A stretch of 64,000 nt of DNA from the NCBI RefSeq assembly GCF_022867865.1, contig NZ_JALIEC010000003.1, positions 372,001 to 436,000 on the forward strand, in the 5' to 3' direction. Within the stretch, counting starts at the first letter, position 1. Every line of letters starts with the position of its first letter. The notes under the pieces are model-generated. The model saw nothing but the letters and a program-made list of their open reading frames with translations. It did not search any database and was not told the DNA's origin. Both the position numbers and the translations under genes were made by a program. The DNA comes from Phaeobacter sp. J2-8. GTDB taxonomy: Bacteria > Pseudomonadota > Alphaproteobacteria > Rhodobacterales > Rhodobacteraceae. Below, one piece after another: positions 1 to 64,000 of this stretch.

Positions 1-81
1 GGTGGTCGATTGGGTCATGGCAGAGGCGGTTGTTGCGAAGCCAGCCAGGGCGAGGGCGGTGATTGCGATGATATTTTTCAT
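1..81 (-). CDS. Small secreted protein, array copy 8 (type C), cut by window edge
   Basis: Only the first 27 codons (signal peptide and MTQSTT of the mature protein) lie in the window. The visible bases match copy 5. Continuation to the left is expected. Confidence 0.85.
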   Translation of the reverse strand, partial: MKNIIAITALALAGFATTASAMTQSTT

Positions 82-152
82 GTTAGTCTCCTATTTTCGA
101 TGTCTGGGCCTTGGGCCCGAATTGGATTGAGCGGTCAGATCAGGCTGTCAGC

Positions 153-386
153 TTAGCTGCCGGCCACGAGCGAACGGACGGTCGAACGAACTTCGCTGTC
201 GTTGTCGCCGGAGTGGATTGTCGCCAGGATCAGAGCCACACGCTCGTCGCTGAGGTTCGACAGATCGGCATTCGGTGCATAGCGTTCGATTTGCTGCAGG
301 TTGCCGGTGGTCGACTGTGTCATGGCGGAGGCGGTTGTTGCGAAGCCAGCCAGGGCGAGGGCGGTGATTGCGATGATGTTTTTCAT
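153..386 (-). CDS. Small secreted protein, array copy 7 (type A)
   Basis: Same product with Asn62. The spacer to the next copy holds a short GGGCC-TTG-GGCCC hairpin, present in every spacer, with no T-run, so it is unlikely to terminate transcription. Confidence 0.88.
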   Translation of the reverse strand: MKNIIAITALALAGFATTASAMTQSTTGNLQQIERYAPNADLSNLSDERVALILATIHSGDNDSEVRSTVRSLVAGS

Positions 387-457
387 GGTAGTCTCCTATT
401 TTCGATGTCTGGGCCTTGGGCCCGAATTGGATTGAGCTGTCAGATCAGGCTGTCAGC

Positions 458-691
458 TTAGCTGCCGGCTACGAGCGAACGGACGGTCGAACGGACTTCG
501 CTGTCGCTGTCGCCGGAGTGGATTGTCGCCAGGATCAGAGCCACACGCTCGTCGCTGAGGTTCGACAGATCGGCATTTGGTGCATAGCGTTCGATTTGCT
601 GCAGGTTGCCGGTGGTCGACTGTGTCATGGCGGATGCGGTTGTTGCGAAGCCAGCCAGGGCGAGGGCGGTGATTGCGATGATGTTTTTCAT
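458..691 (-). CDS. Small secreted protein, array copy 6 (type B)
   Basis: Same product with Ser62. Near-identical to copy 3; both carry the same silent variant at residue 38 and the same GCA codon in the signal peptide. Confidence 0.88.
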   Translation of the reverse strand: MKNIIAITALALAGFATTASAMTQSTTGNLQQIERYAPNADLSNLSDERVALILATIHSGDSDSEVRSTVRSLVAGS

Positions 692-762
692 GGTAGTCTC
701 CTATTTTCGATGTCTGGGCCTTGGGCCCGAATTGGATTTAGCTGTCAGATCAGGCTGTCAGC

Positions 763-996
763 TTAGCTGCCGGCTACGAGCGAACGGACGGTCGAACGGA
801 CTTCGCTGTCGCTGTCGCCGGAGTGGATTGTCGCCAGGATCAGAGCTACACGCTCGTCGCTGAGGTTCGACAGGTCGGCATTCGGTGCATAGCGTTCGAT
901 TTGCTGCAGGTTGCCGGTGGTCGATTGGGTCATGGCAGAGGCGGTTGTTGCGAAGCCAGCCAGGGCGAGGGCGGTGATTGCGATGATATTTTTCAT
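763..996 (-). CDS. Small secreted protein, array copy 5 (type C)
   Basis: Same product with Ser62. Three silent changes at the signal-peptide cut site and early mature region, plus one in the third codon, define type C and recur in the truncated copy at the left edge. Confidence 0.88.
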   Translation of the reverse strand: MKNIIAITALALAGFATTASAMTQSTTGNLQQIERYAPNADLSNLSDERVALILATIHSGDSDSEVRSTVRSLVAGS

Positions 997-1067
997 GTTA
1001 GTCTCCTATTTTCGATGTCTGGGCCTTGGGCCCGAATTGGATTGAGCGGTCAGATCAGGCTGTCAGC

Positions 1068-1301
1068 TTAGCTGCCGGCCACGAGCGAACGGACGGTCGA
1101 ACGAACTTCGCTGTCGTTGTCGCCGGAGTGGATTGTCGCCAGGATCAGAGCCACACGCTCGTCGCTGAGGTTCGACAGATCGGCATTCGGTGCATAGCGT
1201 TCGATTTGCTGCAGGTTGCCGGTGGTCGACTGTGTCATGGCGGAGGCGGTTGTTGCGAAGCCAGCCAGGGCGAGGGCGGTGATTGCGATGATGTTTTTCA
1301 T
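1068..1301 (-). CDS. Small secreted protein, array copy 4 (type A)
   Basis: Same product with Asn62. I see no nucleotide difference between this unit and copy 7, including the spacer upstream of the ribosome binding site. Confidence 0.88.
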   Translation of the reverse strand: MKNIIAITALALAGFATTASAMTQSTTGNLQQIERYAPNADLSNLSDERVALILATIHSGDNDSEVRSTVRSLVAGS

Positions 1302-1372
1302 GGTAGTCTCCTATTTTCGATGTCTGGGCCTTGGGCCCGAATTGGATTGAGCTGTCAGATCAGGCTGTCAGC

Positions 1373-1606
1373 TTAGCTGCCGGCCACGAGCGAACGGACG
1401 GTCGAACGGACTTCGCTGTCGCTGTCGCCGGAGTGGATTGTCGCCAGGATCAGAGCCACACGCTCGTCGCTGAGGTTCGACAGATCGGCATTTGGTGCAT
1501 AGCGTTCGATTTGCTGCAGGTTGCCGGTGGTCGACTGTGTCATGGCGGATGCGGTTGTTGCGAAGCCAGCCAGGGCGAGGGCGGTGATTGCGATGATGTT
1601 TTTCAT
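1373..1606 (-). CDS. Small secreted protein, array copy 3 (type B)
   Basis: Same 77-residue product with Ser62. It differs from copy 6 (915 bp away) by a single silent base near the 3' end, showing that the two are products of a recent block duplication. Confidence 0.88.
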   Translation of the reverse strand: MKNIIAITALALAGFATTASAMTQSTTGNLQQIERYAPNADLSNLSDERVALILATIHSGDSDSEVRSTVRSLVAGS

Positions 1607-1677
1607 GGTAGTCTCCTATTTTCGATGTCTGGGCCTTGGGCCCGAATTGGATTTAGCTGTCAGATCAGGCTGTCAGC

Positions 1678-1911
1678 TTAGCTGCCGGCTACGAGCGAAC
1701 GGACGGTCGAACGGACTTCGCTGTCGCTGTCGCCGGAGTGGATTGTCGCCAGGATCAGAGCTACACGCTCGTCGCTGAGGTTCGAAAGATCGGCATTCGG
1801 TGCATAACGTTCGATTTGCTGCAGGTTGCCGGTGGTCGACTGTGTCATGGCGGATGCGGTTGTTGCGAAGCCAGCCAGGGCGAGGGCGGTGATTGCGATG
1901 ATGTTTTTCAT
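1678..1911 (-). CDS. Small secreted protein, array copy 2 (type C)
   Basis: The protein is identical to copy 1 except Ser for Asn at residue 62. This is the most diverged type C unit: it has silent changes in the codons around residues 36-44 and lacks the silent changes at the signal-peptide cut site that mark the other C units. A Shine-Dalgarno TAGGAGACT precedes the ATG. Confidence 0.88.
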   Translation of the reverse strand: MKNIIAITALALAGFATTASAMTQSTTGNLQQIERYAPNADLSNLSDERVALILATIHSGDSDSEVRSTVRSLVAGS

Positions 1912-1982
1912 GATAGTCTCCTATTTTCGATGTCTGGGCCTTGGGCCCGAATTGGATTGAGCGGTCAGATCAGGCTGTCAGC

Positions 1983-2216
1983 TTAGCTGCCGGCCACGAG
2001 CGAACGGACGGTCGAACGAACTTCGCTGTCGTTGTCGCCGGAGTGGATTGTCGCCAGGATCAGAGCCACGCGCTCGTCGCTGAGGTTCGACAGATCGGCA
2101 TTCGGTGCATAGCGTTCGATTTGCTGCAGGTTGCCGGTGGTCGACTGGGTCATGGCGGATGCGGTTGTTGCGAAGCCAGCCAGGGCGAGGGCGGTGATTG
2201 CGATGATGTTTTTCAT
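1983..2216 (-). CDS. Small secreted protein, array copy 1 (first in transcription order, type A)
   Basis: A 77-residue protein of unknown function. Residues 1-21 form a clear Sec signal peptide (Lys-Asn start, hydrophobic core, TASA before the predicted cut), leaving about 56 residues. The mature part has no cysteine and is rich in Ser, Asp and Arg. It contains the stretch ERYAPNADLSNLSDERVALI and ends RSLVAGS, which suggests a short helical domain. This copy has Asn at position 62. It differs from all others in its upstream sequence: the ribosome binding site here is AAAAGGAACAG, seven bases from the ATG, whereas the rest have TAGGAGACT. It is therefore probably the founder or the promoter-proximal gene of a polycistronic array. 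I recognise no family name. Confidence 0.9.
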   Translation of the reverse strand: MKNIIAITALALAGFATTASAMTQSTTGNLQQIERYAPNADLSNLSDERVALILATIHSGDNDSEVRSTVRSLVAGS

Positions 2217-2649
2217 AATTCTGTTCCTTTTGTTCTCTATGGTCCCGGTGTGGGACTGTCTGTCTTACGAAGACTGTGTGTCTTTCCGTCGGTGGTCGCT
2301 TCCGACAACACAGCATCTGGGCCCACAGCCCGGAGAACTCAAATCACGCAAATGCACACGGCCGCTCACCAAAAGGTGTGCTTGACGATTGCGGTCCGGC
2401 TTCCTAGCCCCCCTCCAAAGCCTTTGTTTTCAGGGAATTTGTTGCGGGCTTTCAGCGCGAAATCACACGGGAACGCGGCAAAATTTCTGAATTGGAAATG
2501 TCGTGCAAAGAGTAAACATTTGTTGTGCTTTTGTGCACATGGCCGGGTGAAATCAAATCTCACGGTGCGGTGAACAACGGCGATGTTTTGATCGGATCTG
2601 CGTGATCGTAAAAGGATGTCGCGTGAACAACATTTCAGTAAAAACGCTC
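2217..2649. other. Gene-free region between the array and the tRNA-Trp promoter
   Basis: No convincing gene. The part next to 2216 must hold the promoter and 5' untranslated region of the array. I looked on the minus strand for a TTGNNN-N16-18-TANNNT pair and found none that I trust. The middle part (about 2450-2560) is AT-richer than its surroundings. A GTGAACAAC 9-mer occurs twice around 2570-2635. Confidence 0.5.
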
Positions 2650-2678
2650 TTGATTTCATGTTGATGCGGTTGTATCCG
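2650..2678 (+). promoter_or_regulatory. Putative promoter of tRNA-Trp
   Basis: TTGATT and TATCCG are separated by 17 bases, and the -10 box ends 13 bases before the mature tRNA. Placement fits a stable-RNA promoter; assignment is by pattern only. Confidence 0.6.
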
Positions 2679-2691
2679 AACACCCGGCCTT

Positions 2692-2767
2692 AGGGGTATA
2701 GCTCAGCTGGTAGAGCGACGGTCTCCAAAACCGTAGGTCCCGGGTTCGAACCCTGGTGCCCCTGCCA
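2692..2767 (+). tRNA. trnW: tRNA-Trp (anticodon CCA)
   Basis: A 76-base cloverleaf with encoded CCA end. The acceptor AGGGGTA pairs with TGCCCCT (one T-G wobble), followed by discriminator G. The anticodon stem ACGGT/ACCGT holds the loop CTCCAAA, giving anticodon CCA. The T-arm has the standard GGTTCGAACCC core. In many alphaproteobacteria this tRNA lies directly upstream of secE; here about 18 kb of catabolic and osmolyte genes separate them. Confidence 0.98.
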
Positions 2768-2786
2768 TTTTCCGCACATTGTGCCG

Positions 2787-2804
2787 GTTCCACACCAGTG
2801 GAAC
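2787..2804 (+). other. Inverted repeat downstream of tRNA-Trp
   Basis: GTTCCAC-ACCA-GTGGAAC forms a perfect 7-bp stem 20 bases after the tRNA. It has no T-run, so it may serve 3' processing or weak termination rather than classical intrinsic termination. Confidence 0.4.
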
Positions 2805-3010
2805 AGTAAAACACCCCAATTTCCAAAATTTCTGCCGCTCTGGTTCCCTATGTGAAGCAGGCGCAATCGCATTGGCCATGCGTCGACGGCCCCCACAGGG
2901 GATCTTGCGGTGAAAAACGGTATTGGAAATCATCTTTGGCGGCATGTTATTGGATAACAGCGGTCGCCAAGTCAGCCGCGCTGAACTTTCTCATGCAGGA
3001 GACACCGAAG

Positions 3011-3322
3011 ATGAGTGGATTTCCCGTCATTGACGCGAGCGAGAACGTCAAACGACAGGTTTTGTCGGATCACCCGGACCTGATGGTTGTAGCGTTTCGC
3101 TTTGGCGCGACCGGGGCAGAGGGCGCGTTGCACAACCATCCCCACGTTCAATCCACCTATGTCGAAAGTGGCCGGTTCCGGTTCACAGTCGAAGGTGTGG
3201 TGACCGAAGTGGCCCAAGGGGACAGTTTTGTCGTGCCGTCAAATGCCGAACACGGCTGTGTGTGCCTTGAACCCGGCACATTGGTCGATTGCTTCACGCC
3301 CCGCCGCGATGATTTTCTCTGA
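3011..3322 (+). CDS. KdgF-like cupin protein (first of two)
   Basis: A 103-residue single-domain cupin. It carries the metal-binding pattern LHNHPHVQST and a later EHGCVC, and ends with the same CFTPRRDDFL tail as the second cupin of this cluster (DIFTPHREDFL). KdgF proteins convert cyclic 4,5-unsaturated uronates from alginate or pectin breakdown into the linear keto-uronate. I chose the ATG at 3011 because AGGAG sits about ten bases upstream; the frame is open further upstream without cupin sequence. It is the only gene at this end of the cluster on the plus strand and faces the reductase gene tail to tail. An alternative is an uncharacterised sugar-binding cupin. Confidence 0.8.
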   Translation: MSGFPVIDASENVKRQVLSDHPDLMVVAFRFGATGAEGALHNHPHVQSTYVESGRFRFTVEGVVTEVAQGDSFVVPSNAEHGCVCLEPGTLVDCFTPRRDDFL

Positions 3323-3354
3323 CAGAGGGTCAGCGGGGCGCAAACGCGGTGTGA

Positions 3355-4098
3355 TCAGCTAAAGACCACGCCGCCATTGATGTCCAGATTGGTGCCGGTC
3401 ATGAAGCCGGATTCGTCATTGGCGAGGAAGGCCACCAGATTGGCGACGTCCATCGGCACGCCCTGGCGTTTGACCGGGGCTGCGGCTTCGAAACCGCGGC
3501 GGACTTCGTCTTTGGTGTGGATATTGTGGAAATCCGTGTCCACCATACCGGGGCAAAGACCGTTGACGCGGATATCCGGGCCAAGCTCCTTTGCCAACCC
3601 GCGGGTCATGGTCATGATTGCTCCCTTGGACGTGGCATAGGCAATAGAGCCCGGCCCACCGCCGTCGCGGGCGGCCTGGCTTGCGATATTGACGATGGCA
3701 CCGGTTTTCATATGGGGCAGGCAGGCCTTGATCATCAGAAAGGTGCTGGTCAGGTTCAGATCCATCACCGCATTCCAATGCGCCAACGGCATTTCGGCGA
3801 TGGTCTTGCGGGCGATCAGCCCGCCGGTGTTGTTGACCAGAACATCGACCGATCCGAATTCAGCCACGGTTTTGTCCACCAGCGTCGCGACGCCTGCTTC
3901 GGTTGACAGATCGCCCTGAACCGCAATCGCCTTGCCGCCGGCGGCGGTGATTTCCGCGACGGTTTCTTCGGCACCGGCGCTGGAGGCAAAATAGTTGATT
4001 GCGACATTTGCGCCTTCTTGCGCCAGACGCACAGCACAGGCGCGCCCGATGTCACGTCCGCCACCGGTGACGATGGCTGTTTTTCCCTGAAGCTTCAT
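3355..4098 (-). CDS. SDR-family reductase, probable 4-deoxy-L-erythro-5-hexoseulose uronate (DEH) reductase
   Basis: A 247-residue classical short-chain dehydrogenase. The nucleotide-binding motif TGGGRDIG is at residues 11-18, NNTGG near 90, and the catalytic Ser with YATSK near residues 140-160. SDR enzymes such as A1-R of Sphingomonas reduce DEH, the linear product of alginate breakdown, to 2-keto-3-deoxygluconate. Position at the end of an alginate lyase/transport operon supports this role; the cofactor preference cannot be read. A GAGGA ribosome binding site precedes the ATG. It is separated from the upstream dehydrogenase by 115 bases with a strong hairpin. Confidence 0.75.
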   Translation of the reverse strand: MKLQGKTAIVTGGGRDIGRACAVRLAQEGANVAINYFASSAGAEETVAEITAAGGKAIAVQGDLSTEAGVATLVDKTVAEFGSVDVLVNNTGGLIARKTIAEMPLAHWNAVMDLNLTSTFLMIKACLPHMKTGAIVNIASQAARDGGGPGSIAYATSKGAIMTMTRGLAKELGPDIRVNGLCPGMVDTDFHNIHTKDEVRRGFEAAAPVKRQGVPMDVANLVAFLANDESGFMTGTNLDINGGVVFS

Positions 4099-4177
4099 GG
4101 TCTGTCCTCTGTTGCGCCTGGCCGGTTTTTGGGCCGGGGGTATTGGGCGGAATTTTTTTGGGGGGACGGCGTGTTGG

Positions 4178-4202
4178 ACCAGCGCCGACAGGCGGCGCTG
4201 GT
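4178..4202 (-). other. Intercistronic hairpin in the alginate operon
   Basis: A perfect 10-bp stem (ACCAGCGCCG with CGGCGCTGGT, 5-base loop) begins about ten bases after the stop of the upstream dehydrogenase gene. There is no T-run directly after it, so transcript processing or stabilisation is more likely than termination. Confidence 0.5.
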
Positions 4203-4213
4203 GCCAAGTCTGG

Positions 4214-5095
4214 TTATTTGTTCAGTGTCAGGAAGTAGTCAAAGATTTCCGGCACATTGCCGTCACCCTTGCCCGCGTCAACAGCTGCTTGCAGGTTGTT
4301 TGAGGTGCCTTCGGCAATCTCGGCCCGTGTGCCCAGATCCTCGGCCATCTTCAGGAAGTACCCCAGATCCTTGTTGGCATTGTTGATCGAGAAGCCCAGA
4401 TCACTGACACCGTCCACGGCGTAGTTCTTGCAGAACCCCATGAAGGGCGAATTCGACGGGCCGGTCGACATGATCTCATAGAGCTGCGCGCGATCAACAC
4501 CGGCACGATCGGCCACGGCAAAGGCTTGGCTCATGGTGCAGACGGTGGTCATGCCCATGAAGTTGTTGATCAGCTTGGTGGTGTGACCGGCCCCCAGCGC
4601 GCCGAGGTAGAAGACGTTTTCGCCCTGTTCGTCGAGCACCGGTTTGACCTTTTCAAAGGTCGCCTTGTCGCCCGCCGCCATGATGTTGAGCAAGCCGTCC
4701 TTGGCATGTGCCGGGGTGCGGCCCAGCGGTGCGTCAACCATACCTGCGCCTTTGGCGGCCAGATCGGCGCCAATCTTGCGGGTCGAGGCCGGGATCGAGG
4801 TGCCGAAGTCGATCAGCGTCGCGCCCTCTTTGATGCCGGCCAGAATGCCGTTGTCGCCATAGACGAGCTTTTCAACCACCTCCGAGGTGGTCAGGCACAA
4901 CATCACGATGTCGCTGGCTTCGGCCAATTCCTTGGGCGAGGTGGCCGCTTTGGCATTGCCACGGTCAAAGACGGTCTGCACGGCGTCCTTGTTGAGGTCC
5001 ATGACAACGAGTTCGTAGCCCCGTTTCTGAAGGTTTTCGACCATGTTGCCGCCCATGAGGCCGAGGCCGATGAAACCGATGACAGGTTTGGTCAT
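4214..5095 (-). CDS. Beta-hydroxyacid dehydrogenase (GarR/YihU/HIBADH superfamily)
   Basis: A 293-residue NAD(P)-dependent dehydrogenase. Residues 8-16 (FIGLGLMGG) form the dinucleotide-binding loop. The substrate loop reads DAPLGRTPAHAKDG rather than the DAPVSGG of tartronate semialdehyde reductase, and the catalytic Lys lies in TTKLINNFMG. The loop resembles YihU-type reductases of small aldehyde acids. In this cluster it may act on a uronate-derived semialdehyde, possibly as a second DEH reductase or downstream of the glucarate-dehydratase-like enzyme; the substrate is not certain. GGGAG lies ten bases before the ATG. Confidence 0.75.
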   Translation of the reverse strand: MTKPVIGFIGLGLMGGNMVENLQKRGYELVVMDLNKDAVQTVFDRGNAKAATSPKELAEASDIVMLCLTTSEVVEKLVYGDNGILAGIKEGATLIDFGTSIPASTRKIGADLAAKGAGMVDAPLGRTPAHAKDGLLNIMAAGDKATFEKVKPVLDEQGENVFYLGALGAGHTTKLINNFMGMTTVCTMSQAFAVADRAGVDRAQLYEIMSTGPSNSPFMGFCKNYAVDGVSDLGFSINNANKDLGYFLKMAEDLGTRAEIAEGTSNNLQAAVDAGKGDGNVPEIFDYFLTLNK

Positions 5096-5133
5096 GCCGT
5101 GTTCTCCCTTTGGTATTCTGTATTTGTGTTGGT

Positions 5134-5466
5134 TCAGAGGAAATCTTCGCGGTGAGGCGTGAAGATATCCAAAAGCGTGCCTGCCTCAAGACAGGTCGCG
5201 CCATGTTCGATGTTGGGCTGTTTATAGAGAGAGTTCCCGGCAGACACGATGTAAGTGTCATCGCCGACGGTGAACTCGAACTTGCCCGAGATCACATAGG
5301 TGATCTGTTCGTGTGGGTGGTGATGGCGCGCGGCCACGGTGCCGGTGTCGAAATGGACTTCGACACACATTGCGTTGTTGTTATAGGCCGCCACCTTGCG
5401 GGTCAGCCCGCCACCGGCGTCGAACAGTTTGTTCTCTTTGCCGGGAAAGTAGTTCTTTACGGTCAT
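5134..5466 (-). CDS. kdgF: KdgF, uronate-linearising cupin
   Basis: A 110-residue single-domain cupin. The metal-binding cluster ARHHHPHEQITYV is near residues 45-57, with a second His in NIEHGATC. KdgF opens the ring of 4,5-unsaturated uronate, a step between the exo-lyase and the reductase. It sits directly downstream of the PL15 lyase gene (43-base gap) and upstream of the dehydrogenase, so gene order follows the pathway. The ATG is preceded by GGAG at a normal distance. Confidence 0.85.
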   Translation of the reverse strand: MTVKNYFPGKENKLFDAGGGLTRKVAAYNNNAMCVEVHFDTGTVAARHHHPHEQITYVISGKFEFTVGDDTYIVSAGNSLYKQPNIEHGATCLEAGTLLDIFTPHREDFL

Positions 5467-5509
5467 CTTGGGTCTCCGGGTCGTGTTTGGTCTGCGCCGA
5501 TATGGCGGA

Positions 5510-7828
5510 TCAGGTATTGGCCAGCTTTTTCATCACTACTTTGAACGTGTTTTCGTCCGCGTCGGTGAAATACAGGTCGGCATCATAGCCCTGGTCATCC
5601 ATGAAGTTGAAAATCCGTTTCGGTTCTTCCAGACGATATGGCACCAGCAATGTCGCAATCCGGTGACGCGTGGCTGCCGGGTATTGCGCGTGCAGGCAAG
5701 TGCTTTCTGGCAGTCCCGCGTAATCCGCCGGGTCAACGCCGGGGAAACCGGTGACCTGTGTCAGTTCGGGTTTGCCCGCCTCGGACCAGACGACCTGGCC
5801 GTAGAAGCCCGCCTTTTGTCCGGTGTTGCGGAACGAGGTTTTGCCCAGATCGTAAGGTTGATTGGCATGCAGAAGCCAGTCGATGGTGACCGGTTCGCTG
5901 GCATCGACCTTGTCGACGATCACGAAATAGCTGCCGCGCACGAAATAGATTTCGCGTTCGGCCAGCGTCACCTCGGGCGAGAGCGATTGATAGGCCGCTG
6001 TGGCATCGCCTTTGATATAGACGTGATCGTCATGTTCTTCGGCGGCCAGGATCTTGCCGGTTGCGGCCATCGCCTTGGCCTTGTCCTTTTCGGCGTACTG
6101 GCCCTTGCCGTTGATCAGGATGGCGTTCTTGGACCGGGTCTGGCGGCGCCATTCGCGGTGCATGGTGGAATTGAACGCCACATAGTACCCCGACTGGATC
6201 GCCATGTCTTCGCCATAGGCGGCCATGCAGAACGCGTTCTGGTCGCCGTGGCTGTGGCTGATCGAGCCGAATTTGCTGGATTTGAAGACAAACTGAACAT
6301 GTTTGTCCGGGTTGGCCATTTCGTGCTGGATACCGACCCAGCCGATCCCCTTGAAATGGCACATGCCAGAGGGCGGATCGCTGGCCTCGACCTCGGGGAA
6401 ATCGGTGAGGTAGGTCAGTTCGTCGAAATTGGTGTCCCACCAGCCCCAGTTATAAAAGGCGCCTTCGGTGCCGGGGTTCAGCCGGGCGAGTTCCTCGTGA
6501 TACCATTGATAGGCACCATTGCCGGTGACGCCCGCGTATTGGCGCAGGTTGATCCCGGTCTTGATGCAGGGCAGATCGCCCTGTGTCGAGTTATCACCAA
6601 ATGTGGCGCGGCGGGTGTTCGGCGCCTTGCAGAACAGCGGGAAATCCCCGGTGTTGCGGAAGAAGGGGCGCTCATACAGGTCGATGCCGGTAAAGGATTT
6701 GATCCGGTTGGCGGCCTCGATCAGATAGGCCATGCCCATCATCCAGTAATTTGTACCCTCCGCCCAGCCGCCGTCGCTGTCGCCCCAGGGGGAATAGACG
6801 GTGGCAAGGAATTCGATGCAATAGTTGAGCCAGTCGCGGGCCTCGTCGTCTTCATCTTCGCCCAGCAACGCAATCAGCGCCGGCACAAGGGTCAGCGAAA
6901 CCGAGCGCACCGCATGGCTGTCATAGGGGAACAGGTGGATCTTGGCGTTGATGATCGCATGTTCGGCAATGTCGCGGGTGCGTTCCTTCAGGGCCGCGCG
7001 TACCTTGGCGCGTTCGTCTTCGTCCATCTGGTCGTGCAGCCAGTCATAGCCCCAGGCCAGTGCATTACAGACCCGATACGCCCACTCATCTGTATAGGCA
7101 CGGCTGGTGGTGCCCATCGGATCCCATTCGGCAACTGACAACAACCATTCCTTGGCGCGGGCCAGCATGGCGGCGTCTTGCGTCACCTGACCGCCGATGG
7201 CGAGGTGGCGAATGGCATACATCACCTCCTGAAGGTCGATGTAGGTCTGACGCCAGACCGGGGCGGTGCGTTGGTGTCCGGGATAGCCCGCAGGTTCCGG
7301 CGTGATGTCACGGTCCATCCAGGGCAGGACGGATTTGTCATAGAAATTCGCCCATGTGCAGTGATCTGCATCGGCCTTTACCGCATCGCGGAAGGTGGCC
7401 AGACGATCGGCGTTCAACCACAGGCGCGGGTGGCTTTGCGGCGATTTGGCAAAGCGTTGCTTGCGCGTTGGCAGCGGGGTCTTTGGCAATGTGTCGGTGA
7501 TGGTGAAGCTGCGGGTGCTGCTCCAGCCCGAGGCGGGTGCGCCGGCGTCGTCACAGACCGCATAGGCCCAGTGATATTGCCCGGGCTCCAGCGCCACATC
7601 GGGGGTGAAGAAATTCAGCGGGATATTGGCAAAGACCCGTGTGTCGTTGCCGAAATTCGGATCGGTCGAGATGCGCAGCACGTATTGCGCCTCGTCTTCG
7701 ATGACGGGCAACCAGGTAAAGCGCGGCGGATTCTCGGTGATCTCACTGGTGGCGTCGGGCGCGTATTGGATCGTCAGGCGACCGGTTTTGGGTTCATCGA
7801 GCGTGGGAAGGACTGCGGCGCCGGGCAT
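5510..7828 (-). CDS. PL15-type exolytic alginate (oligoalginate) lyase
   Basis: A 772-residue protein that resembles, over its whole length as I recall it, the Agrobacterium exo-alginate lyase Atu3025. An N-terminal beta domain (about 1-115) begins with the fibronectin-like stretch ENPPRFTWLP. An alpha/alpha barrel with PYDSHAVRS (His305) and WAEGTNYWM (Tyr361) follows, then the heparinase II/III-like beta-sandwich with SISHSHGDQNAF. His305 and Tyr361 correspond by position to the catalytic pair reported for Atu3025 (from memory). No signal peptide is visible, so it acts in the cytoplasm on imported oligomers. The product would be unsaturated uronate monomers. The ribosome binding site is weak (AAAGA). 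Confidence 0.88.
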   Translation of the reverse strand: MPGAAVLPTLDEPKTGRLTIQYAPDATSEITENPPRFTWLPVIEDEAQYVLRISTDPNFGNDTRVFANIPLNFFTPDVALEPGQYHWAYAVCDDAGAPASGWSSTRSFTITDTLPKTPLPTRKQRFAKSPQSHPRLWLNADRLATFRDAVKADADHCTWANFYDKSVLPWMDRDITPEPAGYPGHQRTAPVWRQTYIDLQEVMYAIRHLAIGGQVTQDAAMLARAKEWLLSVAEWDPMGTTSRAYTDEWAYRVCNALAWGYDWLHDQMDEDERAKVRAALKERTRDIAEHAIINAKIHLFPYDSHAVRSVSLTLVPALIALLGEDEDDEARDWLNYCIEFLATVYSPWGDSDGGWAEGTNYWMMGMAYLIEAANRIKSFTGIDLYERPFFRNTGDFPLFCKAPNTRRATFGDNSTQGDLPCIKTGINLRQYAGVTGNGAYQWYHEELARLNPGTEGAFYNWGWWDTNFDELTYLTDFPEVEASDPPSGMCHFKGIGWVGIQHEMANPDKHVQFVFKSSKFGSISHSHGDQNAFCMAAYGEDMAIQSGYYVAFNSTMHREWRRQTRSKNAILINGKGQYAEKDKAKAMAATGKILAAEEHDDHVYIKGDATAAYQSLSPEVTLAEREIYFVRGSYFVIVDKVDASEPVTIDWLLHANQPYDLGKTSFRNTGQKAGFYGQVVWSEAGKPELTQVTGFPGVDPADYAGLPESTCLHAQYPAATRHRIATLLVPYRLEEPKRIFNFMDDQGYDADLYFTDADENTFKVVMKKLANT

Positions 7829-7864
7829 CGGTCAGGTCTTTCTTTTGGGTATAAAAGGGGGGGT

Positions 7865-7889
7865 GGTGCGGCCGAGGATCGGCCGCACC
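7865..7889 (-). other. Stem-loop between binding-protein and lyase genes
   Basis: An 11-bp perfect stem (GGTGCGGCCGA with TCGGCCGCACC, 3-base loop) lies 25 bases after the binding-protein stop. Such hairpins often stabilise the upstream message so that the binding protein is made in excess over downstream enzymes; partial termination is also possible. Confidence 0.55.
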
Positions 7890-7914
7890 CTTGTCATATC
7901 GGGAGGAGGGGGGC

Positions 7915-9483
7915 TTAGCCGCCGTACTGGCGTTCGTAGGCCGAGTTCATGACTTCGAGAACGTCTTCGTAGCCCATCTTGTTCAAGGCAGCCACGTAGT
8001 CATCCCAGTCTTCCTGGATGTCGCCGGTGCCAAGGATCCAGGCCTGCTGACGTTCCAGCATGTAGGTCTCGATCGACGGGTAGTATTTGTCAAAGACGGT
8101 CTGTTCATCTTCGTTGAAGGCCACGCCGAGGAACTGTTCAACCAGCAGATCCTGGGTGTCGTACAGTTCGATCCCCTTGCGGGCACTGTCGCGGGTCCAC
8201 TGCCATTCATAGCGGTAGTCCTGCGGATAGCCGCGATAGACCTGCGCGCCTTCCAGATACATCTGGCTGTTGACCGGCTGACCGGAATTCAGGACCTCGT
8301 CCTTGTAGACCGGCTCGCCGTCGACCATGTCCCAGGTCTTGCCCTCGACACCGAAGTTGGCCAGCAGTGCGCCTTCTTCCGAGAACCAGTAGTCAAAGTA
8401 TTTGATGGTCTCGACAGGATGCTCGTTCGAGAAGCTGATCGCCCAGCCATCGGGCTTCATCGGGATACGACGGTTTTCTTCGATCCGCTGACCGCTCACC
8501 GATTTCGGCGGCAGGAACGGGATGAAGTTGAAGCCGTCGACCTTGTCGGCCAGCGCGATGTTGTAGCCAGAGGTGGAGGCAAACCAGTCATGCGTCATGC
8601 CGCCCAGGTTTTCACCCAGCAGGTAGTCGCGGGCCGAAGAACCACGGGTAAAGACCTCTGCGTCGATCAGGCCCTCTGCGTACCAGTCGGCGATATTGGC
8701 CAGACCGTCACGATACGCTTCCTGTGCGTAGGGGTGAACAACCTTGCCGTCCTTGATGTAGAACTGGTGATAGACATCCGCCCCGGTCGAGCGTGCATCC
8801 CAGAGGTTCAAAAGACGCAGAACTTCTTCCCAGTCGCGCACGAAGAAGGGGATTTCGTCCTTTTCGCCGTTGCCGTTGGGATCCTGGTCGCGGAAGGCCA
8901 CCAGCACGTCATGAAGCTCGTCCACGTTGTCGGGCTGTTCCAGACCCAGCGCATCGAGCCAGTCCTGACGGACAAACCAGGCGCGGGCATATTTGCCGTC
9001 GGGCAGGTAGGGAATGTAATAGACATTGCCGTCAAAGGCCTGGATCGCTTTCCAGATGTCCGGGTGCTCGTCGAACCATGCCTTGATGTTGGGCGCATGT
9101 TCGTCAACCAGCTCGTTCAGCGGCTGGAACGCACCCTGGGGGCCGTATTCGTTGACCGGCTGCTTGATCTTCGCACCGCCGACGATGTCGGGCAGGTTGC
9201 CGGTGGCCAGAAGCAGGTTCATCGCTTCGGACTGATCGGTCGAGTTGCGGCCGGATGTCTTGTCGATCAGATGGACGTTGGTCTTCTCCCGTGCCACTTC
9301 CTCGACCGGATAGATCTTCGATGTGTCACCGCCGGGGCCATATCCCTGGGCGCGGGCCCAGTGCATGTGGATTGTCAGTTCCAGCGGCTCGTCCACGATG
9401 GGCAGATGGCCTTCGGCAAGTGCCGGGGCTGTCAGTGCGGTGGTTCCGAGGATGGCAGCGGCTGCCAGTTTCAAAGTTCGCAT
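7915..9483 (-). CDS. Alginate-oligosaccharide ABC transporter, periplasmic binding protein (AlgQ-like)
   Basis: A 522-residue extracellular solute-binding protein with a signal peptide (MRTLKLAAAAIL... ending APALA). It is larger than typical sugar-binding proteins, as are the Sphingomonas AlgQ proteins, and contains a DPNGNGEKDEIPF loop of the kind that binds calcium in AlgQ. Neighbouring permease and ATPase genes complete an importer. I chose the ATG at 9483 because GGGAGGACACC precedes it and the signal peptide starts there; the frame is open further upstream without signal-peptide features. Substrates are probably alginate di- to oligosaccharides. Confidence 0.87.
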   Translation of the reverse strand: MRTLKLAAAAILGTTALTAPALAEGHLPIVDEPLELTIHMHWARAQGYGPGGDTSKIYPVEEVAREKTNVHLIDKTSGRNSTDQSEAMNLLLATGNLPDIVGGAKIKQPVNEYGPQGAFQPLNELVDEHAPNIKAWFDEHPDIWKAIQAFDGNVYYIPYLPDGKYARAWFVRQDWLDALGLEQPDNVDELHDVLVAFRDQDPNGNGEKDEIPFFVRDWEEVLRLLNLWDARSTGADVYHQFYIKDGKVVHPYAQEAYRDGLANIADWYAEGLIDAEVFTRGSSARDYLLGENLGGMTHDWFASTSGYNIALADKVDGFNFIPFLPPKSVSGQRIEENRRIPMKPDGWAISFSNEHPVETIKYFDYWFSEEGALLANFGVEGKTWDMVDGEPVYKDEVLNSGQPVNSQMYLEGAQVYRGYPQDYRYEWQWTRDSARKGIELYDTQDLLVEQFLGVAFNEDEQTVFDKYYPSIETYMLERQQAWILGTGDIQEDWDDYVAALNKMGYEDVLEVMNSAYERQYGG

Positions 9484-9591
9484 GGTGTCCTCCCTTTTGC
9501 GAAATTCAAATTTTGGTACCCTTGGGGCCCGCGAGGGCCCGAAGGTGATCTTGGGGGACGGCGCATTCACGATTGCGCTGTCCCGGGTCCG

Positions 9592-10475
9592 TCATTCCTT
9601 CACACCGCCCAGCAGGATGCCCTTGCTGAAATATTTCTGGAGGAAGGGATAGATAAGCAGGATCGGGATGATCGAGCAGACGATGATCGCGGCGGTCACG
9701 GTTTCGACCGAATAGGCCGCAGTCAGCAGGCTGGTTGCAAATTCCTCGTCGTCGGAAAGCTCGACGATGACTTTGCGCAGATAGACCTGAAGCGGGATCT
9801 TCTCTTCGTCCTGCAAAAGCACCATGGCCCAGAAGAAGCCGTTCCAGCGCGAGACGATGCAGAACAGGGCTACCGTGGCAATCGCGGGCTTTGACAGCGG
9901 CATGTAGACCTTCCAGAGAACCTGGAATTCGTTGGCGCCGTCCATCCGCGCCGCCTCTTCGAAGGATTGCGGAATGCCCTCAAAGAAGTTGCGCAAAAGG
10001 ATGATGTTGAAGCCGTTGACCGCAAAGCCGATGATAATGCCGAGGTAGCTGTCCAGGAGCCCGAGGTCCCGCATGTTCAGGAAGAACGGGATCAGGCCTG
10101 CGTTGAACCACATGGTAAAGGCCACCACCAGGTTCCAGAACCGACGCCCGTAAAGCTGGGGCTTGGACAGGGCATAGGCGCCGGGGATGATGAACAGCAG
10201 GCTCATGATCGTGCCGCCGATCGTGTAGATGAACGTGTTCATGTACGACGACCAGAACAGCGGCTCGCTCAGCACCTGTTTGTAGGCCTCCAGCGTGAAG
10301 CCGACCGGGGTCAGGATCACATTGCCGGCCCGTGCCTCGAACCCGGTGCTCATCGACAGTGATGCGATGTAGATGAACGGGTAGAGGGTCGAGAGGGTGA
10401 ACAATCCGATGAGGACCATGTTCATGATGACGAACATCTTGTCGCCACGTGAATAGAGAGATTCATGTTGGTCAT
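9592..10475 (-). CDS. ABC transporter permease (AlgM2-like), frame break near its 5' end
   Basis: An inner-membrane permease with six predicted membrane segments and the EAA loop EEAARMDGANEFQVLWKVYM that contacts the ATPase. The uninterrupted frame begins at the ATG at 10437, but the codons just upstream in that frame (SLYSRGDK) look like the normal cytoplasmic N-terminus and have no start. The only well-placed starts, ATG at 10475 and 10466, are out of frame by one base. Adding one A to the AA at 10462-10463 joins them into MTNMKSLYSRGDKMFV. A one-base sequencing deficit is my preferred reading; otherwise translation starts at 10437 or 10428. Confidence 0.82.
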
Positions 10476-10490
10476 GACTGGTTCCCCCCC

Positions 10491-11495
10491 TTACCAGAGC
10501 GACGTGCGCGAATAGCGCTTGGAGATTGCGTTCGCCGTCATCACCAGCACAAAGGCCACCACCGCGTTGAACAGGCCCGCTGCTGCGGCAAGGTCGTACT
10601 GGCCGCCCTGGATACCCTGGCGATAGATGAAGGTGTTCACGACGTCGGCGGTCTCATATGTGGCCGGCTGATAGAGCAGGATGATCATCTCGAAGCTGAC
10701 CTCCAGCATGTTGCCGATGCGGATGATGAGCATGATGATGATGGTCGGAAGGATCGACGGCAATGTGATCTTCCACATCATCTGCCAGCGGCTGGCACCA
10801 TCGACCACAGCGGATTCATAGAGCGTCGGAGAGACCCCCGCGATGGCCGCGAGATAGACGATCGACTGGAACCCTGCCTCTTGCCAGATACCGGTGCCGA
10901 CAAAGATCGGACGGAACCATTCAGGCTTGGTCAGGAAGTAGATCGGATCGACCCCCAGCGCCCCAAGGAAGGTGTTGACGATGCCCGCACTTGGGGAAAA
11001 GGCCGTGATCACGATACCGGCGATGATCACCGAAGAGACGAAGTGCGGCAGATAGACGATGGTCTGGGCCGTCTTCTTGAAGGTCTGCTTCAGGATCTCG
11101 TTGAACATCAGCGCCAGAAGGATCGGCATGGGAAAGCCGAAGATCAGGCCATAGAAGCTGATGATGATCGTGTTGCGCAGGGCGCGAATGAACTGGTCAT
11201 TGCCGAACAGGGTCTGGAAATGCTCCAGCCCGATCCAGGGGCTGTTCGCCACGCCGCGGAAGATCGAATAATCCTTGAAGGCGATCTGAAGCCCGTACAT
11301 CGGTTTGTAGAGAAAGATCACGAGCCAGAGGATCGTCGGGACCAGCATGACATAGAGCTGCCATTCCCGTTTCATGTGATCGCCGACCCGCTGCATTGTG
11401 CTGGGCTTGCGGCGGCGCTGGGCTTCCTTTGCATCGAAGACAAGTTCTTCGGTCGTTGGCCCCCCGGCACCGGTGAAATTGGGATCGTTGCTCAT
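10491..11495 (-). CDS. ABC transporter permease (AlgM1-like)
   Basis: A 334-residue permease with a long cytoplasmic N-terminus (about 45 residues, as in AlgM1), six membrane segments, and an EAA loop YESAVVDGASRWQMMWKITL. Its start overlaps the stop of the ATPase gene by four bases (ATGA), indicating translational coupling. With the second permease it forms the heterodimeric channel of the oligouronate importer. Confidence 0.87.
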   Translation of the reverse strand: MSNDPNFTGAGGPTTEELVFDAKEAQRRRKPSTMQRVGDHMKREWQLYVMLVPTILWLVIFLYKPMYGLQIAFKDYSIFRGVANSPWIGLEHFQTLFGNDQFIRALRNTIIISFYGLIFGFPMPILLALMFNEILKQTFKKTAQTIVYLPHFVSSVIIAGIVITAFSPSAGIVNTFLGALGVDPIYFLTKPEWFRPIFVGTGIWQEAGFQSIVYLAAIAGVSPTLYESAVVDGASRWQMMWKITLPSILPTIIIMLIIRIGNMLEVSFEMIILLYQPATYETADVVNTFIYRQGIQGGQYDLAAAAGLFNAVVAFVLVMTANAISKRYSRTSLW

Positions 11496-12595
11496 TGTTC
11501 CAGCACCTGCCCGGGCAGCGCCTCGCCGGTTTTGGCGTCGAAGACCTTGACGAGGTTCGGTTCGATGGTGAAACCCTTGATGCCGTCCAGAATGTGCATC
11601 TGGCCGACGGTATCGGTGCGGATGACAAAGGGTTCACCCTGCAGGCTGGCATGGATCAGTGCCTCGGAGCCCAGTGTTTCCACCAGGTCGATGTCCAGCC
11701 CGACAAGGTTCGGGTCGTTTTGATCCGCAACCGACACGAATTCCGGGCGGATGCCCAGGATCACTTCCAGGCCGACGGCGTTGGTCAGTGCCGGGATCTG
11801 CTGAAGCTGGACGCGCTGGCCGTCGAATTCGGCGACAGGGCCCTGATCGCCGGCGGCGATGGTGGCCTTGACCATGTTCATTGGCGGCGACCCCAGGAAC
11901 CCGGCGACAAAGGTGTTTTTCGGATTCAGGAACAGGTCCATCGGGCTGCCGATCTGTTCGATCCGGCCGTCGTGCATGACGACGATGCGGTCGGCCAGGG
12001 TCATCGCTTCGACCTGGTCGTGGGTCACATAGATCGAGGTGACGCCGAGACGCTTGTGCAGGCGTTTGATTTCCGCCCGCATCTGGGTCCGCAGCTTGGC
12101 ATCAAGGTTGGACAGGGGTTCATCGAACAGGAACACCTTGGGGCGGCGCACGATGGCACGGCCCATGGCGACCCGCTGGCGCTGACCGCCCGACAGGTCC
12201 GCCGGACGACGTTCAAGATACGGTGTCAGGCCAAGGATGCCGCCAACCTCTTCGACAGAAGAGGCGATGGTTTCCTTGCTTTCCTTGCGGATACGCAGAC
12301 CAAAGGCGATATTGTCGGCGACGTTCAGATGCGGATAAAGCGCGTAGTTCTGGAACACCATCGCCACATCGCGATCCTTGGGTGCAACCCGGTTCACATG
12401 CCGGTCGTCAATTGTCAGGTCGCCGTCGGAAATCTCTTCCAGCCCCGCGATCATCCGCAAGGTTGTGGATTTTCCGCAGCCGGACGGACCGACCAAAACG
12501 ACAAATTCCTTTTCCTGTACTTCCAGGTCGATCCCATGGACCACCTGAACCGCACCATAGGCCTTTACGATGCCCTCTAAACGAACCCCTGACAT
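11492..12595 (-). CDS. ABC transporter ATPase (AlgS/MsmK/UgpC-like)
   Basis: A 367-residue sugar-type ATPase. Walker A is GPSGCGKST, the signature is LSGGQRQRVAMGRAI, Walker B is VFLFDEP, and the switch His is in YVTHDQ. A C-terminal TOBE domain follows residue 240. It powers the importer encoded immediately downstream and is the first gene of the long minus-strand operon. I placed the start at the ATG at 12595, which follows GGAGGGAGGGGAC; a TTG 15 bases upstream is in frame but lacks a site of its own. Confidence 0.9.
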   Translation of the reverse strand: MSGVRLEGIVKAYGAVQVVHGIDLEVQEKEFVVLVGPSGCGKSTTLRMIAGLEEISDGDLTIDDRHVNRVAPKDRDVAMVFQNYALYPHLNVADNIAFGLRIRKESKETIASSVEEVGGILGLTPYLERRPADLSGGQRQRVAMGRAIVRRPKVFLFDEPLSNLDAKLRTQMRAEIKRLHKRLGVTSIYVTHDQVEAMTLADRIVVMHDGRIEQIGSPMDLFLNPKNTFVAGFLGSPPMNMVKATIAAGDQGPVAEFDGQRVQLQQIPALTNAVGLEVILGIRPEFVSVADQNDPNLVGLDIDLVETLGSEALIHASLQGEPFVIRTDTVGQMHILDGIKGFTIEPNLVKVFDAKTGEALPGQVLEQ

Positions 12596-12703
12596 GTCCC
12601 CTCCCTCCAATTGACCCGCAACCGGCCGATGGCCCTGCGGTCGCTCACCCTGATCGCGGCCTCATGCCGTGAGCCGAGTGATGCGATTCGCTGAAACTTT
12701 CAT

Positions 12704-12735
12704 CTGGTATACTAGTAAGTAATCTGGAATACTAG
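12704..12735. promoter_or_regulatory. Tandem operators for the FadR-type GntR regulator
   Basis: CTGGTATACTAG (12704-12715) and CTGGAATACTAG (12724-12735) lie 20 bases apart centre to centre, two turns of the helix, in the 197-base gap between the divergent ATPase and dehydratase genes. The TGGTATACCA-like core matches sites of UxuR/ExuR-type FadR-family regulators. A third copy occurs at 14857. The position suits control of both divergent operons by the regulator encoded at 14126. Confidence 0.75.
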
Positions 12736-12792
12736 TATAAACATGAGAGTCGCAAATGAGGGAGGCGTCCGGTCCGGGACGGAGGAAATGCC

Positions 12793-14055
12793 ATGAAAAT
12801 CACCGAAGTTATCGTCACGCCAATCGCCATCCCGGATGTGCCGCTGGCCAATACCAAGGGCGTGCACCAATCGGTGTTTCTGCGGTCGGTCATTCAGGTG
12901 AAGACCGATACCGGCCTTGTCGGCCTTGCCGAAACATATGGCGCGGCGCGGACCTTGGATGGGTTGCGCGCGGTGCAGGCGCGGCTGGAGGGGCTGGACC
13001 CCTATGACCTGCGCGATCTGCGCCGCCGGATCGAAGCGGCGCTGCCGGATGCGGGCGGGATCAATGCCCTGACCGCCCTGGCCGATCACAAGGTGGTGGA
13101 TGTGGTCTATTCTGCGTTTGAAATCGCCTGCCTTGATTTGCGCGGCAAGGAGGTCGGGCGGCCAATATACGAACTTCTCGGCGGGGCGACGCGCAAGACG
13201 ATCAGCTTTGGCGGCTATCTTTTCTTCAAATTCGAAAAGCAGGACACCACCTTTGGCCCCGATATCATGGGCGAAGTGATGACGCCGGATGCGCTTGTGG
13301 CGCAGGCCCAGGAGTTTGTCGGCCAATACGGTTTCAAATCTCTGAAGCTGAAGGGCGGCGTTCTTGAGCCCGATCTCGAAGTCGAAACCATGTTGAAACT
13401 GCGCGAGACCTTTCCGCATCATCCTTTGCGGATTGATCCGATGGGGGCCTGGACCGTGCCAACGGCGCTGAAGGTGATCAAGGATCTTGGCGGTGTCGAG
13501 GGGGGCGTTCTGGAATATCTCGAAGATCCCTGTCGCGGCATGGAGGCCATGGCGGAATTGTCGGCCCAGACCGATATGCCGCTGGCGACCAACCTAGTGG
13601 TGGTCGAATTCGAAGAGATCTTTGAAGCAGTCAAAAAGGATGCGGTGCAGATTGTCCTGTCGGACCATCACTACTGGCGCGGGGCGACGGGTGCGGTGCA
13701 ACTGGGCGACATGTGTCGCGCGGCGGGGCTGGGCGTGTCGATGCATTCCAATTCGCATCTGGGGATTTCATTGGCGGCCATGTGCCATGTGGCGGCGGCG
13801 ACCCCAAATCTGACCTATGATTGTGACACGCATTATCCCTGGTCGAGCAAGGAAATCGTCAAAGGTGGGCGACCTGTTTTCCGCAACGGCACTGTGCAAG
13901 TGCCCGAGGGGCCGGGGCTGGGCGTTGAGCTGGATCATGCTGCGGTCGCGGAACTACATGATCTCTATGAGCGGGCGATGGTGCGCGACCGCGACGATAC
14001 CGACGAGATGTTGAAATACATCCCGAACTATGTGCGCCAGGTGCCACGGTGGTAA
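12793..14055 (+). CDS. Enolase-superfamily dehydratase, glucarate dehydratase-like
   Basis: A 420-residue member of the enolase superfamily closest to glucarate dehydratase. It shows the KxK pair (LKLKGG), metal ligands in RIDPMGAW and LEDPC, ATNLVV, the catalytic His in DHHYWRG, and HSNSHLGISL. The family removes water from aldarate sugar acids to give keto-deoxy acids. Here it may handle a sugar acid formed alongside alginate breakdown; the exact substrate is open, since classical glucarate dehydratase is not needed for alginate. GGAGG precedes the ATG, and the gntR gene follows 70 bases downstream in the same operon. Confidence 0.8.
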   Translation: MKITEVIVTPIAIPDVPLANTKGVHQSVFLRSVIQVKTDTGLVGLAETYGAARTLDGLRAVQARLEGLDPYDLRDLRRRIEAALPDAGGINALTALADHKVVDVVYSAFEIACLDLRGKEVGRPIYELLGGATRKTISFGGYLFFKFEKQDTTFGPDIMGEVMTPDALVAQAQEFVGQYGFKSLKLKGGVLEPDLEVETMLKLRETFPHHPLRIDPMGAWTVPTALKVIKDLGGVEGGVLEYLEDPCRGMEAMAELSAQTDMPLATNLVVVEFEEIFEAVKKDAVQIVLSDHHYWRGATGAVQLGDMCRAAGLGVSMHSNSHLGISLAAMCHVAAATPNLTYDCDTHYPWSSKEIVKGGRPVFRNGTVQVPEGPGLGVELDHAAVAELHDLYERAMVRDRDDTDEMLKYIPNYVRQVPRW

Positions 14056-14125
14056 AAACAGCCGCCAAGGCAACTGGATATTAAGGCGAAACATGGCTAT
14101 CTAGCCGTTATCAGGAGGAATCGAG

Positions 14126-14818
14126 ATGGCACAGGTCAATCACGTGGGTGAACGCAGAACCACTGTGGACGCCATATTTGACGATCTGTATGATCAGATT
14201 GCCACGCTTGCGTTGCGCCCTGGCGACAAACTGTCAGAGGCTGACATCGCAACGAAATTCGGTGTGTCGCGCCAGCCGGTGCGGGATGCCTTTAGCCGAT
14301 TGGCCAATCTTGATCTGCTTTTGATCCGTCCGCAGCGCGCCACCGAAGTGCGCCGGTTTTCCATTCGCGAAATCGAAAAAAGCCGCTTTGTCCGTGCCTC
14401 TGTCGAGGCCGAGGTGCTGCGCCGTGCTGCCGCAAATTGCGACGATATTGGCGCATCGCGGCTGGACATCCATATCGCGCGCCAACGCCGCGCGATCGAG
14501 GACAATGATTATGAGGCCTTTGGCGTGTTGGATTACGATTTCCATCAGGCGCTTTGCGAGATCGCCAAGGTTGATTTCGCATTTGAGGTGATCTCATCCG
14601 AAAAGGCCAAGGTCGACCGGTTGTGCATGCTTGGTCTGTCCAAGGAATCGCGGATGCCCGAATTGCTGGCGGATCACGAAGAAATGGCCAAGGCCGTCAA
14701 AAGCGGCGATGCCCAGGCGGCGGTGGACATGGGTATGCTGCATCTGTCGCGGCTGGATGCGACAATCGCGTCGATCACCCAATCCAATGCCGATTATTTT
14801 GAGCCGATGACACATTAA
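14126..14818 (+). CDS. GntR-family regulator with FCD domain (FadR subfamily)
   Basis: A 230-residue regulator. The winged helix-turn-helix is at residues 12-75 (KFGVSRQPVRDAFSRL recognition part). The ligand-binding FCD domain follows, with metal-ligand His in YDFHQAL and later DHEEM and LHLSRL. It is likely a uronate-responsive repressor of the alginate genes, acting at the CTGG(A/T)ATAC(C/T)AG sites at 12704, 12724 and 14857. An AGGAGGAA site precedes the ATG. Confidence 0.87.
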   Translation: MAQVNHVGERRTTVDAIFDDLYDQIATLALRPGDKLSEADIATKFGVSRQPVRDAFSRLANLDLLLIRPQRATEVRRFSIREIEKSRFVRASVEAEVLRRAAANCDDIGASRLDIHIARQRRAIEDNDYEAFGVLDYDFHQALCEIAKVDFAFEVISSEKAKVDRLCMLGLSKESRMPELLADHEEMAKAVKSGDAQAAVDMGMLHLSRLDATIASITQSNADYFEPMTH

Positions 14819-14838
14819 TTCCGGCCCGGTGCCCGGTG

Positions 14839-14868
14839 GTTGACCTCTCTGGTCAACTGGAATACCAG
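14839..14868. promoter_or_regulatory. Third GntR operator plus adjoining inverted repeat
   Basis: The palindrome CTGGAATACCAG (14857-14868) lies between gntR and the MATE gene and matches the paired sites at 12704. A perfect inverted repeat GTTGACC-TCTCT-GGTCAAC (14839-14857) abuts it and shares one base. It suggests that the exporter gene has its own regulated promoter within the same regulon. Confidence 0.65.
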
Positions 14869-14988
14869 ATACTGACAGCTTGACTTTTTATGATGTCACA
14901 GGTCGCGCGCCCATTGGGCTGCGGGTTGTGACGATGAGCGTTTATCCTGGTTAACAGGCGCATCCATTGCACCGGAAATGTTCCGAAT

Positions 14989-16355
14989 ATGACTGACACG
15001 CGACCCTTAGCAGCTGCGCCGTCAACGGCTGCGGTGTTCAATTTGGCTTGGCCGATGACGATCAAGGCGATCATGTTGCACGGCATCGTCGTCATCGACG
15101 CCTGGCTGGTGTCGTCGCTGGGCGAAGTTGCCGTCGCGGTTCTGGGGCTGGCGGCGGCGATTGCCGGGCTGCTTCTGGGGGTGATTTTTTCCTTTGCCAA
15201 TGCCACACAGATCCGGGTGGCCCAGGCCTTTGGCTCTGGCGAAGCTGCGTTTTTGAAATCGGCGCTCTATTCCGGTTTGACGATCAATCTGGTTGTCACC
15301 TTGGGCGGGCTTTTGATCCTTGCACTGGCGGGCGGAGCGATGATCGACGCCCTGGCGCATGATCCTTGGGTGAATGCCCAGGCGCGCAGCTATCTGACGG
15401 TGTTTGCCATTGTCATTCTGGGCGAGGCGGTCGGCCAATGTCTGAGCAGCTTTTTCAATGGCTGCGGTGACACGCGGTTGCCGCTTTACAGCTACTTGTT
15501 GGCGGTGCCGGTCAATGTGGGCGCCAGCGTGGTGCTGATTCACGGGCATTTCGGACTTCCGGCGCTGGGCGTGGTCGGCGCGGCATGGGGCAGTGCAATT
15601 GCTGCGGTCCTTCAGGTCGGTTTTCTGGCGATCTGCCTGTGGCGCAAGACCGGCGGCTTTCTGACTGTCAGCGGTTGGCGCAATGGCACCTTTGTGGCGT
15701 CCCTGCGCCGGCATCTGGTATTTTCGCTGCCGATTGCCGCCACATTCGTCAGCGCCACCACCGCCAACAGCGTGTGCGGTCTGTTGTATGCCACTCTGTC
15801 GGTCAATCAATTTGCGGCCATGACACTTATCCTGCCCTGGGTTCAGGTTGCCGGTACATTCGGCATTTCCTGGGCGCAGGCGACCGGCATCATCGTGGCC
15901 CAGCTTTTGGGGCGCAAGGTTGCCGAGGCTGATCTGGACCGGTTCCTGCGTGGGGCATGGCGCGGGGCCTTTATCGCGGCGGCGGTTGTGGCGGCGTTCT
16001 ATCTTGTGATCTGCCTGTCGTCCGGGCAAATCTATGCCAACCTGCACCCGGACACGCGCGCCACATTGTTCAGCTTTCTGCCCGTGCTCTTGCTTCTGCC
16101 CTTTCCCAAAGGGTCAAATGCGATCTGCGGCAACAGCCTGCGGGCCGGGGGGAAACCATCTATGTCATGCATGTTTTCATTTGGTCACAATGGTTGTTCC
16201 GGGTGCCGGTCACCGCGATCATGATCTTGTGGCTGGATCTCTCGGTCTTTTGGATCTTTTCCTTGTTGCTGTTCGAGGAATTGGTGAAATTCCCGCCATT
16301 CCACACCCGGATGTACCGGGGCGATTGGAAACGTGGCCCAATTGACGAGACCTAG
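14989..16355 (+). CDS. MATE-family efflux transporter, frameshifted near the 3' end
   Basis: A multidrug/toxic-compound exporter with about twelve membrane segments. The frame that starts at 14989 runs well to residue 387 or so (LRAGG) and then turns into nonsense ending at 16224. The correct continuation, ETIYVMHVFIWSQW to the stop at 16355, lies in another frame. Adding one G to the GGGGGG run at 16147-16152 restores a protein of about 455 residues. The regulator site upstream ties it to the uronate regulon, an unexpected partner. Either a sequencing deficit or a true slippage mutation is possible. Confidence 0.78.
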
Positions 16356-16555
16356 ACACGGGTTAAAGTCGTCCTGTCTGCGCTCGTCTGACCTGGCAGA
16401 TGATTAATTTTCGGGCTGTCGTGGGCCCAGACGCGTGGATTGCCCGATTTAATGGCGTTTGGGGCGGCGTTGGATTTGACACCGGCGGCCATGACACGTG
16501 TGAATTGACCTGGTGGGGTGTGACCCCCCGCTGACTAAAAGGATTGGACGACCTC

Positions 16556-18301
16556 ATGGCGCGTGCCTCAGCCACATTCACCGCCCGGCTGACCGGGCTT
16601 GTTCGCGAAATTTATCCCGATCTGGATTGTGATATTCTGTCCAGCCAGATCGTCGAAGCGTTCTGGCCGGACAATGGCCATCGCCGCAAACGTGGGCGGC
16701 CGCCGTCAAACAACCTGTGGTCGGAACAAGATGCGGTGTTGATCACCTATGGCAATTCGATTGTCGATGGTGCGCACAAGCCGCTGGATCTTTTGCACGA
16801 TTTCCTGTTGCGCAAGATGAAGGGCGTGGTGAATGGCGTGCATATTCTGCCGTTCTTTCCCTTCACCTCGGACGATGGATTTGCCGTGACCGACTATCGC
16901 GCTGTGAACCCGGAACTGGGCAGCTGGGCTGACATTCGCCGCATTGCCGAGAATTTCTATCTGATGTCCGATCTGGTGCTGAACCACGTGTCGTCACAAG
17001 GCCCGTGGTTCAATGCCTATCGTCAGGGGCAAGAGCCCTATGACAAGTTCTTTTTCGAAGCAGACCCCGCAGAGGATGTGTCCCTGGTGGTTCGCCCCCG
17101 TACCACGCCGCTGCTTCAGGAGGTCGAGACATCGAACGGCAAGCGCCACGTTTGGTGCACCTTTAGCCATGATCAGATTGACCTGGATTTTCGCAATCCA
17201 GAAGTCTTGTTGGAGATGCTGCGCATCATCCGGCTGCATATCGACAATGGGGTGCGGACCTTGCGCATGGATGCGGTGGCCTTTGTCTGGAAGGAGGCGG
17301 GCACCAATTGCATCCACCTGCCGCAGACCCATGCCATTGTTCAGCTGATGCGCCTGTTGTGTGACTATGCCTTGGAAACCGTGGTCTTGCTGACCGAAAC
17401 CAATGTGCCACGAACCGAGAACCTTAGCTATTTCGGCAACCGCAACGAGGCACATGTCGTCTATAATTTTCCGCTGCCGCCGCTGATCCTGCACGCGATG
17501 CAATCAGGTTCGGCCCGGTATTTGCATCGCTGGCAAACCTCCATGCCCCCGGCGCAACTGGGCTGTGCTTACCTCAACTTCACCGCCAGCCACGATGGGA
17601 TTGGCATGCGCCCGGCCGAAGGTGTGCTGCCACCCGAGGAAAAGGTGCGGATGATCGACACCGTGCGCGACATCGGCGGGCTGGTGTCGATGCGCACGCT
17701 GCCCGATGGCGGAGAGGAGCCTTACGAGCTGAACTGCAGCTTCTTTGAGGCCGTCGGCCAGACCTTTAAGGGCAAGGATACCCACCACATCGCCCGCTTC
17801 CTGTGTTCGCAAACGATCGTGATGTCGCTGGAGGGGATTCCGGCGTTTTACATTCATTCCATGCTGGCGACGCCCAATGATCATGAGGGGGTGGAGCGGC
17901 GTGGCATGAACCGGGCGATCAACCGTCATCGCTGGGATTACCCGACCCTGCTGGAACGGCTGGACGATCCGGACAGCACCCAGTCACAGGTTCTGGCGCA
18001 AATTTCGGCCAGGATGAAAATACGCGGGCGGCAATCGGCCTTTCACCCCAATGCGACACAGTTCACGCTGACGTTGGATGACCGGATTTTCGGATTGTGG
18101 CGGCAGAGTCTGGATCGGGCACAGTCGATTTTTGCGCTGCACAATGTCAGCGACGAAGAGGTCCGCATCGCCCCATCTGCGGTGAACCTGATCGAGGGCG
18201 ATCATTGGCTGGATCTTATGACCGGGGAAGAGATCCTTGCGGCGGGTGAGGACATCGTTTTTGCGCCGTACCAATGCCGGTGGATTACCAACAGGGCGTA
18301 A
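16556..18301 (+). CDS. GH13 subfamily 18 phosphorylase, probable glucosylglycerate phosphorylase
   Basis: A 581-residue alpha-amylase-type enzyme of the sucrose-phosphorylase subfamily. The nucleophile is Asp239 (TLRMDAVAF), the acid/base Glu281 (LLTETNVP), and the third carboxylate Asp347 (TASHDGIGM). Subfamily members cleave sucrose, glucosylglycerol or glucosylglycerate with phosphate. The next two genes make glucosylglycerate, which points to glucosylglycerate as substrate, as for E. coli YcjM relatives. The ATG at 16556 is preferred over a TTG at 16544; AAAAGGA lies upstream. Confidence 0.82.
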   Translation: MARASATFTARLTGLVREIYPDLDCDILSSQIVEAFWPDNGHRRKRGRPPSNNLWSEQDAVLITYGNSIVDGAHKPLDLLHDFLLRKMKGVVNGVHILPFFPFTSDDGFAVTDYRAVNPELGSWADIRRIAENFYLMSDLVLNHVSSQGPWFNAYRQGQEPYDKFFFEADPAEDVSLVVRPRTTPLLQEVETSNGKRHVWCTFSHDQIDLDFRNPEVLLEMLRIIRLHIDNGVRTLRMDAVAFVWKEAGTNCIHLPQTHAIVQLMRLLCDYALETVVLLTETNVPRTENLSYFGNRNEAHVVYNFPLPPLILHAMQSGSARYLHRWQTSMPPAQLGCAYLNFTASHDGIGMRPAEGVLPPEEKVRMIDTVRDIGGLVSMRTLPDGGEEPYELNCSFFEAVGQTFKGKDTHHIARFLCSQTIVMSLEGIPAFYIHSMLATPNDHEGVERRGMNRAINRHRWDYPTLLERLDDPDSTQSQVLAQISARMKIRGRQSAFHPNATQFTLTLDDRIFGLWRQSLDRAQSIFALHNVSDEEVRIAPSAVNLIEGDHWLDLMTGEEILAAGEDIVFAPYQCRWITNRA

Positions 18302-18330
18302 AATCGCCTTGGCGTCCAGACCATTGGTAA

Positions 18331-18462
18331 GAGGCGGGGCCAGTCCCCCAGACCGCAGATAGGATGGGGGCAGCCCCCAAACCGCAGTTAAGGATGGGGG
18401 CCAGCCCCCCAAACCGCAGGATAAATGGGGGGCCAGCCCCCCAAACCCCCCGGGATATTTTT
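18331..18462. repeat. Four tandem GGGGCCAGCCCC hairpin repeats, probable bidirectional terminator
   Basis: Four imperfect units of about 30-33 bases each contain a G-run, (C)CAG and a C-run (for example GGGGGCCAGCCCCCC) followed by AAACCGCAG. The last ends CCCCCCGGGATATTTTT. They fill the gap between two convergent genes, where hairpins from either strand could stop transcription. The last unit resembles an intergenic repeat I remember as frequent in Rhodobacterales. Confidence 0.7.
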
Positions 18463-18526
18463 GGTCAGATGAAAGGCGGGGGCCCGAGACCAACAGGTAG
18501 GGGCGCGACGCTAAAACTGGGTGGGG

Positions 18527-19753
18527 TTATTGTGCGGAAAATTCTTCCTCGTCCGCAGCCACGGCGGCGCGCAGATCATTCAGGAATTGTGGTTCTGCGG
18601 CGTGCACCCGATTCCATGTCGGGATGAATGGTGTTTCATGTGGGTTATCGAGAAAGATCTGGCCGGCGAGGATGATGTTTTCGGCAAACAGCTCAATCGA
18701 CTTTTCCTCGCTATGGCGATCAAGGGCGAGGCCATTCATTTTCGCGTCGTTGTAATACCCTTCCAGCAGGTCAAGCGCAGAGCGGTAATAGGTTGCTTTC
18801 AGCGTGCGGAACACATTTGGGGTAAACACGGTGCCGTCCGCGGCCAGCTTGCGGAAAATTGCCTTGCAGATGTCGGTCGACATGCGTGACAGGCCTTTGC
18901 TGGCGTCCTCGGGTGAGAGCACCTGATGTTTGTGGTCATAGGCATCTGAAATCTCGACCTGACAGACCGATTTCGGCGCCAGATTGCGCCAGGCTTCGCT
19001 TAACGTGCCGATTTCCAGCCCCCAGTCCGACGGAATGCGCAGATCCGGCAGGATGGGCGTGCGCATGGCAAATTCACCCGAAAGCGGATAGCGGAACGAT
19101 CGGAGGTAATCGAGGTAGTCGCGATCGCCGATGACCTTTTTCAAGGCAATGAGCAGCGGGCTGACCAGCAGGCGGGTGACCCGGCCATTCAGCTTTTCAT
19201 CGCCGATCCGGGGATAATACCCCTTGGACATTTGATAGGGAAAGGAAGGGTTTGCCACCGGATAGACCAGCCGCGCCAGCATTTCGCGTTCATAGGTCAG
19301 GATGTCACAATCATGGAGCGCCAGAACCGCGCTGTCGGCGCAGCCAATCAGATAGCCGATGGAGGTCCAGACGTTTTTGCCCTTGCCGGGTTCTTGTGGT
19401 GCCAGGCCGCGTTTTTCGAGCCGCGCACCAAGCTCCAGCATCCGGGGGCTGTCGTTCCAGATCACCGTATGGGTTTGGGGCAGGGTGGCAAAAAACGCCC
19501 GCGCCTTGCGGTATTGTGCCTCGTCCGCGCGATCCAAGCCGATAATGATCCGGTGCAGGTAAGGCACGCGCGCCAGTTCTTCGAGGATATGCGGCAGCGC
19601 CTCGCCCTCTAGTTCTGAAAACAGGGACGGCAGGATCAGAGAAATTTTTCGCGTCTGGGCATAGGTCGTCAATTCATATTCGAGGTCGTCGAGACCGCGG
19701 GTGCGCAGATTGTGCAGGGTGGTGATATTGCCGTTCTGGTGAAAGTCAGCCAT
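18527..19753 (-). CDS. gpgS: Glucosyl-3-phosphoglycerate synthase (GT81)
   Basis: A 408-residue GT-A fold glycosyltransferase. The DxD metal site is LHDCDILTYERE, and motifs PSLFSEL, IIIGLDRA and SDWGLEIG are typical of GpgS. It joins glucose from a nucleotide sugar to 3-phosphoglycerate, the first step of glucosylglycerate synthesis. It lies 30 bases downstream of the phosphatase gene, in one operon with it, and faces the phosphorylase gene. The ribosome binding site is poor, so translation may depend on the upstream gene. Confidence 0.87.
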   Translation of the reverse strand: MADFHQNGNITTLHNLRTRGLDDLEYELTTYAQTRKISLILPSLFSELEGEALPHILEELARVPYLHRIIIGLDRADEAQYRKARAFFATLPQTHTVIWNDSPRMLELGARLEKRGLAPQEPGKGKNVWTSIGYLIGCADSAVLALHDCDILTYEREMLARLVYPVANPSFPYQMSKGYYPRIGDEKLNGRVTRLLVSPLLIALKKVIGDRDYLDYLRSFRYPLSGEFAMRTPILPDLRIPSDWGLEIGTLSEAWRNLAPKSVCQVEISDAYDHKHQVLSPEDASKGLSRMSTDICKAIFRKLAADGTVFTPNVFRTLKATYYRSALDLLEGYYNDAKMNGLALDRHSEEKSIELFAENIILAGQIFLDNPHETPFIPTWNRVHAAEPQFLNDLRAAVAADEEEFSAQ

Positions 19754-19783
19754 CGGGGGTCGCCTTTGCGATCTGGGAATGGG

Positions 19784-20560
19784 TCAGGATATTTGTTGTA
19801 GATGCGCCAGAACAGCGACGTTCCAGCCGCTGGGGCCGGGCAGGACGCTGCGGCGAATGCGGCCGCTCTCTTCGCCGGGCAGGGTGGGCAGCGGCTGGCC
19901 ATGGGCATTTGCGATGATCACCCCGGCATCGGCTGTGTCCAGCATTTCGATGTCATTGGGGGCATCGCCAAGCGCCAGCGTCGCGCTGGGCCTGAAACGC
20001 GTGATCAGGTTGGCCATTTGGTCGGCTTTGGTCTGGCCCAGTGAAAACGTCAGAAACCGACCGCCGCGCCGGGCGTGTAATCCGACCGTGGCAGCGGTGT
20101 CGAGGAATGCGCCCAATTCGGCGGGGGGGCCGGTCCAGACGCCCGGTTCGCTGAACGCGCGTCGCCGGGCATTGGCCGCATTTTCGAGCGGCAATCCGGT
20201 GATTTCTGCGACCTCGGCGTCATTCATGTCGCCGAAACCGCGAAAACAGGATGGCTTGCCGGGCAGTTGCGCCAACCGACCCCTAATGTCGCGGTAGATC
20301 GTGTCATCCGATCCGGCCGTTGCGCCGCCGTCCAAAAGTCCGGCGCCATTTTCGACAATTGCGGGCCAGGCCTCCAGCCCGAGTTCGGCGCGCAGCGGTG
20401 CGACCTCGGCTGCGGTTTTACTGGTGGCCAGTGTCACACCGGCGCCAATGGATTTCAGGGCCTCCAGCGCCGGGAGTGCAGGCGCATAGGAATAGGTCGC
20501 ATGGTCCAGCAAAGTGCCGTCGAGATCCGTGAAGACGAGCAGTGGGAGTGCATTGGTCAT
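19784..20560 (-). CDS. gpgP: Glucosyl-3-phosphoglycerate phosphatase (HAD-IIB, MpgP/YedP type)
   Basis: A 258-residue HAD hydrolase. The nucleophile motif is FTDLDGTLLD (residues 10-19), motif II ATSKT, the Lys in GQTKAD, and the metal motif ALGDAPNDIEML. The MpgP family removes phosphate from mannosyl- or glucosyl-3-phosphoglycerate; the adjacent gpgS makes the glucosyl form more likely. The product glucosylglycerate is an osmolyte, often made under salt stress or nitrogen limitation. Confidence 0.85.
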   Translation of the reverse strand: MTNALPLLVFTDLDGTLLDHATYSYAPALPALEALKSIGAGVTLATSKTAAEVAPLRAELGLEAWPAIVENGAGLLDGGATAGSDDTIYRDIRGRLAQLPGKPSCFRGFGDMNDAEVAEITGLPLENAANARRRAFSEPGVWTGPPAELGAFLDTAATVGLHARRGGRFLTFSLGQTKADQMANLITRFRPSATLALGDAPNDIEMLDTADAGVIIANAHGQPLPTLPGEESGRIRRSVLPGPSGWNVAVLAHLQQIS

Positions 20561-20703
20561 GACGTGAGACTAGGCGGGGATCACCGCAGGTGCCACAGCT
20601 GGCGTGCACAATGGCTAAGCGTTTTTTGGCACATGCCTAACTTTTAGTCACCCAATTGGTGCGCGTCGGGCCAACCTGAATGCCAACCTGGCAATTGCGG
20701 ACC

Positions 20704-20732
20704 TTGAATTCCGCCGGGACCCCGCGTATCTG
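20704..20732 (+). promoter_or_regulatory. Putative promoter of secE
   Basis: TTGAAT and TATCTG are 17 bases apart and end 28 bases before the secE start. It is the best match in the 200-base gap to gpgP. Confidence 0.6.
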
Positions 20733-20760
20733 CACCTTTAACCTCTTCAAGGACGAAAAC

Positions 20761-20958
20761 ATGGCAATGACGAACCCCCTTCAGTTCATCCAGCAGGTGC
20801 GCGCCGAAGTCTCCAAGGTCGTCTGGCCGACCCGACGCGAAGTGTTGTTGACCACCGTGATGGTGTTCATCATGGCAACCCTGACCGCGATCTTTTTCGC
20901 GTTGGTCGATCTGGCGATCCGGGGCGGGCTTCAGGCTGTATTGGGCATGTTCGGCTAA
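20761..20958 (+). CDS. secE: Preprotein translocase subunit SecE
   Basis: A 65-residue protein with one membrane segment near the C-terminus, the usual short alphaproteobacterial form. The conserved cytoplasmic helix reads VRAEVSKVVWPTRREV. It clamps the SecY channel. The ATG at 20761 follows AAGGAC; an upstream in-frame ATG at 20680 would overlap the promoter and lacks a site. Confidence 0.96.
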   Translation: MAMTNPLQFIQQVRAEVSKVVWPTRREVLLTTVMVFIMATLTAIFFALVDLAIRGGLQAVLGMFG

Positions 20959-20981
20959 GGGCCGGGTTGGGGCGTCGCCCC

Positions 20982-21065
20982 TTGAATTCGACATGTCGCG
21001 CGGGTAAAGACGCGTCATCCTAAGATGTCTGGCGCGTGGCGATTCGGCCCTCGCGCCGATTTTTT
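20982..21065 (+). promoter_or_regulatory. secE-nusG spacer: possible promoter followed by a weak terminator-like hairpin
   Basis: TTGAAT-N17-TAAAGA (20982-21010) could start a nusG transcript. Further on, TCGGC-CCTCGC-GCCGA and six T (21044-21065) resemble a short intrinsic terminator. The stem is only 5 bp, so it would act at most as an attenuator before nusG. Confidence 0.4.
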
Positions 21066-21155
21066 ATTCCGGGATGTGATGCCGGGCGATGCCAAGGTGT
21101 TGAAGAATAACAAATTTCGGTCACAGAGACCAAGCAGGACGAAGGTGAGCGCCAG

Positions 21156-21689
21156 ATGGCAAAACGGTGGTATTCGGTAAGCGTCCTCTCGAATTTCGAG
21201 AAGAAAATTGCCGAACAGATCAGAACGTCGGTGGAAGAGCATGGGCTTGAAGATCAGATCGAAGAGGTTCTGGTGCCCACCGAAGAGGTGATCGAGGTCC
21301 GTCGCGGCAAGAAGGTGACCACCGAACGTCGCTTTATGCCGGGCTATGTGCTGGTGCGGATGGAGATGTCTGATCAGGGCTATCACCTGATCAATTCGAT
21401 CAACCGCGTCACCGGATTTCTGGGCCCCCAAGGGCGCCCGATGCCGATGCGCGATGCCGAAGTCGAAGCGATTCTTGGCCGAGTGGCCGAGGGCGAGGAA
21501 ACGCCGCGCACCTTGATCCACTTTGAAGTGGGCGAAAAAGTTAAGGTCTCTGATGGCCCGTTCGAAGATTTCGACGGTTTGATCGAAGAGGTCGACGAAG
21601 ACAACCAACGGCTCAAGGTTTCGGTGTCCATCTTTGGACGGGAAACACCGGTCGAACTGGAATTCACTCAGGTCGCCAAACAGATGTGA
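21156..21689 (+). CDS. nusG: Transcription antitermination factor NusG
   Basis: A 177-residue protein. The N-terminal NGN domain begins [15 protein letters not shown] and the C-terminal KOW domain is [18 protein letters not shown]. It binds the clamp of RNA polymerase and couples it to Rho and the ribosome. It sits between secE and rplK, the ancestral order. Confidence 0.97.
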
Positions 21690-21856
21690 GTGCAGGTCGC
21701 GCAGTCAATGCGCACCTTGCGGGCCGCGAGGTCCGTTCGTTTGTGGGAGGCAAGGGCACGCGTGCCGGCGCCGCACCACGCAGTGTAAAGGTCGGAACGC
21801 GTTTCGGCATTTAGGGTGTGCATCAATTCGCACGCCGATGAAAAAGGAGAGGCCAA

Positions 21857-22282
21857 ATGGCCAAGAAGCTTGTAGGCAGCATGAAGCTGCAGGTGCCCGC
21901 AGGGCAGGCAAACCCGTCCCCCCCCGTCGGTCCGGCGCTGGGTCAGCGCGGCATCAACATCATGGAATTCTGTAAGGCTTTCAATGCCAAGACACAGGAT
22001 ATGGAGCCCGGCGCGCCGTGCCCGACCGTGATCACCTATTATCAGGACAAGTCCTTTACCATGGACATCAAGACGCCGCCGGCGTCCTACTACCTGAAAA
22101 AAGCTGCCAAGCTGAAATCCGGTGCAAAAACCCCGTCGCGCGAAGTTGTCGGCTCGGTGACCGTGAAGCAGGTGCGTGAGATTGCCGAGGCCAAGATGAA
22201 AGACCTCAGCGCGAACGACATCGAAGCCGCGATGAAGATCATCGTCGGTTCGGCGACCTCTATGGGCATCGAGGTGAAGTAA
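21857..22282 (+). CDS. rplK: 50S ribosomal protein L11
   Basis: 141 residues, the standard length, with the conserved [20 protein letters not shown]-terminal motif of the thiostrepton/RelA-linked stalk base. A strong AAGGAGAGG site lies before the ATG. The 167-base leader after nusG is where L1 would bind to repress this operon. Confidence 0.98.
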
Positions 22283-22283
22283 G

Positions 22284-22982
22284 ATGGCAAAACTTGGAAA
22301 ACGTACCCGCGCGGCACGCGATGCATTTGTTGGCAAAGACAATATCACCGTTGAAGAAGCGGTTGATCTGATCAAGGCCAGCGCCAATGCGAAATTCGAC
22401 GAAACCGTTGAAATCGCTGTGAACCTTGGTGTTGACCCCCGTCATGCGGACCAAATGGTGCGCGGCGTGGTTGGTCTGCCGAACGGCACCGGCAAAAATG
22501 TGCGCGTGGCTGTGTTTGCCCGAGGTCCCAAGGCCGAAGAGGCCCAGGCCGCAGGCGCGGACATTGTTGGCGCAGAAGATCTGATGGAAATCGTTCAGGG
22601 CGGCAAGATCGACTTTGATCGTTGCATCGCGACACCTGACATGATGCCGGTTGTGGGTCGTCTGGGCAAGGTTCTTGGCCCCCGCAACCTGATGCCGAAC
22701 CCCAAGGTTGGCACGGTGACCATGGATGTCGCGGACGCCGTCAAGGCGGCCAAAGGCGGTGAAGTTCAGTTCAAGGTCGAAAAAGCCGGCGTTGTGCACG
22801 CGGGTGTGGGCAAAGCCTCGTTCGATGCGGGCAAGCTGGCCGAAAACATTCGTGCCTTTGTCGGTGCCGTGGCCAAGGCCCGTCCCGCTGGCGCCAAGGG
22901 TACCTATATGAAGAAGATTTCGCTGTCTTCGACAATGGGCCCGGGTGTGACCGTTGCGGTGGATTTAGCACACGCAGAGTGA
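22284..22982 (+). CDS. rplA: 50S ribosomal protein L1
   Basis: 232 residues, full length, starting one base after the rplK stop. It contains the [10 protein letters not shown] signature. It forms the L1 stalk and usually represses its own operon. Confidence 0.98.
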
Positions 22983-23003
22983 ATTCTCGTAAAAATGTGA
23001 TCG

Positions 23004-23034
23004 AAAAACGCGCCCTTGTGGCGCGTTTTTTTTT
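23004..23034 (+). terminator. Intrinsic terminator of rplKA
   Basis: AACGCGCC-CTTGT-GGCGCGTT forms an 8-bp stem that runs into nine T. It ends the rplK-rplA transcript before the sensor cassette. Confidence 0.9.
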
Positions 23035-23105
23035 GACGGGAAGGTTTTCTTAGGAGATTTCGCGCAATTTGACTGTGAGTTGTCACCGCAGTCGAAAGGA
23101 ACGCC

Positions 23106-23609
23106 ATGTTTCGAAATCTCATTTCCCTCCTTGTTCTGGCCGTGTTCTGCGCGGCATCCGCCGCCAGAGCTGACATCGCCAAGCCCGAGAGTGAGGTCAT
23201 TTTAACGGTTTCGGGGGCCATCACCGCGACGAATTCGTCGGTTGGGGTGCAATTCGATCGGCCCATGCTGGAGGCGCTGGATTGGCGCCAGGTTGACACC
23301 TATACCTCCTTTACCTCTGGTCTACAGCATTTCGCCGGGCCAACAGTGGCTTCTGTACTGGAGGCCGTTGGCGCCGATGGCGAAACGTTGAGAGCGACGG
23401 CCATCAATGATTACGCCACGGAGTTTCCTCTGGATCTGGTGTTCAAGCATTCGGCGATCCTGGCGATGGATATTGATGGCAAACCCATGCGGATTCGCGA
23501 CAAGGGGCCAATCTGGATCGTCTTTCCTTTGACCGAGGCTGAAGCCAAGGAAAAACCTTTCGACAATGAAATGGTTTGGCAGCTGGCCAAGCTTCATATT
23601 GGCCCCTGA
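23106..23609 (+). CDS. Periplasmic SUOX-fold (molybdopterin-oxidoreductase-like) protein
   Basis: A 167-residue exported protein with a signal peptide (residues 1-22, cut after ARA). The rest resembles the small molybdopterin-binding-domain proteins that keep the sulfite-oxidase fold, with AINDYATEFPLD and IRDKGPIWIVFP. I see no Cys in the position that would ligate molybdenum, so it may sense rather than catalyse. It ends 15 bases before the histidine kinase start and is probably that kinase's periplasmic partner. Confidence 0.7.
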   Translation: MFRNLISLLVLAVFCAASAARADIAKPESEVILTVSGAITATNSSVGVQFDRPMLEALDWRQVDTYTSFTSGLQHFAGPTVASVLEAVGADGETLRATAINDYATEFPLDLVFKHSAILAMDIDGKPMRIRDKGPIWIVFPLTEAEAKEKPFDNEMVWQLAKLHIGP

Positions 23610-23624
23610 TAAGGAACGGGCGCG

Positions 23625-25419
23625 GTGTGGAATTCCCTCAAAGAAAATGGGCGGACACTCAGAGCGACTGTTGCGGTGGCCGCGATCGTCGCTTTGGCTG
23701 TTCTCTTTGTGGCCCAAAAGGGGGAAGTGAACCTGGCCAAGGAACGGGCCATGCAGGAGGTTTCGGCCAATTCCTGGAAGGTCAGCGAGCTTGTATTTGA
23801 ATCACAGCGTCTTTCGCTGGCTTTGCGGCTGCAATCCACGGGTGAGGTGAAGCGCACGGATGTACAACGGCGCTTTGATCTCTTGTGGAGCCGGGTTGAC
23901 GTGCTAGAGCAGACCAATGTCGGCGATACCCCCGAAATCAGGTCTCTCTTGCAGCGATACAGGGAATTTCTCGGCGAACGGGAGGAGGTCATATTTGACC
24001 GTCCAATAATTGCGCCGCGCGATTCCATTGTCATGGCGCGGGAGCTTACCGAACTGTCCGGTGAGCTACGTGTGATCTGGATAGACACCTTCCAGGGGCG
24101 AGATTTCGCAGAAGTCACTTTGGGGATTGGTGCAAACGCCCGCTCGGTGAGAGTGCAGGCCTTGATTGTCGCCTTGATGGCCTTTCTGGTGCTCTATGTT
24201 ATCGCCGAAATCATCTTTGCCGGGATCGCGCAGCGCCGCGAAAGGCAGCTCAGCCGCGCAGCCGCACAGGCCAATGAGGCCAAGACGCGGTTTCTGGCGA
24301 ATGTCAGCCACGAAATTCGCACGCCTTTGAATGGTATTCTGGGCATGAACAGTGAATTGGCCAACTCGAATTTGAATCCGGATCAACGCGCCTGTGTGAC
24401 TGTCATACGTCAATCCGGTGAATTGCTGTTGAATACGTTGAACGACGTTTTGGACCTGTCCAAGGTCGAGGCAGGCGCAATCGTGATCGAGAACCGGCAA
24501 TTTGATATTGGTGAGGCGTTGAATACCGCGCAGGCACTGTATCGGGGCGTGTCACGCGACAAAGGTTTGAGGTTCGAGGTTGAGATTTCGCCGGATATTC
24601 CACAGATGGTTGTGGGGGATGCCACGCGTCTGCGCCAAATCCTGCATAATTTGATCAGCAATGCGATCAAATTCACCGCCCATGGGACGGTGCGCCTGTC
24701 GGCAAAACTGGCGCCGGAGGAGGGCAGAAATCCGCTTCTCGGTCAAGGATACTGGCCCGGGGATTGCGATTGAGGCGCAAAAAACCATTTTTCAACCGTT
24801 TACCCAGGCTGATGCCAGCATCACACGCAAACATGGCGGAACCGGACTTGGGTTGACGATTTCCGGCCAATTGGTCCGCGCCATGGGCAGCGAGCTTCGC
24901 GTCAACAGCATCCTTGGACACGGGGCAGAGTTCTGGTTTGATCTGCCGCTGCCAGCGGTGGCGCCAAAGACCCAAGCCGCGACCAAGGACACCCCGACAG
25001 AGGTCAGCGATGGGGTGGTCAATCTGCGGGTTCTGGTGGTGGACGATAATTCCACCAATCGCATGATCTTGCGCAGGTTCCTGAAAAATACCGGCGGTCG
25101 TGTCGAAGAAGCCAATGATGGCGCCGAAGCGGTTACGGCGGTTACAGGCGGGGAATTCGATGTTATTTTGATGGATATCCAGATGCCCGTCATGGATGGG
25201 ATAGAGGCGACTAAGCGCATCCGAGAAATGGAAATTGCCAATGACCGCCCTCCGACGCATATCATTGCGGTCACCGCAAATGTGATGGAACATCAGGTGC
25301 AGGACTATCTCGGTCACGGAATGAATGATGTGATTGGCAAGCCGGTATCGAAAAAGGCACTGATATCGCGGCTTGCTGATTTGGGCCCCGGCGACCGCCC
25401 TGAGGTGAATGCCGCCTGA
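23625..25419 (+). CDS. Hybrid sensor histidine kinase with receiver domain, frameshifted
   Basis: Two membrane segments (about residues 15-30 and 178-202) bracket a periplasmic sensor of about 145 residues. A HisKA domain follows, with phospho-His in NVSHEIRTPLNG, then the HATPase N box (LHNLISNAIKFT). The frame then derails and ends at 24773. The correct DTGPGI and HGGTGLGLTIS boxes and the receiver domain (Asp in LMDIQMPVMDG) are in the frame ending at 25419. Adding one G to GGG at 24722-24724 joins them. No HPt domain is present, so a separate phosphotransfer protein is needed. The start is GTG. It lies between the L11/L1 and L10/L7-L12 gene pairs, an unusual place. Confidence 0.8.
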
Positions 25420-25669
25420 ATTCGGCACTTGCCATCCCATGGGGGGCGGTCTTTCATTGTGCCAACCATTTGGGTATATGCGTGAAGAAGTCAGCTTTAT
25501 GGCCAATAGGCCAATGTGACGGGACCAGCGCGATTGAACCCGCGCGGACAACCGCGGCACAACAAAACAATAGGCGGCGGACCTTGGGCGCGCGTTGATC
25601 CGATGCGGGCTTCGACCGGCTGGCCCCCCGGAATGCGTCGGCCGAGTGTCGCAAAGTTCATTCTTGCCC

Positions 25670-25698
25670 TTGGCATTTCCCGGCAAAACACCTATTCC
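25670..25698 (+). promoter_or_regulatory. Putative promoter of rplJL-rpoBC
   Basis: TTGGCA and TATTCC are 17 bases apart, giving a transcript start near 25705 and a leader of about 215 bases before rplJ. Confidence 0.6.
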
Positions 25699-25704
25699 AC
25701 AGAG

Positions 25705-25918
25705 CGAGGGCACCCGCGTGATTCGCAGGCGCCCTTATTTCGTCCGAGACGGTGGGTCGGCCAGTGCCGATAATTCCTGCCCGAGACGGGAAGAGACATA
25801 CGCTCCCGGGATGTGTTCCGGGCTCTCGTTTGTGACGACCCGTACGGACTGCGTTGTCAGGCATTTGTCTGGCAGAACTGAGCCGGAGGGGTCCCCCTCC
25901 AACTAATGGAGTGAAACT
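25705..25918 (+). promoter_or_regulatory. rplJ leader, probable L10-L7/L12 autoregulatory region
   Basis: The untranslated leader is rich in paired segments (for example CCCGAGACGGG near 25781 and CCCGGGATGTGTTCCGGG near 25807). In many bacteria the L10(L12)4 complex binds here and represses translation. Assignment rests on position and structure, not on a computed covariance match. Confidence 0.55.
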
Positions 25919-26437
25919 GTGGATAGAGCCCAGAAAGAGAAATTGGTCGAGGAACTCGGCCAGATCTTCGAAAGCTCTGGCGTCGTAGTGGTTGCCCACT
26001 ACGAAGGTCTCACGGTTGCCGAGATGCAAGACCTCCGCGCGCGTGCTCGCGACGCGGGTGGCGCTGTGCGTGTCGCCAAAAACAGGCTCGCCAAGATCGC
26101 CCTGGATGGGAAGCCCTGCGCAAGCATTGCTGACTTTCTGACGGGTATGACCGTGCTCACCTATTCCGAAGACCCTGTGGCAGCTGCCAAAGTGGTCGAG
26201 GACTTTGCCAAAGAGAACAAGAAGTTCGAAATCCTTGGCGGGGCAATGGGTGAAACTGCACTGGACCGGGCCGGTGTCGAAGCCGTGTCGAAAATGCCGT
26301 CGCGCGAAGAGCTTATCTCTTCGATCGTTGGTTGTATCGGCGCACCTGCTTCGAACATTGCCGGGGCCATTGGCGCACCAGCTTCGAATATTGCCTCCAT
26401 CCTCTCGACTATCGAGGAACGGGCAGAAGCGGCGTAA
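25919..26437 (+). CDS. rplJ: 50S ribosomal protein L10
   Basis: 172 residues, beginning [13 protein letters not shown] from a GTG start with GGAG nine bases upstream. It anchors L7/L12 dimers at the stalk base. The C-terminal helix (residues about 135-172) is the L12-binding tail, here with a repeated [21 protein letters not shown] pattern. Confidence 0.97.
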
Positions 26438-26509
26438 GGCAAACCAAGAGACTTTCGTGGGGTTGAAACTCACACGTTGGAACACATCTAGATACGGAAA
26501 GAGTTAAAA

Positions 26510-26889
26510 ATGGCTGATCTGAAAAAACTGGCAGAAGACATCGTTGGTCTGACCCTGCTGGAAGCACAAGAACTGAAAACCATCCTCAAAGACGAATACG
26601 GCATCGAGCCCGCAGCTGGCGGCGCAGTGATGATGGCCGCCCTGCCGATGGCGCGGGCGCGGCTGCTGCTGAAGAGCAGACCGAATTCGACGTGATCCTG
26701 AAAGCTGCAGGCGACAAAAAGATCAACGTGATCAAAGAAGTCCGCGGCATCACCGGTCTTGGCCTGAAAGAAGCCAAAGAGCTGGTCGAAGCGGGTGGCA
26801 AAGCCGTCAAGGAACAAGTGTCCAAAGACGAAGCCGAAGAGATCAAGAAGAAGCTCGAAGCAGCTGGTGCTGAAGTCGAACTGAAGTGA
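26510..26889 (+). CDS. rplL: 50S ribosomal protein L7/L12, frame broken by one missing base
   Basis: The N-terminal dimerisation domain ([20 protein letters not shown]...) is in one frame and stops at 26695; the C-terminal factor-binding domain ([20 protein letters not shown]... to ELK) is in another frame, ending at 26889. Adding one C to CCC at 26640-26642 gives [21 protein letters not shown] and a normal protein of 126 residues. L7/L12 is needed for GTPase factor binding and is a single gene in nearly all bacteria. A real null is therefore very unlikely and an assembly error is the natural explanation. Confidence 0.9.
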
Positions 26890-26914
26890 TCTCTGTCCCG
26901 ATGGGGCTGTGGTC

Positions 26915-27046
26915 ATCCCGGACATGTTCCGGGATCTCATGCTCCTGAGGGAGAGCGACAGAACGAGGCAGGGCCGGGGTTTCCCCGGGCCCTGCCGATC
27001 CCGTCTTGGCAAGCCCCATCCAAATGGGGTTTTCCAAGACACGGGT
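26915..27046 (+). other. rplL-rpoB spacer with three strong hairpins
   Basis: First, ATCCCGGA-CATGT-TCCGGGAT (26915-26935), one of a family found elsewhere in the window. Second, GGCAGGGCC and GGGG paired with CCCC and GGCCCTGCC (26967-26996). Third, a two-tier stem GTCTTGG/CCAAGAC around CCCCAT/ATGGGG (27003-27040). No T-runs follow. They may attenuate or be cleaved between the abundant L7/L12 message and the rpoBC message. Confidence 0.6.
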
Positions 27047-27176
27047 CAAAGGATCGGGAGGCAGCCGGTGGGACGGCGGCCAGGCATGGATCCGACCATT
27101 GTCGTCTCTGATGGCGGCGTCGCTGTAGCCCGACAGCGGACGCAACCGTTGAGAAATGTGAAAGGTGACATCTGTC

Positions 27177-30100
27177 ATGGCGCAAAGCTTCCTAGGCCAG
27201 AAACGTCTTCGTCGGTATTACGGCAAAATCCGTGAAGTGCTGGAAATGCCGAACCTTATCGAGGTTCAGAAATCTTCTTACGACTTGTTCCTGAAGTCCG
27301 GCGATCAGCTGACGCCGATGGATGGTGAAGGTATCAAAGGCGTTTTCCAGTCGGTTTTCCCGATCAAGGATTTCAACGAGACTGCCGTTCTCGAATTCGT
27401 CGATTACGCGTTGGAAAAACCGAAATTCGATGTTGAGGAATGTCAGCAGCGTGACCTGACCTACAGCGCACCGCTCAAGGTGACGTTGCGTCTGATCGTG
27501 TTTGATATCGACGAAGATACCGGCGCCAAATCCGTCAAGGACATCAAGGAACAGGACGTGTTCATGGGCGATATGCCCCTGATGACGCCAAATGGTACCT
27601 TTGTTGTCAACGGCACCGAACGTGTGATCGTGTCCCAGATGCACCGTTCGCCGGGCGTGTTCTTTGACCATGACAAGGGCAAGACCCACTCCTCGGGCAA
27701 GCTGCTGTTCGCCTGCCGCATCATTCCCTATCGCGGGTCCTGGCTGGATTTCGAATTCGACGCCAAGGACATCGTATTCGCCCGGATCGACCGTCGCCGC
27801 AAATTGCCGGTGACAACCCTGCTGTATTCGCTGGGTCTCGATCAAGAGGCGATCATGGACGCCTATTACAACACCGTGACCTACACCCTTCGTCGGGGTG
27901 AGGGCTGGGTCACCAAGTTCTTCCCGGAACGTGCGCGCGGAACCCGTCCGACGCATGACCTGGTGGATGCCGCCACGGGCGAGATCATTGCCGAAGCTGG
28001 CAAGAAAGTGACGCCGCGGGCGGTCAAGAAATTGATCGACGAAGCCAAGGTCACTGATCTTCTGGTGCCGTTCGAACAGATCGCTGGCAAATTCGTGTCC
28101 AAGGACATCATCAACGAAGAAACTGGCGCGATTTACGTCGAAGCCGGTGATGAGCTGACCTGGGAACTCGACAAGGACGGCGATGTTACAGGTGGCACGC
28201 TGAAAGATCTGGTGGACGCGGGCATCACCGAGATCCCGGTTCTGGACATCGACAACATCACCGTCGGCGCCTACATGCGCAACACCATGGCGATGGACAA
28301 GAACATGAACCGCGACACCGCGCTCATGGACATCTATCGTGTGATGCGCCCGGGCGAGCCGCCCACCGTCGAAGCCGCTTCGGCGCTGTTCGATACCCTG
28401 TTCTTTGACAGCGAACGGTATGACCTGTCGGCGGTTGGCCGCGTGAAGATGAACATGCGCCTTGCGCTTGACAAGGAAGACACCCAGCGGACGCTGGATC
28501 GGGACGACATCGTTCAATGTATCAAGGCATTGGTCGATCTGCGCGACGGTCGTGGCGACATCGACGACATTGACCACCTCGGCAACCGCCGGGTGCGCTC
28601 GGTCGGCGAATTGATGGAAAACCAGTACCGTGTTGGCCTGCTTCGTATGGAGCGCGCGATCAAGGAACGGATGTCCAGCGTCGAGATCGACACGGTGATG
28701 CCGCAGGATCTGATCAACGCCAAACCGGCCGCGGCCGCCGTGCGCGAATTCTTTGGCTCCAGCCAGCTGTCGCAGTTCATGGACCAAACCAACCCGCTGT
28801 CGGAAGTCACCCACAAACGCCGTCTTTCGGCGCTTGGACCGGGTGGTCTGACGCGTGAACGTGCGGGCTTTGAGGTGCGCGACGTGCACCCGACCCACTA
28901 TGGCCGGATGTGTCCGATTGAAACGCCGGAAGGCCCGAACATTGGTCTGATCAACTCGCTGGCGACGTTTGCCCGCGTGAACAAATACGGCTTCATCGAA
29001 ACACCGTACCGGATCGTCAAGGACGGCACTGTCACCGACGAAGTGCATTACATGTCCGCGACCGAGGAAATGCGCCACACCGTTGCGCAGGCGAACGCCA
29101 ACCTCGACGAGAACATGAAATTCGTCAACGATCTGGTGTCGACCCGGAAATCCGGTGACTACACTCTGTCGCCGAACGAAAACGTCGACCTGATCGACGT
29201 GTCGCCGAAACAGCTGGTGTCGGTTGCGGCCTCGCTCATTCCGTTCCTGGAAAACGACGACGCCAACCGCGCCTTGATGGGCTCGAACATGCAACGTCAG
29301 GCGGTTCCGACCCTGCGCTCCGAAGCGCCGCTGGTCGGCACCGGCATCGAAGAGGTTGTGGCCCGTGACTCTGGTGCGGCCGTGATGGCGAAACGGGGCG
29401 GGATCATCGACCAGGTCGATGCCCAGCGGATCGTGATCCGGGCGACCGATAATCTTGAGGTCGGCGACCCCGGCGTTGATATTTATCGCATGCGCAAGTT
29501 CCAGCGGTCGAACCAGAACACCTGTATCAACCAGCAACCGCTGGTGAAGGTGGGTCAGGAAGTGTCGCAAGGCGAGGTTATCGCTGACGGTCCGTCCACC
29601 GATATGGGTGAGCTGGCTCTGGGTAAAAACGTGATCGTCGCGTTTATGCCCTGGAATGGCTACAACTACGAAGACTCGATCCTGATTTCCGAACGCATTG
29701 CGCGTGATGACGTCTTTACCTCGGTGCATATCGAGGAATTCGAAGTCGCCGCACGTGACACGAAGCTTGGACCAGAAGAGATCACCCGCGACATTCCCAA
29801 CGTCGGTGAAGAAGCGCTGCGCAACCTCGACGAGGCGGGCATCGTGTACATCGGTGCCGACGTCGAACCGGGCGATATCCTTGTGGGCAAGATCACACCA
29901 AAAGGCGAAAGCCCGATGACGCCAGAGGAAAAACTCCTCCGCGCCATCTTTGGTGAGAAAGCTTCGGATGTGCGTGACACATCGCTGCGGGTGAAACCGG
30001 GTGACTTTGGTACAGTTGTCGAAGTGCGGGTGTTCAATCGTCACGGCGTCGAAAAAGACGAACGTGCGTTGCAGATCGAGCGCGAGGAAATCGAACGTTT

Positions 30101-31313
30101 GTCGCGCGACCGCGACGACGAGTTGGCCATCCTCGACCGCAACATCTATGCCCGTCTCAGCAGCCTGATCATGGGCAAGACCGCGGTCAAAGGTCCGCGT
30201 GGCATTCGCCCGAACTCGGAAATCACCGAGGAACTGCTGGGCAGCATGAGCCGCGGCCAATGGTGGCAACTGGCGCTTGGCGAAGAAGAAGACGCCAAGA
30301 TCATGGAAGCGCTGAACGAGCAATACGAAGCGCAGAAACGTCAGCTTGACGCACGGTTCGAAGACAAGGTCGAAAAAGTCCGCCGTGGCGACGATCTGCC
30401 GCCGGGCGTGATGAAAATGGTCAAAGTGTTCATCGCGGTGAAGCGCAAGCTGCAACCGGGTGACAAAATGGCCGGTCGTCACGGCAACAAAGGTGTGATT
30501 TCGCGCGTTGTTCCGATGGAAGACATGCCGTTCCTTGCCGATGGCACGCCGGTTGATTTCTGTCTGAACCCGCTGGGTGTTCCGTCGCGGATGAACGTTG
30601 GTCAGATTCTGGAAACCCACATGGGTTGGGCCGCACGCGGTCTGGGGATCAAGGTTGACGATGCATTGGGTGAATATCGCCGTTCCGGTGATCTGACCCC
30701 GGTTCGGGATGCGATGCGCGGTGCTTATGGCGATGATGTCTATGAAGAAGGCATTGCCGGTATGAGCGAAGAGCAACTGTTGGAATCTGCGGGCAATGTG
30801 CGCCGCGGTGTTCCGATTGCGACGCCGGTGTTTGACGGTGCGAAAGAGGGCGACGTGAACGACGCGCTCGTGCGGGCTGGCTTCTCTGAATCGGGTCAAT
30901 CGGTGCTGTTTGATGGCCGGACCGGTGAACAGTTTGCCCGTCCGGTGACTGTGGGTGTCAAATACCTGCTGAAGCTGCACCACCTTGTCGATGACAAGAT
31001 CCACGCGCGTTCGACTGGACCATACTCGCTTGTGACCCAGCAGCCGTTGGGCGGTAAGGCACAGTTCGGTGGACAGCGTTTCGGGGAAATGGAGGTCTGG
31101 GCGCTTGAAGCTTACGGTGCCGCCTATACCCTGCAGGAAATGTTGACCGTGAAATCGGATGACGTTGCTGGCCGGACCAAGGTCTATAAATCGATCGTCA
31201 AAGGCGAAGACAACTTTGAGGCGGGCGTTCCAGAGAGCTTTAACGTCCTTGTCAAAGAAGTCCGCGGCCTTGGCCTGAACATGGAACTCCTGGATGCGGA
31301 GGAGGACGAGTAG
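27177..31313 (+). CDS. rpoB: RNA polymerase beta subunit
   Basis: 1378 residues, slightly longer than in E. coli. The rifampicin region (near residues 525-560: [20 protein letters not shown]) carries the sensitive-type residues, and [29 protein letters not shown] and the C-terminal [20 protein letters not shown] are all present. The ATG at 27177 ([10 protein letters not shown]) is the usual start, with AAAGG 11 bases upstream; an in-frame GTG at 27165 overlaps that site. Confidence 0.98.
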
Positions 31314-31402
31314 TCAGTGCGCCCTCAGGGCACACCCTACGTTGGGTGCGCATTCGTTGCGCACCGCCACTCCCCCGCACCCTCCTTCAATGAGGAAATC
31401 GA

Positions 31403-34400
31403 ATGAACCAGGAACTGACCAACAACCCGTTTAACCCCGTTGCCCCGGTGAAAACCTTTGATGAGATCAAGGTCTCGTTGGCGTCGCCGGAACGGATTCT
31501 GTCGTGGTCCTATGGCGAGATCAAGAAGCCGGAAACCATCAACTATCGGACCTTCAAGCCCGAGCGTGATGGCCTGTTCTGTGCGCGTATCTTTGGCCCG
31601 ATCAAAGATTACGAATGTCTCTGCGGCAAATACAAACGCATGAAATATCGCGGCGTTGTCTGCGAAAAATGTGGTGTCGAAGTCACGCTGCAAAAGGTCC
31701 GCCGCGAACGCATGGGCCACATCGAACTGGCCGCGCCCTGCGCCCATATCTGGTTCCTCAAATCGTTGCCGTCGCGCATCGGTCTGATGCTGGACATGAC
31801 GCTGCGCGATCTGGAACGCGTGCTCTATTTCGAAAACTACGTCGTGATCGAACCGGGCCTCACCGACCTCACCTATGGTCAGATGATGACCGAAGAAGAG
31901 TTCATGGATGCCCAGGATGCCTATGGCATGGACGCCTTCACCGCCAATATCGGTGCCGAAGCGATCCGCGAAATGCTGGCCAATATCGACCTCGAAAACG
32001 AGGCCGACACCCTGCGTGCGGACCTGAAAGAAGCCACAGGTGAGCTGAAGCCCAAGAAGATCATCAAACGTCTGAAAGTGGTTGAAAGCTTCCTTAAATC
32101 CGGCAACCGCCCGGAATGGATGGTCATGACCGTGATCCCGGTGATCCCACCAGAGCTGCGCCCGCTGGTGCCGCTGGATGGGGGGCGTTTTGCGACGTCG
32201 GATCTTAACGATCTGTATCGTCGTGTGATCAACCGGAACAACCGTCTGAAACGTCTGATCGAATTGCGTGCGCCCGACATCATCGTGCGGAACGAAAAGC
32301 GGATGTTGCAGGAATCTGTTGATGCGTTGTTCGACAACGGCCGTCGCGGTCGGGTGATCACCGGTGCCAACAAGCGCCCGCTGAAATCGCTCAGCGACAT
32401 GCTGAAAGGCAAACAGGGTCGTTTCCGTCAAAACCTTTTGGGGAAACGCGTCGACTTCTCCGGTCGTTCGGTGATTGTGACCGGCCCGGAATTGAAGCTG
32501 CACCAATGTGGTCTGCCGAAAAAGATGGCGCTGGAGCTGTTCAAACCGTTTATTTACAGCCGGTTGGAGGCCAAGGGCCTGTCGTCGACTGTGAAACAGG
32601 CGAAAAAGCTGGTGGAAAAGGAACGTCCCGAAGTTTGGGATATTCTGGATGAGGTGATCCGCGAACACCCCGTCATGTTGAACCGCGCGCCGACATTGCA
32701 CCGTTTGGGCATTCAGGCGTTCGAACCCACGCTGATTGAAGGCAAGGCAATCCAGCTTCACCCGCTGGTCTGTTCGGCCTTCAACGCTGACTTTGACGGC
32801 GACCAGATGGCGGTTCACGTGCCGCTGTCGCTTGAAGCCCAGCTTGAAGCGCGCGTTCTGATGATGTCGACCAACAACGTTCTGTCGCCCGCCAACGGCG
32901 CGCCGATCATCGTTCCTTCGCAGGATATGATTTTGGGCATTTATTACGTCACCATCCAACGTGACGGCATGAAGGGCGAAGGTATGTCGTTCTCTTCCAT
33001 CGAAGAGGTCGAACATGCTCTGAACGCAGGCGAAGTGCATCTGCACTCGCGGATTACCGCGCGGGTCAAACAGATCGACGAAAACGGTCTGGAAATCATG
33101 AAACGGTATGAAACCACGCCGGGCCGTCTGCGGCTTGGTTCGCTTCTGCCGTTGAATGCCAAAGCGCCGTTCGATTTGGTCAACAACCTTCTGCGCAAGA
33201 AAGACGTGCAAAAGGTGATTGATACCGTTTACCGGTATTGCGGCCAGAAAGAGAGCGTCATCTTCTGTGACCAGATCATGACCATGGGTTTCCGCGAGGC
33301 GTTCAAAGCCGGGATTTCCTTTGGCAAGGATGACATGGTCATTCCTGACACCAAATGGCCCATCGTCGAAGAAACCCGCGATCAGGTGAAGGATTTCGAA
33401 CAACAGTACATGGACGGCCTGATCACTCAGGGCGAAAAGTACAACAAAGTTGTCGATGCCTGGTCGAAGTGTAACGACAAAGTCACCGAAGCGATGATGA
33501 ACACCATTTCGGCGGAACGTCATGCCGAGGATGGTTCGGTGATGGAGCCGAACTCGGTCTACATGATGGCCCACTCCGGTGCGCGTGGCTCGGTCACCCA
33601 GATGAAACAGCTGGGCGGGATGCGTGGCCTTATGGCCAAGCCGAACGGCGACATCATCGAAACGCCGATCATCTCGAACTTTAAAGAAGGTTTGACCGTT
33701 CTCGAGTACTTCAACTCGACCCACGGTGCCCGTAAGGGTCTGTCGGATACGGCTTTGAAAACGGCGAACTCGGGCTATCTGACCCGTCGTCTGGTGGATG
33801 TGGCACAGGATTGCATCGTGCGTGCACGTGACTGTGGCACCGACCGGGCGATCACGGCAGAAGCTGCGGTCAATGACGGTGAGGTTGTGTCGTCGCTGGG
33901 CGAGCGTATTCTGGGCCGGGTTGCAGCCGATGACGTGCTGAAGCCGGGGTCGGACGACGTGATCTGCAAGGCAGGCACTTTGATCGACGAACGCATGGCG
34001 GACACGATCGAAGAGTTGGCTGTACAGAAAATGCGCATCCGCAGCCCGCTGACCTGTGAGGCCGAGGAAGGCGTCTGTGCAATGTGCTATGGTCGTGACC
34101 TGGCGCGCGGCACCATGGTGAACTCAGGCGAGGCCGTGGGTATCATCGCGGCGCAGTCGATTGGGGAACCGGGTACACAGCTGACAATGCGGACCTTCCA
34201 CATTGGTGGCGTTGCGCAGGGTGGCCAACAGTCGTTCCAAGAGGCCGGCACCGAAGGTATCGTGGCATTCGAAGCTGCGAACACCTTGCAGAACTCCATG
34301 GACGAGACCCTTGTGATGGGTCGGAACATGAAGCTGGTCATCAATGACGAACACGGCGCAGAGCGCGCCAGCTTCAAGCTGGGCTACGGCACCAAGCTGT

Positions 34401-35641
34401 TCGTCAAAGAGGGCGACACAGTGGGCCGGGGTGACAAACTCTATGAGTGGGATCCCTATACACTGCCGATCATCGCAGAGAAGGACGGTATGGCCCGTCA
34501 CGTCGACCTGGTGAACGGTGTGGCCGTGCGTGAGGAAACCGATGACGCGACCGGTATGACCCAGAAGATCGTGGTCGACTGGCGTGCGGCGCCCAAAGGC
34601 AATGAGCTGAAGCCGGAAATCATTCTGGTCGACAGTGATGGCGAACCGGTCCGGAACGAGGCTGGCAACCCGATCACCTATCCGATGTCGGTTGACGCCA
34701 TTTTGTCGGTGGATGACGGTGTGGATGTCAAAGCCGGTGACGTTGTCGCGCGTATCCCGCGCGAAGGTGCCAAGACCAAGGACATCACCGGTGGTCTGCC
34801 GCGTGTGGCCGAATTGTTCGAAGCCCGTCGTCCCAAGGATCACGCGATCATCGCCGAAATCGACGGTTACGTGCGCTTTGGTAAAGACTACAAGAACAAG
34901 CGCCGTATCGCGATTGACCCTGCTGACGACAACCTGGAACCGGTTGAATACATGGTGCCCAAGGGCAAGCACATTCCGGTTCAGGAAGGTGACTTCGTCC
35001 AGAAGGGCGACTACATCATGGACGGCAACCCGGCACCGCACGACATCCTCGCCATCATGGGGATCGAGGCGCTGGCGAACTACATGATCGACGAAGTTCA
35101 GGACGTCTATCGTCTGCAAGGTGTGAAGATCAACGACAAGCATGTCGAAGTGATCGTGCGCCAGATGTTGCAGAAGTGGGAGATCCAGGACAGCGGCGAT
35201 ACCACGCTTCTCAAGGGCGAACATGTGGACAAGGCCGAATTTGACGCAGCGAACGAAAAAGCGCTGTCCAAAGGCGGACGCGAGGCCCAGGGCGAGCCGA
35301 TCCTTCTGGGGATCACCAAGGCGAGCTTGCAGACCCGGTCGTTCATCTCGGCAGCGTCGTTCCAGGAAACCACCCGCGTTCTCACCGAGGCTTCGGTGCA
35401 GGGCAAGAAAGACAAGCTGGTGGGCCTGAAAGAGAACGTCATTGTGGGTCGCCTGATCCCGGCGGGCACTGGTGGGGCAACCCAGCAGATGCGTCGTGTC
35501 GCGCAGGACCGTGACAATGTGGTTGTCGAAGCACGTCGTATCGAAGCCGAGGCCGCAGCAGCACTGGCCGCGCCGACGGAAGACGTTGTTGTCAATGATC
35601 CGTTCAGCCAGCCGATTGTCGAAGAAGACAGCCGCAGCTAA
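31403..35641 (+). CDS. rpoC: RNA polymerase beta-prime subunit
   Basis: 1412 residues. The first zinc site ([20 protein letters not shown]) is near residue 72, the catalytic NADFDGDQM near residue 460, and a second Cys cluster ([11 protein letters not shown]) near residue 890. It follows rpoB after 89 bases that include a GGTGCGCA-TTCGT-TGCGCACC hairpin. GAGGAA precedes the ATG. Confidence 0.98.
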
Positions 35642-35667
35642 GGCCGATCGTCCAAGTTATGAATTGA

Positions 35668-35697
35668 CCCCGTCCGCAGCAATGCGGGCGGGGTTTT
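35668..35697 (+). terminator. Intrinsic terminator of rpoBC
   Basis: CCCCGTCCGC-AGCAAT-GCGGGCGGGG (10-bp stem with one T-G pair) runs into five T, 27 bases after the rpoC stop. Confidence 0.92.
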
Positions 35698-35842
35698 TCG
35701 TTGTGGAACACCACGACTGCGCGGCAGGGGATTGTCTCTTCCGGTCGAGAGGTCCAAGGATCGGCACAGAGCAGGAAAATGTTGGGCACGACAGAATTGG
35801 GCGGAACAGAGTTCGGCAGGACAGAGTAGGGCAGGGGGCAGG

Positions 35843-36730
35843 ATGCAGGACAATATACGCGGCGCGCTCTTGATGATGGGGGCCATGGCCGGATTTACCT
35901 TCAATGATGCCATGGTAAAGCTGACTGATGGTGCGGTCCCATTGTTTCAACTGGTGTTCATGCGGGGGGTGCTGGCCAGCCTGTTCCTGGTCTTTCTGGC
36001 CCGTCACCTTGGGGCGTTTCGGTTCCGTCTGCCACGGCGGGATTGGGTGTTGATCGCCCTGCGATCCGCATCAGAGGTCGGCGCGACCGTGTTCTTTCTG
36101 GCGGCGCTGTTCCAGATGCCATTGGCCAATGTCACCGCTGTGCTGCAAATCCTGCCGCTGAGCGTGGCCCTGGGGGCGGCGCTGTTCCTGGGCGAGCCTG
36201 TGGGCTGGCGGCGCTGGTTGGCCATCGCCGTGGGATTCTTTGGCATGGTGTTGATCCTGCGCCCCGGTCCCGACGGGTTCAGTACGGCAACGATCTTCGC
36301 GCTGGTTGCGGTGGGGTGTTCGACGTTCCGCGATTTGGTCACACGGCGCATTTCGACCGCCGTGCCGTCCATCCTGGTGTCGCTGTGCGGGGCGGTGTCG
36401 GTGATGGCCTTTGCCGGTCTGGCCAGCATCCCCACTGGCTGGCAGCCCGTTGCGCCGCAAAACGCCCTTTTGATCGTGGCCGCAGCCGGGCTTATCCTGG
36501 TGGCCTATCTCTGTAGCGTCATGGTGATGCGGGTGGGCGAGATCGCCTTTACCGCGCCGTTTCGCTATACCGGTCTGATCTGGGCGCTGATCCTGGGTTA
36601 CGTGATCTGGGGGGACTGGCCGACGCCGCTGACCCTGATCGGGGCGGCGATTGTCGTGTCCATGGGGATATTCACCCTATTGCGCAGCGCCCGCCCGGGC
36701 AGAAAAGATCTCGCGAACCCGATCCGATGA
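35843..36730 (+). CDS. EamA/DMT-family transporter
   Basis: A 295-residue inner-membrane protein with about ten membrane segments in two EamA repeats, the second starting near residue 150. Family members export or import metabolites; no substrate can be assigned. The ATG at 35843 follows AGGGGGC; the open frame upstream is made of short GGNAGGACAGAG-like repeats and is probably untranslated. Its last 54 bases overlap the convergent gene at 36677. Confidence 0.82.
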   Translation: MQDNIRGALLMMGAMAGFTFNDAMVKLTDGAVPLFQLVFMRGVLASLFLVFLARHLGAFRFRLPRRDWVLIALRSASEVGATVFFLAALFQMPLANVTAVLQILPLSVALGAALFLGEPVGWRRWLAIAVGFFGMVLILRPGPDGFSTATIFALVAVGCSTFRDLVTRRISTAVPSILVSLCGAVSVMAFAGLASIPTGWQPVAPQNALLIVAAAGLILVAYLCSVMVMRVGEIAFTAPFRYTGLIWALILGYVIWGDWPTPLTLIGAAIVVSMGIFTLLRSARPGRKDLANPIR

Positions 36731-37501
36731 GATGCCAAAGGTCTGTTGGAAATAGACCTCGCCCTCGGCGTCCAGTTTCTTGAGTTTGACCTTGGTGACG
36801 TTTTTGCCCTGACGGCTGTCGTTGTGGTCGTTATGGCCACGGACAAACATATCTTCGTGGGTAAAGGTCACGGTCGGCATGAATCGGTTCAGCCGGTTGT
36901 GGCCGAAATTCATGATCGTGTGGCGCGCCCAGGGTTTGACCGCCATCGCTAGCGCAACCCCCCAATAGGGCGTCACGTTTTCCTCGGCATGGACGCCATC
37001 GGCATCGGGGCGGGCAATGAAGCCACGGTTGAAGTCAAAGCCGACAAGCCGGTGATCGCGCAGCAATGCGCCACAGTCGTCCGCAGCCTCGCGCAGGCGC
37101 TGTATGAAGGTCACAGCCACCGCATCATCATCGTCGTGACGGAATTGCAGACAGGGCTGGCCCAGGTCGCTGCGGACATCGTTGATGATCTGCGCCATCA
37201 CCGGGCGGTGTTCGCGCGGTGGATGCGCCACGATCCGGGCCTGAGGAAAATCAGCCACCAGATCGCAGAGCCGGTCGGCATAGATCTTGGGCAATTGATC
37301 GCCCACCACAATCACAAAGGTAAAATCACCGTCGGTCTGGGCCTTGAGCCCGGGCAGGGTGATTGCCTCGAAATGGCGAAACCGCTCTTCCATCCGGTCG
37401 GGCGCATAGAGATAGGCGATGCGATCTTCGATTGTGTCATGTTCGACCTGAAAGCCGCCAAGACCGGGATAAGAGAACCGGCATAAACCAATGACCTGCA
37501 T
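36677..37501 (-). CDS. Putative rhamnosyltransferase (PF11316-type)
   Basis: A 274-residue soluble protein resembling the putative rhamnosyl transferase family: an N-terminal GLCRFSYPGLGGF, a nucleotide-sugar region with VIVVGDQLP, and a metal-like RHDDDDAV motif near residue 120. No membrane segments. Function is inferred only from family naming. It overlaps the 3' end of the EamA gene on the other strand by 54 bases. Confidence 0.65.
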   Translation of the reverse strand: MQVIGLCRFSYPGLGGFQVEHDTIEDRIAYLYAPDRMEERFRHFEAITLPGLKAQTDGDFTFVIVVGDQLPKIYADRLCDLVADFPQARIVAHPPREHRPVMAQIINDVRSDLGQPCLQFRHDDDDAVAVTFIQRLREAADDCGALLRDHRLVGFDFNRGFIARPDADGVHAEENVTPYWGVALAMAVKPWARHTIMNFGHNRLNRFMPTVTFTHEDMFVRGHNDHNDSRQGKNVTKVKLKKLDAEGEVYFQQTFGISSDRVREIFSARAGAAQ

Positions 37502-37608
37502 TGTCTTTTCTGATGCTCCTATCCCTGCGAAAGATGATACAAGCCTTGCACTGGCGACGGCTTGTTTGCAAGCGGTTCACCGGCGGCGATCCAGGATGGC
37601 GGGTGCTG

Positions 37609-37637
37609 TTGACAAGGGGTGCGACTCCGCCTATACG
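37609..37637 (+). promoter_or_regulatory. Promoter of the str operon
   Basis: TTGACA and TATACG are separated by 17 bases, the best sigma-70-type match in the window. It leads to a 5' untranslated region of about 235 bases before rpsL. Confidence 0.8.
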
Positions 37638-37644
37638 CCACCCT

Positions 37645-37879
37645 CATCTCGGCAATGGGCCTGTCCCGCCGTCGACATCATATTGAAGTGGTCAAGATCC
37701 GGGCACCTATAGCTCCGATCCTCTGATAACAAACCGCGTCGTAGACCTCGGAATGGCTGCGATCGCGGGTTTTGCGCTTGTGTACGCCTCTTACGGGGTT
37801 GGCAAGCGCCACGATCCTAAACCGCATGGGGTGCGCCTCGTGCACCTTGAATGAGAGCGAAACCGGGGAAGATACCTCT
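37645..37879 (+). promoter_or_regulatory. Long 5' leader of rpsL
   Basis: About 235 untranslated bases without a convincing gene. Several short complementary segments are visible but I could not define a single fold. The length is more than ribosome binding needs, which leaves room for control of the operon. Confidence 0.4.
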
Positions 37880-38251
37880 ATGCCAACGATCCAACAGCTG
37901 ATCCGCAAGCCGCGGCAGCCCAAAGTCAAACGGTCCAAGTCCCAGCACTTGGAACAATGCCCGCAGAAACGCGGCGTCTGCACACGCGTCTACACCACCA
38001 CACCGAAAAAGCCGAACTCGGCGATGCGGAAAGTGGCCAAGGTGCGTCTGACCAACGGCTTCGAAGTCATCAGCTACATCCCCGGTGAAAGCCACAACCT
38101 CCAGGAGCACTCTGTTGTGCTGATCCGTGGCGGTCGTGTAAAAGACCTTCCCGGTGTGCGTTACCACATCCTGCGCGGTGTTCTGGATACCCAGGGCGTC
38201 AAAGATCGTAAGCAACGCCGTTCGAAGTACGGCGCGAAGCGTCCTAAGTAA
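37880..38251 (+). CDS. rpsL: 30S ribosomal protein S12
   Basis: 123 residues, the standard length. [17 protein letters not shown] holds the Lys at the streptomycin-sensitive position, and [13 protein letters not shown] is intact. The ATG at 37880 has GGGGAAG upstream; the open frame before it is leader. Confidence 0.98.
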
Positions 38252-38734
<483 letters not shown>

Positions 38735-38754
38735 TTCTTTAGAGGCTAATACCC

Positions 38755-40875
38755 ATGGCACGCGAATATCCGCTCGATCGTTATCGTAACTTCGGCATCA
38801 TGGCCCACATCGACGCAGGTAAAACCACCTGCTCGGAACGGATTCTGTTCTATACTGGCAAATCCCACAACATCGGTGAGGTGCACGATGGTGCGGCTAC
38901 GATGGACTGGATGGAGCAGGAGCAGGAACGCGGGATCACCATTACCTCGGCTGCGACCACCACATTCTGGGAACGCACCGAGGACGGCGCTACGGCAAAC
39001 TCCGAAAAGCACCGGATGAACATCATCGACACCCCCGGCCACGTTGACTTCACCATTGAAGTTGAACGTTCGCTGGCGGTTCTCGATGGGGCCATCTGTG
39101 TGCTTGACGCCAACGCTGGCGTCGAACCCCAGACCGAAACCGTGTGGCGTCAGGCTGACCGCTACAAGGTTCCGCGGATGGTGTTCGTCAACAAAATGGA
39201 CAAAATCGGCGCAGACTTCTTCAACTGCGTTGAAATGATCGAAGACCGCACCGGCGCCAAAGCCGTGCCGGTTGGGATTCCGATCGGTGCCGAAACCGAG
39301 CTGGAAGGCCTGATTGATCTGGTCACCATGGAAGAATGGCTGTGGCAGGGTGAAGACCTTGGCGCCAGCTGGATCAAAGCACCGATTCGCGACAGCCTGA
39401 AAGACATGGCTGACGAATGGCGCGGCAAAATGATCGAAGCGGCCGTCGAAATGGACGACGACGCGATGGAAAACTACCTGATGGACGGCGCAGAGCCGGA
39501 CGTCAAAACCCTGCGCGCCCTGCTGCGCAAGGGGACTTTGGCGCTGGCATTCGTGCCGGTTCTGGGTGGTTCGGCCTTCAAAAACAAAGGTGTTCAGCCG
39601 CTGTTGAACGCTGTGATCGACTATCTGCCCAGCCCGCTGGACGTTGTTGATTACATGGGCTTCAAACCCGGCGACGAAGAAGAAGTCCGCAACATCCCGC
39701 GTCGTGCCGACGACAACATGGCCTTCTCGGGCCTGGCGTTCAAAATCATGAACGACCCGTTTGTTGGCTCGCTGACCTTTGTGCGTGTGTATTCCGGTAC
39801 ACTCTCCAAGGGCGATTCGATGCTGAACTCGACCAAGGGCAACAACGAACGTGTTGGCCGGATGATGATGATGCACTCGAACAACCGTGATGAAATCAGC
39901 GAAGCTTTCGCTGGCGACATCATCGCGCTTGGCGGTCTGAAGAACACCACAACCGGTGACACCCTGTGTGACAAATCCGATCCGGTGGTTCTGGAAACGA
40001 TGACCTTCCCCGATCCTGTGATCGAGATTGCCGTCGAACCCAAAACCAAGGGCGACCAAGAGAAGATGTCGACCGGCCTTGCGCGTCTGGCGGCAGAAGA
40101 TCCGTCGTTCCGCGTCGAAACCGACATCGAATCCGGTCAGACCATCATGAAGGGCATGGGCGAACTTCACCTCGATATTCTGGTGGATCGTCTCAAGCGT
40201 GAATTCAAGGTTGAGGCCAACATCGGTGCGCCGCAGGTGGCATATCGTGAAACCATCGGTCACGAAGTCGAACATACCTACACCCACAAGAAACAATCGG
40301 GTGGTTCGGGTCAGTTCGCCGAGGTGAAAATGGTCATCACACCAACAGAGCCGGGCGAAGGCTATTCCTTCGAATCGAAAATTGTTGGTGGTGCCGTTCC
40401 CAAGGAATACATCCCCGGTGTTGAAAAAGGCATCAAATCGGTCATGGACAGCGGTCCGCTTGCGGGCTTCCCTGTGATCGACTTCAAAGTTGCCTTGATC
40501 GACGGTAAGTTCCACGACGTTGACTTGAGCGTTCTGGCCTTTGAAATCGCAGCTCGTATGGGCATGCGTGAAGGTATGCGGAAAGCTGGCGCCAAACTGC
40601 TGGAACCGATCATGAAGGTCGAAGTTGTGACACCCGAGGATTACACCGGTGGCATCATCGGCGATTTGACCTCGCGTCGTGGCCAGGTGACCGGCCAGGA
40701 ACCGCGCGGCAACGCTGTTGCGATCAACGCAATGGTGCCTCTGGCGAACATGTTCGGCTACATCAACACCCTGCGGTCCATGTCCTCGGGCCGGGCGCAG
40801 TTTACGATGCAGTTTGACCATTACGATCCTGTGCCGCAGAACATCTCGGACGAGATCCAGTCGAAGTACGCATAA
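38755..40875 (+). CDS. fusA: Elongation factor G
   Basis: 706 residues with G1 [10 protein letters not shown]3 DTPGHVDFT and G4 NKMDKIGAD, followed by domains II-V. It drives translocation on the ribosome. It lies 20 bases after rpsG. Confidence 0.98.
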
Positions 40876-40885
40876 TAGCCGGGTG

Positions 40886-40940
40886 GCGGGGTTAGCTCCG
40901 CCCTACCCACCACCGTAGGGTGGGGCGCGTCCCCACCATC
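40886..40940 (+). repeat. fusA-tuf spacer with complementary GGGTGG / CCACCC elements
   Basis: GGCGGGG-TTAGCT-CCGCC and GTGGGGCGCGTCCCCAC form adjacent hairpins, and CCCTACCCA pairs with the following GTAGGGTGG. This looks like a mobile palindromic spacer element rather than a terminator, since no T-run follows. Confidence 0.45.
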
Positions 40941-40968
40941 CGACCAGAAGACAAAAGGAGCCACTACC

Positions 40969-42144
<1,176 letters not shown>

Positions 42145-42153
42145 TCGTGATCC

Positions 42154-42176
42154 GGTCCCGGGCCTGACCCGGGACC
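42154..42176. repeat. Palindromic intergenic element
   Basis: GGTCCCGGG-CCTGA-CCCGGGACC, 9-bp perfect stem. Same design as the elements at 26915, 60820 and 60862: a TCCCGG(A/G) stem around a 5-base loop. Confidence 0.7.
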
Positions 42177-42190
42177 TCATAATCAAGCCA

Positions 42191-42222
42191 AGGGCCAGTC
42201 AAACGACTGGCCCTTTGTCTTT
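42191..42222 (+). terminator. Terminator of the str operon
   Basis: AGGGCCAGTC-AAAC-GACTGGCCCT (10-bp stem) followed by TTGTCTTT, 46 bases after tuf. Confidence 0.85.
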
Positions 42223-42277
42223 GCGCATTCTTTGTTGGAGCTCGGGCAATTTAGTTCCGATATCCGCAAGCTGCGGG

Positions 42278-42306
42278 TTGCCACCACTGGCCCAAGCCCG
42301 TATACG
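42278..42306 (+). promoter_or_regulatory. Putative promoter of the S10 operon
   Basis: TTGCCA and TATACG, 17 bases apart; the -10 box is the same as in the str promoter. It gives a leader of about 114 bases before rpsJ. Confidence 0.65.
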
Positions 42307-42332
42307 CGCGCAACGGCCATCGTGCCGTCAAA

Positions 42333-42355
42333 GGCGGGGTGATTCCCCGCCTTTT
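42333..42355 (+). promoter_or_regulatory. Leader hairpin of the S10 operon
   Basis: GGCGGGG-TGATT-CCCCGCC followed by TTTT in the untranslated leader, 71 bases before rpsJ. The structure has the form of an attenuator, in the place where E. coli L4 acts on its own operon. Confidence 0.55.
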
Positions 42356-42426
42356 AGGTTCGAAGAAGGTTGCCGATGGTCGTCAGTCTTCCTCTCAACC
42401 GAAACGCCAATGAAGGCTCATGACCA

Positions 42427-42741
42427 ATGCAAAGCCAAAACATTCGCATTCGGCTCAAGGCGTTTGACTATCGTGTACTGGACGCCAGCACACAAGAGAT
42501 CGTCAACACTGCCAAGCGGACCGGCGCCAACGTGCGCGGACCTATCCCGCTGCCGAACAAGATCGAGAAATTCACCGTTCTGCGTGGCCCCCACGTGAAC
42601 AAGAAGTCGCGCGACCAGTTCGAAATCCGGACACACAAGCGCCTTCTCGACATCGTTGATCCGACCCCCCAGACCGTGGACGCGCTGATGAAGCTCGACC
42701 TGGCCGCTGGTGTGGACGTCGAAATCAAATTGCAAGCGTAA
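42427..42741 (+). CDS. rpsJ: 30S ribosomal protein S10 (NusE)
   Basis: 104 residues with [14 protein letters not shown] and [20 protein letters not shown]. It serves both the ribosome and antitermination with NusB. First gene of the S10 operon. Confidence 0.98.
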
Positions 42742-42754
42742 GGAGGGCATGAAC

Positions 42755-43495
42755 ATGATGCGCTCTGGTATCATTGCAAAAAAAGTCGGGATGACCCGCG
42801 TCTTCATGGAAGACGGCAAACAGATCCCCGTGACCGTCCTGCAATTGGACAGTCTTCAGGTTGTGGCAACACGCACCGCGGAAGAGCACGGCTATAGCGC
42901 CGTTCAGCTCGGCGCCGGTACAGCCAAAACCAGCCGTACATCGCAAGCGATGCGCGGTCACTTCGCCAAGGCCAATGTTGCGCCCAAGCGCAAAGTGGCA
43001 GAGTTCCGGGTGTCCGAAGACAACCTGATCGAAGTGGGTGCGGAAATTGCCGCCACACACTTCCTCGAAGGCCAAAAGGTCGACGTGTCCGGCACATCCA
43101 TCGGTAAAGGTTTCGCCGGTGCCATGAAGCGGCACAACTTCGGCGGCCTGCGCGCCACGCACGGTGTTTCGATCTCGCACCGTTCGCATGGTTCGACCGG
43201 TCAGTGTCAGGATCCGGGCAAGGTTTTCAAAGGCAAGAAAATGGCCGGTCACATGGGCGCTGTCCGTGTTACCACCCAGAACCTTGAAGTTGTGAAAACC
43301 GATGCCGATCGTGGCTTGATCATGATCAAAGGCGCTGTTCCCGGCTCCAAAGGTGGTTGGGTCACAGTCAAAGACGCGGTCAAGAAAAAGCTGCCCGATG
43401 GCGTGCCGTTCCCGGCGGGTCTGAAGGTTGCCGAAGCAGCAGCCGCTGCCGAAGCACCGGCGGTCGAAGCACCTGCCGAAGGGGGTGAAGCATGA
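42755..43495 (+). CDS. rplC: 50S ribosomal protein L3
   Basis: 246 residues. The start is one of three clustered ATGs (42749, 42755, 42758); AGGAGGG at 42741-42747 suits 42755 best ([17 protein letters not shown]). The [27 protein letters not shown] loop near the peptidyl-transferase centre is intact. The tail from about residue 220 is Ala/Glu/Pro-rich. Confidence 0.96.
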
Positions 43496-44109
43496 AACTT
43501 GATGTGATCAATCTCGACGGCGGCGTTGCCGGTTCGGTCGATCTGGATGATGCGCTGTTCGGTCTCGAGCCGCGCGCCGACATCCTGCACCGTGTTGTCC
43601 GTTGGCAGCGTAACAACGCACAGGCCGGCACCCACAAGGTGAAGACCCGTTCGGAAACCAGCTATTCGACCAAGAAGATCTATCGCCAAAAGGGCACCGG
43701 CGGCGCACGCCACGGTGACCGTAACGCGCCGATCTTCCGCAAGGGTGGTATCTACAAAGGTCCAACCCCGCGGTCGCATGGCCACGATCTGCCGAAAAAG
43801 GTCCGCAAGCTGGGCCTGATGCACGCGCTGTCGGCGAAAGCCAAAGCCGGGCAACTGGTTGTGATCGAAAACGCCGCGTCCGAAGGCAAAACCAGCGCAT
43901 TGGCCAAACAGGTCCGTGAACTGGGCTGGAAGCGCGCGCTGATCATCGACGGTGCCGAAGTCAATGCCGGTTTCGCACAAGCTGCGGCCAACATTGAAGG
44001 TCTCGACATCCTGCCATCGATGGGTGCAAACGTGTATGACATCCTCAAGCGTGACACCCTGGTGCTCACCAAAGCGGCTGTCGAAGCTCTGGAGGCTCGT
44101 TTGAAATGA
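43492..44109 (+). CDS. rplD: 50S ribosomal protein L4
   Basis: 205 residues, start overlapping the rplC stop by four bases. The long exit-tunnel loop ([17 protein letters not shown]) is present. L4 is the classical S10-operon autoregulator. Confidence 0.98.
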
Positions 44110-44402
44110 GTGCGAAAGCAGAACATTACGACGTGATCCGCAAGCCGATCATCACCGAGAAAACCACAATGGCGTCCGAAAACGGTGCCGTGGTATTCGA
44201 AGTGGCGATCGACGCCGCCAAACCCCAGATCAAAGAGGCTGTTGAAGCTCTGTTTGGTGTGAAGGTCAAAGCGGTGAACACATCGATCACCAAAGGCAAA
44301 GTCAAACGCTTCAAAGGCCAACTGGGCAAGCGTAAAGACGTGAAAAAAGCCTATGTGATGCTCGAAGAGGGCAACACAATCGACGTGACAACCGGTCTGT
44401 AA
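44106..44402 (+). CDS. rplW: 50S ribosomal protein L23
   Basis: 98 residues, start overlapping rplD by four bases. It lies at the tunnel exit and docks SRP and trigger factor. Confidence 0.97.
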
Positions 44403-44429
44403 GCGCCTGTTGCCCACGTTGGGATTTTG

Positions 44430-44461
44430 GACCCCGGCTACGAAAGTGGCCGGGGTCTTTT
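44430..44461 (+). terminator. Terminator-like hairpin between rplW and rplB
   Basis: GACCCCGGC-TACGAAAGTG-GCCGGGGTC forms a 9-bp stem followed by TTTTC, 27 bases after rplW. It would separate L23 from the rest of the S10 operon. Confidence 0.8.
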
Positions 44462-44545
44462 CGTTTCTTGCAGTGCCGGATACACGTCCCTCAATTGAAG
44501 GGGGCGTTGAATGGCGTCCCGGCAAACTTCCAGTGGTCGCGCCAC

Positions 44546-44574
44546 TTGACCCCACCCCCTTCATCCCCTATCAG
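44546..44574 (+). promoter_or_regulatory. Putative promoter of rplB-rplP
   Basis: TTGACC and TATCAG are 17 bases apart, within the 335-base gap that follows the hairpin after rplW. It would restart transcription of the second half of the operon. Confidence 0.65.
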
Positions 44575-44640
44575 ACCCCATCCGCACCGCCCCAGATTCG
44601 TCTGGGGCGTCTGCGTTATTGCCGCAAGGCAATTCGAACC

Positions 44641-44683
44641 GGGCACCTACGGGGGCCTATAACTTGGGCACCTACGGGGGCCT
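44641..44683 (+). repeat. 25-bp tandem duplication in the rplB leader
   Basis: GGGCACCTACGGGGGCCT occurs at 44641-44658 and 44666-44683, exactly 25 bases apart. It lies in the presumed 5' untranslated region of rplB and could be part of its leader fold. Confidence 0.85.
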
Positions 44684-44737
44684 TCAAACATAGCGGGGCA
44701 CGAAACGCCCTGCATTGCTAAACGGAAGACAGAAAGC

Positions 44738-45580
44738 ATGGCACTCAAGTCGTATAAGCCGACGACGCCGGGCCAGCGCGGGCTGGTGCTGATCGACCGT
44801 TCGGAGCTGTACAAAGGACGCCCCGTCAAAGCCCTCACCGAGGGTTTGACGAAGTCGGGCGGCCGGAACAACACCGGACGTATTACATCGCGCCGCCGTG
44901 GTGGTGGGGCGAAACGTCTCTACCGGATCGTGGACTTCAAACGCAACAAACTCGACGTCGAAGCCGTCGTGATGCGGATTGAATATGACCCGAACCGGAC
45001 CGCATTCATTGCATTGGTGCAATACCTTGATGGCGATCAGACCTATATCCTGGCGCCGCAGCGTTTGGCCATTGGTGACAAGATCGTCGCAGCCCAAAAG
45101 GCCGACATCAAGCCGGGCAACGCGATGCCGTTCTCGGGCATGCCAATCGGTACAATCGTTCACAACATCGAGCTGAAGCCAGGCAAAGGCGGCCAGATCG
45201 CACGTGCCGCGGGCACCTATGCCCAGTTTGTTGGTCGTGATGGTGGCTACGCTCAGATCCGTCTGTCTTCGGGCGAACTGCGTCTGGTCCGTCAGGAATG
45301 CATGGCCACCGTTGGTGCTGTGTCGAACCCCGACAACTCGAACCAGAACTACGGTAAAGCCGGCCGCATGCGTCACAAGGGCATCCGCCCAAGTGTTCGT
45401 GGTGTCGTGATGAACCCGATCGACCACCCCCATGGTGGTGGTGAAGGCCGGACCTCGGGTGGTCGTCACCCGGTCACGCCTTGGGGCAAACCGACCAAAG
45501 GTGCGCGCACCCGTAATAAGAACAAGGCGTCGCAGAAGCTTATCCTGCGCTCGCGTCACGCCAAGAAGAAGGGTCGCTAA
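44738..45580 (+). CDS. rplB: 50S ribosomal protein L2
   Basis: 280 residues. The conserved [15 protein letters not shown] loop carries the His linked to peptidyl transfer. First gene after the internal terminator and promoter. Confidence 0.98.
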
Positions 45581-45583
45581 TAT

Positions 45584-45862
45584 ATGTCGCGCTCTGTTTG
45601 GAAAGGCCCCTTTGTCGATGCTTATGTGCTGAAAAAAGCCGAAGCGTCGCGCGAATCCGGGCGTAACGAAGTTATCAAAATCTGGTCGCGCCGCTCGACG
45701 ATCCTGCCCCAATTCGTGGGTCTGACGTTTGGCGTGTACAACGGCCAGAAACATATCCCTGTCAACGTCAGCGAAGACATGATTGGTCAGAAGTTCGGTG
45801 AATATTCGCCGACCCGTACCTATTATGGCCATGCCGCCGACAAAAAAGCGAAGCGGAAATAA
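45584..45862 (+). CDS. rpsS: 30S ribosomal protein S19
   Basis: 92 residues ([18 protein letters not shown]), three bases after rplB. It contacts the 30S head and A-site tRNA. Confidence 0.98.
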
Positions 45863-45865
45863 GTC

Positions 45866-46246
45866 ATGGGCAAGGAAAAGAACCCCCGCCGCGTGGCAGA
45901 CAACGAAGCAATGGCAAAACTGCGCATGCTCCGGACGTCCCCGCAGAAACTGAACCTCGTCGCTGGTCTGATCCGCGGCAAGAAGGTTGAAAAAGCGCTG
46001 ACCGATCTGGCGTTCTCGAAGAAGCGGATTGCTCTGGATGTACGCAAGTGCCTGCAGTCGGCAATTGCCAACGCCGAGAACAACCACGGTCTTGACGTGG
46101 ATGAGCTGATCGTGGCCGAAGCCTATGTTGGCAAGAACCTGATCATGAAACGCGGTCGTCCGCGCGCCCGTGGCCGGTTCGGCAAGATTCACAAGCCGTT
46201 CTCGGAAATCACCATCAAGGTGCGTCAGATCGAGGAGCAAGCCTAA
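45866..46246 (+). CDS. rplV: 50S ribosomal protein L22
   Basis: 126 residues, slightly extended at the N-terminus. The tunnel-hairpin region [20 protein letters not shown] is present. Its stop overlaps the rpsC start by one base. Confidence 0.97.
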
Positions 46247-46953
46247 TGGGTAACAAAACCAATCCGATCGGTATGCGCCTTCAGGTCAACCGCACCTGGG
46301 ACAGCCGCTGGTACGCCGATACCAAGGATTATGGCGATCTTCTGATGGAAGACATCGCCATCCGCGACTTCATTCATGAAGAGTGCAAGCAGGCGGGTAT
46401 TTCCCGCGTGATCATCGAACGTCCGCACAAGAAGTGCCGCGTCACGGTGCACACTGCGCGTCCTGGCGTGATTATTGGCAAGAAAGGCGCAGACATCGAA
46501 ACCCTGCGCAAGAAAATCGCCAACATGACCTCCAGCGAATTGCACCTCAACATCGTTGAAGTGCGCAAGCCCGAGCTGGATGCCCGCCTGGTTGGCGAAA
46601 GCATCGCACAACAGCTTGAGCGTCGTGTATCCTTCCGTCGCGCCATGAAGCGCGCGGTGCAGAACGCCATGCGCATGGGTGCCTTGGGTATCCGGGTTAA
46701 CGTCGCGGGCCGCCTTGGCGGTGCCGAGATCGCCCGGACCGAATGGTACCGCGAAGGTCGCGTGCCGCTTCACACTCTGCGTGCCGATATCGATCATGCA
46801 CATGTCGAAGCGACCACCGCTTATGGCATCATCGGGATCAAGGTCTGGATCTTCAAAGGCGAGATCATGGAACACGACCCCCAAGCGCGTGACCGCAAGG
46901 CACAGGAACTCCAGGACGGTCCGGCCCCACGTGGTGCCGGTGGCCGTCGCTAA
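46246..46953 (+). CDS. rpsC: 30S ribosomal protein S3
   Basis: 235 residues with the KH-domain loop [16 protein letters not shown]. It lines the mRNA entry channel. Confidence 0.98.
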
Positions 46954-46966
46954 GGGAGCGTAACCA

Positions 46967-47380
46967 ATGCTACAACCCAAACGCACTAAATTCCGCAAGA
47001 TGTTCAAGGGCCGGATTTCCGGCGAGGCAAAAGGCGGTAGCGATCTGAACTTTGGCACCTATGGCCTCAAGGCGCTTCAGCCTGAGCGTGTGACTGCACG
47101 CCAGATCGAAGCGGCTCGTCGTGCCATGACGCGTCACATGAAACGTCAGGGCCGTGTCTGGATCCGCATTTTCCCGGACACTCCCGTAACCTCCAAACCC
47201 ACCGAAGTTCGGATGGGTAAAGGTAAAGGTTCGGTGGATTTCTGGGCGGCCAAGGTCAAACCCGGCCGTGTGATGTTCGAACTGGACGGCGTGACCGAAG
47301 CCGTGGCGAAAGAGGCCCTGCGCCTTGCCGCGATGAAGTTGCCGATCAAAACCCGGATTGTGGTCCGCGAGGACTGGTAA
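46967..47380 (+). CDS. rplP: 50S ribosomal protein L16
   Basis: 137 residues ([16 protein letters not shown]). Last gene of the S10 operon segment here; rpmC, rpsQ and the spc operon, which normally follow, are not in the window. Confidence 0.98.
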
Positions 47381-47411
47381 TTCCTGGGGTGAAAGCCCCG
47401 CCTGAAAAAAG

Positions 47412-47444
47412 AAACCCCTGCCGAGAGATCGGTGGGGGTTTTTG
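47412..47444 (+). terminator. Terminator after rplP
   Basis: AACCCC and CCGA pair with TCGG and GGGGTT around GAGA, ending in five T. It closes the S10 operon segment. Confidence 0.88.
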
Positions 47445-47561
47445 TTGTTCGACCCTTTACGAATTCCCGCCATGATGTTGGCTTGGCGCGGCCTGGTTTC
47501 GCCGCCAAAGCGGTGACCTGGGTGTCCCGCCGACGGTAGGCATCGGCAGGCAGGGATGAGT

Positions 47562-48452
47562 TCACCCTGCGGCTTGCGTTGCCCGGTCTATTGTCGCCTT
47601 GATTGCGGAAATGCGGGCGAATTGGGATCGCCCCTTGCGGGCAATGGTCCACAGATCGTGAAACCGTCTTTCGTGAAGGGCATAAATTGATAGAGCTTCA
47701 GGATGTGGAAATGCGTCCACACCGGATTTGGGCAAGATCGTATATCCAATGCCCTTGGCCACCGGGATCGGGATCTGGCCAATTTGGTTTACAAAGGTTC
47801 GGATCTTTAGGTGCTCTGCGCCTTGGTATTCATCTGGAAAGTTTTTTTGCAGCAATTCATTGGCATAGGCAAAACCATCCGGGTGGGCAACAAAGCCAAG
47901 GATGTTCAGGCGCTGTAAGGTGAGACCATCGGTCGGAAAACCTGCGGGCAGGACCAGACATAATTCTTCTTTGGTGAGCAAGGATGTTTCAAGTTGGGGG
48001 TGATCCATCCGTTCCGTGACGATGCCCAAATCAAGATCGCCGTCGAGAACCCCGTTCACGATACCGGCCTGCGGTGTTGCGTTCAAATGGATGACAAGGT
48101 CCGGGGCCTGTTGCATACGCTCCAGCAGATGGGGGTAGAGCCACAGCGCGAAGCTACCCGAGCACCCGATACGGACGGTGCCAACATCTGGTTCGTCCAC
48201 CTGAACGATCTCTTTCAGGGCCTGCTCTTGCGTGCGTCTGGCCTTGCCAACAGCAAAAACAGCTTCCCCCGCGGGCGAAAGGGTAAAGGTTTTGCCGTCT
48301 CTGACAATCAGCGGCTTCCCAATCTGGTCTTCCAGTTTGCGCAAATGTTGCGATACGCCGGGTTGCGTCATGCCCAGCTGATCAGCCGTTCGTGTAAAAT
48401 GTCCGACCTGGCATAGGGTCGTAAAGGTTTCCAGCCATGTGGCATTGAGCAC
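47562..48452 (-). CDS. LysR-family transcriptional regulator
   Basis: A 296-residue regulator. The helix-turn-helix is at residues 18-60 (TRTADQLGMTQPGVSQHLRKLE) and the periplasmic-binding-type effector domain begins near residue 90. It is divergent from the VOC gene, with a 100-base gap containing a T-N11-A palindrome, so it probably controls that gene. The effector is unknown. Confidence 0.87.
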   Translation of the reverse strand: MLNATWLETFTTLCQVGHFTRTADQLGMTQPGVSQHLRKLEDQIGKPLIVRDGKTFTLSPAGEAVFAVGKARRTQEQALKEIVQVDEPDVGTVRIGCSGSFALWLYPHLLERMQQAPDLVIHLNATPQAGIVNGVLDGDLDLGIVTERMDHPQLETSLLTKEELCLVLPAGFPTDGLTLQRLNILGFVAHPDGFAYANELLQKNFPDEYQGAEHLKIRTFVNQIGQIPIPVAKGIGYTILPKSGVDAFPHPEALSIYALHERRFHDLWTIARKGRSQFARISAIKATIDRATQAAG

Positions 48453-48480
48453 AGATCATTCCATGGTGTTATCAATATCA

Positions 48481-48498
48481 TGAAATATCATAATTTCA
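48481..48498. promoter_or_regulatory. Probable LysR binding palindrome
   Basis: TGAAATATCATAATTTCA is an inverted repeat (TGAAAT/ATTTCA, 6-base spacer) midway between the divergent lysR and VOC genes, of the T-N-A type bound by LysR proteins. Confidence 0.65.
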
Positions 48499-48552
48499 GG
48501 TTTGGTGTTGGTCCAGTTAAACCGGTGACAATAACCGGAAAAGGATTACGTT

Positions 48553-49050
48553 ATGCACCCGACACCACGCACATTTTCACACATCGGGCTATCTGTTCCC
48601 GATCTGGACAAAGCCATCAAATTCTACGGTGATGTCCTTGGGTTCTATGTCATCATGGAACCAACAGAGATTATCGAAGACGGCAGCGACATTGGGCAGA
48701 TGTGCACCGATGTGTTTGGTGCCGGGTGGGGGCGTATCAGGATCGCGCATCTTGCGACCGCCGACCGCGTCGGGTTCGAATTGTTTGAATTCGAAGGACA
48801 CCATGCGCCGGAGGAAAATCTTAAGTTTCGCCAGCATGGGACGTTCCATTTCGCGATCCAGGACCCCAATCTTGAAGACCTTCTTGCGAAAATTGTTGCG
48901 GCTGGTGGGAAGCAACGCATGCCCGTACGCGAATACTTTCCCGACGAGAAACCCTATCGGATGGTCTATGTCGAAGATCCGTTCGGCATCGTGTTCGAGC
49001 TATACAGCCATAGCTACGAGCTGACGTATTCGGCGGGGGCGTATTCCTGA
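48553..49050 (+). CDS. VOC-superfamily protein (glyoxalase/dioxygenase fold)
   Basis: A 165-residue protein with a vicinal-oxygen-chelate fold. HIGLSVPDLDKAIKFY at the N-terminus offers the first metal His, HFAIQD the second, and FGIVFELYS the Glu. Members act as glyoxalases, dioxygenases or resistance proteins; I cannot say which. It is the likely target of the divergent LysR regulator. Confidence 0.78.
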   Translation: MHPTPRTFSHIGLSVPDLDKAIKFYGDVLGFYVIMEPTEIIEDGSDIGQMCTDVFGAGWGRIRIAHLATADRVGFELFEFEGHHAPEENLKFRQHGTFHFAIQDPNLEDLLAKIVAAGGKQRMPVREYFPDEKPYRMVYVEDPFGIVFELYSHSYELTYSAGAYS

Positions 49051-49136
49051 ATGAAAATGCCGATTGGGGTCTTTATCGGCAACCGTGTCAGGTCGTCAGC
49101 GACCAAGCGGTGCGCTGGACTTCGGGTGCAAGCACG

Positions 49137-49176
49137 GGCCAAATTGGATATGCGGCCAAACCGGATATGTGGCCCA
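49137..49176 (+). repeat. Imperfect 17-bp tandem repeat
   Basis: GGCCAAATTGGATATGC is followed directly by GGCCAAACCGGATATGT and a partial third unit GGCCCAATGT, in the gap between two convergent genes. No known role. Confidence 0.6.
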
Positions 49177-49191
49177 ATGTCTCAACCATCC

Positions 49192-49635
49192 TCAGTCGAA
49201 CTTCCGTGACGGGGCCAGCACCTTGGCTTCACCGATCAACACCTTTTTGCCGTCGACGGCACAATGACACTCCAGCGTCACCCGGCGTTTGGCGTGGTCG
49301 ATCCCGATCACCTTGACCTCGGCATAGACCACGTCGTCGGGGCGCACGGGGGCGAGAAACTTTAGGGTTTGGCCCATATAGACCGTGCCATGGCCCGGTA
49401 ATTGTTCGCCGATCACCGCTGAAATCAGCCCGGCGGTCAACATGCCGTGGGCAATGCGCCCCTCAAAGATCGTGTCCTGGGCATAGTCGTCGTCCAAATG
49501 CACCGGATTGCGGTCTGTCGACACCTCGGCGAACAATTCGATGTCGCGGTCCGTCACCTGTTTGCGCAGGTGACGGGTCATCCCCATTTCGATGTCTTCG
49601 ATACAGATCGTGCCGCGGGGCATATTGTCCAGCAT
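49192..49635 (-). CDS. MaoC-family (R)-specific enoyl-CoA hydratase (PhaJ-like)
   Basis: A 147-residue single hot-dog domain. The hydratase-2 motif FAEVSTDRNPVHLDDDYA with Asp/His and GRIAHGML is complete. It hydrates trans-2-enoyl-CoA to the R-3-hydroxy form, often feeding polyhydroxyalkanoate. The ATG at 49635 has GGAG six bases upstream; the frame is open 54 bases further up to another ATG. Confidence 0.82.
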   Translation of the reverse strand: MLDNMPRGTICIEDIEMGMTRHLRKQVTDRDIELFAEVSTDRNPVHLDDDYAQDTIFEGRIAHGMLTAGLISAVIGEQLPGHGTVYMGQTLKFLAPVRPDDVVYAEVKVIGIDHAKRRVTLECHCAVDGKKVLIGEAKVLAPSRKFD

Positions 49636-49737
49636 GGGGGGCTCCATTTTGTCGCCTTCGGGTAATTTTTGCGCGCCCATGTCGGGCATTTCGCAACATA
49701 ATTACTTTGCAGGCGCAGAAAATCAAGCCTTATTAGG

Positions 49738-50610
49738 TCAGCGCAGGCGACCTATTGTATAGCTGGGGTTGATGTTTTCGCTTTGAATATAATGGTTTAG
49801 GGCCGTTTCATCCGGGCTATGCGACGTTTTGGTTTCTTGTGCCGCCAACCCGCCGGAAATGAACAAGGAATCAATATCTTCGCCCATTGCGCCGTCGATG
49901 TCGGTATGGGGGCCGTCACCGATGGCAATGATCGCATTGTCTGCGACACCGGGGCGGATCTCGGCCAGACGGCGGCGCGCCAGATCATAGACCGGGGGAT
50001 GTGGCTTGCCGAAATAGAGGCTGGTGCCCCCCATTTCAGTATAAAGTGCCGCCACGGCCCCGGCGCAATATTCCCGGCTCTCGCCGCGATCAACGACGAT
50101 GTCGGGATTGGCGCAGAGCAGTTTCAGGCCTTTTTGCTTGGCAAACAACAGATCCGGGCGCAACACGGCGGGATCGGCCAGGGCGTCAAACGGGCCGGTA
50201 CAGACGATGCCGTCGGCCTCTTGCAGGGGCACGCGATTGATGGTGACCGGGTCCGAGATCAAATGCAGCGGTTGAAAGAACCGTCCGTCGCGCTGTTCGC
50301 CGATGTGATAGACGTTTGAACCAACCGCGCCGGTGAACATTGCGGCGCGGGCGCTGTCGCCGCTGGTGGCGATTGTGTCAAACGCATCATCCGGCACATT
50401 CATCTTTGCCAATTGTTCGGCGACCTCGTCACGCGGCCGCGGGGCGTTGGTCAAAAGCACCACGGTGCCGCCACGTGCGCGAAAGCCTTGCAGGGCGGCG
50501 ACGGCCTCGGGGAAAGCGTCGATGCCGTTGTGCACACACCCCCACAGGTCGACAAATGCCGCGTCGTAATGATCGGAGATCTCGGAAAAGGACTGGATGA
50601 TCTGGGTCAT
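49738..50610 (-). CDS. HAD-superfamily class IIA hydrolase (NagD-like)
   Basis: A 290-residue phosphatase-like protein. The motif normally DxDG is AFVDLWGCVHNG, as in the TIGR01459 subfamily; LLTNAPRP is motif II and IGDGPHTDIDGA motif IV. The C2 cap lies between about residues 85 and 195. Substrate unknown. Confidence 0.82.
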   Translation of the reverse strand: MTQIIQSFSEISDHYDAAFVDLWGCVHNGIDAFPEAVAALQGFRARGGTVVLLTNAPRPRDEVAEQLAKMNVPDDAFDTIATSGDSARAAMFTGAVGSNVYHIGEQRDGRFFQPLHLISDPVTINRVPLQEADGIVCTGPFDALADPAVLRPDLLFAKQKGLKLLCANPDIVVDRGESREYCAGAVAALYTEMGGTSLYFGKPHPPVYDLARRRLAEIRPGVADNAIIAIGDGPHTDIDGAMGEDIDSLFISGGLAAQETKTSHSPDETALNHYIQSENINPSYTIGRLR

Positions 50611-50937
50611 GAATGCCTCGCATGTCGGTGTGGCTCAGGTGTACGACATGCGGGGCTGGGGTCAACGGGTCAATAGCCGGGGGTGCAATGGCATGCACCG
50701 CCCGGTGTTCTGTGATCACCTTCACGGCGCCTGCCACATGGCGAGGTCAAGTGCCGCCGTTTAGGTCCAGCGGGGGGGCGGTTCCGCGGACCTGGGCGAT
50801 CATCACGCTGTCATTGCCCGTGGTCACGCCCAAGTTCGGATCGCCCTGAGAGGCAAAGATCCCGGCCCTGTGGTTTCCTTGACTGTAGTCGGGGTGGAAG
50901 GGCCGGGAATTGCGTATTTCAGGAAGAGAAGAAGGGT
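50611..50937. other. Gene-free spacer between HAD hydrolase and fahA
   Basis: No convincing gene on either strand, no T-run terminator and no clear palindrome. The minus-strand promoter of the HAD gene should lie at its left end. Confidence 0.5.
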
Positions 50938-52194
50938 CTATCGCGCGTAAGGGTCGGCCAGCGCGGGCAAGATCCGGCCTGTGCAGGCGCCAAAGCCGAT
51001 TTGATATCCGTCGCCCCGTGCCACGCCGGACAGGGTCAGGGTATCGCCGTCTTCGAGGAAGGTGCGGGTCTCTTCGTTGTCGAGTGTCAGCGGCTCCTTG
51101 CCACCCCAGCTGAGTTCCAGAAGAGAGCCGCGCTGATGTTTTTCCGGGCCGGAAATCGTGCCAGAGCCAAGCAGGTCGCCAGAGTTCATCGGGCAGCCCG
51201 AGGTGGTGTGATGCGCCAGTTGCTGGGCGGCGGAATAATACATCACGTTGTAATTGGTCTCGGCGATGGTGGTCGGCGCTTTGCCCGCCGGGGCAAGCGT
51301 CACCGACAGGTCGATGTCATAAAGCATCGGGCCCGCGTCGCGCAGGTGCGGCAGCAGCTCTTGTTCCCGTGCAGGCGTGTCACAGCGGAAAGGTTCCAGC
51401 GCCGCTTTGGTCACGATCCAGGGCGACAGGGTGGTTGCGGTTGCCTTGGCCTGGAACGGCCCAAGCGGTTGGTATTCCCAGGCTTGGATGTCACGTGCGG
51501 ACCAGTCGTTCAGCAGCACATAGCCAAAGATCATGTCGTCAGCTTCGCGGACGGTGACCGGGCGGTCGGAGGGTGTGCCGACAATGGCCCCCATTTCCAG
51601 TTCCAGATCGAAGCGGGCACAGGGGGCAAAGCGCGGCAGGGCGTCGTTCGGGCCTTTCAACTGTCCCCAGGGGCGGCGCACATCGGTGCCGGACACCACA
51701 ACCGAAGACGCGCGCCCGTTATAGCCAATGGGAATATGCAGCCAGTTCGGGGGCAGGGCGTTTTCCGCCCCACGGAACATCGTGCCGACATTGGTGGCAT
51801 GGTGGCGGCCGGCATAGAAATCGGTGTATTCGCTGATCAGGAACGGCAGATGCATTTCTGCGGCATCCATGTCGATCAGAAAGGGTTCCACCGTGGCGCG
51901 GACGTCGCTGCCGGCAATGAACAGCCCGGTCAGGGTGTTGCGCAACCGGTCCCAGACGTCTGAACCAGCCTCCAGCACTTCGTTCCAGAACGGCACGTCG
52001 AACAGCGGCTCTTTGCCGAAGTTCAGCAAGCCGACCTCTTCTGCTGCGCGGCAGTCAAAGATCTTGTCGCCGATCGCCACGCCACAGCGCGGCTCGCCCC
52101 CGCCAACCGAAAAGACACCATAGGGCAGGTTGTTCAGCGGAAATTGCGTATCGGGGGCATTGGCGCTTTCGACCCAGCTTTTCATCAGCGGCAT
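50938..52194 (-). CDS. fahA: Fumarylacetoacetase
   Basis: 418 residues, full length. An SH3-like N-terminal domain is followed by the FAH fold with DFYAGRHHATNVGTMFRG, DLELEMGAIVG and NDWSARDIQAWEY. It splits fumarylacetoacetate into fumarate and acetoacetate, the last step of tyrosine/homogentisate breakdown. It is the last gene of the hmgA-maiA-fahA operon. Confidence 0.95.
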   Translation of the reverse strand: MPLMKSWVESANAPDTQFPLNNLPYGVFSVGGGEPRCGVAIGDKIFDCRAAEEVGLLNFGKEPLFDVPFWNEVLEAGSDVWDRLRNTLTGLFIAGSDVRATVEPFLIDMDAAEMHLPFLISEYTDFYAGRHHATNVGTMFRGAENALPPNWLHIPIGYNGRASSVVVSGTDVRRPWGQLKGPNDALPRFAPCARFDLELEMGAIVGTPSDRPVTVREADDMIFGYVLLNDWSARDIQAWEYQPLGPFQAKATATTLSPWIVTKAALEPFRCDTPAREQELLPHLRDAGPMLYDIDLSVTLAPAGKAPTTIAETNYNVMYYSAAQQLAHHTTSGCPMNSGDLLGSGTISGPEKHQRGSLLELSWGGKEPLTLDNEETRTFLEDGDTLTLSGVARGDGYQIGFGACTGRILPALADPYAR

Positions 52195-52272
52195 GTGGTT
52201 TCCTTTGTTAAGTACTGCGCGGGATGCGCATCGCCTTTGCGTCAGGCGGTTATTTGTCAGGTAGCAGTTTTG

Positions 52273-52917
52273 TCAGGTGGCAACTTTTGCTGCCGCGTCA
52301 GGCTGGCGCTCGGGCATGGCGCTGGCGATAGCGTCAATCTGCTGGCAGCGGGCATCAATGTCGATCAGACGCCCGAAAGGGGCCAGATCACATTGCCAGC
52401 GGCGGGCGTTATAGAGCTGGCCAACAAGGCAAAGATCCGCAAGCCCGGGGCTGTCGCCGAAACAAAAGGCGGTGTCGGGGCGGATCAGATGTTGAAAGGC
52501 GGTGAAGCCCTCGGTCATCCAGTGGTTCATCCAAGCGACCGCATCGTCCTGGGAATGGCCCAGGGATTTCAGGTGGCTTACGACCTTCAGATTGTTGACC
52601 GGATGGATATCCAGCGCGATTTGATCGGCTGCGGCACGGACCTTGGCCCGCGCGATTGGATCAGCCGGCAGGAGTGCCGGTTCGGGATAGCGGGTTTCAA
52701 GATAGTCGAGTATCGCCATGCTTTGCGTCAACACGGTGCCATCATCCAGCACCAGCGTTGGCACGCCTTTGCCCGGGTTCAGCGTCTGGTACGACTCGTG
52801 CCTTTGGTCGCCTGCGACCAGGTCAACCGGCACGATGTCATAGTCCACCGATTTCAGGTTCATCGCCGCGCGGACCCGCAGCGACGTGGTGGATCGCCAA
52901 TATGAGTATAGCTTCAT
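52273..52917 (-). CDS. maiA: Maleylacetoacetate isomerase (zeta-class GST)
   Basis: 214 residues. The glutathione-site motif reads YWRSTTSLRVR where the family commonly has SSCSWRVR, so the active-site Cys is replaced by Thr/Ser. Pathway context (between hmgA and fahA) supports the call. Its ATG overlaps the stop of the small upstream gene (ATGA). Confidence 0.9.
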   Translation of the reverse strand: MKLYSYWRSTTSLRVRAAMNLKSVDYDIVPVDLVAGDQRHESYQTLNPGKGVPTLVLDDGTVLTQSMAILDYLETRYPEPALLPADPIARAKVRAAADQIALDIHPVNNLKVVSHLKSLGHSQDDAVAWMNHWMTEGFTAFQHLIRPDTAFCFGDSPGLADLCLVGQLYNARRWQCDLAPFGRLIDIDARCQQIDAIASAMPERQPDAAAKVAT

Positions 52918-53066
52918 GTTTTGTCGCTTTCATCACGGGATTGTTCAACACGGGCTTTTTCGTCACGGGCCTCGCGGCGGCGTTGCAGAACAACCGCCAC
53001 GATCAGCCCGCCAAAGAGCAGCAGGATCGGCAAGATCACCACAAGTTTCAGGGACGCGCCAGTCAT
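52914..53066 (-). CDS. Small single-pass membrane protein of 50 residues
   Basis: An uncharacterised protein, too short for most gene callers. Residues 7-27 (KLVVILPILLLFGGLIVAVV) form one membrane helix, followed by a highly charged cytoplasmic tail (QRRREARDEKARVEQSRDES). GAGG lies five bases before its ATG, it starts 24 bases after hmgA, and its stop overlaps the maiA start by four bases. All of this argues for a real, translationally coupled gene. It may help place or regulate the pathway at the membrane; no function is known to me. Confidence 0.72.
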   Translation of the reverse strand: MTGASLKLVVILPILLLFGGLIVAVVLQRRREARDEKARVEQSRDESDKT

Positions 53067-53090
53067 CTTTGCCTCACTGCCAGTGCCGAC

Positions 53091-54464
53091 CTATTTCTTG
53101 CCCGGCGTGCCATCGAATTTCTTATCCAGATCACTCCAGCAATCAATATAATCATCTTGCAGCGGGGCCTCTTGCGCGGCAAAGGCGGTCAGATGCTGGG
53201 GGAACCGGGTTTCGAACATGAACGACATGGTATTGTCGAGCTTCTCTGGTTGCAAATCGGCGTTTGACGCGCCTTCAAAGGCATTGCGATCCGGGCCGTG
53301 CGGCAACATCATATTGTGGAGCGACATGCCGCCGGGCACGAAGCCCTGGGGTTTGGCATCGTATTGGCCGTAAATATTGCCCATGAGTTCCGACATGATG
53401 TTTTTGTGATACCACGGCGGGCGGAAGGTGTCCTCCATCGTCATCCAGCGTTCGCGGAACAGGACAAAGTCGATATTGGCGGTGCCTTCGACGCCGGACG
53501 GGGCGGTCAATACGGTAAAGATCGACGGATCGGGGTGATCGAACAGGATCGCGCCAATCGGGCAATAGTCGCTGAGGTCGTATTTCACCGGGGCATAATT
53601 GCCATGCCAGGCCACCACATCCAGCGGGGAATGACCGATGCTGGTTTGATGGAATTGGCCGCACCATTTGACGGTGACTGTTGATGGCGTTTCGCGGTCC
53701 TCGAATGCGGCAATCGGGGTTTTGAAATCGCGGCGGTTGGCCATGCAATTGGCCCCGATCGGGCCGCGGCCGGGCAGGTCGTATTTCTGACCATAGTTTT
53801 CGCAGACAAATCCGCGCGCCGGGCCTTCGACGACCTCGACCCGATAGACAAGCCCACGCGGAAGGATGGCGATTTCACCCGGCGCAAGGTCGATAATCCC
53901 CAGTTCTGTGTAGAACCGCAGCTTGCCCTGTTGTGGCACGACAAGAAGTTCGCTGTCCGCCGAATAGAAATAGGAATCCTGCATGGACTCGGTGACCAGA
54001 TAGATATGGCTGGCCATGCCGACCTGGGTGTTCACGTCGCCGGCCGTGGTCATGGTGCGCATTCCGGTGATCCAGGTCAGCGGTTGATCGCTGTTGGGCA
54101 CCGGATCCCAGCGGTATTGGCCAAGCGACACCACATCCGACACCACATGCGGGGCGGTTTTCCAGTAGGGCACGTCGATCTTTTCAAACCGATGGCTGTG
54201 TTTGACAGAGGGGCGGATGCGATAACACCAGGTGCGTTCGTTCTGGTGGCTGGGCGCGGTAAAGGCCGTTCCCGAAAGCTGCTCACCATAAAGCCCATAG
54301 TTGCATTTCTGCGGGCTGTTGCGCCCCTGGGGCAAGGCACCGGGCAGGGCCTCGGTTTCGAAGTCATTGCCAAAACCGGGCATATAGCCGGGTGTCGTGC
54401 CAACCGGTGTCTGGGCCTGGGTCATGGGGCGGTTCATTGTCGGGGTGACTGGGGAATTTGTCAT
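53091..54464 (-). CDS. hmgA: Homogentisate 1,2-dioxygenase
   Basis: 457 residues. The iron site is in the segment [14 protein letters not shown] (His and Glu) and in [10 protein letters not shown]. It opens the homogentisate ring to maleylacetoacetate. The ATG at 54464 follows AGGAGGACACGTG; the frame extends 51 bases upstream into the promoter and is not likely translated. First gene of the operon with the small protein, maiA and fahA. Confidence 0.96.
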
Positions 54465-54486
54465 CACGTGTCCTCCTGCTGAGAGA

Positions 54487-54525
54487 GAAATAATAGTTGA
54501 ATTTGTAACTAACAACGATTATCCT
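54487..54525. promoter_or_regulatory. Face-to-face hmgA and marR promoters under one MarR-type operator
   Basis: On the plus strand TTGAAT-N17-TATCCT (54497-54525) drives marR. On the minus strand TTGTTA-N17-TATTTC (54515 down to 54487) drives hmgA. The inverted repeat TAATAGTTG-N13-CAACGATTA (54491-54521, one mismatch) spans both. Binding would shut both genes, the usual MarR design. The plus-strand start is predicted at or next to the marR ATG. Confidence 0.75.
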
Positions 54526-54532
54526 TCGCGAT

Positions 54533-54997
54533 ATGACAAATAATAGCGCATCAGATGGCGGGTTCGATTTGAACCTGTTCCTGCCCTATCTGCTGAATCA
54601 GGCGGCCGAGGTGTCGTCGTTGGGATTTCAGAAGGTGTACAAAGACCGCTACGGGATGCTGGTGACCGATTGGCGGGTGTTCTTTCATCTTGGGGTCTAT
54701 GGCCGGATGACGGCGCGGGATATCGGGCGGTTGGCCAATATCCACAAGACCAAGGTCAGCCGCGCTGTTGCCAGGTTGGAGGCGCGGCGCTTTCTGATCC
54801 GTCAGGAGGATGACGCAGATCGGCGGGTGGAACATCTGATGCTGACCCCAATGGGGCAGGCGGCCTATCGTGATCTGTATGGTGTTGCCGAGCAATATGA
54901 TGCGGCGCTGGTGGCCGGGCTTGACCCCGACGATGTTGTTGTGCTGCGCCGGGTCTTGCAACAGCTTGCCGGCCGGGCAACCAAAAGCAGGGTCTAG
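54533..54997 (+). CDS. MarR-family regulator, probable HmgR-type repressor
   Basis: A 154-residue winged-helix regulator. The recognition region is MTARDIGRLANIHKTKVSRAVARLE and the wing EDDADRRVEHLMLT. It is divergent from hmgA across 68 bases that hold a matching palindrome, so it likely represses homogentisate catabolism and responds to a pathway intermediate. No ribosome binding site is visible; the message may be leaderless. Confidence 0.85.
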   Translation: MTNNSASDGGFDLNLFLPYLLNQAAEVSSLGFQKVYKDRYGMLVTDWRVFFHLGVYGRMTARDIGRLANIHKTKVSRAVARLEARRFLIRQEDDADRRVEHLMLTPMGQAAYRDLYGVAEQYDAALVAGLDPDDVVVLRRVLQQLAGRATKSRV

Positions 54998-55086
54998 ACG
55001 GGCAATCGGCGTGTTCTGTCCCAAATGCTGGGCAGGATGGCAATCAAAGCTTGATTTGTTGCAGCGGGGCAGACACCCCTTGAGGT

Positions 55087-55146
55087 AGACCAAAGACAGG
55101 TGGCTCATAGACAGGCAGACCAAAGACAGGAGGGCCAAAGACAGGC
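55087..55146 (+). repeat. AGACAGG minisatellite
   Basis: GACCAAAGACAGG occurs twice, with variants TCATAGACAGG and GGCCAAAGACAGG, at irregular 14-18 base spacing. It lies in the 292-base gap between marR and the transglutaminase-like gene; no gene or terminator is visible around it. Confidence 0.7.
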
Positions 55147-55289
55147 GACCTGCGGCGTGCGGTTTACCGGTGTCTGAAATGCCAGGCCGACGGCCTTATC
55201 GCGCCAACTTGAAACCAACTGCCATTGGGTTACGTCCCCAAACGACCGCTGCGCCCGATTTTTTCAAACCTCCAATACGGAGCCCCGAT

Positions 55290-56081
55290 ATGTTGCTACA
55301 GATCAAGTCCTATCTGCATTATCGACTGTCGGCGGAAACCGATATTCTGCTGCAAATCGAGGCGGCGATCCTGCCGGATCAACGGATCATCGCCCCCTAT
55401 CTGCAACCCGGCCCGACCTTGCATTTCGCGCGCGTCAACGCCGAAAGTTCGGTGGGAGAGCGGATCTGGATGCGGGTGGCGGGTGATTTCACCTGCCAAT
55501 ACCGCGCGTCGGTCGAGGTCGATCGCGCCAACCCGGATCTCAATGCGCTGGCGTCGGTGCCGCCGCATCTTTTGCCGGGGGGCGTGGTGCAATATCTGAT
55601 GCCGTCACGCTATTGCCCGTCGGATCAATTCCAGAATTTCGTGATCGAGGAATTCGGCTCACTGTCGGGCGGGGCGCGGGTGATGGCAATTGCCGATTGG
55701 GTGGCACGCAACATCCGCTATGTGCCGGGGGCCAGCCACGCGGGGACAACCGCGCTGGACACATTTGTGCAACGTCAGGGCATTTGCCGGGATTTCGCCC
55801 ATGTGATGATTGCCATGGCGCGGGCCTCGACCATTCCGGCGCGGTTTGTCAGCGCCTATGCGCCGGGGGTCGAACCGCCCGATTTTCATGCCGTGGTCGA
55901 GGTGTTTCTGGATGGCGGCTGGCAGTTGTTTGATCCGACAGGCATGTCCACCGCCAGCACCATTGCCCGCATCGGCGTGGGGCTGGATGCGGCGGAAACC
56001 GCGTTTCTGACCAGCTACGGGCCTGCGGAATTGGTGACACAGACGGTTTCGGTGGTCGAAACCGCCGCCAGGAATGGCTAG
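55290..56081 (+). CDS. Transglutaminase-like family protein
   Basis: A 263-residue cytoplasmic protein. The Cys-His-Asp triad is in GICRDFAHV, PDFHAVVEVF and WQLFDPTG. The N-terminal 100 residues are the usual beta extension of bacterial transglutaminase-like proteins. These act as peptidases or amidases; the substrate is unknown. The ATG at 55290 with CGGAG upstream fits the family; an upstream in-frame ATG at 55170 does not. Confidence 0.82.
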   Translation: MLLQIKSYLHYRLSAETDILLQIEAAILPDQRIIAPYLQPGPTLHFARVNAESSVGERIWMRVAGDFTCQYRASVEVDRANPDLNALASVPPHLLPGGVVQYLMPSRYCPSDQFQNFVIEEFGSLSGGARVMAIADWVARNIRYVPGASHAGTTALDTFVQRQGICRDFAHVMIAMARASTIPARFVSAYAPGVEPPDFHAVVEVFLDGGWQLFDPTGMSTASTIARIGVGLDAAETAFLTSYGPAELVTQTVSVVETAARNG

Positions 56082-56086
56082 GCAAC

Positions 56087-56596
56087 ATGCAAAAAGACAC
56101 GCGCGCCGAGGGCGCAAAACTTCGTCCCGGGTTCTTGCGGGAAATGAAACGCGGCGAAGAGGCGGCGGTGGATGCGCTGTTGCACACGGCGTTCGGGCGC
56201 AAGACCGAAGCGCAGTTGATCGCGCAATTGCGCAAATCCGGTGCCATTGCGGGCGAAAGCGTCCTGCCGCTGGGCCGGGGTGTTGCCGGTTACTTCGCCC
56301 TGTCGATGATGGTCAAACCCAAGAGCTGGCTCTGTCTGGCGCCGGTGGCGATTGCCCCGGAGTGGCAGGGGCAGGGCTTTGGCCGCCGTATGCTTGGCAT
56401 GTTGTCGGGCTGGGCCGGGGCCAGCGGCGCGACGATCGTGGTGTTGGGCGATCCGGCATATTACGAGCGGTGCGGATTTTCACAGGCGCGGGCGGCGCGG
56501 CTGTCCTCGCCTTATCCGATTGCCCATACATTGTTGATGGCGCCGGGACAGGACATACCAGAGGCAGAATTGGTCTATCCTCGCGCGTTCGGCTGA
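56087..56596 (+). CDS. GNAT-family N-acetyltransferase (YhbS-like)
   Basis: 169 residues. The acetyl-CoA loop is APEWQGQGFGRRML and the C-terminal VLGDPAYYERCGF is the YhbS-type motif. It starts five bases after the transglutaminase-like gene, so the two are co-transcribed. Substrate unknown. Confidence 0.82.
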   Translation: MQKDTRAEGAKLRPGFLREMKRGEEAAVDALLHTAFGRKTEAQLIAQLRKSGAIAGESVLPLGRGVAGYFALSMMVKPKSWLCLAPVAIAPEWQGQGFGRRMLGMLSGWAGASGATIVVLGDPAYYERCGFSQARAARLSSPYPIAHTLLMAPGQDIPEAELVYPRAFG

Positions 56597-56678
56597 GGCT
56601 TTTCGCGCCTCTCATCCGCCCTGACAGGCGTCTTCGATTGTTCTTGTCAATCCGGCCGGGATCGGTGCAACTCTCTGC

Positions 56679-57604
56679 ATGTTTCAGGCCAAAACCCAAA
56701 ATCCCCCGCTTGCCATTCTTCTGATGCTTGGCGCGACGGTGTTCATCGCCAGTTCAACCGCCTTTGCCAAGGCGTTGGGCGCCGGCGCGATTGCCGGTTC
56801 CATGCATCCCTTGCAGGTCACATTCGGGCGGTTTCTGTTCGCGGGCCTGTTTTTCGCGGCATCGTTGGGGTGTCGCGGCTGAAATATACAAGGGTGCATT
56901 GGCGGCTTCATCTGCAACGCACCAGCTGTGGCTGGGGCGGGGTGACGTTGATGTTTGCCGCCGTGGCCGCGATCCCGCTGGCGGATGCAACGGCGATTTC
57001 CTTTCTCAACCCGGTGTTTGCAATGATCCTCGCGATCCCTTTGCTGGGGGAGCGGGTCGGCCCGGTGCGTTGGGCGGCGGCGGGGTTGGCCTTTGTCGGG
57101 GCATTGGTGCTGTTGCGGCCCGGAACCGGCGCGTTTCAGCCCGCCGCCTTGCTGGCGCTGGGCGCGGCGATGTTGCTGGGGCTGGAGGTGATCTTCATGA
57201 AGCGTCTGACCGGGCGAGAGGGGCCGTTGCAGGTGCTGTCGATCAACAACGCGATCGGCCTGGGCATCGCGACATTGGTGGTGCTGGTCTTTGGGCGCGG
57301 GGTCTGGGTCTGGCCCACGCTCGCGCAATGGGGCGGTATGGCGGGGGTTGGCCTGTCGATGGCCCTGGCCCAGAGTTGTTATCTGAATGCCGTGTCCCGC
57401 GCCGAGACCAGTTTTATCGTGCCGTTCAGCTATGGCACGTTGATTTTCGCCGCAGTGATTGATTTCGGCGTCTTTGGTGTGGTGCCGCGCCCAGTGTCGG
57501 CGCTGGGCGCAGCGATTATCATTGCCGGCGGCGCCTTGCTTGCATGGCGCGAGGGGCGGGCTGCCACCCGGCGGTCCGCAGCGGGGGCTGCCCCTAGGCC
57601 TTGA
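56679..57604 (+). CDS. EamA/DMT-family transporter, frameshifted
   Basis: The first 66 residues (MFQAKTQNPPLAILLMLGAT...) are in one frame that stops at 56882. The remaining part (VSRLKYTRVHWRLHL..., eight or so membrane segments, second EamA domain) is in the frame ending at 57604. Adding one G to GGGG at 56867-56870 joins them into a normal protein of about 308 residues. It overlaps the convergent ABC permease gene by 11 bases. Confidence 0.78.
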
Positions 57605-58421
57605 GCCGCGTGCCGCGCCGGAACATGGTCCAGCCGATAAACCCCACCGCAAGAACCGAAACGATGGACACCGCCAGCCCCAACCAGGGCGACGAATCAG
57701 AGACCCCGACCATGCCATAGCGCACACCGTCGATCAGATAGAACATCGGGTTGATATGGGTGATCTCGCGCAGTACCGGCGGCAGGGCCTGAACCGAATA
57801 AAACGTACCGGACAAAAAGGCCAAGGGCGTCACGATGAAATTGGTGATCGCCGCCATTTGATCGAATTTCTGTGCCACGATGCCGGCAATAATGCCCAAG
57901 CCCGCCAGAAACGCCGCGCCCAGGATGACAAACACCAGCATCCAGACCGGATGGGCAATGCCAATCCCGAGGAACAGCACCAGACAGGTCGCAATGACAA
58001 TTGCCACCACAACCCCACGCGCCACGCCACCCGCCAGATAGCCGATCACCAGCTCCAGCGGCGACAGCGGCGGCATCAGCGTATCCACAATATTGCCCTG
58101 TACCTTTGAAATCATGATCGAGGACGAGGCATTGGCAAAGGCGTTCTGGATCACCGTCATCATCAGGATGCCGGGGGCAATGAAATGGGTGAACGGCACC
58201 CCCATGACATCGCCGCGCCGTGGGCCGATGGCGATGGAAAAGATCAACAGAAACAGACCGGCGGTCACCAGCGGCGCCAACAAGGTCTGGGTCCAGACGG
58301 CAAGGAATCGCTGAACCTCGCGCTGGCACAACGTGAACAGTCCAAGCCAGTTCACCGCGCCAAAGCGCCGACCGCCCATGTCCAGTACGGTGCTTTCGGG
58401 TGTGTGCCCTGTTTCGCCCAT
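57594..58421 (-). CDS. ABC-2 type transporter permease
   Basis: 275 residues with six membrane segments and the ABC-2 signature ITNFIVTPLAFLSGTFYSVQALP near residue 200. It is the membrane part of an exporter such as NodJ or DrrB relatives. The partner ATPase is not in the window nearby, which is unusual, as these are normally adjacent. Confidence 0.85.
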   Translation of the reverse strand: MGETGHTPESTVLDMGGRRFGAVNWLGLFTLCQREVQRFLAVWTQTLLAPLVTAGLFLLIFSIAIGPRRGDVMGVPFTHFIAPGILMMTVIQNAFANASSSIMISKVQGNIVDTLMPPLSPLELVIGYLAGGVARGVVVAIVIATCLVLFLGIGIAHPVWMLVFVILGAAFLAGLGIIAGIVAQKFDQMAAITNFIVTPLAFLSGTFYSVQALPPVLREITHINPMFYLIDGVRYGMVGVSDSSPWLGLAVSIVSVLAVGFIGWTMFRRGTRLKA

Positions 58422-58424
58422 GTT

Positions 58425-58477
58425 GATTCTCCCTTACCGATTCGCGGCCTTGTAACTCAGCCACGAGTGACTAGAAT
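58425..58477 (+). promoter_or_regulatory. gcrA promoter with two GANTC sites
   Basis: TTGTAA-N16-TAGAAT (58450-58477) is a plausible promoter. GATTC occurs at 58425-58429 and 58439-58443, just upstream. GANTC is the CcrM methylation site recognised by GcrA, so methylation-linked self-control is possible. Confidence 0.55.
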
Positions 58478-58501
58478 AGGAGCTTGACCGAAATTCCAAG
58501 G

Positions 58502-58526
58502 GCAGCCCGTACATGAGGCTGCTTTT
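58502..58526 (+). promoter_or_regulatory. Hairpin with T-run in the gcrA leader
   Basis: GCAGCC-CGTACATGA-GGCTGC followed by TTTT lies between the promoter and the ribosome binding site. It has the shape of a weak attenuator. Confidence 0.45.
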
Positions 58527-58542
58527 CTCGTAAGGATACCCG

Positions 58543-59115
58543 ATGGCCTGGACCGATGAACGCGTCGAATTGCTCAAAAAGATGTGGGGCGAGGGGCAAT
58601 CCGCCAGCCAGATCGCCAAGGAACTGGGTGGTGTGACGCGCAATGCCGTGATTGGCAAGGTGCACCGGCTGGGCCTGTCGAACCGGGCCGGCGTTGGCCC
58701 CGCGGCCAAACCGGAACCGGCCAAGGCGGCGAAGGTCGAGCCCAAGATCAAACCAGTGCCCAAGGTCGAAGCCAAGCCAAAGGCCGAACCGGTGGTGGAA
58801 ACCGCAGTTGTGCCCAAGCCGGTGACACCGGCCCGCCGCCAGATCATCCCTGCCGGCCAGCCGCTGCCGCCGCAACCCTCGGCGAATGAGATCAGCCCAG
58901 AGGCGCTGGCCAAAGTGAGCGAAATCGAAAAGAAGGCCAAACGCCTGACCTTGATGGAGCTGACCGAACGCACCTGTAAATGGCCGGTTGGCGACCCTGC
59001 GACAGATGATTTCTGGTTCTGCGGGCTGCCGGTGAAACAGGGCAAACCCTATTGCGAGGCACATGTCGGCGTGGCGTTTCAGCCGATGTCGTCACGCCGC
59101 GACCGCCGCCGGTAA
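58543..59115 (+). CDS. gcrA: GcrA cell cycle regulator
   Basis: 190 residues. The N-terminal DNA-binding domain (MAWTDERVELLKKMWGEG...ASQIAKELGG) is typical. An Ala/Pro/Lys-rich linker spans about residues 50-115, and the C-terminal Cys-containing sigma-70-binding domain has CKWPVGDP, FCGLP and YCEAH. It activates genes from methylated GANTC promoters together with housekeeping sigma. Confidence 0.95.
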   Translation: MAWTDERVELLKKMWGEGQSASQIAKELGGVTRNAVIGKVHRLGLSNRAGVGPAAKPEPAKAAKVEPKIKPVPKVEAKPKAEPVVETAVVPKPVTPARRQIIPAGQPLPPQPSANEISPEALAKVSEIEKKAKRLTLMELTERTCKWPVGDPATDDFWFCGLPVKQGKPYCEAHVGVAFQPMSSRRDRRR

Positions 59116-59278
59116 CAGGCCGGTCACCGCCAGCGCCGTATTGGCGGCTGCAAAAACCCGCGCAAGCGCTGCCCACAGTCGGGCCGCTTGCCCCGTTTGA
59201 CGGTACTTGTTTGTTGGCTGGGGGCGGGGGTGTGACCGGTGCTGACAGGGCACTCACACCGACAGCGCGCGGGGCGGG

Positions 59279-60094
59279 TTAGCGCGCCGCGCAGCCCTGG
59301 ATATCGACCGCGTGATCGTGCCCCAGCACGGTGAACCTGAGCCGGGAACGATCCACCGCAAATGCCGTGCCGTTGACGTGGCTCATTTCTGTGACGGCAA
59401 TCAAGTCGCGGCCTTCACGACGGGTCACGGCCTCGGACACCCAGATCGCCGGATTGGCGGTTTCGATCACCACAAATTCGGGCCCGCCCGCCGATGCCAT
59501 CGGGATCGAGGCGGTCACGGTCATGCCCCCCGCCTGTGGGGAAATGCGGCAGGTGACCTTGCCCACTTTGGCCTCAGCCGCGCTCAGCGGTTGGTCCACC
59601 ATTGCCGCCACCAGCCGTGGGTCACGGGTGCCACTGCGCGGCAAGACCCCGGAAAAGGTCAGCGTCGCCGGAACGCAGATGTCCTTGCAGACGCCCAATT
59701 CCATCTGGGCCCGCAATTGCACCTCGCGCCCCGCTGCATCCGGTCGGATCACAAAGGGAATCACCACATCGCCGGGATAGCCGATCGAGGTCATGCCATT
59801 CTGGTCCATCACCCGCGGCGTCGGCCAGACCGGGCGCAGATCACCGATGTTGCGGCTGCCGGACCAGTTGAACCGCGGCGGAATTCCGGCATCACCGGGG
59901 CTGCGCCAATAGGTTTTCCATCCCGGTTTCAGGTCGATCAAAAGACCAGCCACATGGCTGCCATCCGCCTGACGCCAGCCCGGCAGAAATTCCGCCCGCG
60001 CAATTTCCTGGCCCGGCGACTGTTGTGCTACCGCTGCCGTCGCCCCCGAAAGACCCAAGGCGCAAACGACAATTTTCATCAAATTTCGCATCAT
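59279..60094 (-). CDS. Periplasmic protein with DsbD N-terminal-type domain
   Basis: 271 residues with a signal peptide (MMRNLMKIVVCALGLSG..., cut near AVAQ). The rest matches the DsbD alpha-type domain (PF11412): PGWKTYWRSPGDAGIPP and the Cys pair in LGVCKDICVP. Unlike full DsbD there is no membrane or thioredoxin part. It may pass electrons or chaperone thiols in the periplasm. The ATG at 60094 follows TGGGGGC; the open frame upstream overlaps the divergent YqgE leader. Confidence 0.78.
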   Translation of the reverse strand: MMRNLMKIVVCALGLSGATAAVAQQSPGQEIARAEFLPGWRQADGSHVAGLLIDLKPGWKTYWRSPGDAGIPPRFNWSGSRNIGDLRPVWPTPRVMDQNGMTSIGYPGDVVIPFVIRPDAAGREVQLRAQMELGVCKDICVPATLTFSGVLPRSGTRDPRLVAAMVDQPLSAAEAKVGKVTCRISPQAGGMTVTASIPMASAGGPEFVVIETANPAIWVSEAVTRREGRDLIAVTEMSHVNGTAFAVDRSRLRFTVLGHDHAVDIQGCAAR

Positions 60095-60211
60095 GCCCCC
60101 AGACCTGCGCCAAAGCCGACGGAAATCCAACTCACTTTGTAGCGAGACTTGCGTGTTGTGTCCCAAGCGACCATCTTTGTCGGGCAATGTGACTCTGGGG
60201 AGACCATCGTA

Positions 60212-60796
60212 ATGGCCAAAACGCTGTCGGATATTGGCAATAGTGACCTGACCGGGCAACTTCTGATTGCCATGCCGGGCATGCTTGATCCGCGGTTTGC
60301 CCATTCGGTGGTGTATCTTTGCGCCTATTCCGACGAAGGGGCGATGGGGCTGATTATCAACAAACCGGTGGCGGATCTGTCGCTGGGCAGCCTGTTGTCA
60401 CAATTGGATATTTCGGTGACCGATGATTTTGCGCCGGGGCCGCTGCATTTTGGCGGACCGGTGGAGCAGGGGCGGGGGTTTGTGCTGCACTCGCCGGATT
60501 ACGAATCGCCTGTGGCGATGCTGGCGGTGGATGACAGCATGTCGATGACCGCCACAGTGGACGTATTGGAAGAGATCGGTGCCGGACGCGGGCCGCAACG
60601 GCGTCTGGTGGCGCTCGGCTATGCCGGGTGGGGGCCGGGGCAATTGGAAAACGAACTGGCCCAAAACGGGTGGCTGACCTGTGACAGCGACCCTGATCTG
60701 GTGTTTGACCTTCCGGATACGGAAAAATGGGAGGCGGCACTGGGCACGCTGGGGATTGATGCGCTGGCCCTGTCGGCCACGGCGGGGCGGGCATAA
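60212..60796 (+). CDS. YqgE/AlgH family protein (DUF179)
   Basis: 194 residues with the family motifs GQLLIAMPGMLDPRF, GAMGLIINKP and YAGWGPGQLENE. Molecular role unknown in general. The start at 60212 has GGGGAG upstream. It is divergent from the DsbD-domain gene. Confidence 0.88.
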   Translation: MAKTLSDIGNSDLTGQLLIAMPGMLDPRFAHSVVYLCAYSDEGAMGLIINKPVADLSLGSLLSQLDISVTDDFAPGPLHFGGPVEQGRGFVLHSPDYESPVAMLAVDDSMSMTATVDVLEEIGAGRGPQRRLVALGYAGWGPGQLENELAQNGWLTCDSDPDLVFDLPDTEKWEAALGTLGIDALALSATAGRA

Positions 60797-60819
60797 GCGG
60801 GCGAGCATTAGACGGCACA

Positions 60820-60882
60820 GTCCCGGACCTGATCCGGGACCTCCGCGCAAACGGACGATAGGTCCCGGATCAAGTCCGGGAC
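60820..60882. repeat. Pair of palindromic intergenic elements
   Basis: Two 21-base palindromes (60820-60840 and 60862-60882), each with the 8-bp stem GTCCCGGA/TCCGGGAC and 5-base loop (CCTGA and TCAAG), lie in opposite orientation 21 bases apart. They sit between convergent genes and could fold together. Confidence 0.75.
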
Positions 60883-60894
60883 CGCGCAGGTCGC

Positions 60895-61935
60895 CTAGGC
60901 CGCCGTCCAGATCCAGGCACCATCATCGCGACGTGCCCGCGTGGCGCGGCCCTCGTGCCAGAGGTGGATGCAATGTGACATCGCTTCGACCATGGCCAGG
61001 CCATATTCGCCTTCGCCGATTTTGCGTTTGAACAGCGGGGCAAAGCATTCGGCGGCGCTGTGCGGCGTTTGCAGGTGGTCCGCCAGCCGGGCAAGCGCGC
61101 CATGATGATTGTCGATCAACTGTTGCAACCGCATCGACACCCCGGTGAACGGCAGCTTGTGCCCCCCCAACACCAAATGATCCTCGCGCGCCATAGGCAG
61201 GAACCGCTCACAGCTTTCCAGCCAATCCGCCACCGGATCTGCATCCGGCTCGGTCGCATAAACGCCGATATTGGAGGAAATCGAGGGCAGGATCTGATCC
61301 CCGGCAATCACCAGATTGTCGTCGAGGCTCCAGAAGGTGAGGTGGTCCGGCGCATGGCCATGGCCGAAATGCACAGCCCAGCGCCGCCCGCCGATGGTGA
61401 CCTCATCCCCCGCTTTCAGGCGGTGAAAGCCCAAGGGCAGCGGTGCCACGACATCGGAAAAGTTGAAGGGACGTTCGCCCATGCGTTTGGCCAAAACGTC
61501 AGGATCCATGCCGCAGGACCGCCAGAACGCCAGCGTTTCCGGCGTTGGCCGATCCTGTACGTCCAGCGACAACATGCGGGCAAACAGCCATGCGGTGCGG
61601 CTGGTCCACAGCGTGGCGCCATGTTCTGTCTGAAACCATCCGGCCAGACCGATATGATCCGGGTGGTGATGTGTGACGATGACGCGGCCGATCGGCTTGC
61701 CCGCCAGTGGCCCGGACAAAAGTCTTTGCCAAATGGCGCGCGCGCGTTTCGTGTCAATTCCGCTGTCAATCACGGTCCAGCTGTCGCCGTCGTCCAGCGC
61801 ATAGATATTGACATGATCCAACGCCATCGGCAGCGGCAACCGCATCCAGAGCACGCCGGGTGCGACCTCGGTTGCGGTGCCTTCGGCGGGTGGTTCGGGC
61901 CAGGGGGTGCGGATGCCGGGTGCGCTGCCGTCCAT
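60895..61935 (-). CDS. MBL-fold metallo-hydrolase
   Basis: 346 residues. The metal motif THHHPDHIG is near residue 90, followed by HFGHGHAPDH and AGDQILP. A C-terminal winged-helix-like extension (residues about 270-346) is as in LACTB2/RNase-Z-like relatives. Its ATG shares one base with the stop of the acyl-CoA dehydrogenase gene (TAATG), so the two are coupled. Perhaps a thioesterase-type partner of that enzyme; not proven. Confidence 0.82.
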   Translation of the reverse strand: MDGSAPGIRTPWPEPPAEGTATEVAPGVLWMRLPLPMALDHVNIYALDDGDSWTVIDSGIDTKRARAIWQRLLSGPLAGKPIGRVIVTHHHPDHIGLAGWFQTEHGATLWTSRTAWLFARMLSLDVQDRPTPETLAFWRSCGMDPDVLAKRMGERPFNFSDVVAPLPLGFHRLKAGDEVTIGGRRWAVHFGHGHAPDHLTFWSLDDNLVIAGDQILPSISSNIGVYATEPDADPVADWLESCERFLPMAREDHLVLGGHKLPFTGVSMRLQQLIDNHHGALARLADHLQTPHSAAECFAPLFKRKIGEGEYGLAMVEAMSHCIHLWHEGRATRARRDDGAWIWTAA

Positions 61936-63651
61936 TACGAGGCCAGATCTTCCGGCGTCAGCGCATAGAGGGCCGCCGCCCCGGCACCTGCCTGCTCCAA
62001 CAGGCTGGCATGTTCTGGCAAAAGCCGCTCCACATAGAAGCGCGCCAGCCTGCCGCGTGCGCTGTCTGCGCCTTCGGCGGCTGCCGCTTTCAGGTGGAAA
62101 TGCCCGCCCAGCACGCGCGCAAATCCCATCAGGAACGGCACGGCGCCGGCAAATCGTGCATTCATGTCGGATTTTTCCACCATTGCATCGACCACTTCGC
62201 GCAGGGTTTCAGACGCCTGCCAGACCGGTTCCGCCAGATCCGGCAGTGTGGCGCGCAGCCCCTCTGCATGGGCCTCGACCTCGTCCAGAAGGGCGTTCAT
62301 CGCGTCGCCGCCATCCATCATTTTGCGCCCGACAAGGTCCATCGCCTGAATGCCATTGGTGCCTTCGTAGATCGCGGTGACGCGCACGTCGCGGTAATAC
62401 TGGGCTGCTCCGGTTTCTTCGATGAACCCCATGCCCCCATGCACCTGCACACCCATTTCGGCCACGCGCATGCCGGTTTCGGTGCCAAAGGCCTTGGCGA
62501 TTGGTGTCAGAAGTGCGGCTCTTGTGGTCCAGTTTGCGTCGCCCGTGGCATGGCCCATGTCGATTGCCTGGGCACAGGCGACGGCAATGGCGCGTGCGAC
62601 AAAGGTGTCTGCCCGCATGGTGGCCAGCATACGGCGCACATCCGCATGGTCGATGATTGTGCCGGTGCCGCCCTCGATCGGGCTTCGGCCCTGTTTGCGA
62701 TCCAGCGCATAGGCCAGCGCGGTCTGGGTCGCAGCCTCGGCCTGGCCCAGACCCTGAACGCCGACCCCAAGGCGCGCGTTGTTCATCATGGTGAACATCG
62801 CCCGCATCCCGTCATGCGCTTCGCCGACCAGCCAACCGGTCGCGCCATCGTATTCCATCACGGCAGTGGGCGAGCCATGCAGACCCATTTTGTGTTCCAG
62901 CGACACCACCCGCAGCGAATTGGCCGCGCCCGGTGCGCCGGTTTCATCAGGAATGAACTTCGGCACAAGAAAGAGCGAGATGCCCTTGGTTCCCGGTTTG
63001 CCATCGGGCAGACGCGCCAGCACCAAATGGCAGACGTTTTCGGAAAAATCGTTATCCCCCAGGAGATAAAGATTTTCTGTCCTGAAACCGCATAGGTGCC
63101 GTCGCCGTTTGGTTCCGCCTTGCTGCGCAGCGCGCCAACGTCCGACCCGGCCTGCGGCTCGGTTAGGTTCATCGTGCCGGTCCATTCGCGGCAATCAGCT
63201 TGGGAATATACAGCGCCTTCAACGCATCCGAGGCATGGTTTTCCAAGGCCTCGATCTGGCCCTGGCTCATCAGCGGGGCCAGCTGCAAGGACAGACACGC
63301 CCCCGACATCATGTCATTGACCGCAGTGGTCAGCATCATCGGCAACCCCATGCCGCCATGCTCTGGTGCGGCGGACATGCCGATCCAGCCCCCTTCGCCG
63401 ATTGCGCGATGTCCTTCGGCAAACCCGGGCGAGGTGCGCACAACGCCGTTTTCCAACACCGCAGGGTGCAGGTCGCCGTTGCGTTGATATGTCGTCAGCT
63501 TCTCTTCGCAGAGCCGCGCAGCCTCGCCCAGAACGGCCTTTGCCATTTCGGCTGTCGCTTCGGCAAACTTGTCGGTCGCGGCAACAGGGGCGAGCGGCAC
63601 AATGTGACGCAGGATGACATCATAGTCGTTGAGCGGGGCGGAATATGCCAT
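61935..63651 (-). CDS. Acyl-CoA dehydrogenase, DmdC-like (AcylCoA_DH_C), two frame breaks
   Basis: The N-terminal part ([18 protein letters not shown]... to KLIAA) is in one frame; the middle ([20 protein letters not shown]... to KIFISWG) is in a second; the rest ([16 protein letters not shown]... to LTPEDLAS) is in a third. Adding one base near 63185-63190 and one to the five C at 63056-63060 gives a normal protein of about 572 residues. The family oxidises medium or branched acyl-CoA, including methylmercaptopropionyl-CoA (DmdC). The exact substrate is not determined. AAGGAAAA precedes the ATG at 63651. Confidence 0.8.
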
Positions 63652-63751
63652 ATATTTTCCTTGCAAAGTCTTTGCTTTAAGCCTAAACTTTAGCTATACG
63701 CCTGCGAAATTCTGCGACAACCGAAACGCGGCGTCACAGGGAAGGTTGTGC

Positions 63752-63785
63752 TGACCGATGACTGATTTTGACCGATGACTGATAC
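63752..63785 (+). repeat. 17-bp duplication at the tsaC start
   Basis: TGACCGATGACTGAT is repeated 17 bases later. The first copy gives an ATG with only six codons before a stop; the second gives the real start. Confidence 0.8.
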
Positions 63786-64000
63786 TATTGCTGAGCCGAT
63801 CATCACAGCGCGGCTTGATCCCAAGGGGGATGGTATTGCAGGCGCGGTAAAGGTTTTGGCGCAGGGGGGGCGTGTCGCTTTTCCAACGGAAACGGTGTAC
63901 GGGTTGGGCGCGGATGCCCGCGACGGTCAGGCCGTGGCCGGGATTTACGCCGCCAAAGGCAGGCCCAGTTTCAATCCGTTGATTGCCCATGTGGCAGATG
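63775..64000 (+). CDS. tsaC: Threonylcarbamoyl-AMP synthase (Sua5/YrdC/TsaC), cut by window edge
   Basis: The first 75 codons are visible. The YrdC-domain signature [18 protein letters not shown] and [13 protein letters not shown] is clear. It makes threonylcarbamoyl-AMP for t6A modification of ANN-reading tRNAs. The start at 63775 was chosen because the ATG one repeat unit upstream runs into a stop. Confidence 0.9.

What the first reader, a model, noticed from the sequence alone, without database searches (positions are those of the whole stretch)
1..2216. Tandemly amplified family of near-identical small secreted proteins
Eight adjacent genes encode the same 77-residue exported protein. Across seven complete copies the only residue change is Asn/Ser62, while several codons carry silent differences. 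That pattern shows strong protein-level constraint together with recent amplification, as for a protein needed in high dose (structural, antimicrobial, immunity or stress-related). I recognise no described family. This is my first candidate for an undescribed system.
Basis: partly seen in the sequence, partly recalled or inferred. Interest (0 to 1): 0.82.

Follow-up and report, generated by a model that had tools for sequence, protein, structure and literature searches.

The report
Dose-amplified secreted-protein operon in roseobacters
A marine bacterium carries eight head-to-tail copies of one tiny exported protein behind a single conserved switch, and some of its relatives carry the same undescribed protein family, often also amplified, apparently because the cell envelope needs a lot of it.

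Summary
Seven complete copies and the start of an eighth lie in the window; the genome search finds eight (305-bp period, minus strand, interior of a 700-kb contig). The protein matches no curated family over cut-off (Pfam, NCBIfam, PHROGs) and no solved fold. It is one branch of a family of Sec-exported ~45-residue three-helix domains found in 86 of 394 sampled genomes of its family (Rhodobacteraceae), often beside tRNA-Trp. Of 43 genomes examined, 18 have tandem copies. Within arrays silent codon changes outnumber replacements 212 to 31, so copies are kept working. The array looks like one transcription unit: one promoter, eight ORFs with ribosome-binding sites, a predicted terminator. A 94-nt promoter element is conserved across genera, is found once in this genome, and contains a site resembling the published CenR operator (envelope regulator; 0 of 3000 column permutations as good). 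Best reading: a polycistron of identical ORFs that floods the periplasm or surface with a small acidic helical protein under envelope control, in the manner of Spy/CpxP but not homologous by the tests run. Amplification, constraint and promoter are well supported; location, abundance and CenR control are inferred; biochemical activity is unknown.

The parts
1..81 (-). start of the eighth, promoter-distal copy (cut by the window edge; complete at G000:C11:371848-372081)
153..386 (-). copy of the 77-aa exported protein (N62)
458..691 (-). copy (S62)
763..996 (-). copy (S62)
1068..1301 (-). copy (N62)
1373..1606 (-). copy (S62)
1678..1911 (-). copy (S62)
1983..2216 (-). first, promoter-proximal copy (N62); its upstream region differs from the 71-nt inter-copy spacers
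387..457 (-). example of the 71-nt inter-copy spacer: GGGCC-CAA-GGCCC inverted repeat, Shine-Dalgarno-like AGGAG; no promoter-model match
2299..2389 (-). conserved promoter/leader element (model R1), the only match found in the genome
2366..2379 (-). CenR-like operator (ACACCTTTTGGTGA on the minus strand)
2341..2348 (-). second half-site (CGTGATTT), 22 bp downstream of the first
2315..2322 (-). -10-like element GCCCAGAT (CC[CT]A-N2-T in most of the aligned relatives)
2692..2767 (+). tRNA-Trp, divergent from the array; frequent neighbour of the family

Best explanation
The array is a single transcription unit selected for dose. One conserved promoter (2299-2389, minus strand) drives a message carrying eight near-identical ORFs, each with its own ribosome-binding site, ended by a predicted intrinsic terminator just outside the window. 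Amplifying the ORF and its ribosome-binding site, not the promoter, multiplies product per transcript. Each ORF makes a Sec-exported, acidic, cysteine-free three-helix protein (about 56 residues after cleavage) that most likely works in large amounts in the periplasm or at the cell surface. The operator resembles the published binding site of CenR, the regulator of the CenK-CenR envelope two-component system, so the likeliest role is an envelope-stress or envelope-maintenance protein, for example a Spy/CpxP-like holdase or an abundant structural component. Shown here by sequence analysis: the array, purifying selection within arrays, the family, the conserved promoter found once in the genome. 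Predicted: signal peptide (by inspection), fold, terminator. Inferred: single transcript, periplasmic or surface location, high abundance, CenR control. Hypothesis only: holdase or structural activity.
For: Eight copies, no other relative found in the genome. One promoter-model match in 4.8 Mb at E<=10 (958 first-look candidates, 150 scored), upstream of the first copy only. Predicted terminator after the last copy, 9-pair stem then TTCTAATTT, at L021:11763-11784. Promoter conserved: 41 matches over 55 stretches = 21 used to build the model, 2 duplicates of those, 18 others; 14 of the 18 have E<1e-4 and all 14 end 39-84 nt before the next single-domain family ATG. 26 of 149 genomes match at E<=0.01. 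Within arrays 212 synonymous versus 31 non-synonymous codon differences, 30 pairs. Tandem copies in 18 of 43 genomes, a pair at least 95% identical in 12. Arrays at assembly breaks: 18 of 49 stretches within 1 kb of a contig end, 2.1 expected. Codon adaptation 0.655-0.724 against 0.557 +/- 0.057 for the same protein with average usage; 11 ribosomal genes average 0.740. AxA-type cleavage site in 63 of 65 distinct single-domain proteins, median mature pI 4.75, no Cys. CenR matrix from 31 published sites: fixed-column mean 7.50, 0 of 3000 column permutations as good, 0 of 400 position-permuted matrices as good. PMC9275681 (section 11 part 1 and found passages seen) states that 29 of 31 CenR target units encode envelope or periplasmic products.
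Against: No expression, localisation or binding data. The CenR motif comes from Rhodobacter sphaeroides and was chosen after I had seen the GTGA repeats; no other regulator's matrix was scored; presence of CenKR in this genome was not tested. Scored singly the window's site (8.7) is not exceptional, a plain best-site scan was weak, the left half-site is imperfect, and the better-scoring reading is opposite in direction to most published activating sites, though the motif is nearly palindromic. R1 finds no other promoter like it in the genome, so this is not a plain CenR site. In 25 of 43 genomes no tandem pair was counted, and copies in some arrays are diverged (50 of 75 residues alike in L024). 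The array's codon adaptation lies only at the 70th-92nd percentile of 50 window genes and the copies are not independent. Terminator-like sites are no commoner than chance in that scan (5 against 4.4). A leader hairpin is not specific: a control region upstream is also more stable than shuffles.
Confidence: 0.55

Rival explanations
1. The proteins are secreted antimicrobial or signalling peptides, amplified for yield.
For: Small, exported by prediction, multi-copy.
Against: Mature products are mostly acidic (pI below 7 in 92% of 65) and Cys-free; copies are held near-identical in 12 genomes rather than diversified; 2-4-domain relatives exist in 19 of 43 genomes; no dedicated exporter or immunity gene seen by eye beside the window's array; relatives' neighbours were not annotated.
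Confidence: 0.1
2. Neutral expansion: the array is a by-product of unequal recombination with no dose advantage.
For: Hint of block-wise duplication; copy number differs within the genus; no tandem pair counted in 25 of 43 genomes.
Against: 212 silent versus 31 replacement differences within arrays; near-identical tandem copies in 12 genomes, each with its own genus label; codon usage shifted towards ribosomal genes.
Confidence: 0.15
3. Assembly artefact.
For: Long near-identical repeats are error-prone; 18 of 49 relatives' stretches lie at contig ends.
Against: Units differ at up to 12 of 305 bases (48-55 for the promoter-proximal unit); interior of a 700-kb contig; different arrays in other assemblies, including a 3.9-Mb contig. 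Exact copy number remains unproven.
Confidence: 0.04
4. Dose-amplified exported protein, but controlled by a regulator other than CenR and not part of an envelope response.
For: The promoter has features beyond the CenR-like site: TTCAAG, a second CGTGA, conserved leader start, and is the only one of its kind found in the genome.
Against: Match to the CenR matrix beats column permutations and permuted matrices.
Confidence: 0.16

Closest known systems
Spy/CpxP (LTXXQ) periplasmic stress chaperones (recalled)
   Same: Small, all-helical, Sec-exported, without cofactor; an L[ST]xx[QE] helix start is common here (49 of 65; strict L[ST]xxQ 23 of 65). Strong induction of Spy by envelope two-component systems is recalled, not looked up.
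   Different: No LTXXQ profile match, no fold match at E<=0.001 and no Spy among listed PDB hits; smaller per domain; no tandem ORF array recalled. The motif may be a generic helix cap.
CenK-CenR regulon of Rhodobacter sphaeroides (PMC9275681: section 11 part 1 and found passages seen)
   Same: Operator resembles TGA-N8-TGA; targets mostly envelope or periplasmic.
   Different: Array promoter is longer, with a second half-site and a conserved leader start, and is unique in the genome by model R1; I could not tell whether any gene in that paper's Table 1 belongs to this family.
gvpA gas-vesicle gene arrays (recalled)
   Same: Adjacent near-identical small ORFs for a protein needed in bulk.
   Different: Cytoplasmic and, as far as recalled, unrelated; not tested here.
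HdeA/HdeB acid chaperones (recalled)
   Same: Small abundant helical periplasmic proteins.

Membership tests
LTXXQ / Spy-CpxP | match to the LTXXQ profile | tested here: not met
   no LTXXQ hit for 2 sequences at E<=1 and 7 at E<=5
LTXXQ / Spy-CpxP | LTxxQ motifs | tested here: inconclusive
   L[ST]xxQ in 23 of 65, L[ST]xx[QE] in 49 of 65 distinct single-domain proteins
LTXXQ / Spy-CpxP | Spy-like fold | tested here: not met
   no PDB match at E<=0.001 for one-domain or three-domain models; no Spy among listed hits; small helical models give weak statistics
LTXXQ / Spy-CpxP | chaperone activity | not testable with these tools
   needs protein
CenR regulon | CenR-type operator upstream | tested here: met
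   0 of 3000 column permutations and 0 of 400 permuted matrices reach the observed score; left half-site imperfect and single-site scan weak
CenR regulon | CenR binding and CenKR-dependent expression | not testable with these tools
   needs ChIP or RNA-seq
CenR regulon | CenK and CenR encoded in this genome | not tested
   homologues reported in several other alphaproteobacteria (PMC9275681, passages)
Any curated protein family | profile match over cut-off | tested here: not met
   Pfam, NCBIfam, PHROGs: only weak sub-threshold hits; PDB sequences best E 0.096 (30). PADLOC not searched
Phage or plasmid cargo | relatives on phages or plasmids | tested here: not met
   no match in phage records (17), viral contigs (26) or plasmids (16, 57, 58)
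Antimicrobial peptide / bacteriocin | cationic or modified peptide with export or immunity partners | tested here: inconclusive
   median pI 4.75, no Cys speaks against; partners judged by eye only for the window's array

The most novel reading that the evidence does not exclude
An undescribed, lineage-specific class of envelope proteins in Rhodobacteraceae whose supply is tuned by the number of identical ORFs inside one stress-controlled message (ORF-level gene dosage), with copy number changing between species by recombination and hidden by short-read assemblies.
Probability: 0.35. Interest if true: 0.75.

Novelty: new variant of a known kind. Interest (0 to 1): 0.6.

Why it matters
It defines an unnamed protein family with a recognisable promoter in a major group of marine bacteria and suggests that these cells need a small envelope protein in bulk. 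Arrays of identical ORFs behind one promoter are a natural system for testing whether copy number sets protein dose and how selection keeps copies identical. Many of the stretches examined break at these arrays, so copy numbers are probably undercounted in draft genomes.

Tried and rejected
Mobile-element cargo: rejected; no phage, plasmid or viral-contig relatives and a recurrent chromosomal site. Known fold: no PDB or viral-model match at E<=0.001. Rfam: only the tRNA in window 1-3500 at E<=1. Hairpins between copies as a general feature: rejected; present in the window and in some arrays (G119, L087) but absent or weak in others (L067, L072, L073, L096; 45). Leader hairpin: first looked strong on 27 of the 35 leaders (summed energy -289.1 against -178.5, sd 10.9, 0 of 200 shuffles as low; 74), but I had chosen windows by hand and dropped eight rows (L063, L064, L067 as near-duplicates; L024, L026, L029, L074, L077 for lack of a clear anchor). 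With mechanical windows on 30 loci it is -337.6 against -249.4 (sd 11.9), and a 44-nt control upstream of the promoter is also low (-303.2 against -240.3, sd 11.0; 106); the window's own hairpin has z -0.15. So it is no longer claimed. Promoter shared by other genes of the genome: none found; the simple pattern GTGA-N18-GTGATTT gives 3 matches, one of them the array. Published motifs of ChvI (PMC9731502, passages: TTGC-N3-GCAA; N-GCC-N8-GCC) do not resemble the operator (by eye). Best-site CenR scan was weak: 0 of 32 loci forward and 12 of 32 reverse above the shuffled 95th percentile; only the aligned-column tests (83, 96, 99) are strong. A first codon-usage run (87) used a contaminated reference and was replaced by 89. 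The rpsU query was mis-framed, so its counts are not used. Class-wide search: hits outside the family are few and weak. The ten literature searches showed no description of the family in listings; only three papers were opened. Dinoroseobacter vesicle paper PMC7901474 (passages only) lists abundant unnamed periplasmic proteins that I could not link.

Full report
OBSERVATION. The array is confirmed: period 305, 97% matches, no indels. The window has seven complete copies and the start of an eighth; the genome search finds eight, all in this array, at C11:371848-374216. The window begins at C11:372001. Residue 62 is the only amino-acid difference (4 N, 4 S); 13 other codons vary silently. Unit differences (0 between units 1 and 4, 1 between 2 and 5, 5 between 0 and 3, 9 between 3 and 6) hint at duplication of about three units at a time.

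FAMILY. The protein has no match over cut-off in Pfam, NCBIfam or PHROGs and no PDB sequence match better than E 0.096. A 13-sequence profile found relatives in 86 of 394 genomes of the same family at E<=0.001. A 33-sequence profile found 126 of 390 in an order-level sample; some weak hits may be signal-peptide matches, so this is an upper figure. In both searches only 14 candidates per genome were scored, so copy numbers are capped. In a class-wide sample 10 of 289 genomes matched, two of them in the family; the other eight had E no better than 4.8e-5 and partial matches. G003, of the window's genus, has a contig of the same length as the M. algicola contig, so it is probably that strain (inference).

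DOMAIN. The unit is about 45 residues (consensus LAEIERYAPNADVSTLTDAQVAALLNIIHSGDSESEKRAQVRAIL) after a signal peptide. The mature window protein is predicted as three helices (mean pLDDT 81.0, pTM 0.59). A three-domain relative is predicted as helices throughout (pLDDT 82.4, pTM 0.39, so domain packing is uncertain). Proteins with 2-4 domains occur in 19 of 43 genomes. Two relatives look like lipoproteins by eye (L061; L098), which fits an envelope location. Of 65 distinct single-domain proteins, 63 have an AxA-type cleavage site, none has Cys in the mature part, and the median pI is 4.75.

LOCUS. I fetched 49 stretches from 43 genomes, chosen from the hits and so biased to strong ones. tRNA-Trp lies within 5 kb in 32 of 49; several of the other 17 are cut by contig ends. 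Where it is present, single-domain genes lie on its 5' side and divergent, except in L066, L096 and one ORF of L075. The gap from tRNA to the nearest such ATG is 425-528 bp in 18 of 27 stretches. All five named loci also have tRNA-Trp, but L057 and L059 are the same contigs as L025 and L027. Arrays lie within 1 kb of a contig end in 18 of 49 stretches against 2.1 expected; four of the 18 come from G119. This suggests that arrays break assemblies and are undercounted.

AMPLIFICATION AND CONSTRAINT. Tandem single-domain genes occur in 18 of 43 genomes, with a pair at least 95% identical in 12 (identity without gaps, so unequal-length pairs are underestimated). Over 30 near-identical adjacent pairs in 15 stretches there are 212 silent and 31 replacement codon differences. 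Proteins stay alike while DNA drifts, so the copies are under selection. Array codon usage is closer to that of 11 ribosomal genes than expected for the same protein (0.655-0.724 against 0.557 +/- 0.057), though only at the 70th-92nd percentile of 50 window genes, and the copies are not independent.

PROMOTER. Upstream regions of 21 loci share a block: TTCAAG-N2-CAA, CGTGA, 22 bp later CGTGATTT, then CC[CT]A-N2-T and TGGTGTCGGA. A sequence model of it matches once in the 4.8-Mb genome at E<=10, with 150 of 958 candidates scored, so the inter-copy spacers lack it. Over 55 stretches it gave 41 matches: the 21 used to build it, 2 duplicates, and 18 others. Of the 18, 14 have E<1e-4, and each ends 39-84 nt before the next single-domain ATG, also in stretches without tRNA-Trp. 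In 149 genomes 26 matched at E<=0.01. I examined ten of these, mostly weak: a family member by profile (E at most 5.2e-5) lies in six stretches, L124, L126, L130, L131, L132, L133. Five of those six genomes were already known carriers; of the five without an earlier match only one (G060, L124) proved to be a carrier, so weak matches include false ones. A predicted terminator follows the last copy, but that scan finds such sites at about the chance rate (5 against 4.4). A conserved leader hairpin was tested and is not claimed.

REGULATOR. PMC9275681 (section 11 part 1 and found passages seen) reports CenR binding TGA-N8-TGA upstream of 31 transcription units in Rhodobacter sphaeroides, 29 with envelope or periplasmic products. 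I chose CenR after seeing the repeats. A matrix from its 31 sites, scored on the 21 aligned operators, peaks at one column (mean 7.50); 0 of 3000 column permutations reach this, and with another pseudocount 0 of 400 permuted matrices do. The motif is nearly palindromic, so the better reverse reading (7.50) and the forward reading (2.82; 34 of 3000 permutations as good) describe the same 14 bases. A plain best-site scan was weak. I read this as good but indirect evidence for CenR, not proof.

MECHANISM. Shown by sequence: one promoter of this kind, eight ORFs, selection on the copies. Inferred: a polycistron in which ORF number multiplies yield, and an exported product acting in the envelope. 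The closest functional picture is an envelope-stress protein of the Spy/CpxP sort, but membership tests were negative. What the protein does there remains open.

NOVELTY. Dose-driven tandem arrays and small envelope-stress proteins are known kinds (recalled). The family, its promoter and the ORF-level amplification were not found in the libraries or in the listings of ten literature searches, which cover one open library only. I rate it a new variant of a known kind.

One search was run for this check. It confirmed the promoter-to-gene distances and the profile matches, and led me to drop the leader hairpin and to narrow the claim about weak promoter matches.

Noticed in passing
window 2768-20769: The secE hit lies 18 kb downstream of tRNA-Trp in the window; in 31 of the 32 fetched stretches where secE was found (of 54), a tRNA-Trp lies within 5 kb of it (compared by eye; two are duplicates). 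The first 12 kb hold cupin, dehydrogenase, polysaccharide-lyase-like and ABC transporter ORFs by eye: probably an inserted carbohydrate-use island.
   Followed up: no
   Followed up: partly
L061:893-1072 and L098 (domain at 7349-7426): Family members with a lipobox-like signal, suggesting membrane-anchored versions (by eye).
   Followed up: no
L067 and L068 (G413): A three-gene array with its promoter present at two sites on different contigs, only one of them beside tRNA-Trp.
   Followed up: no
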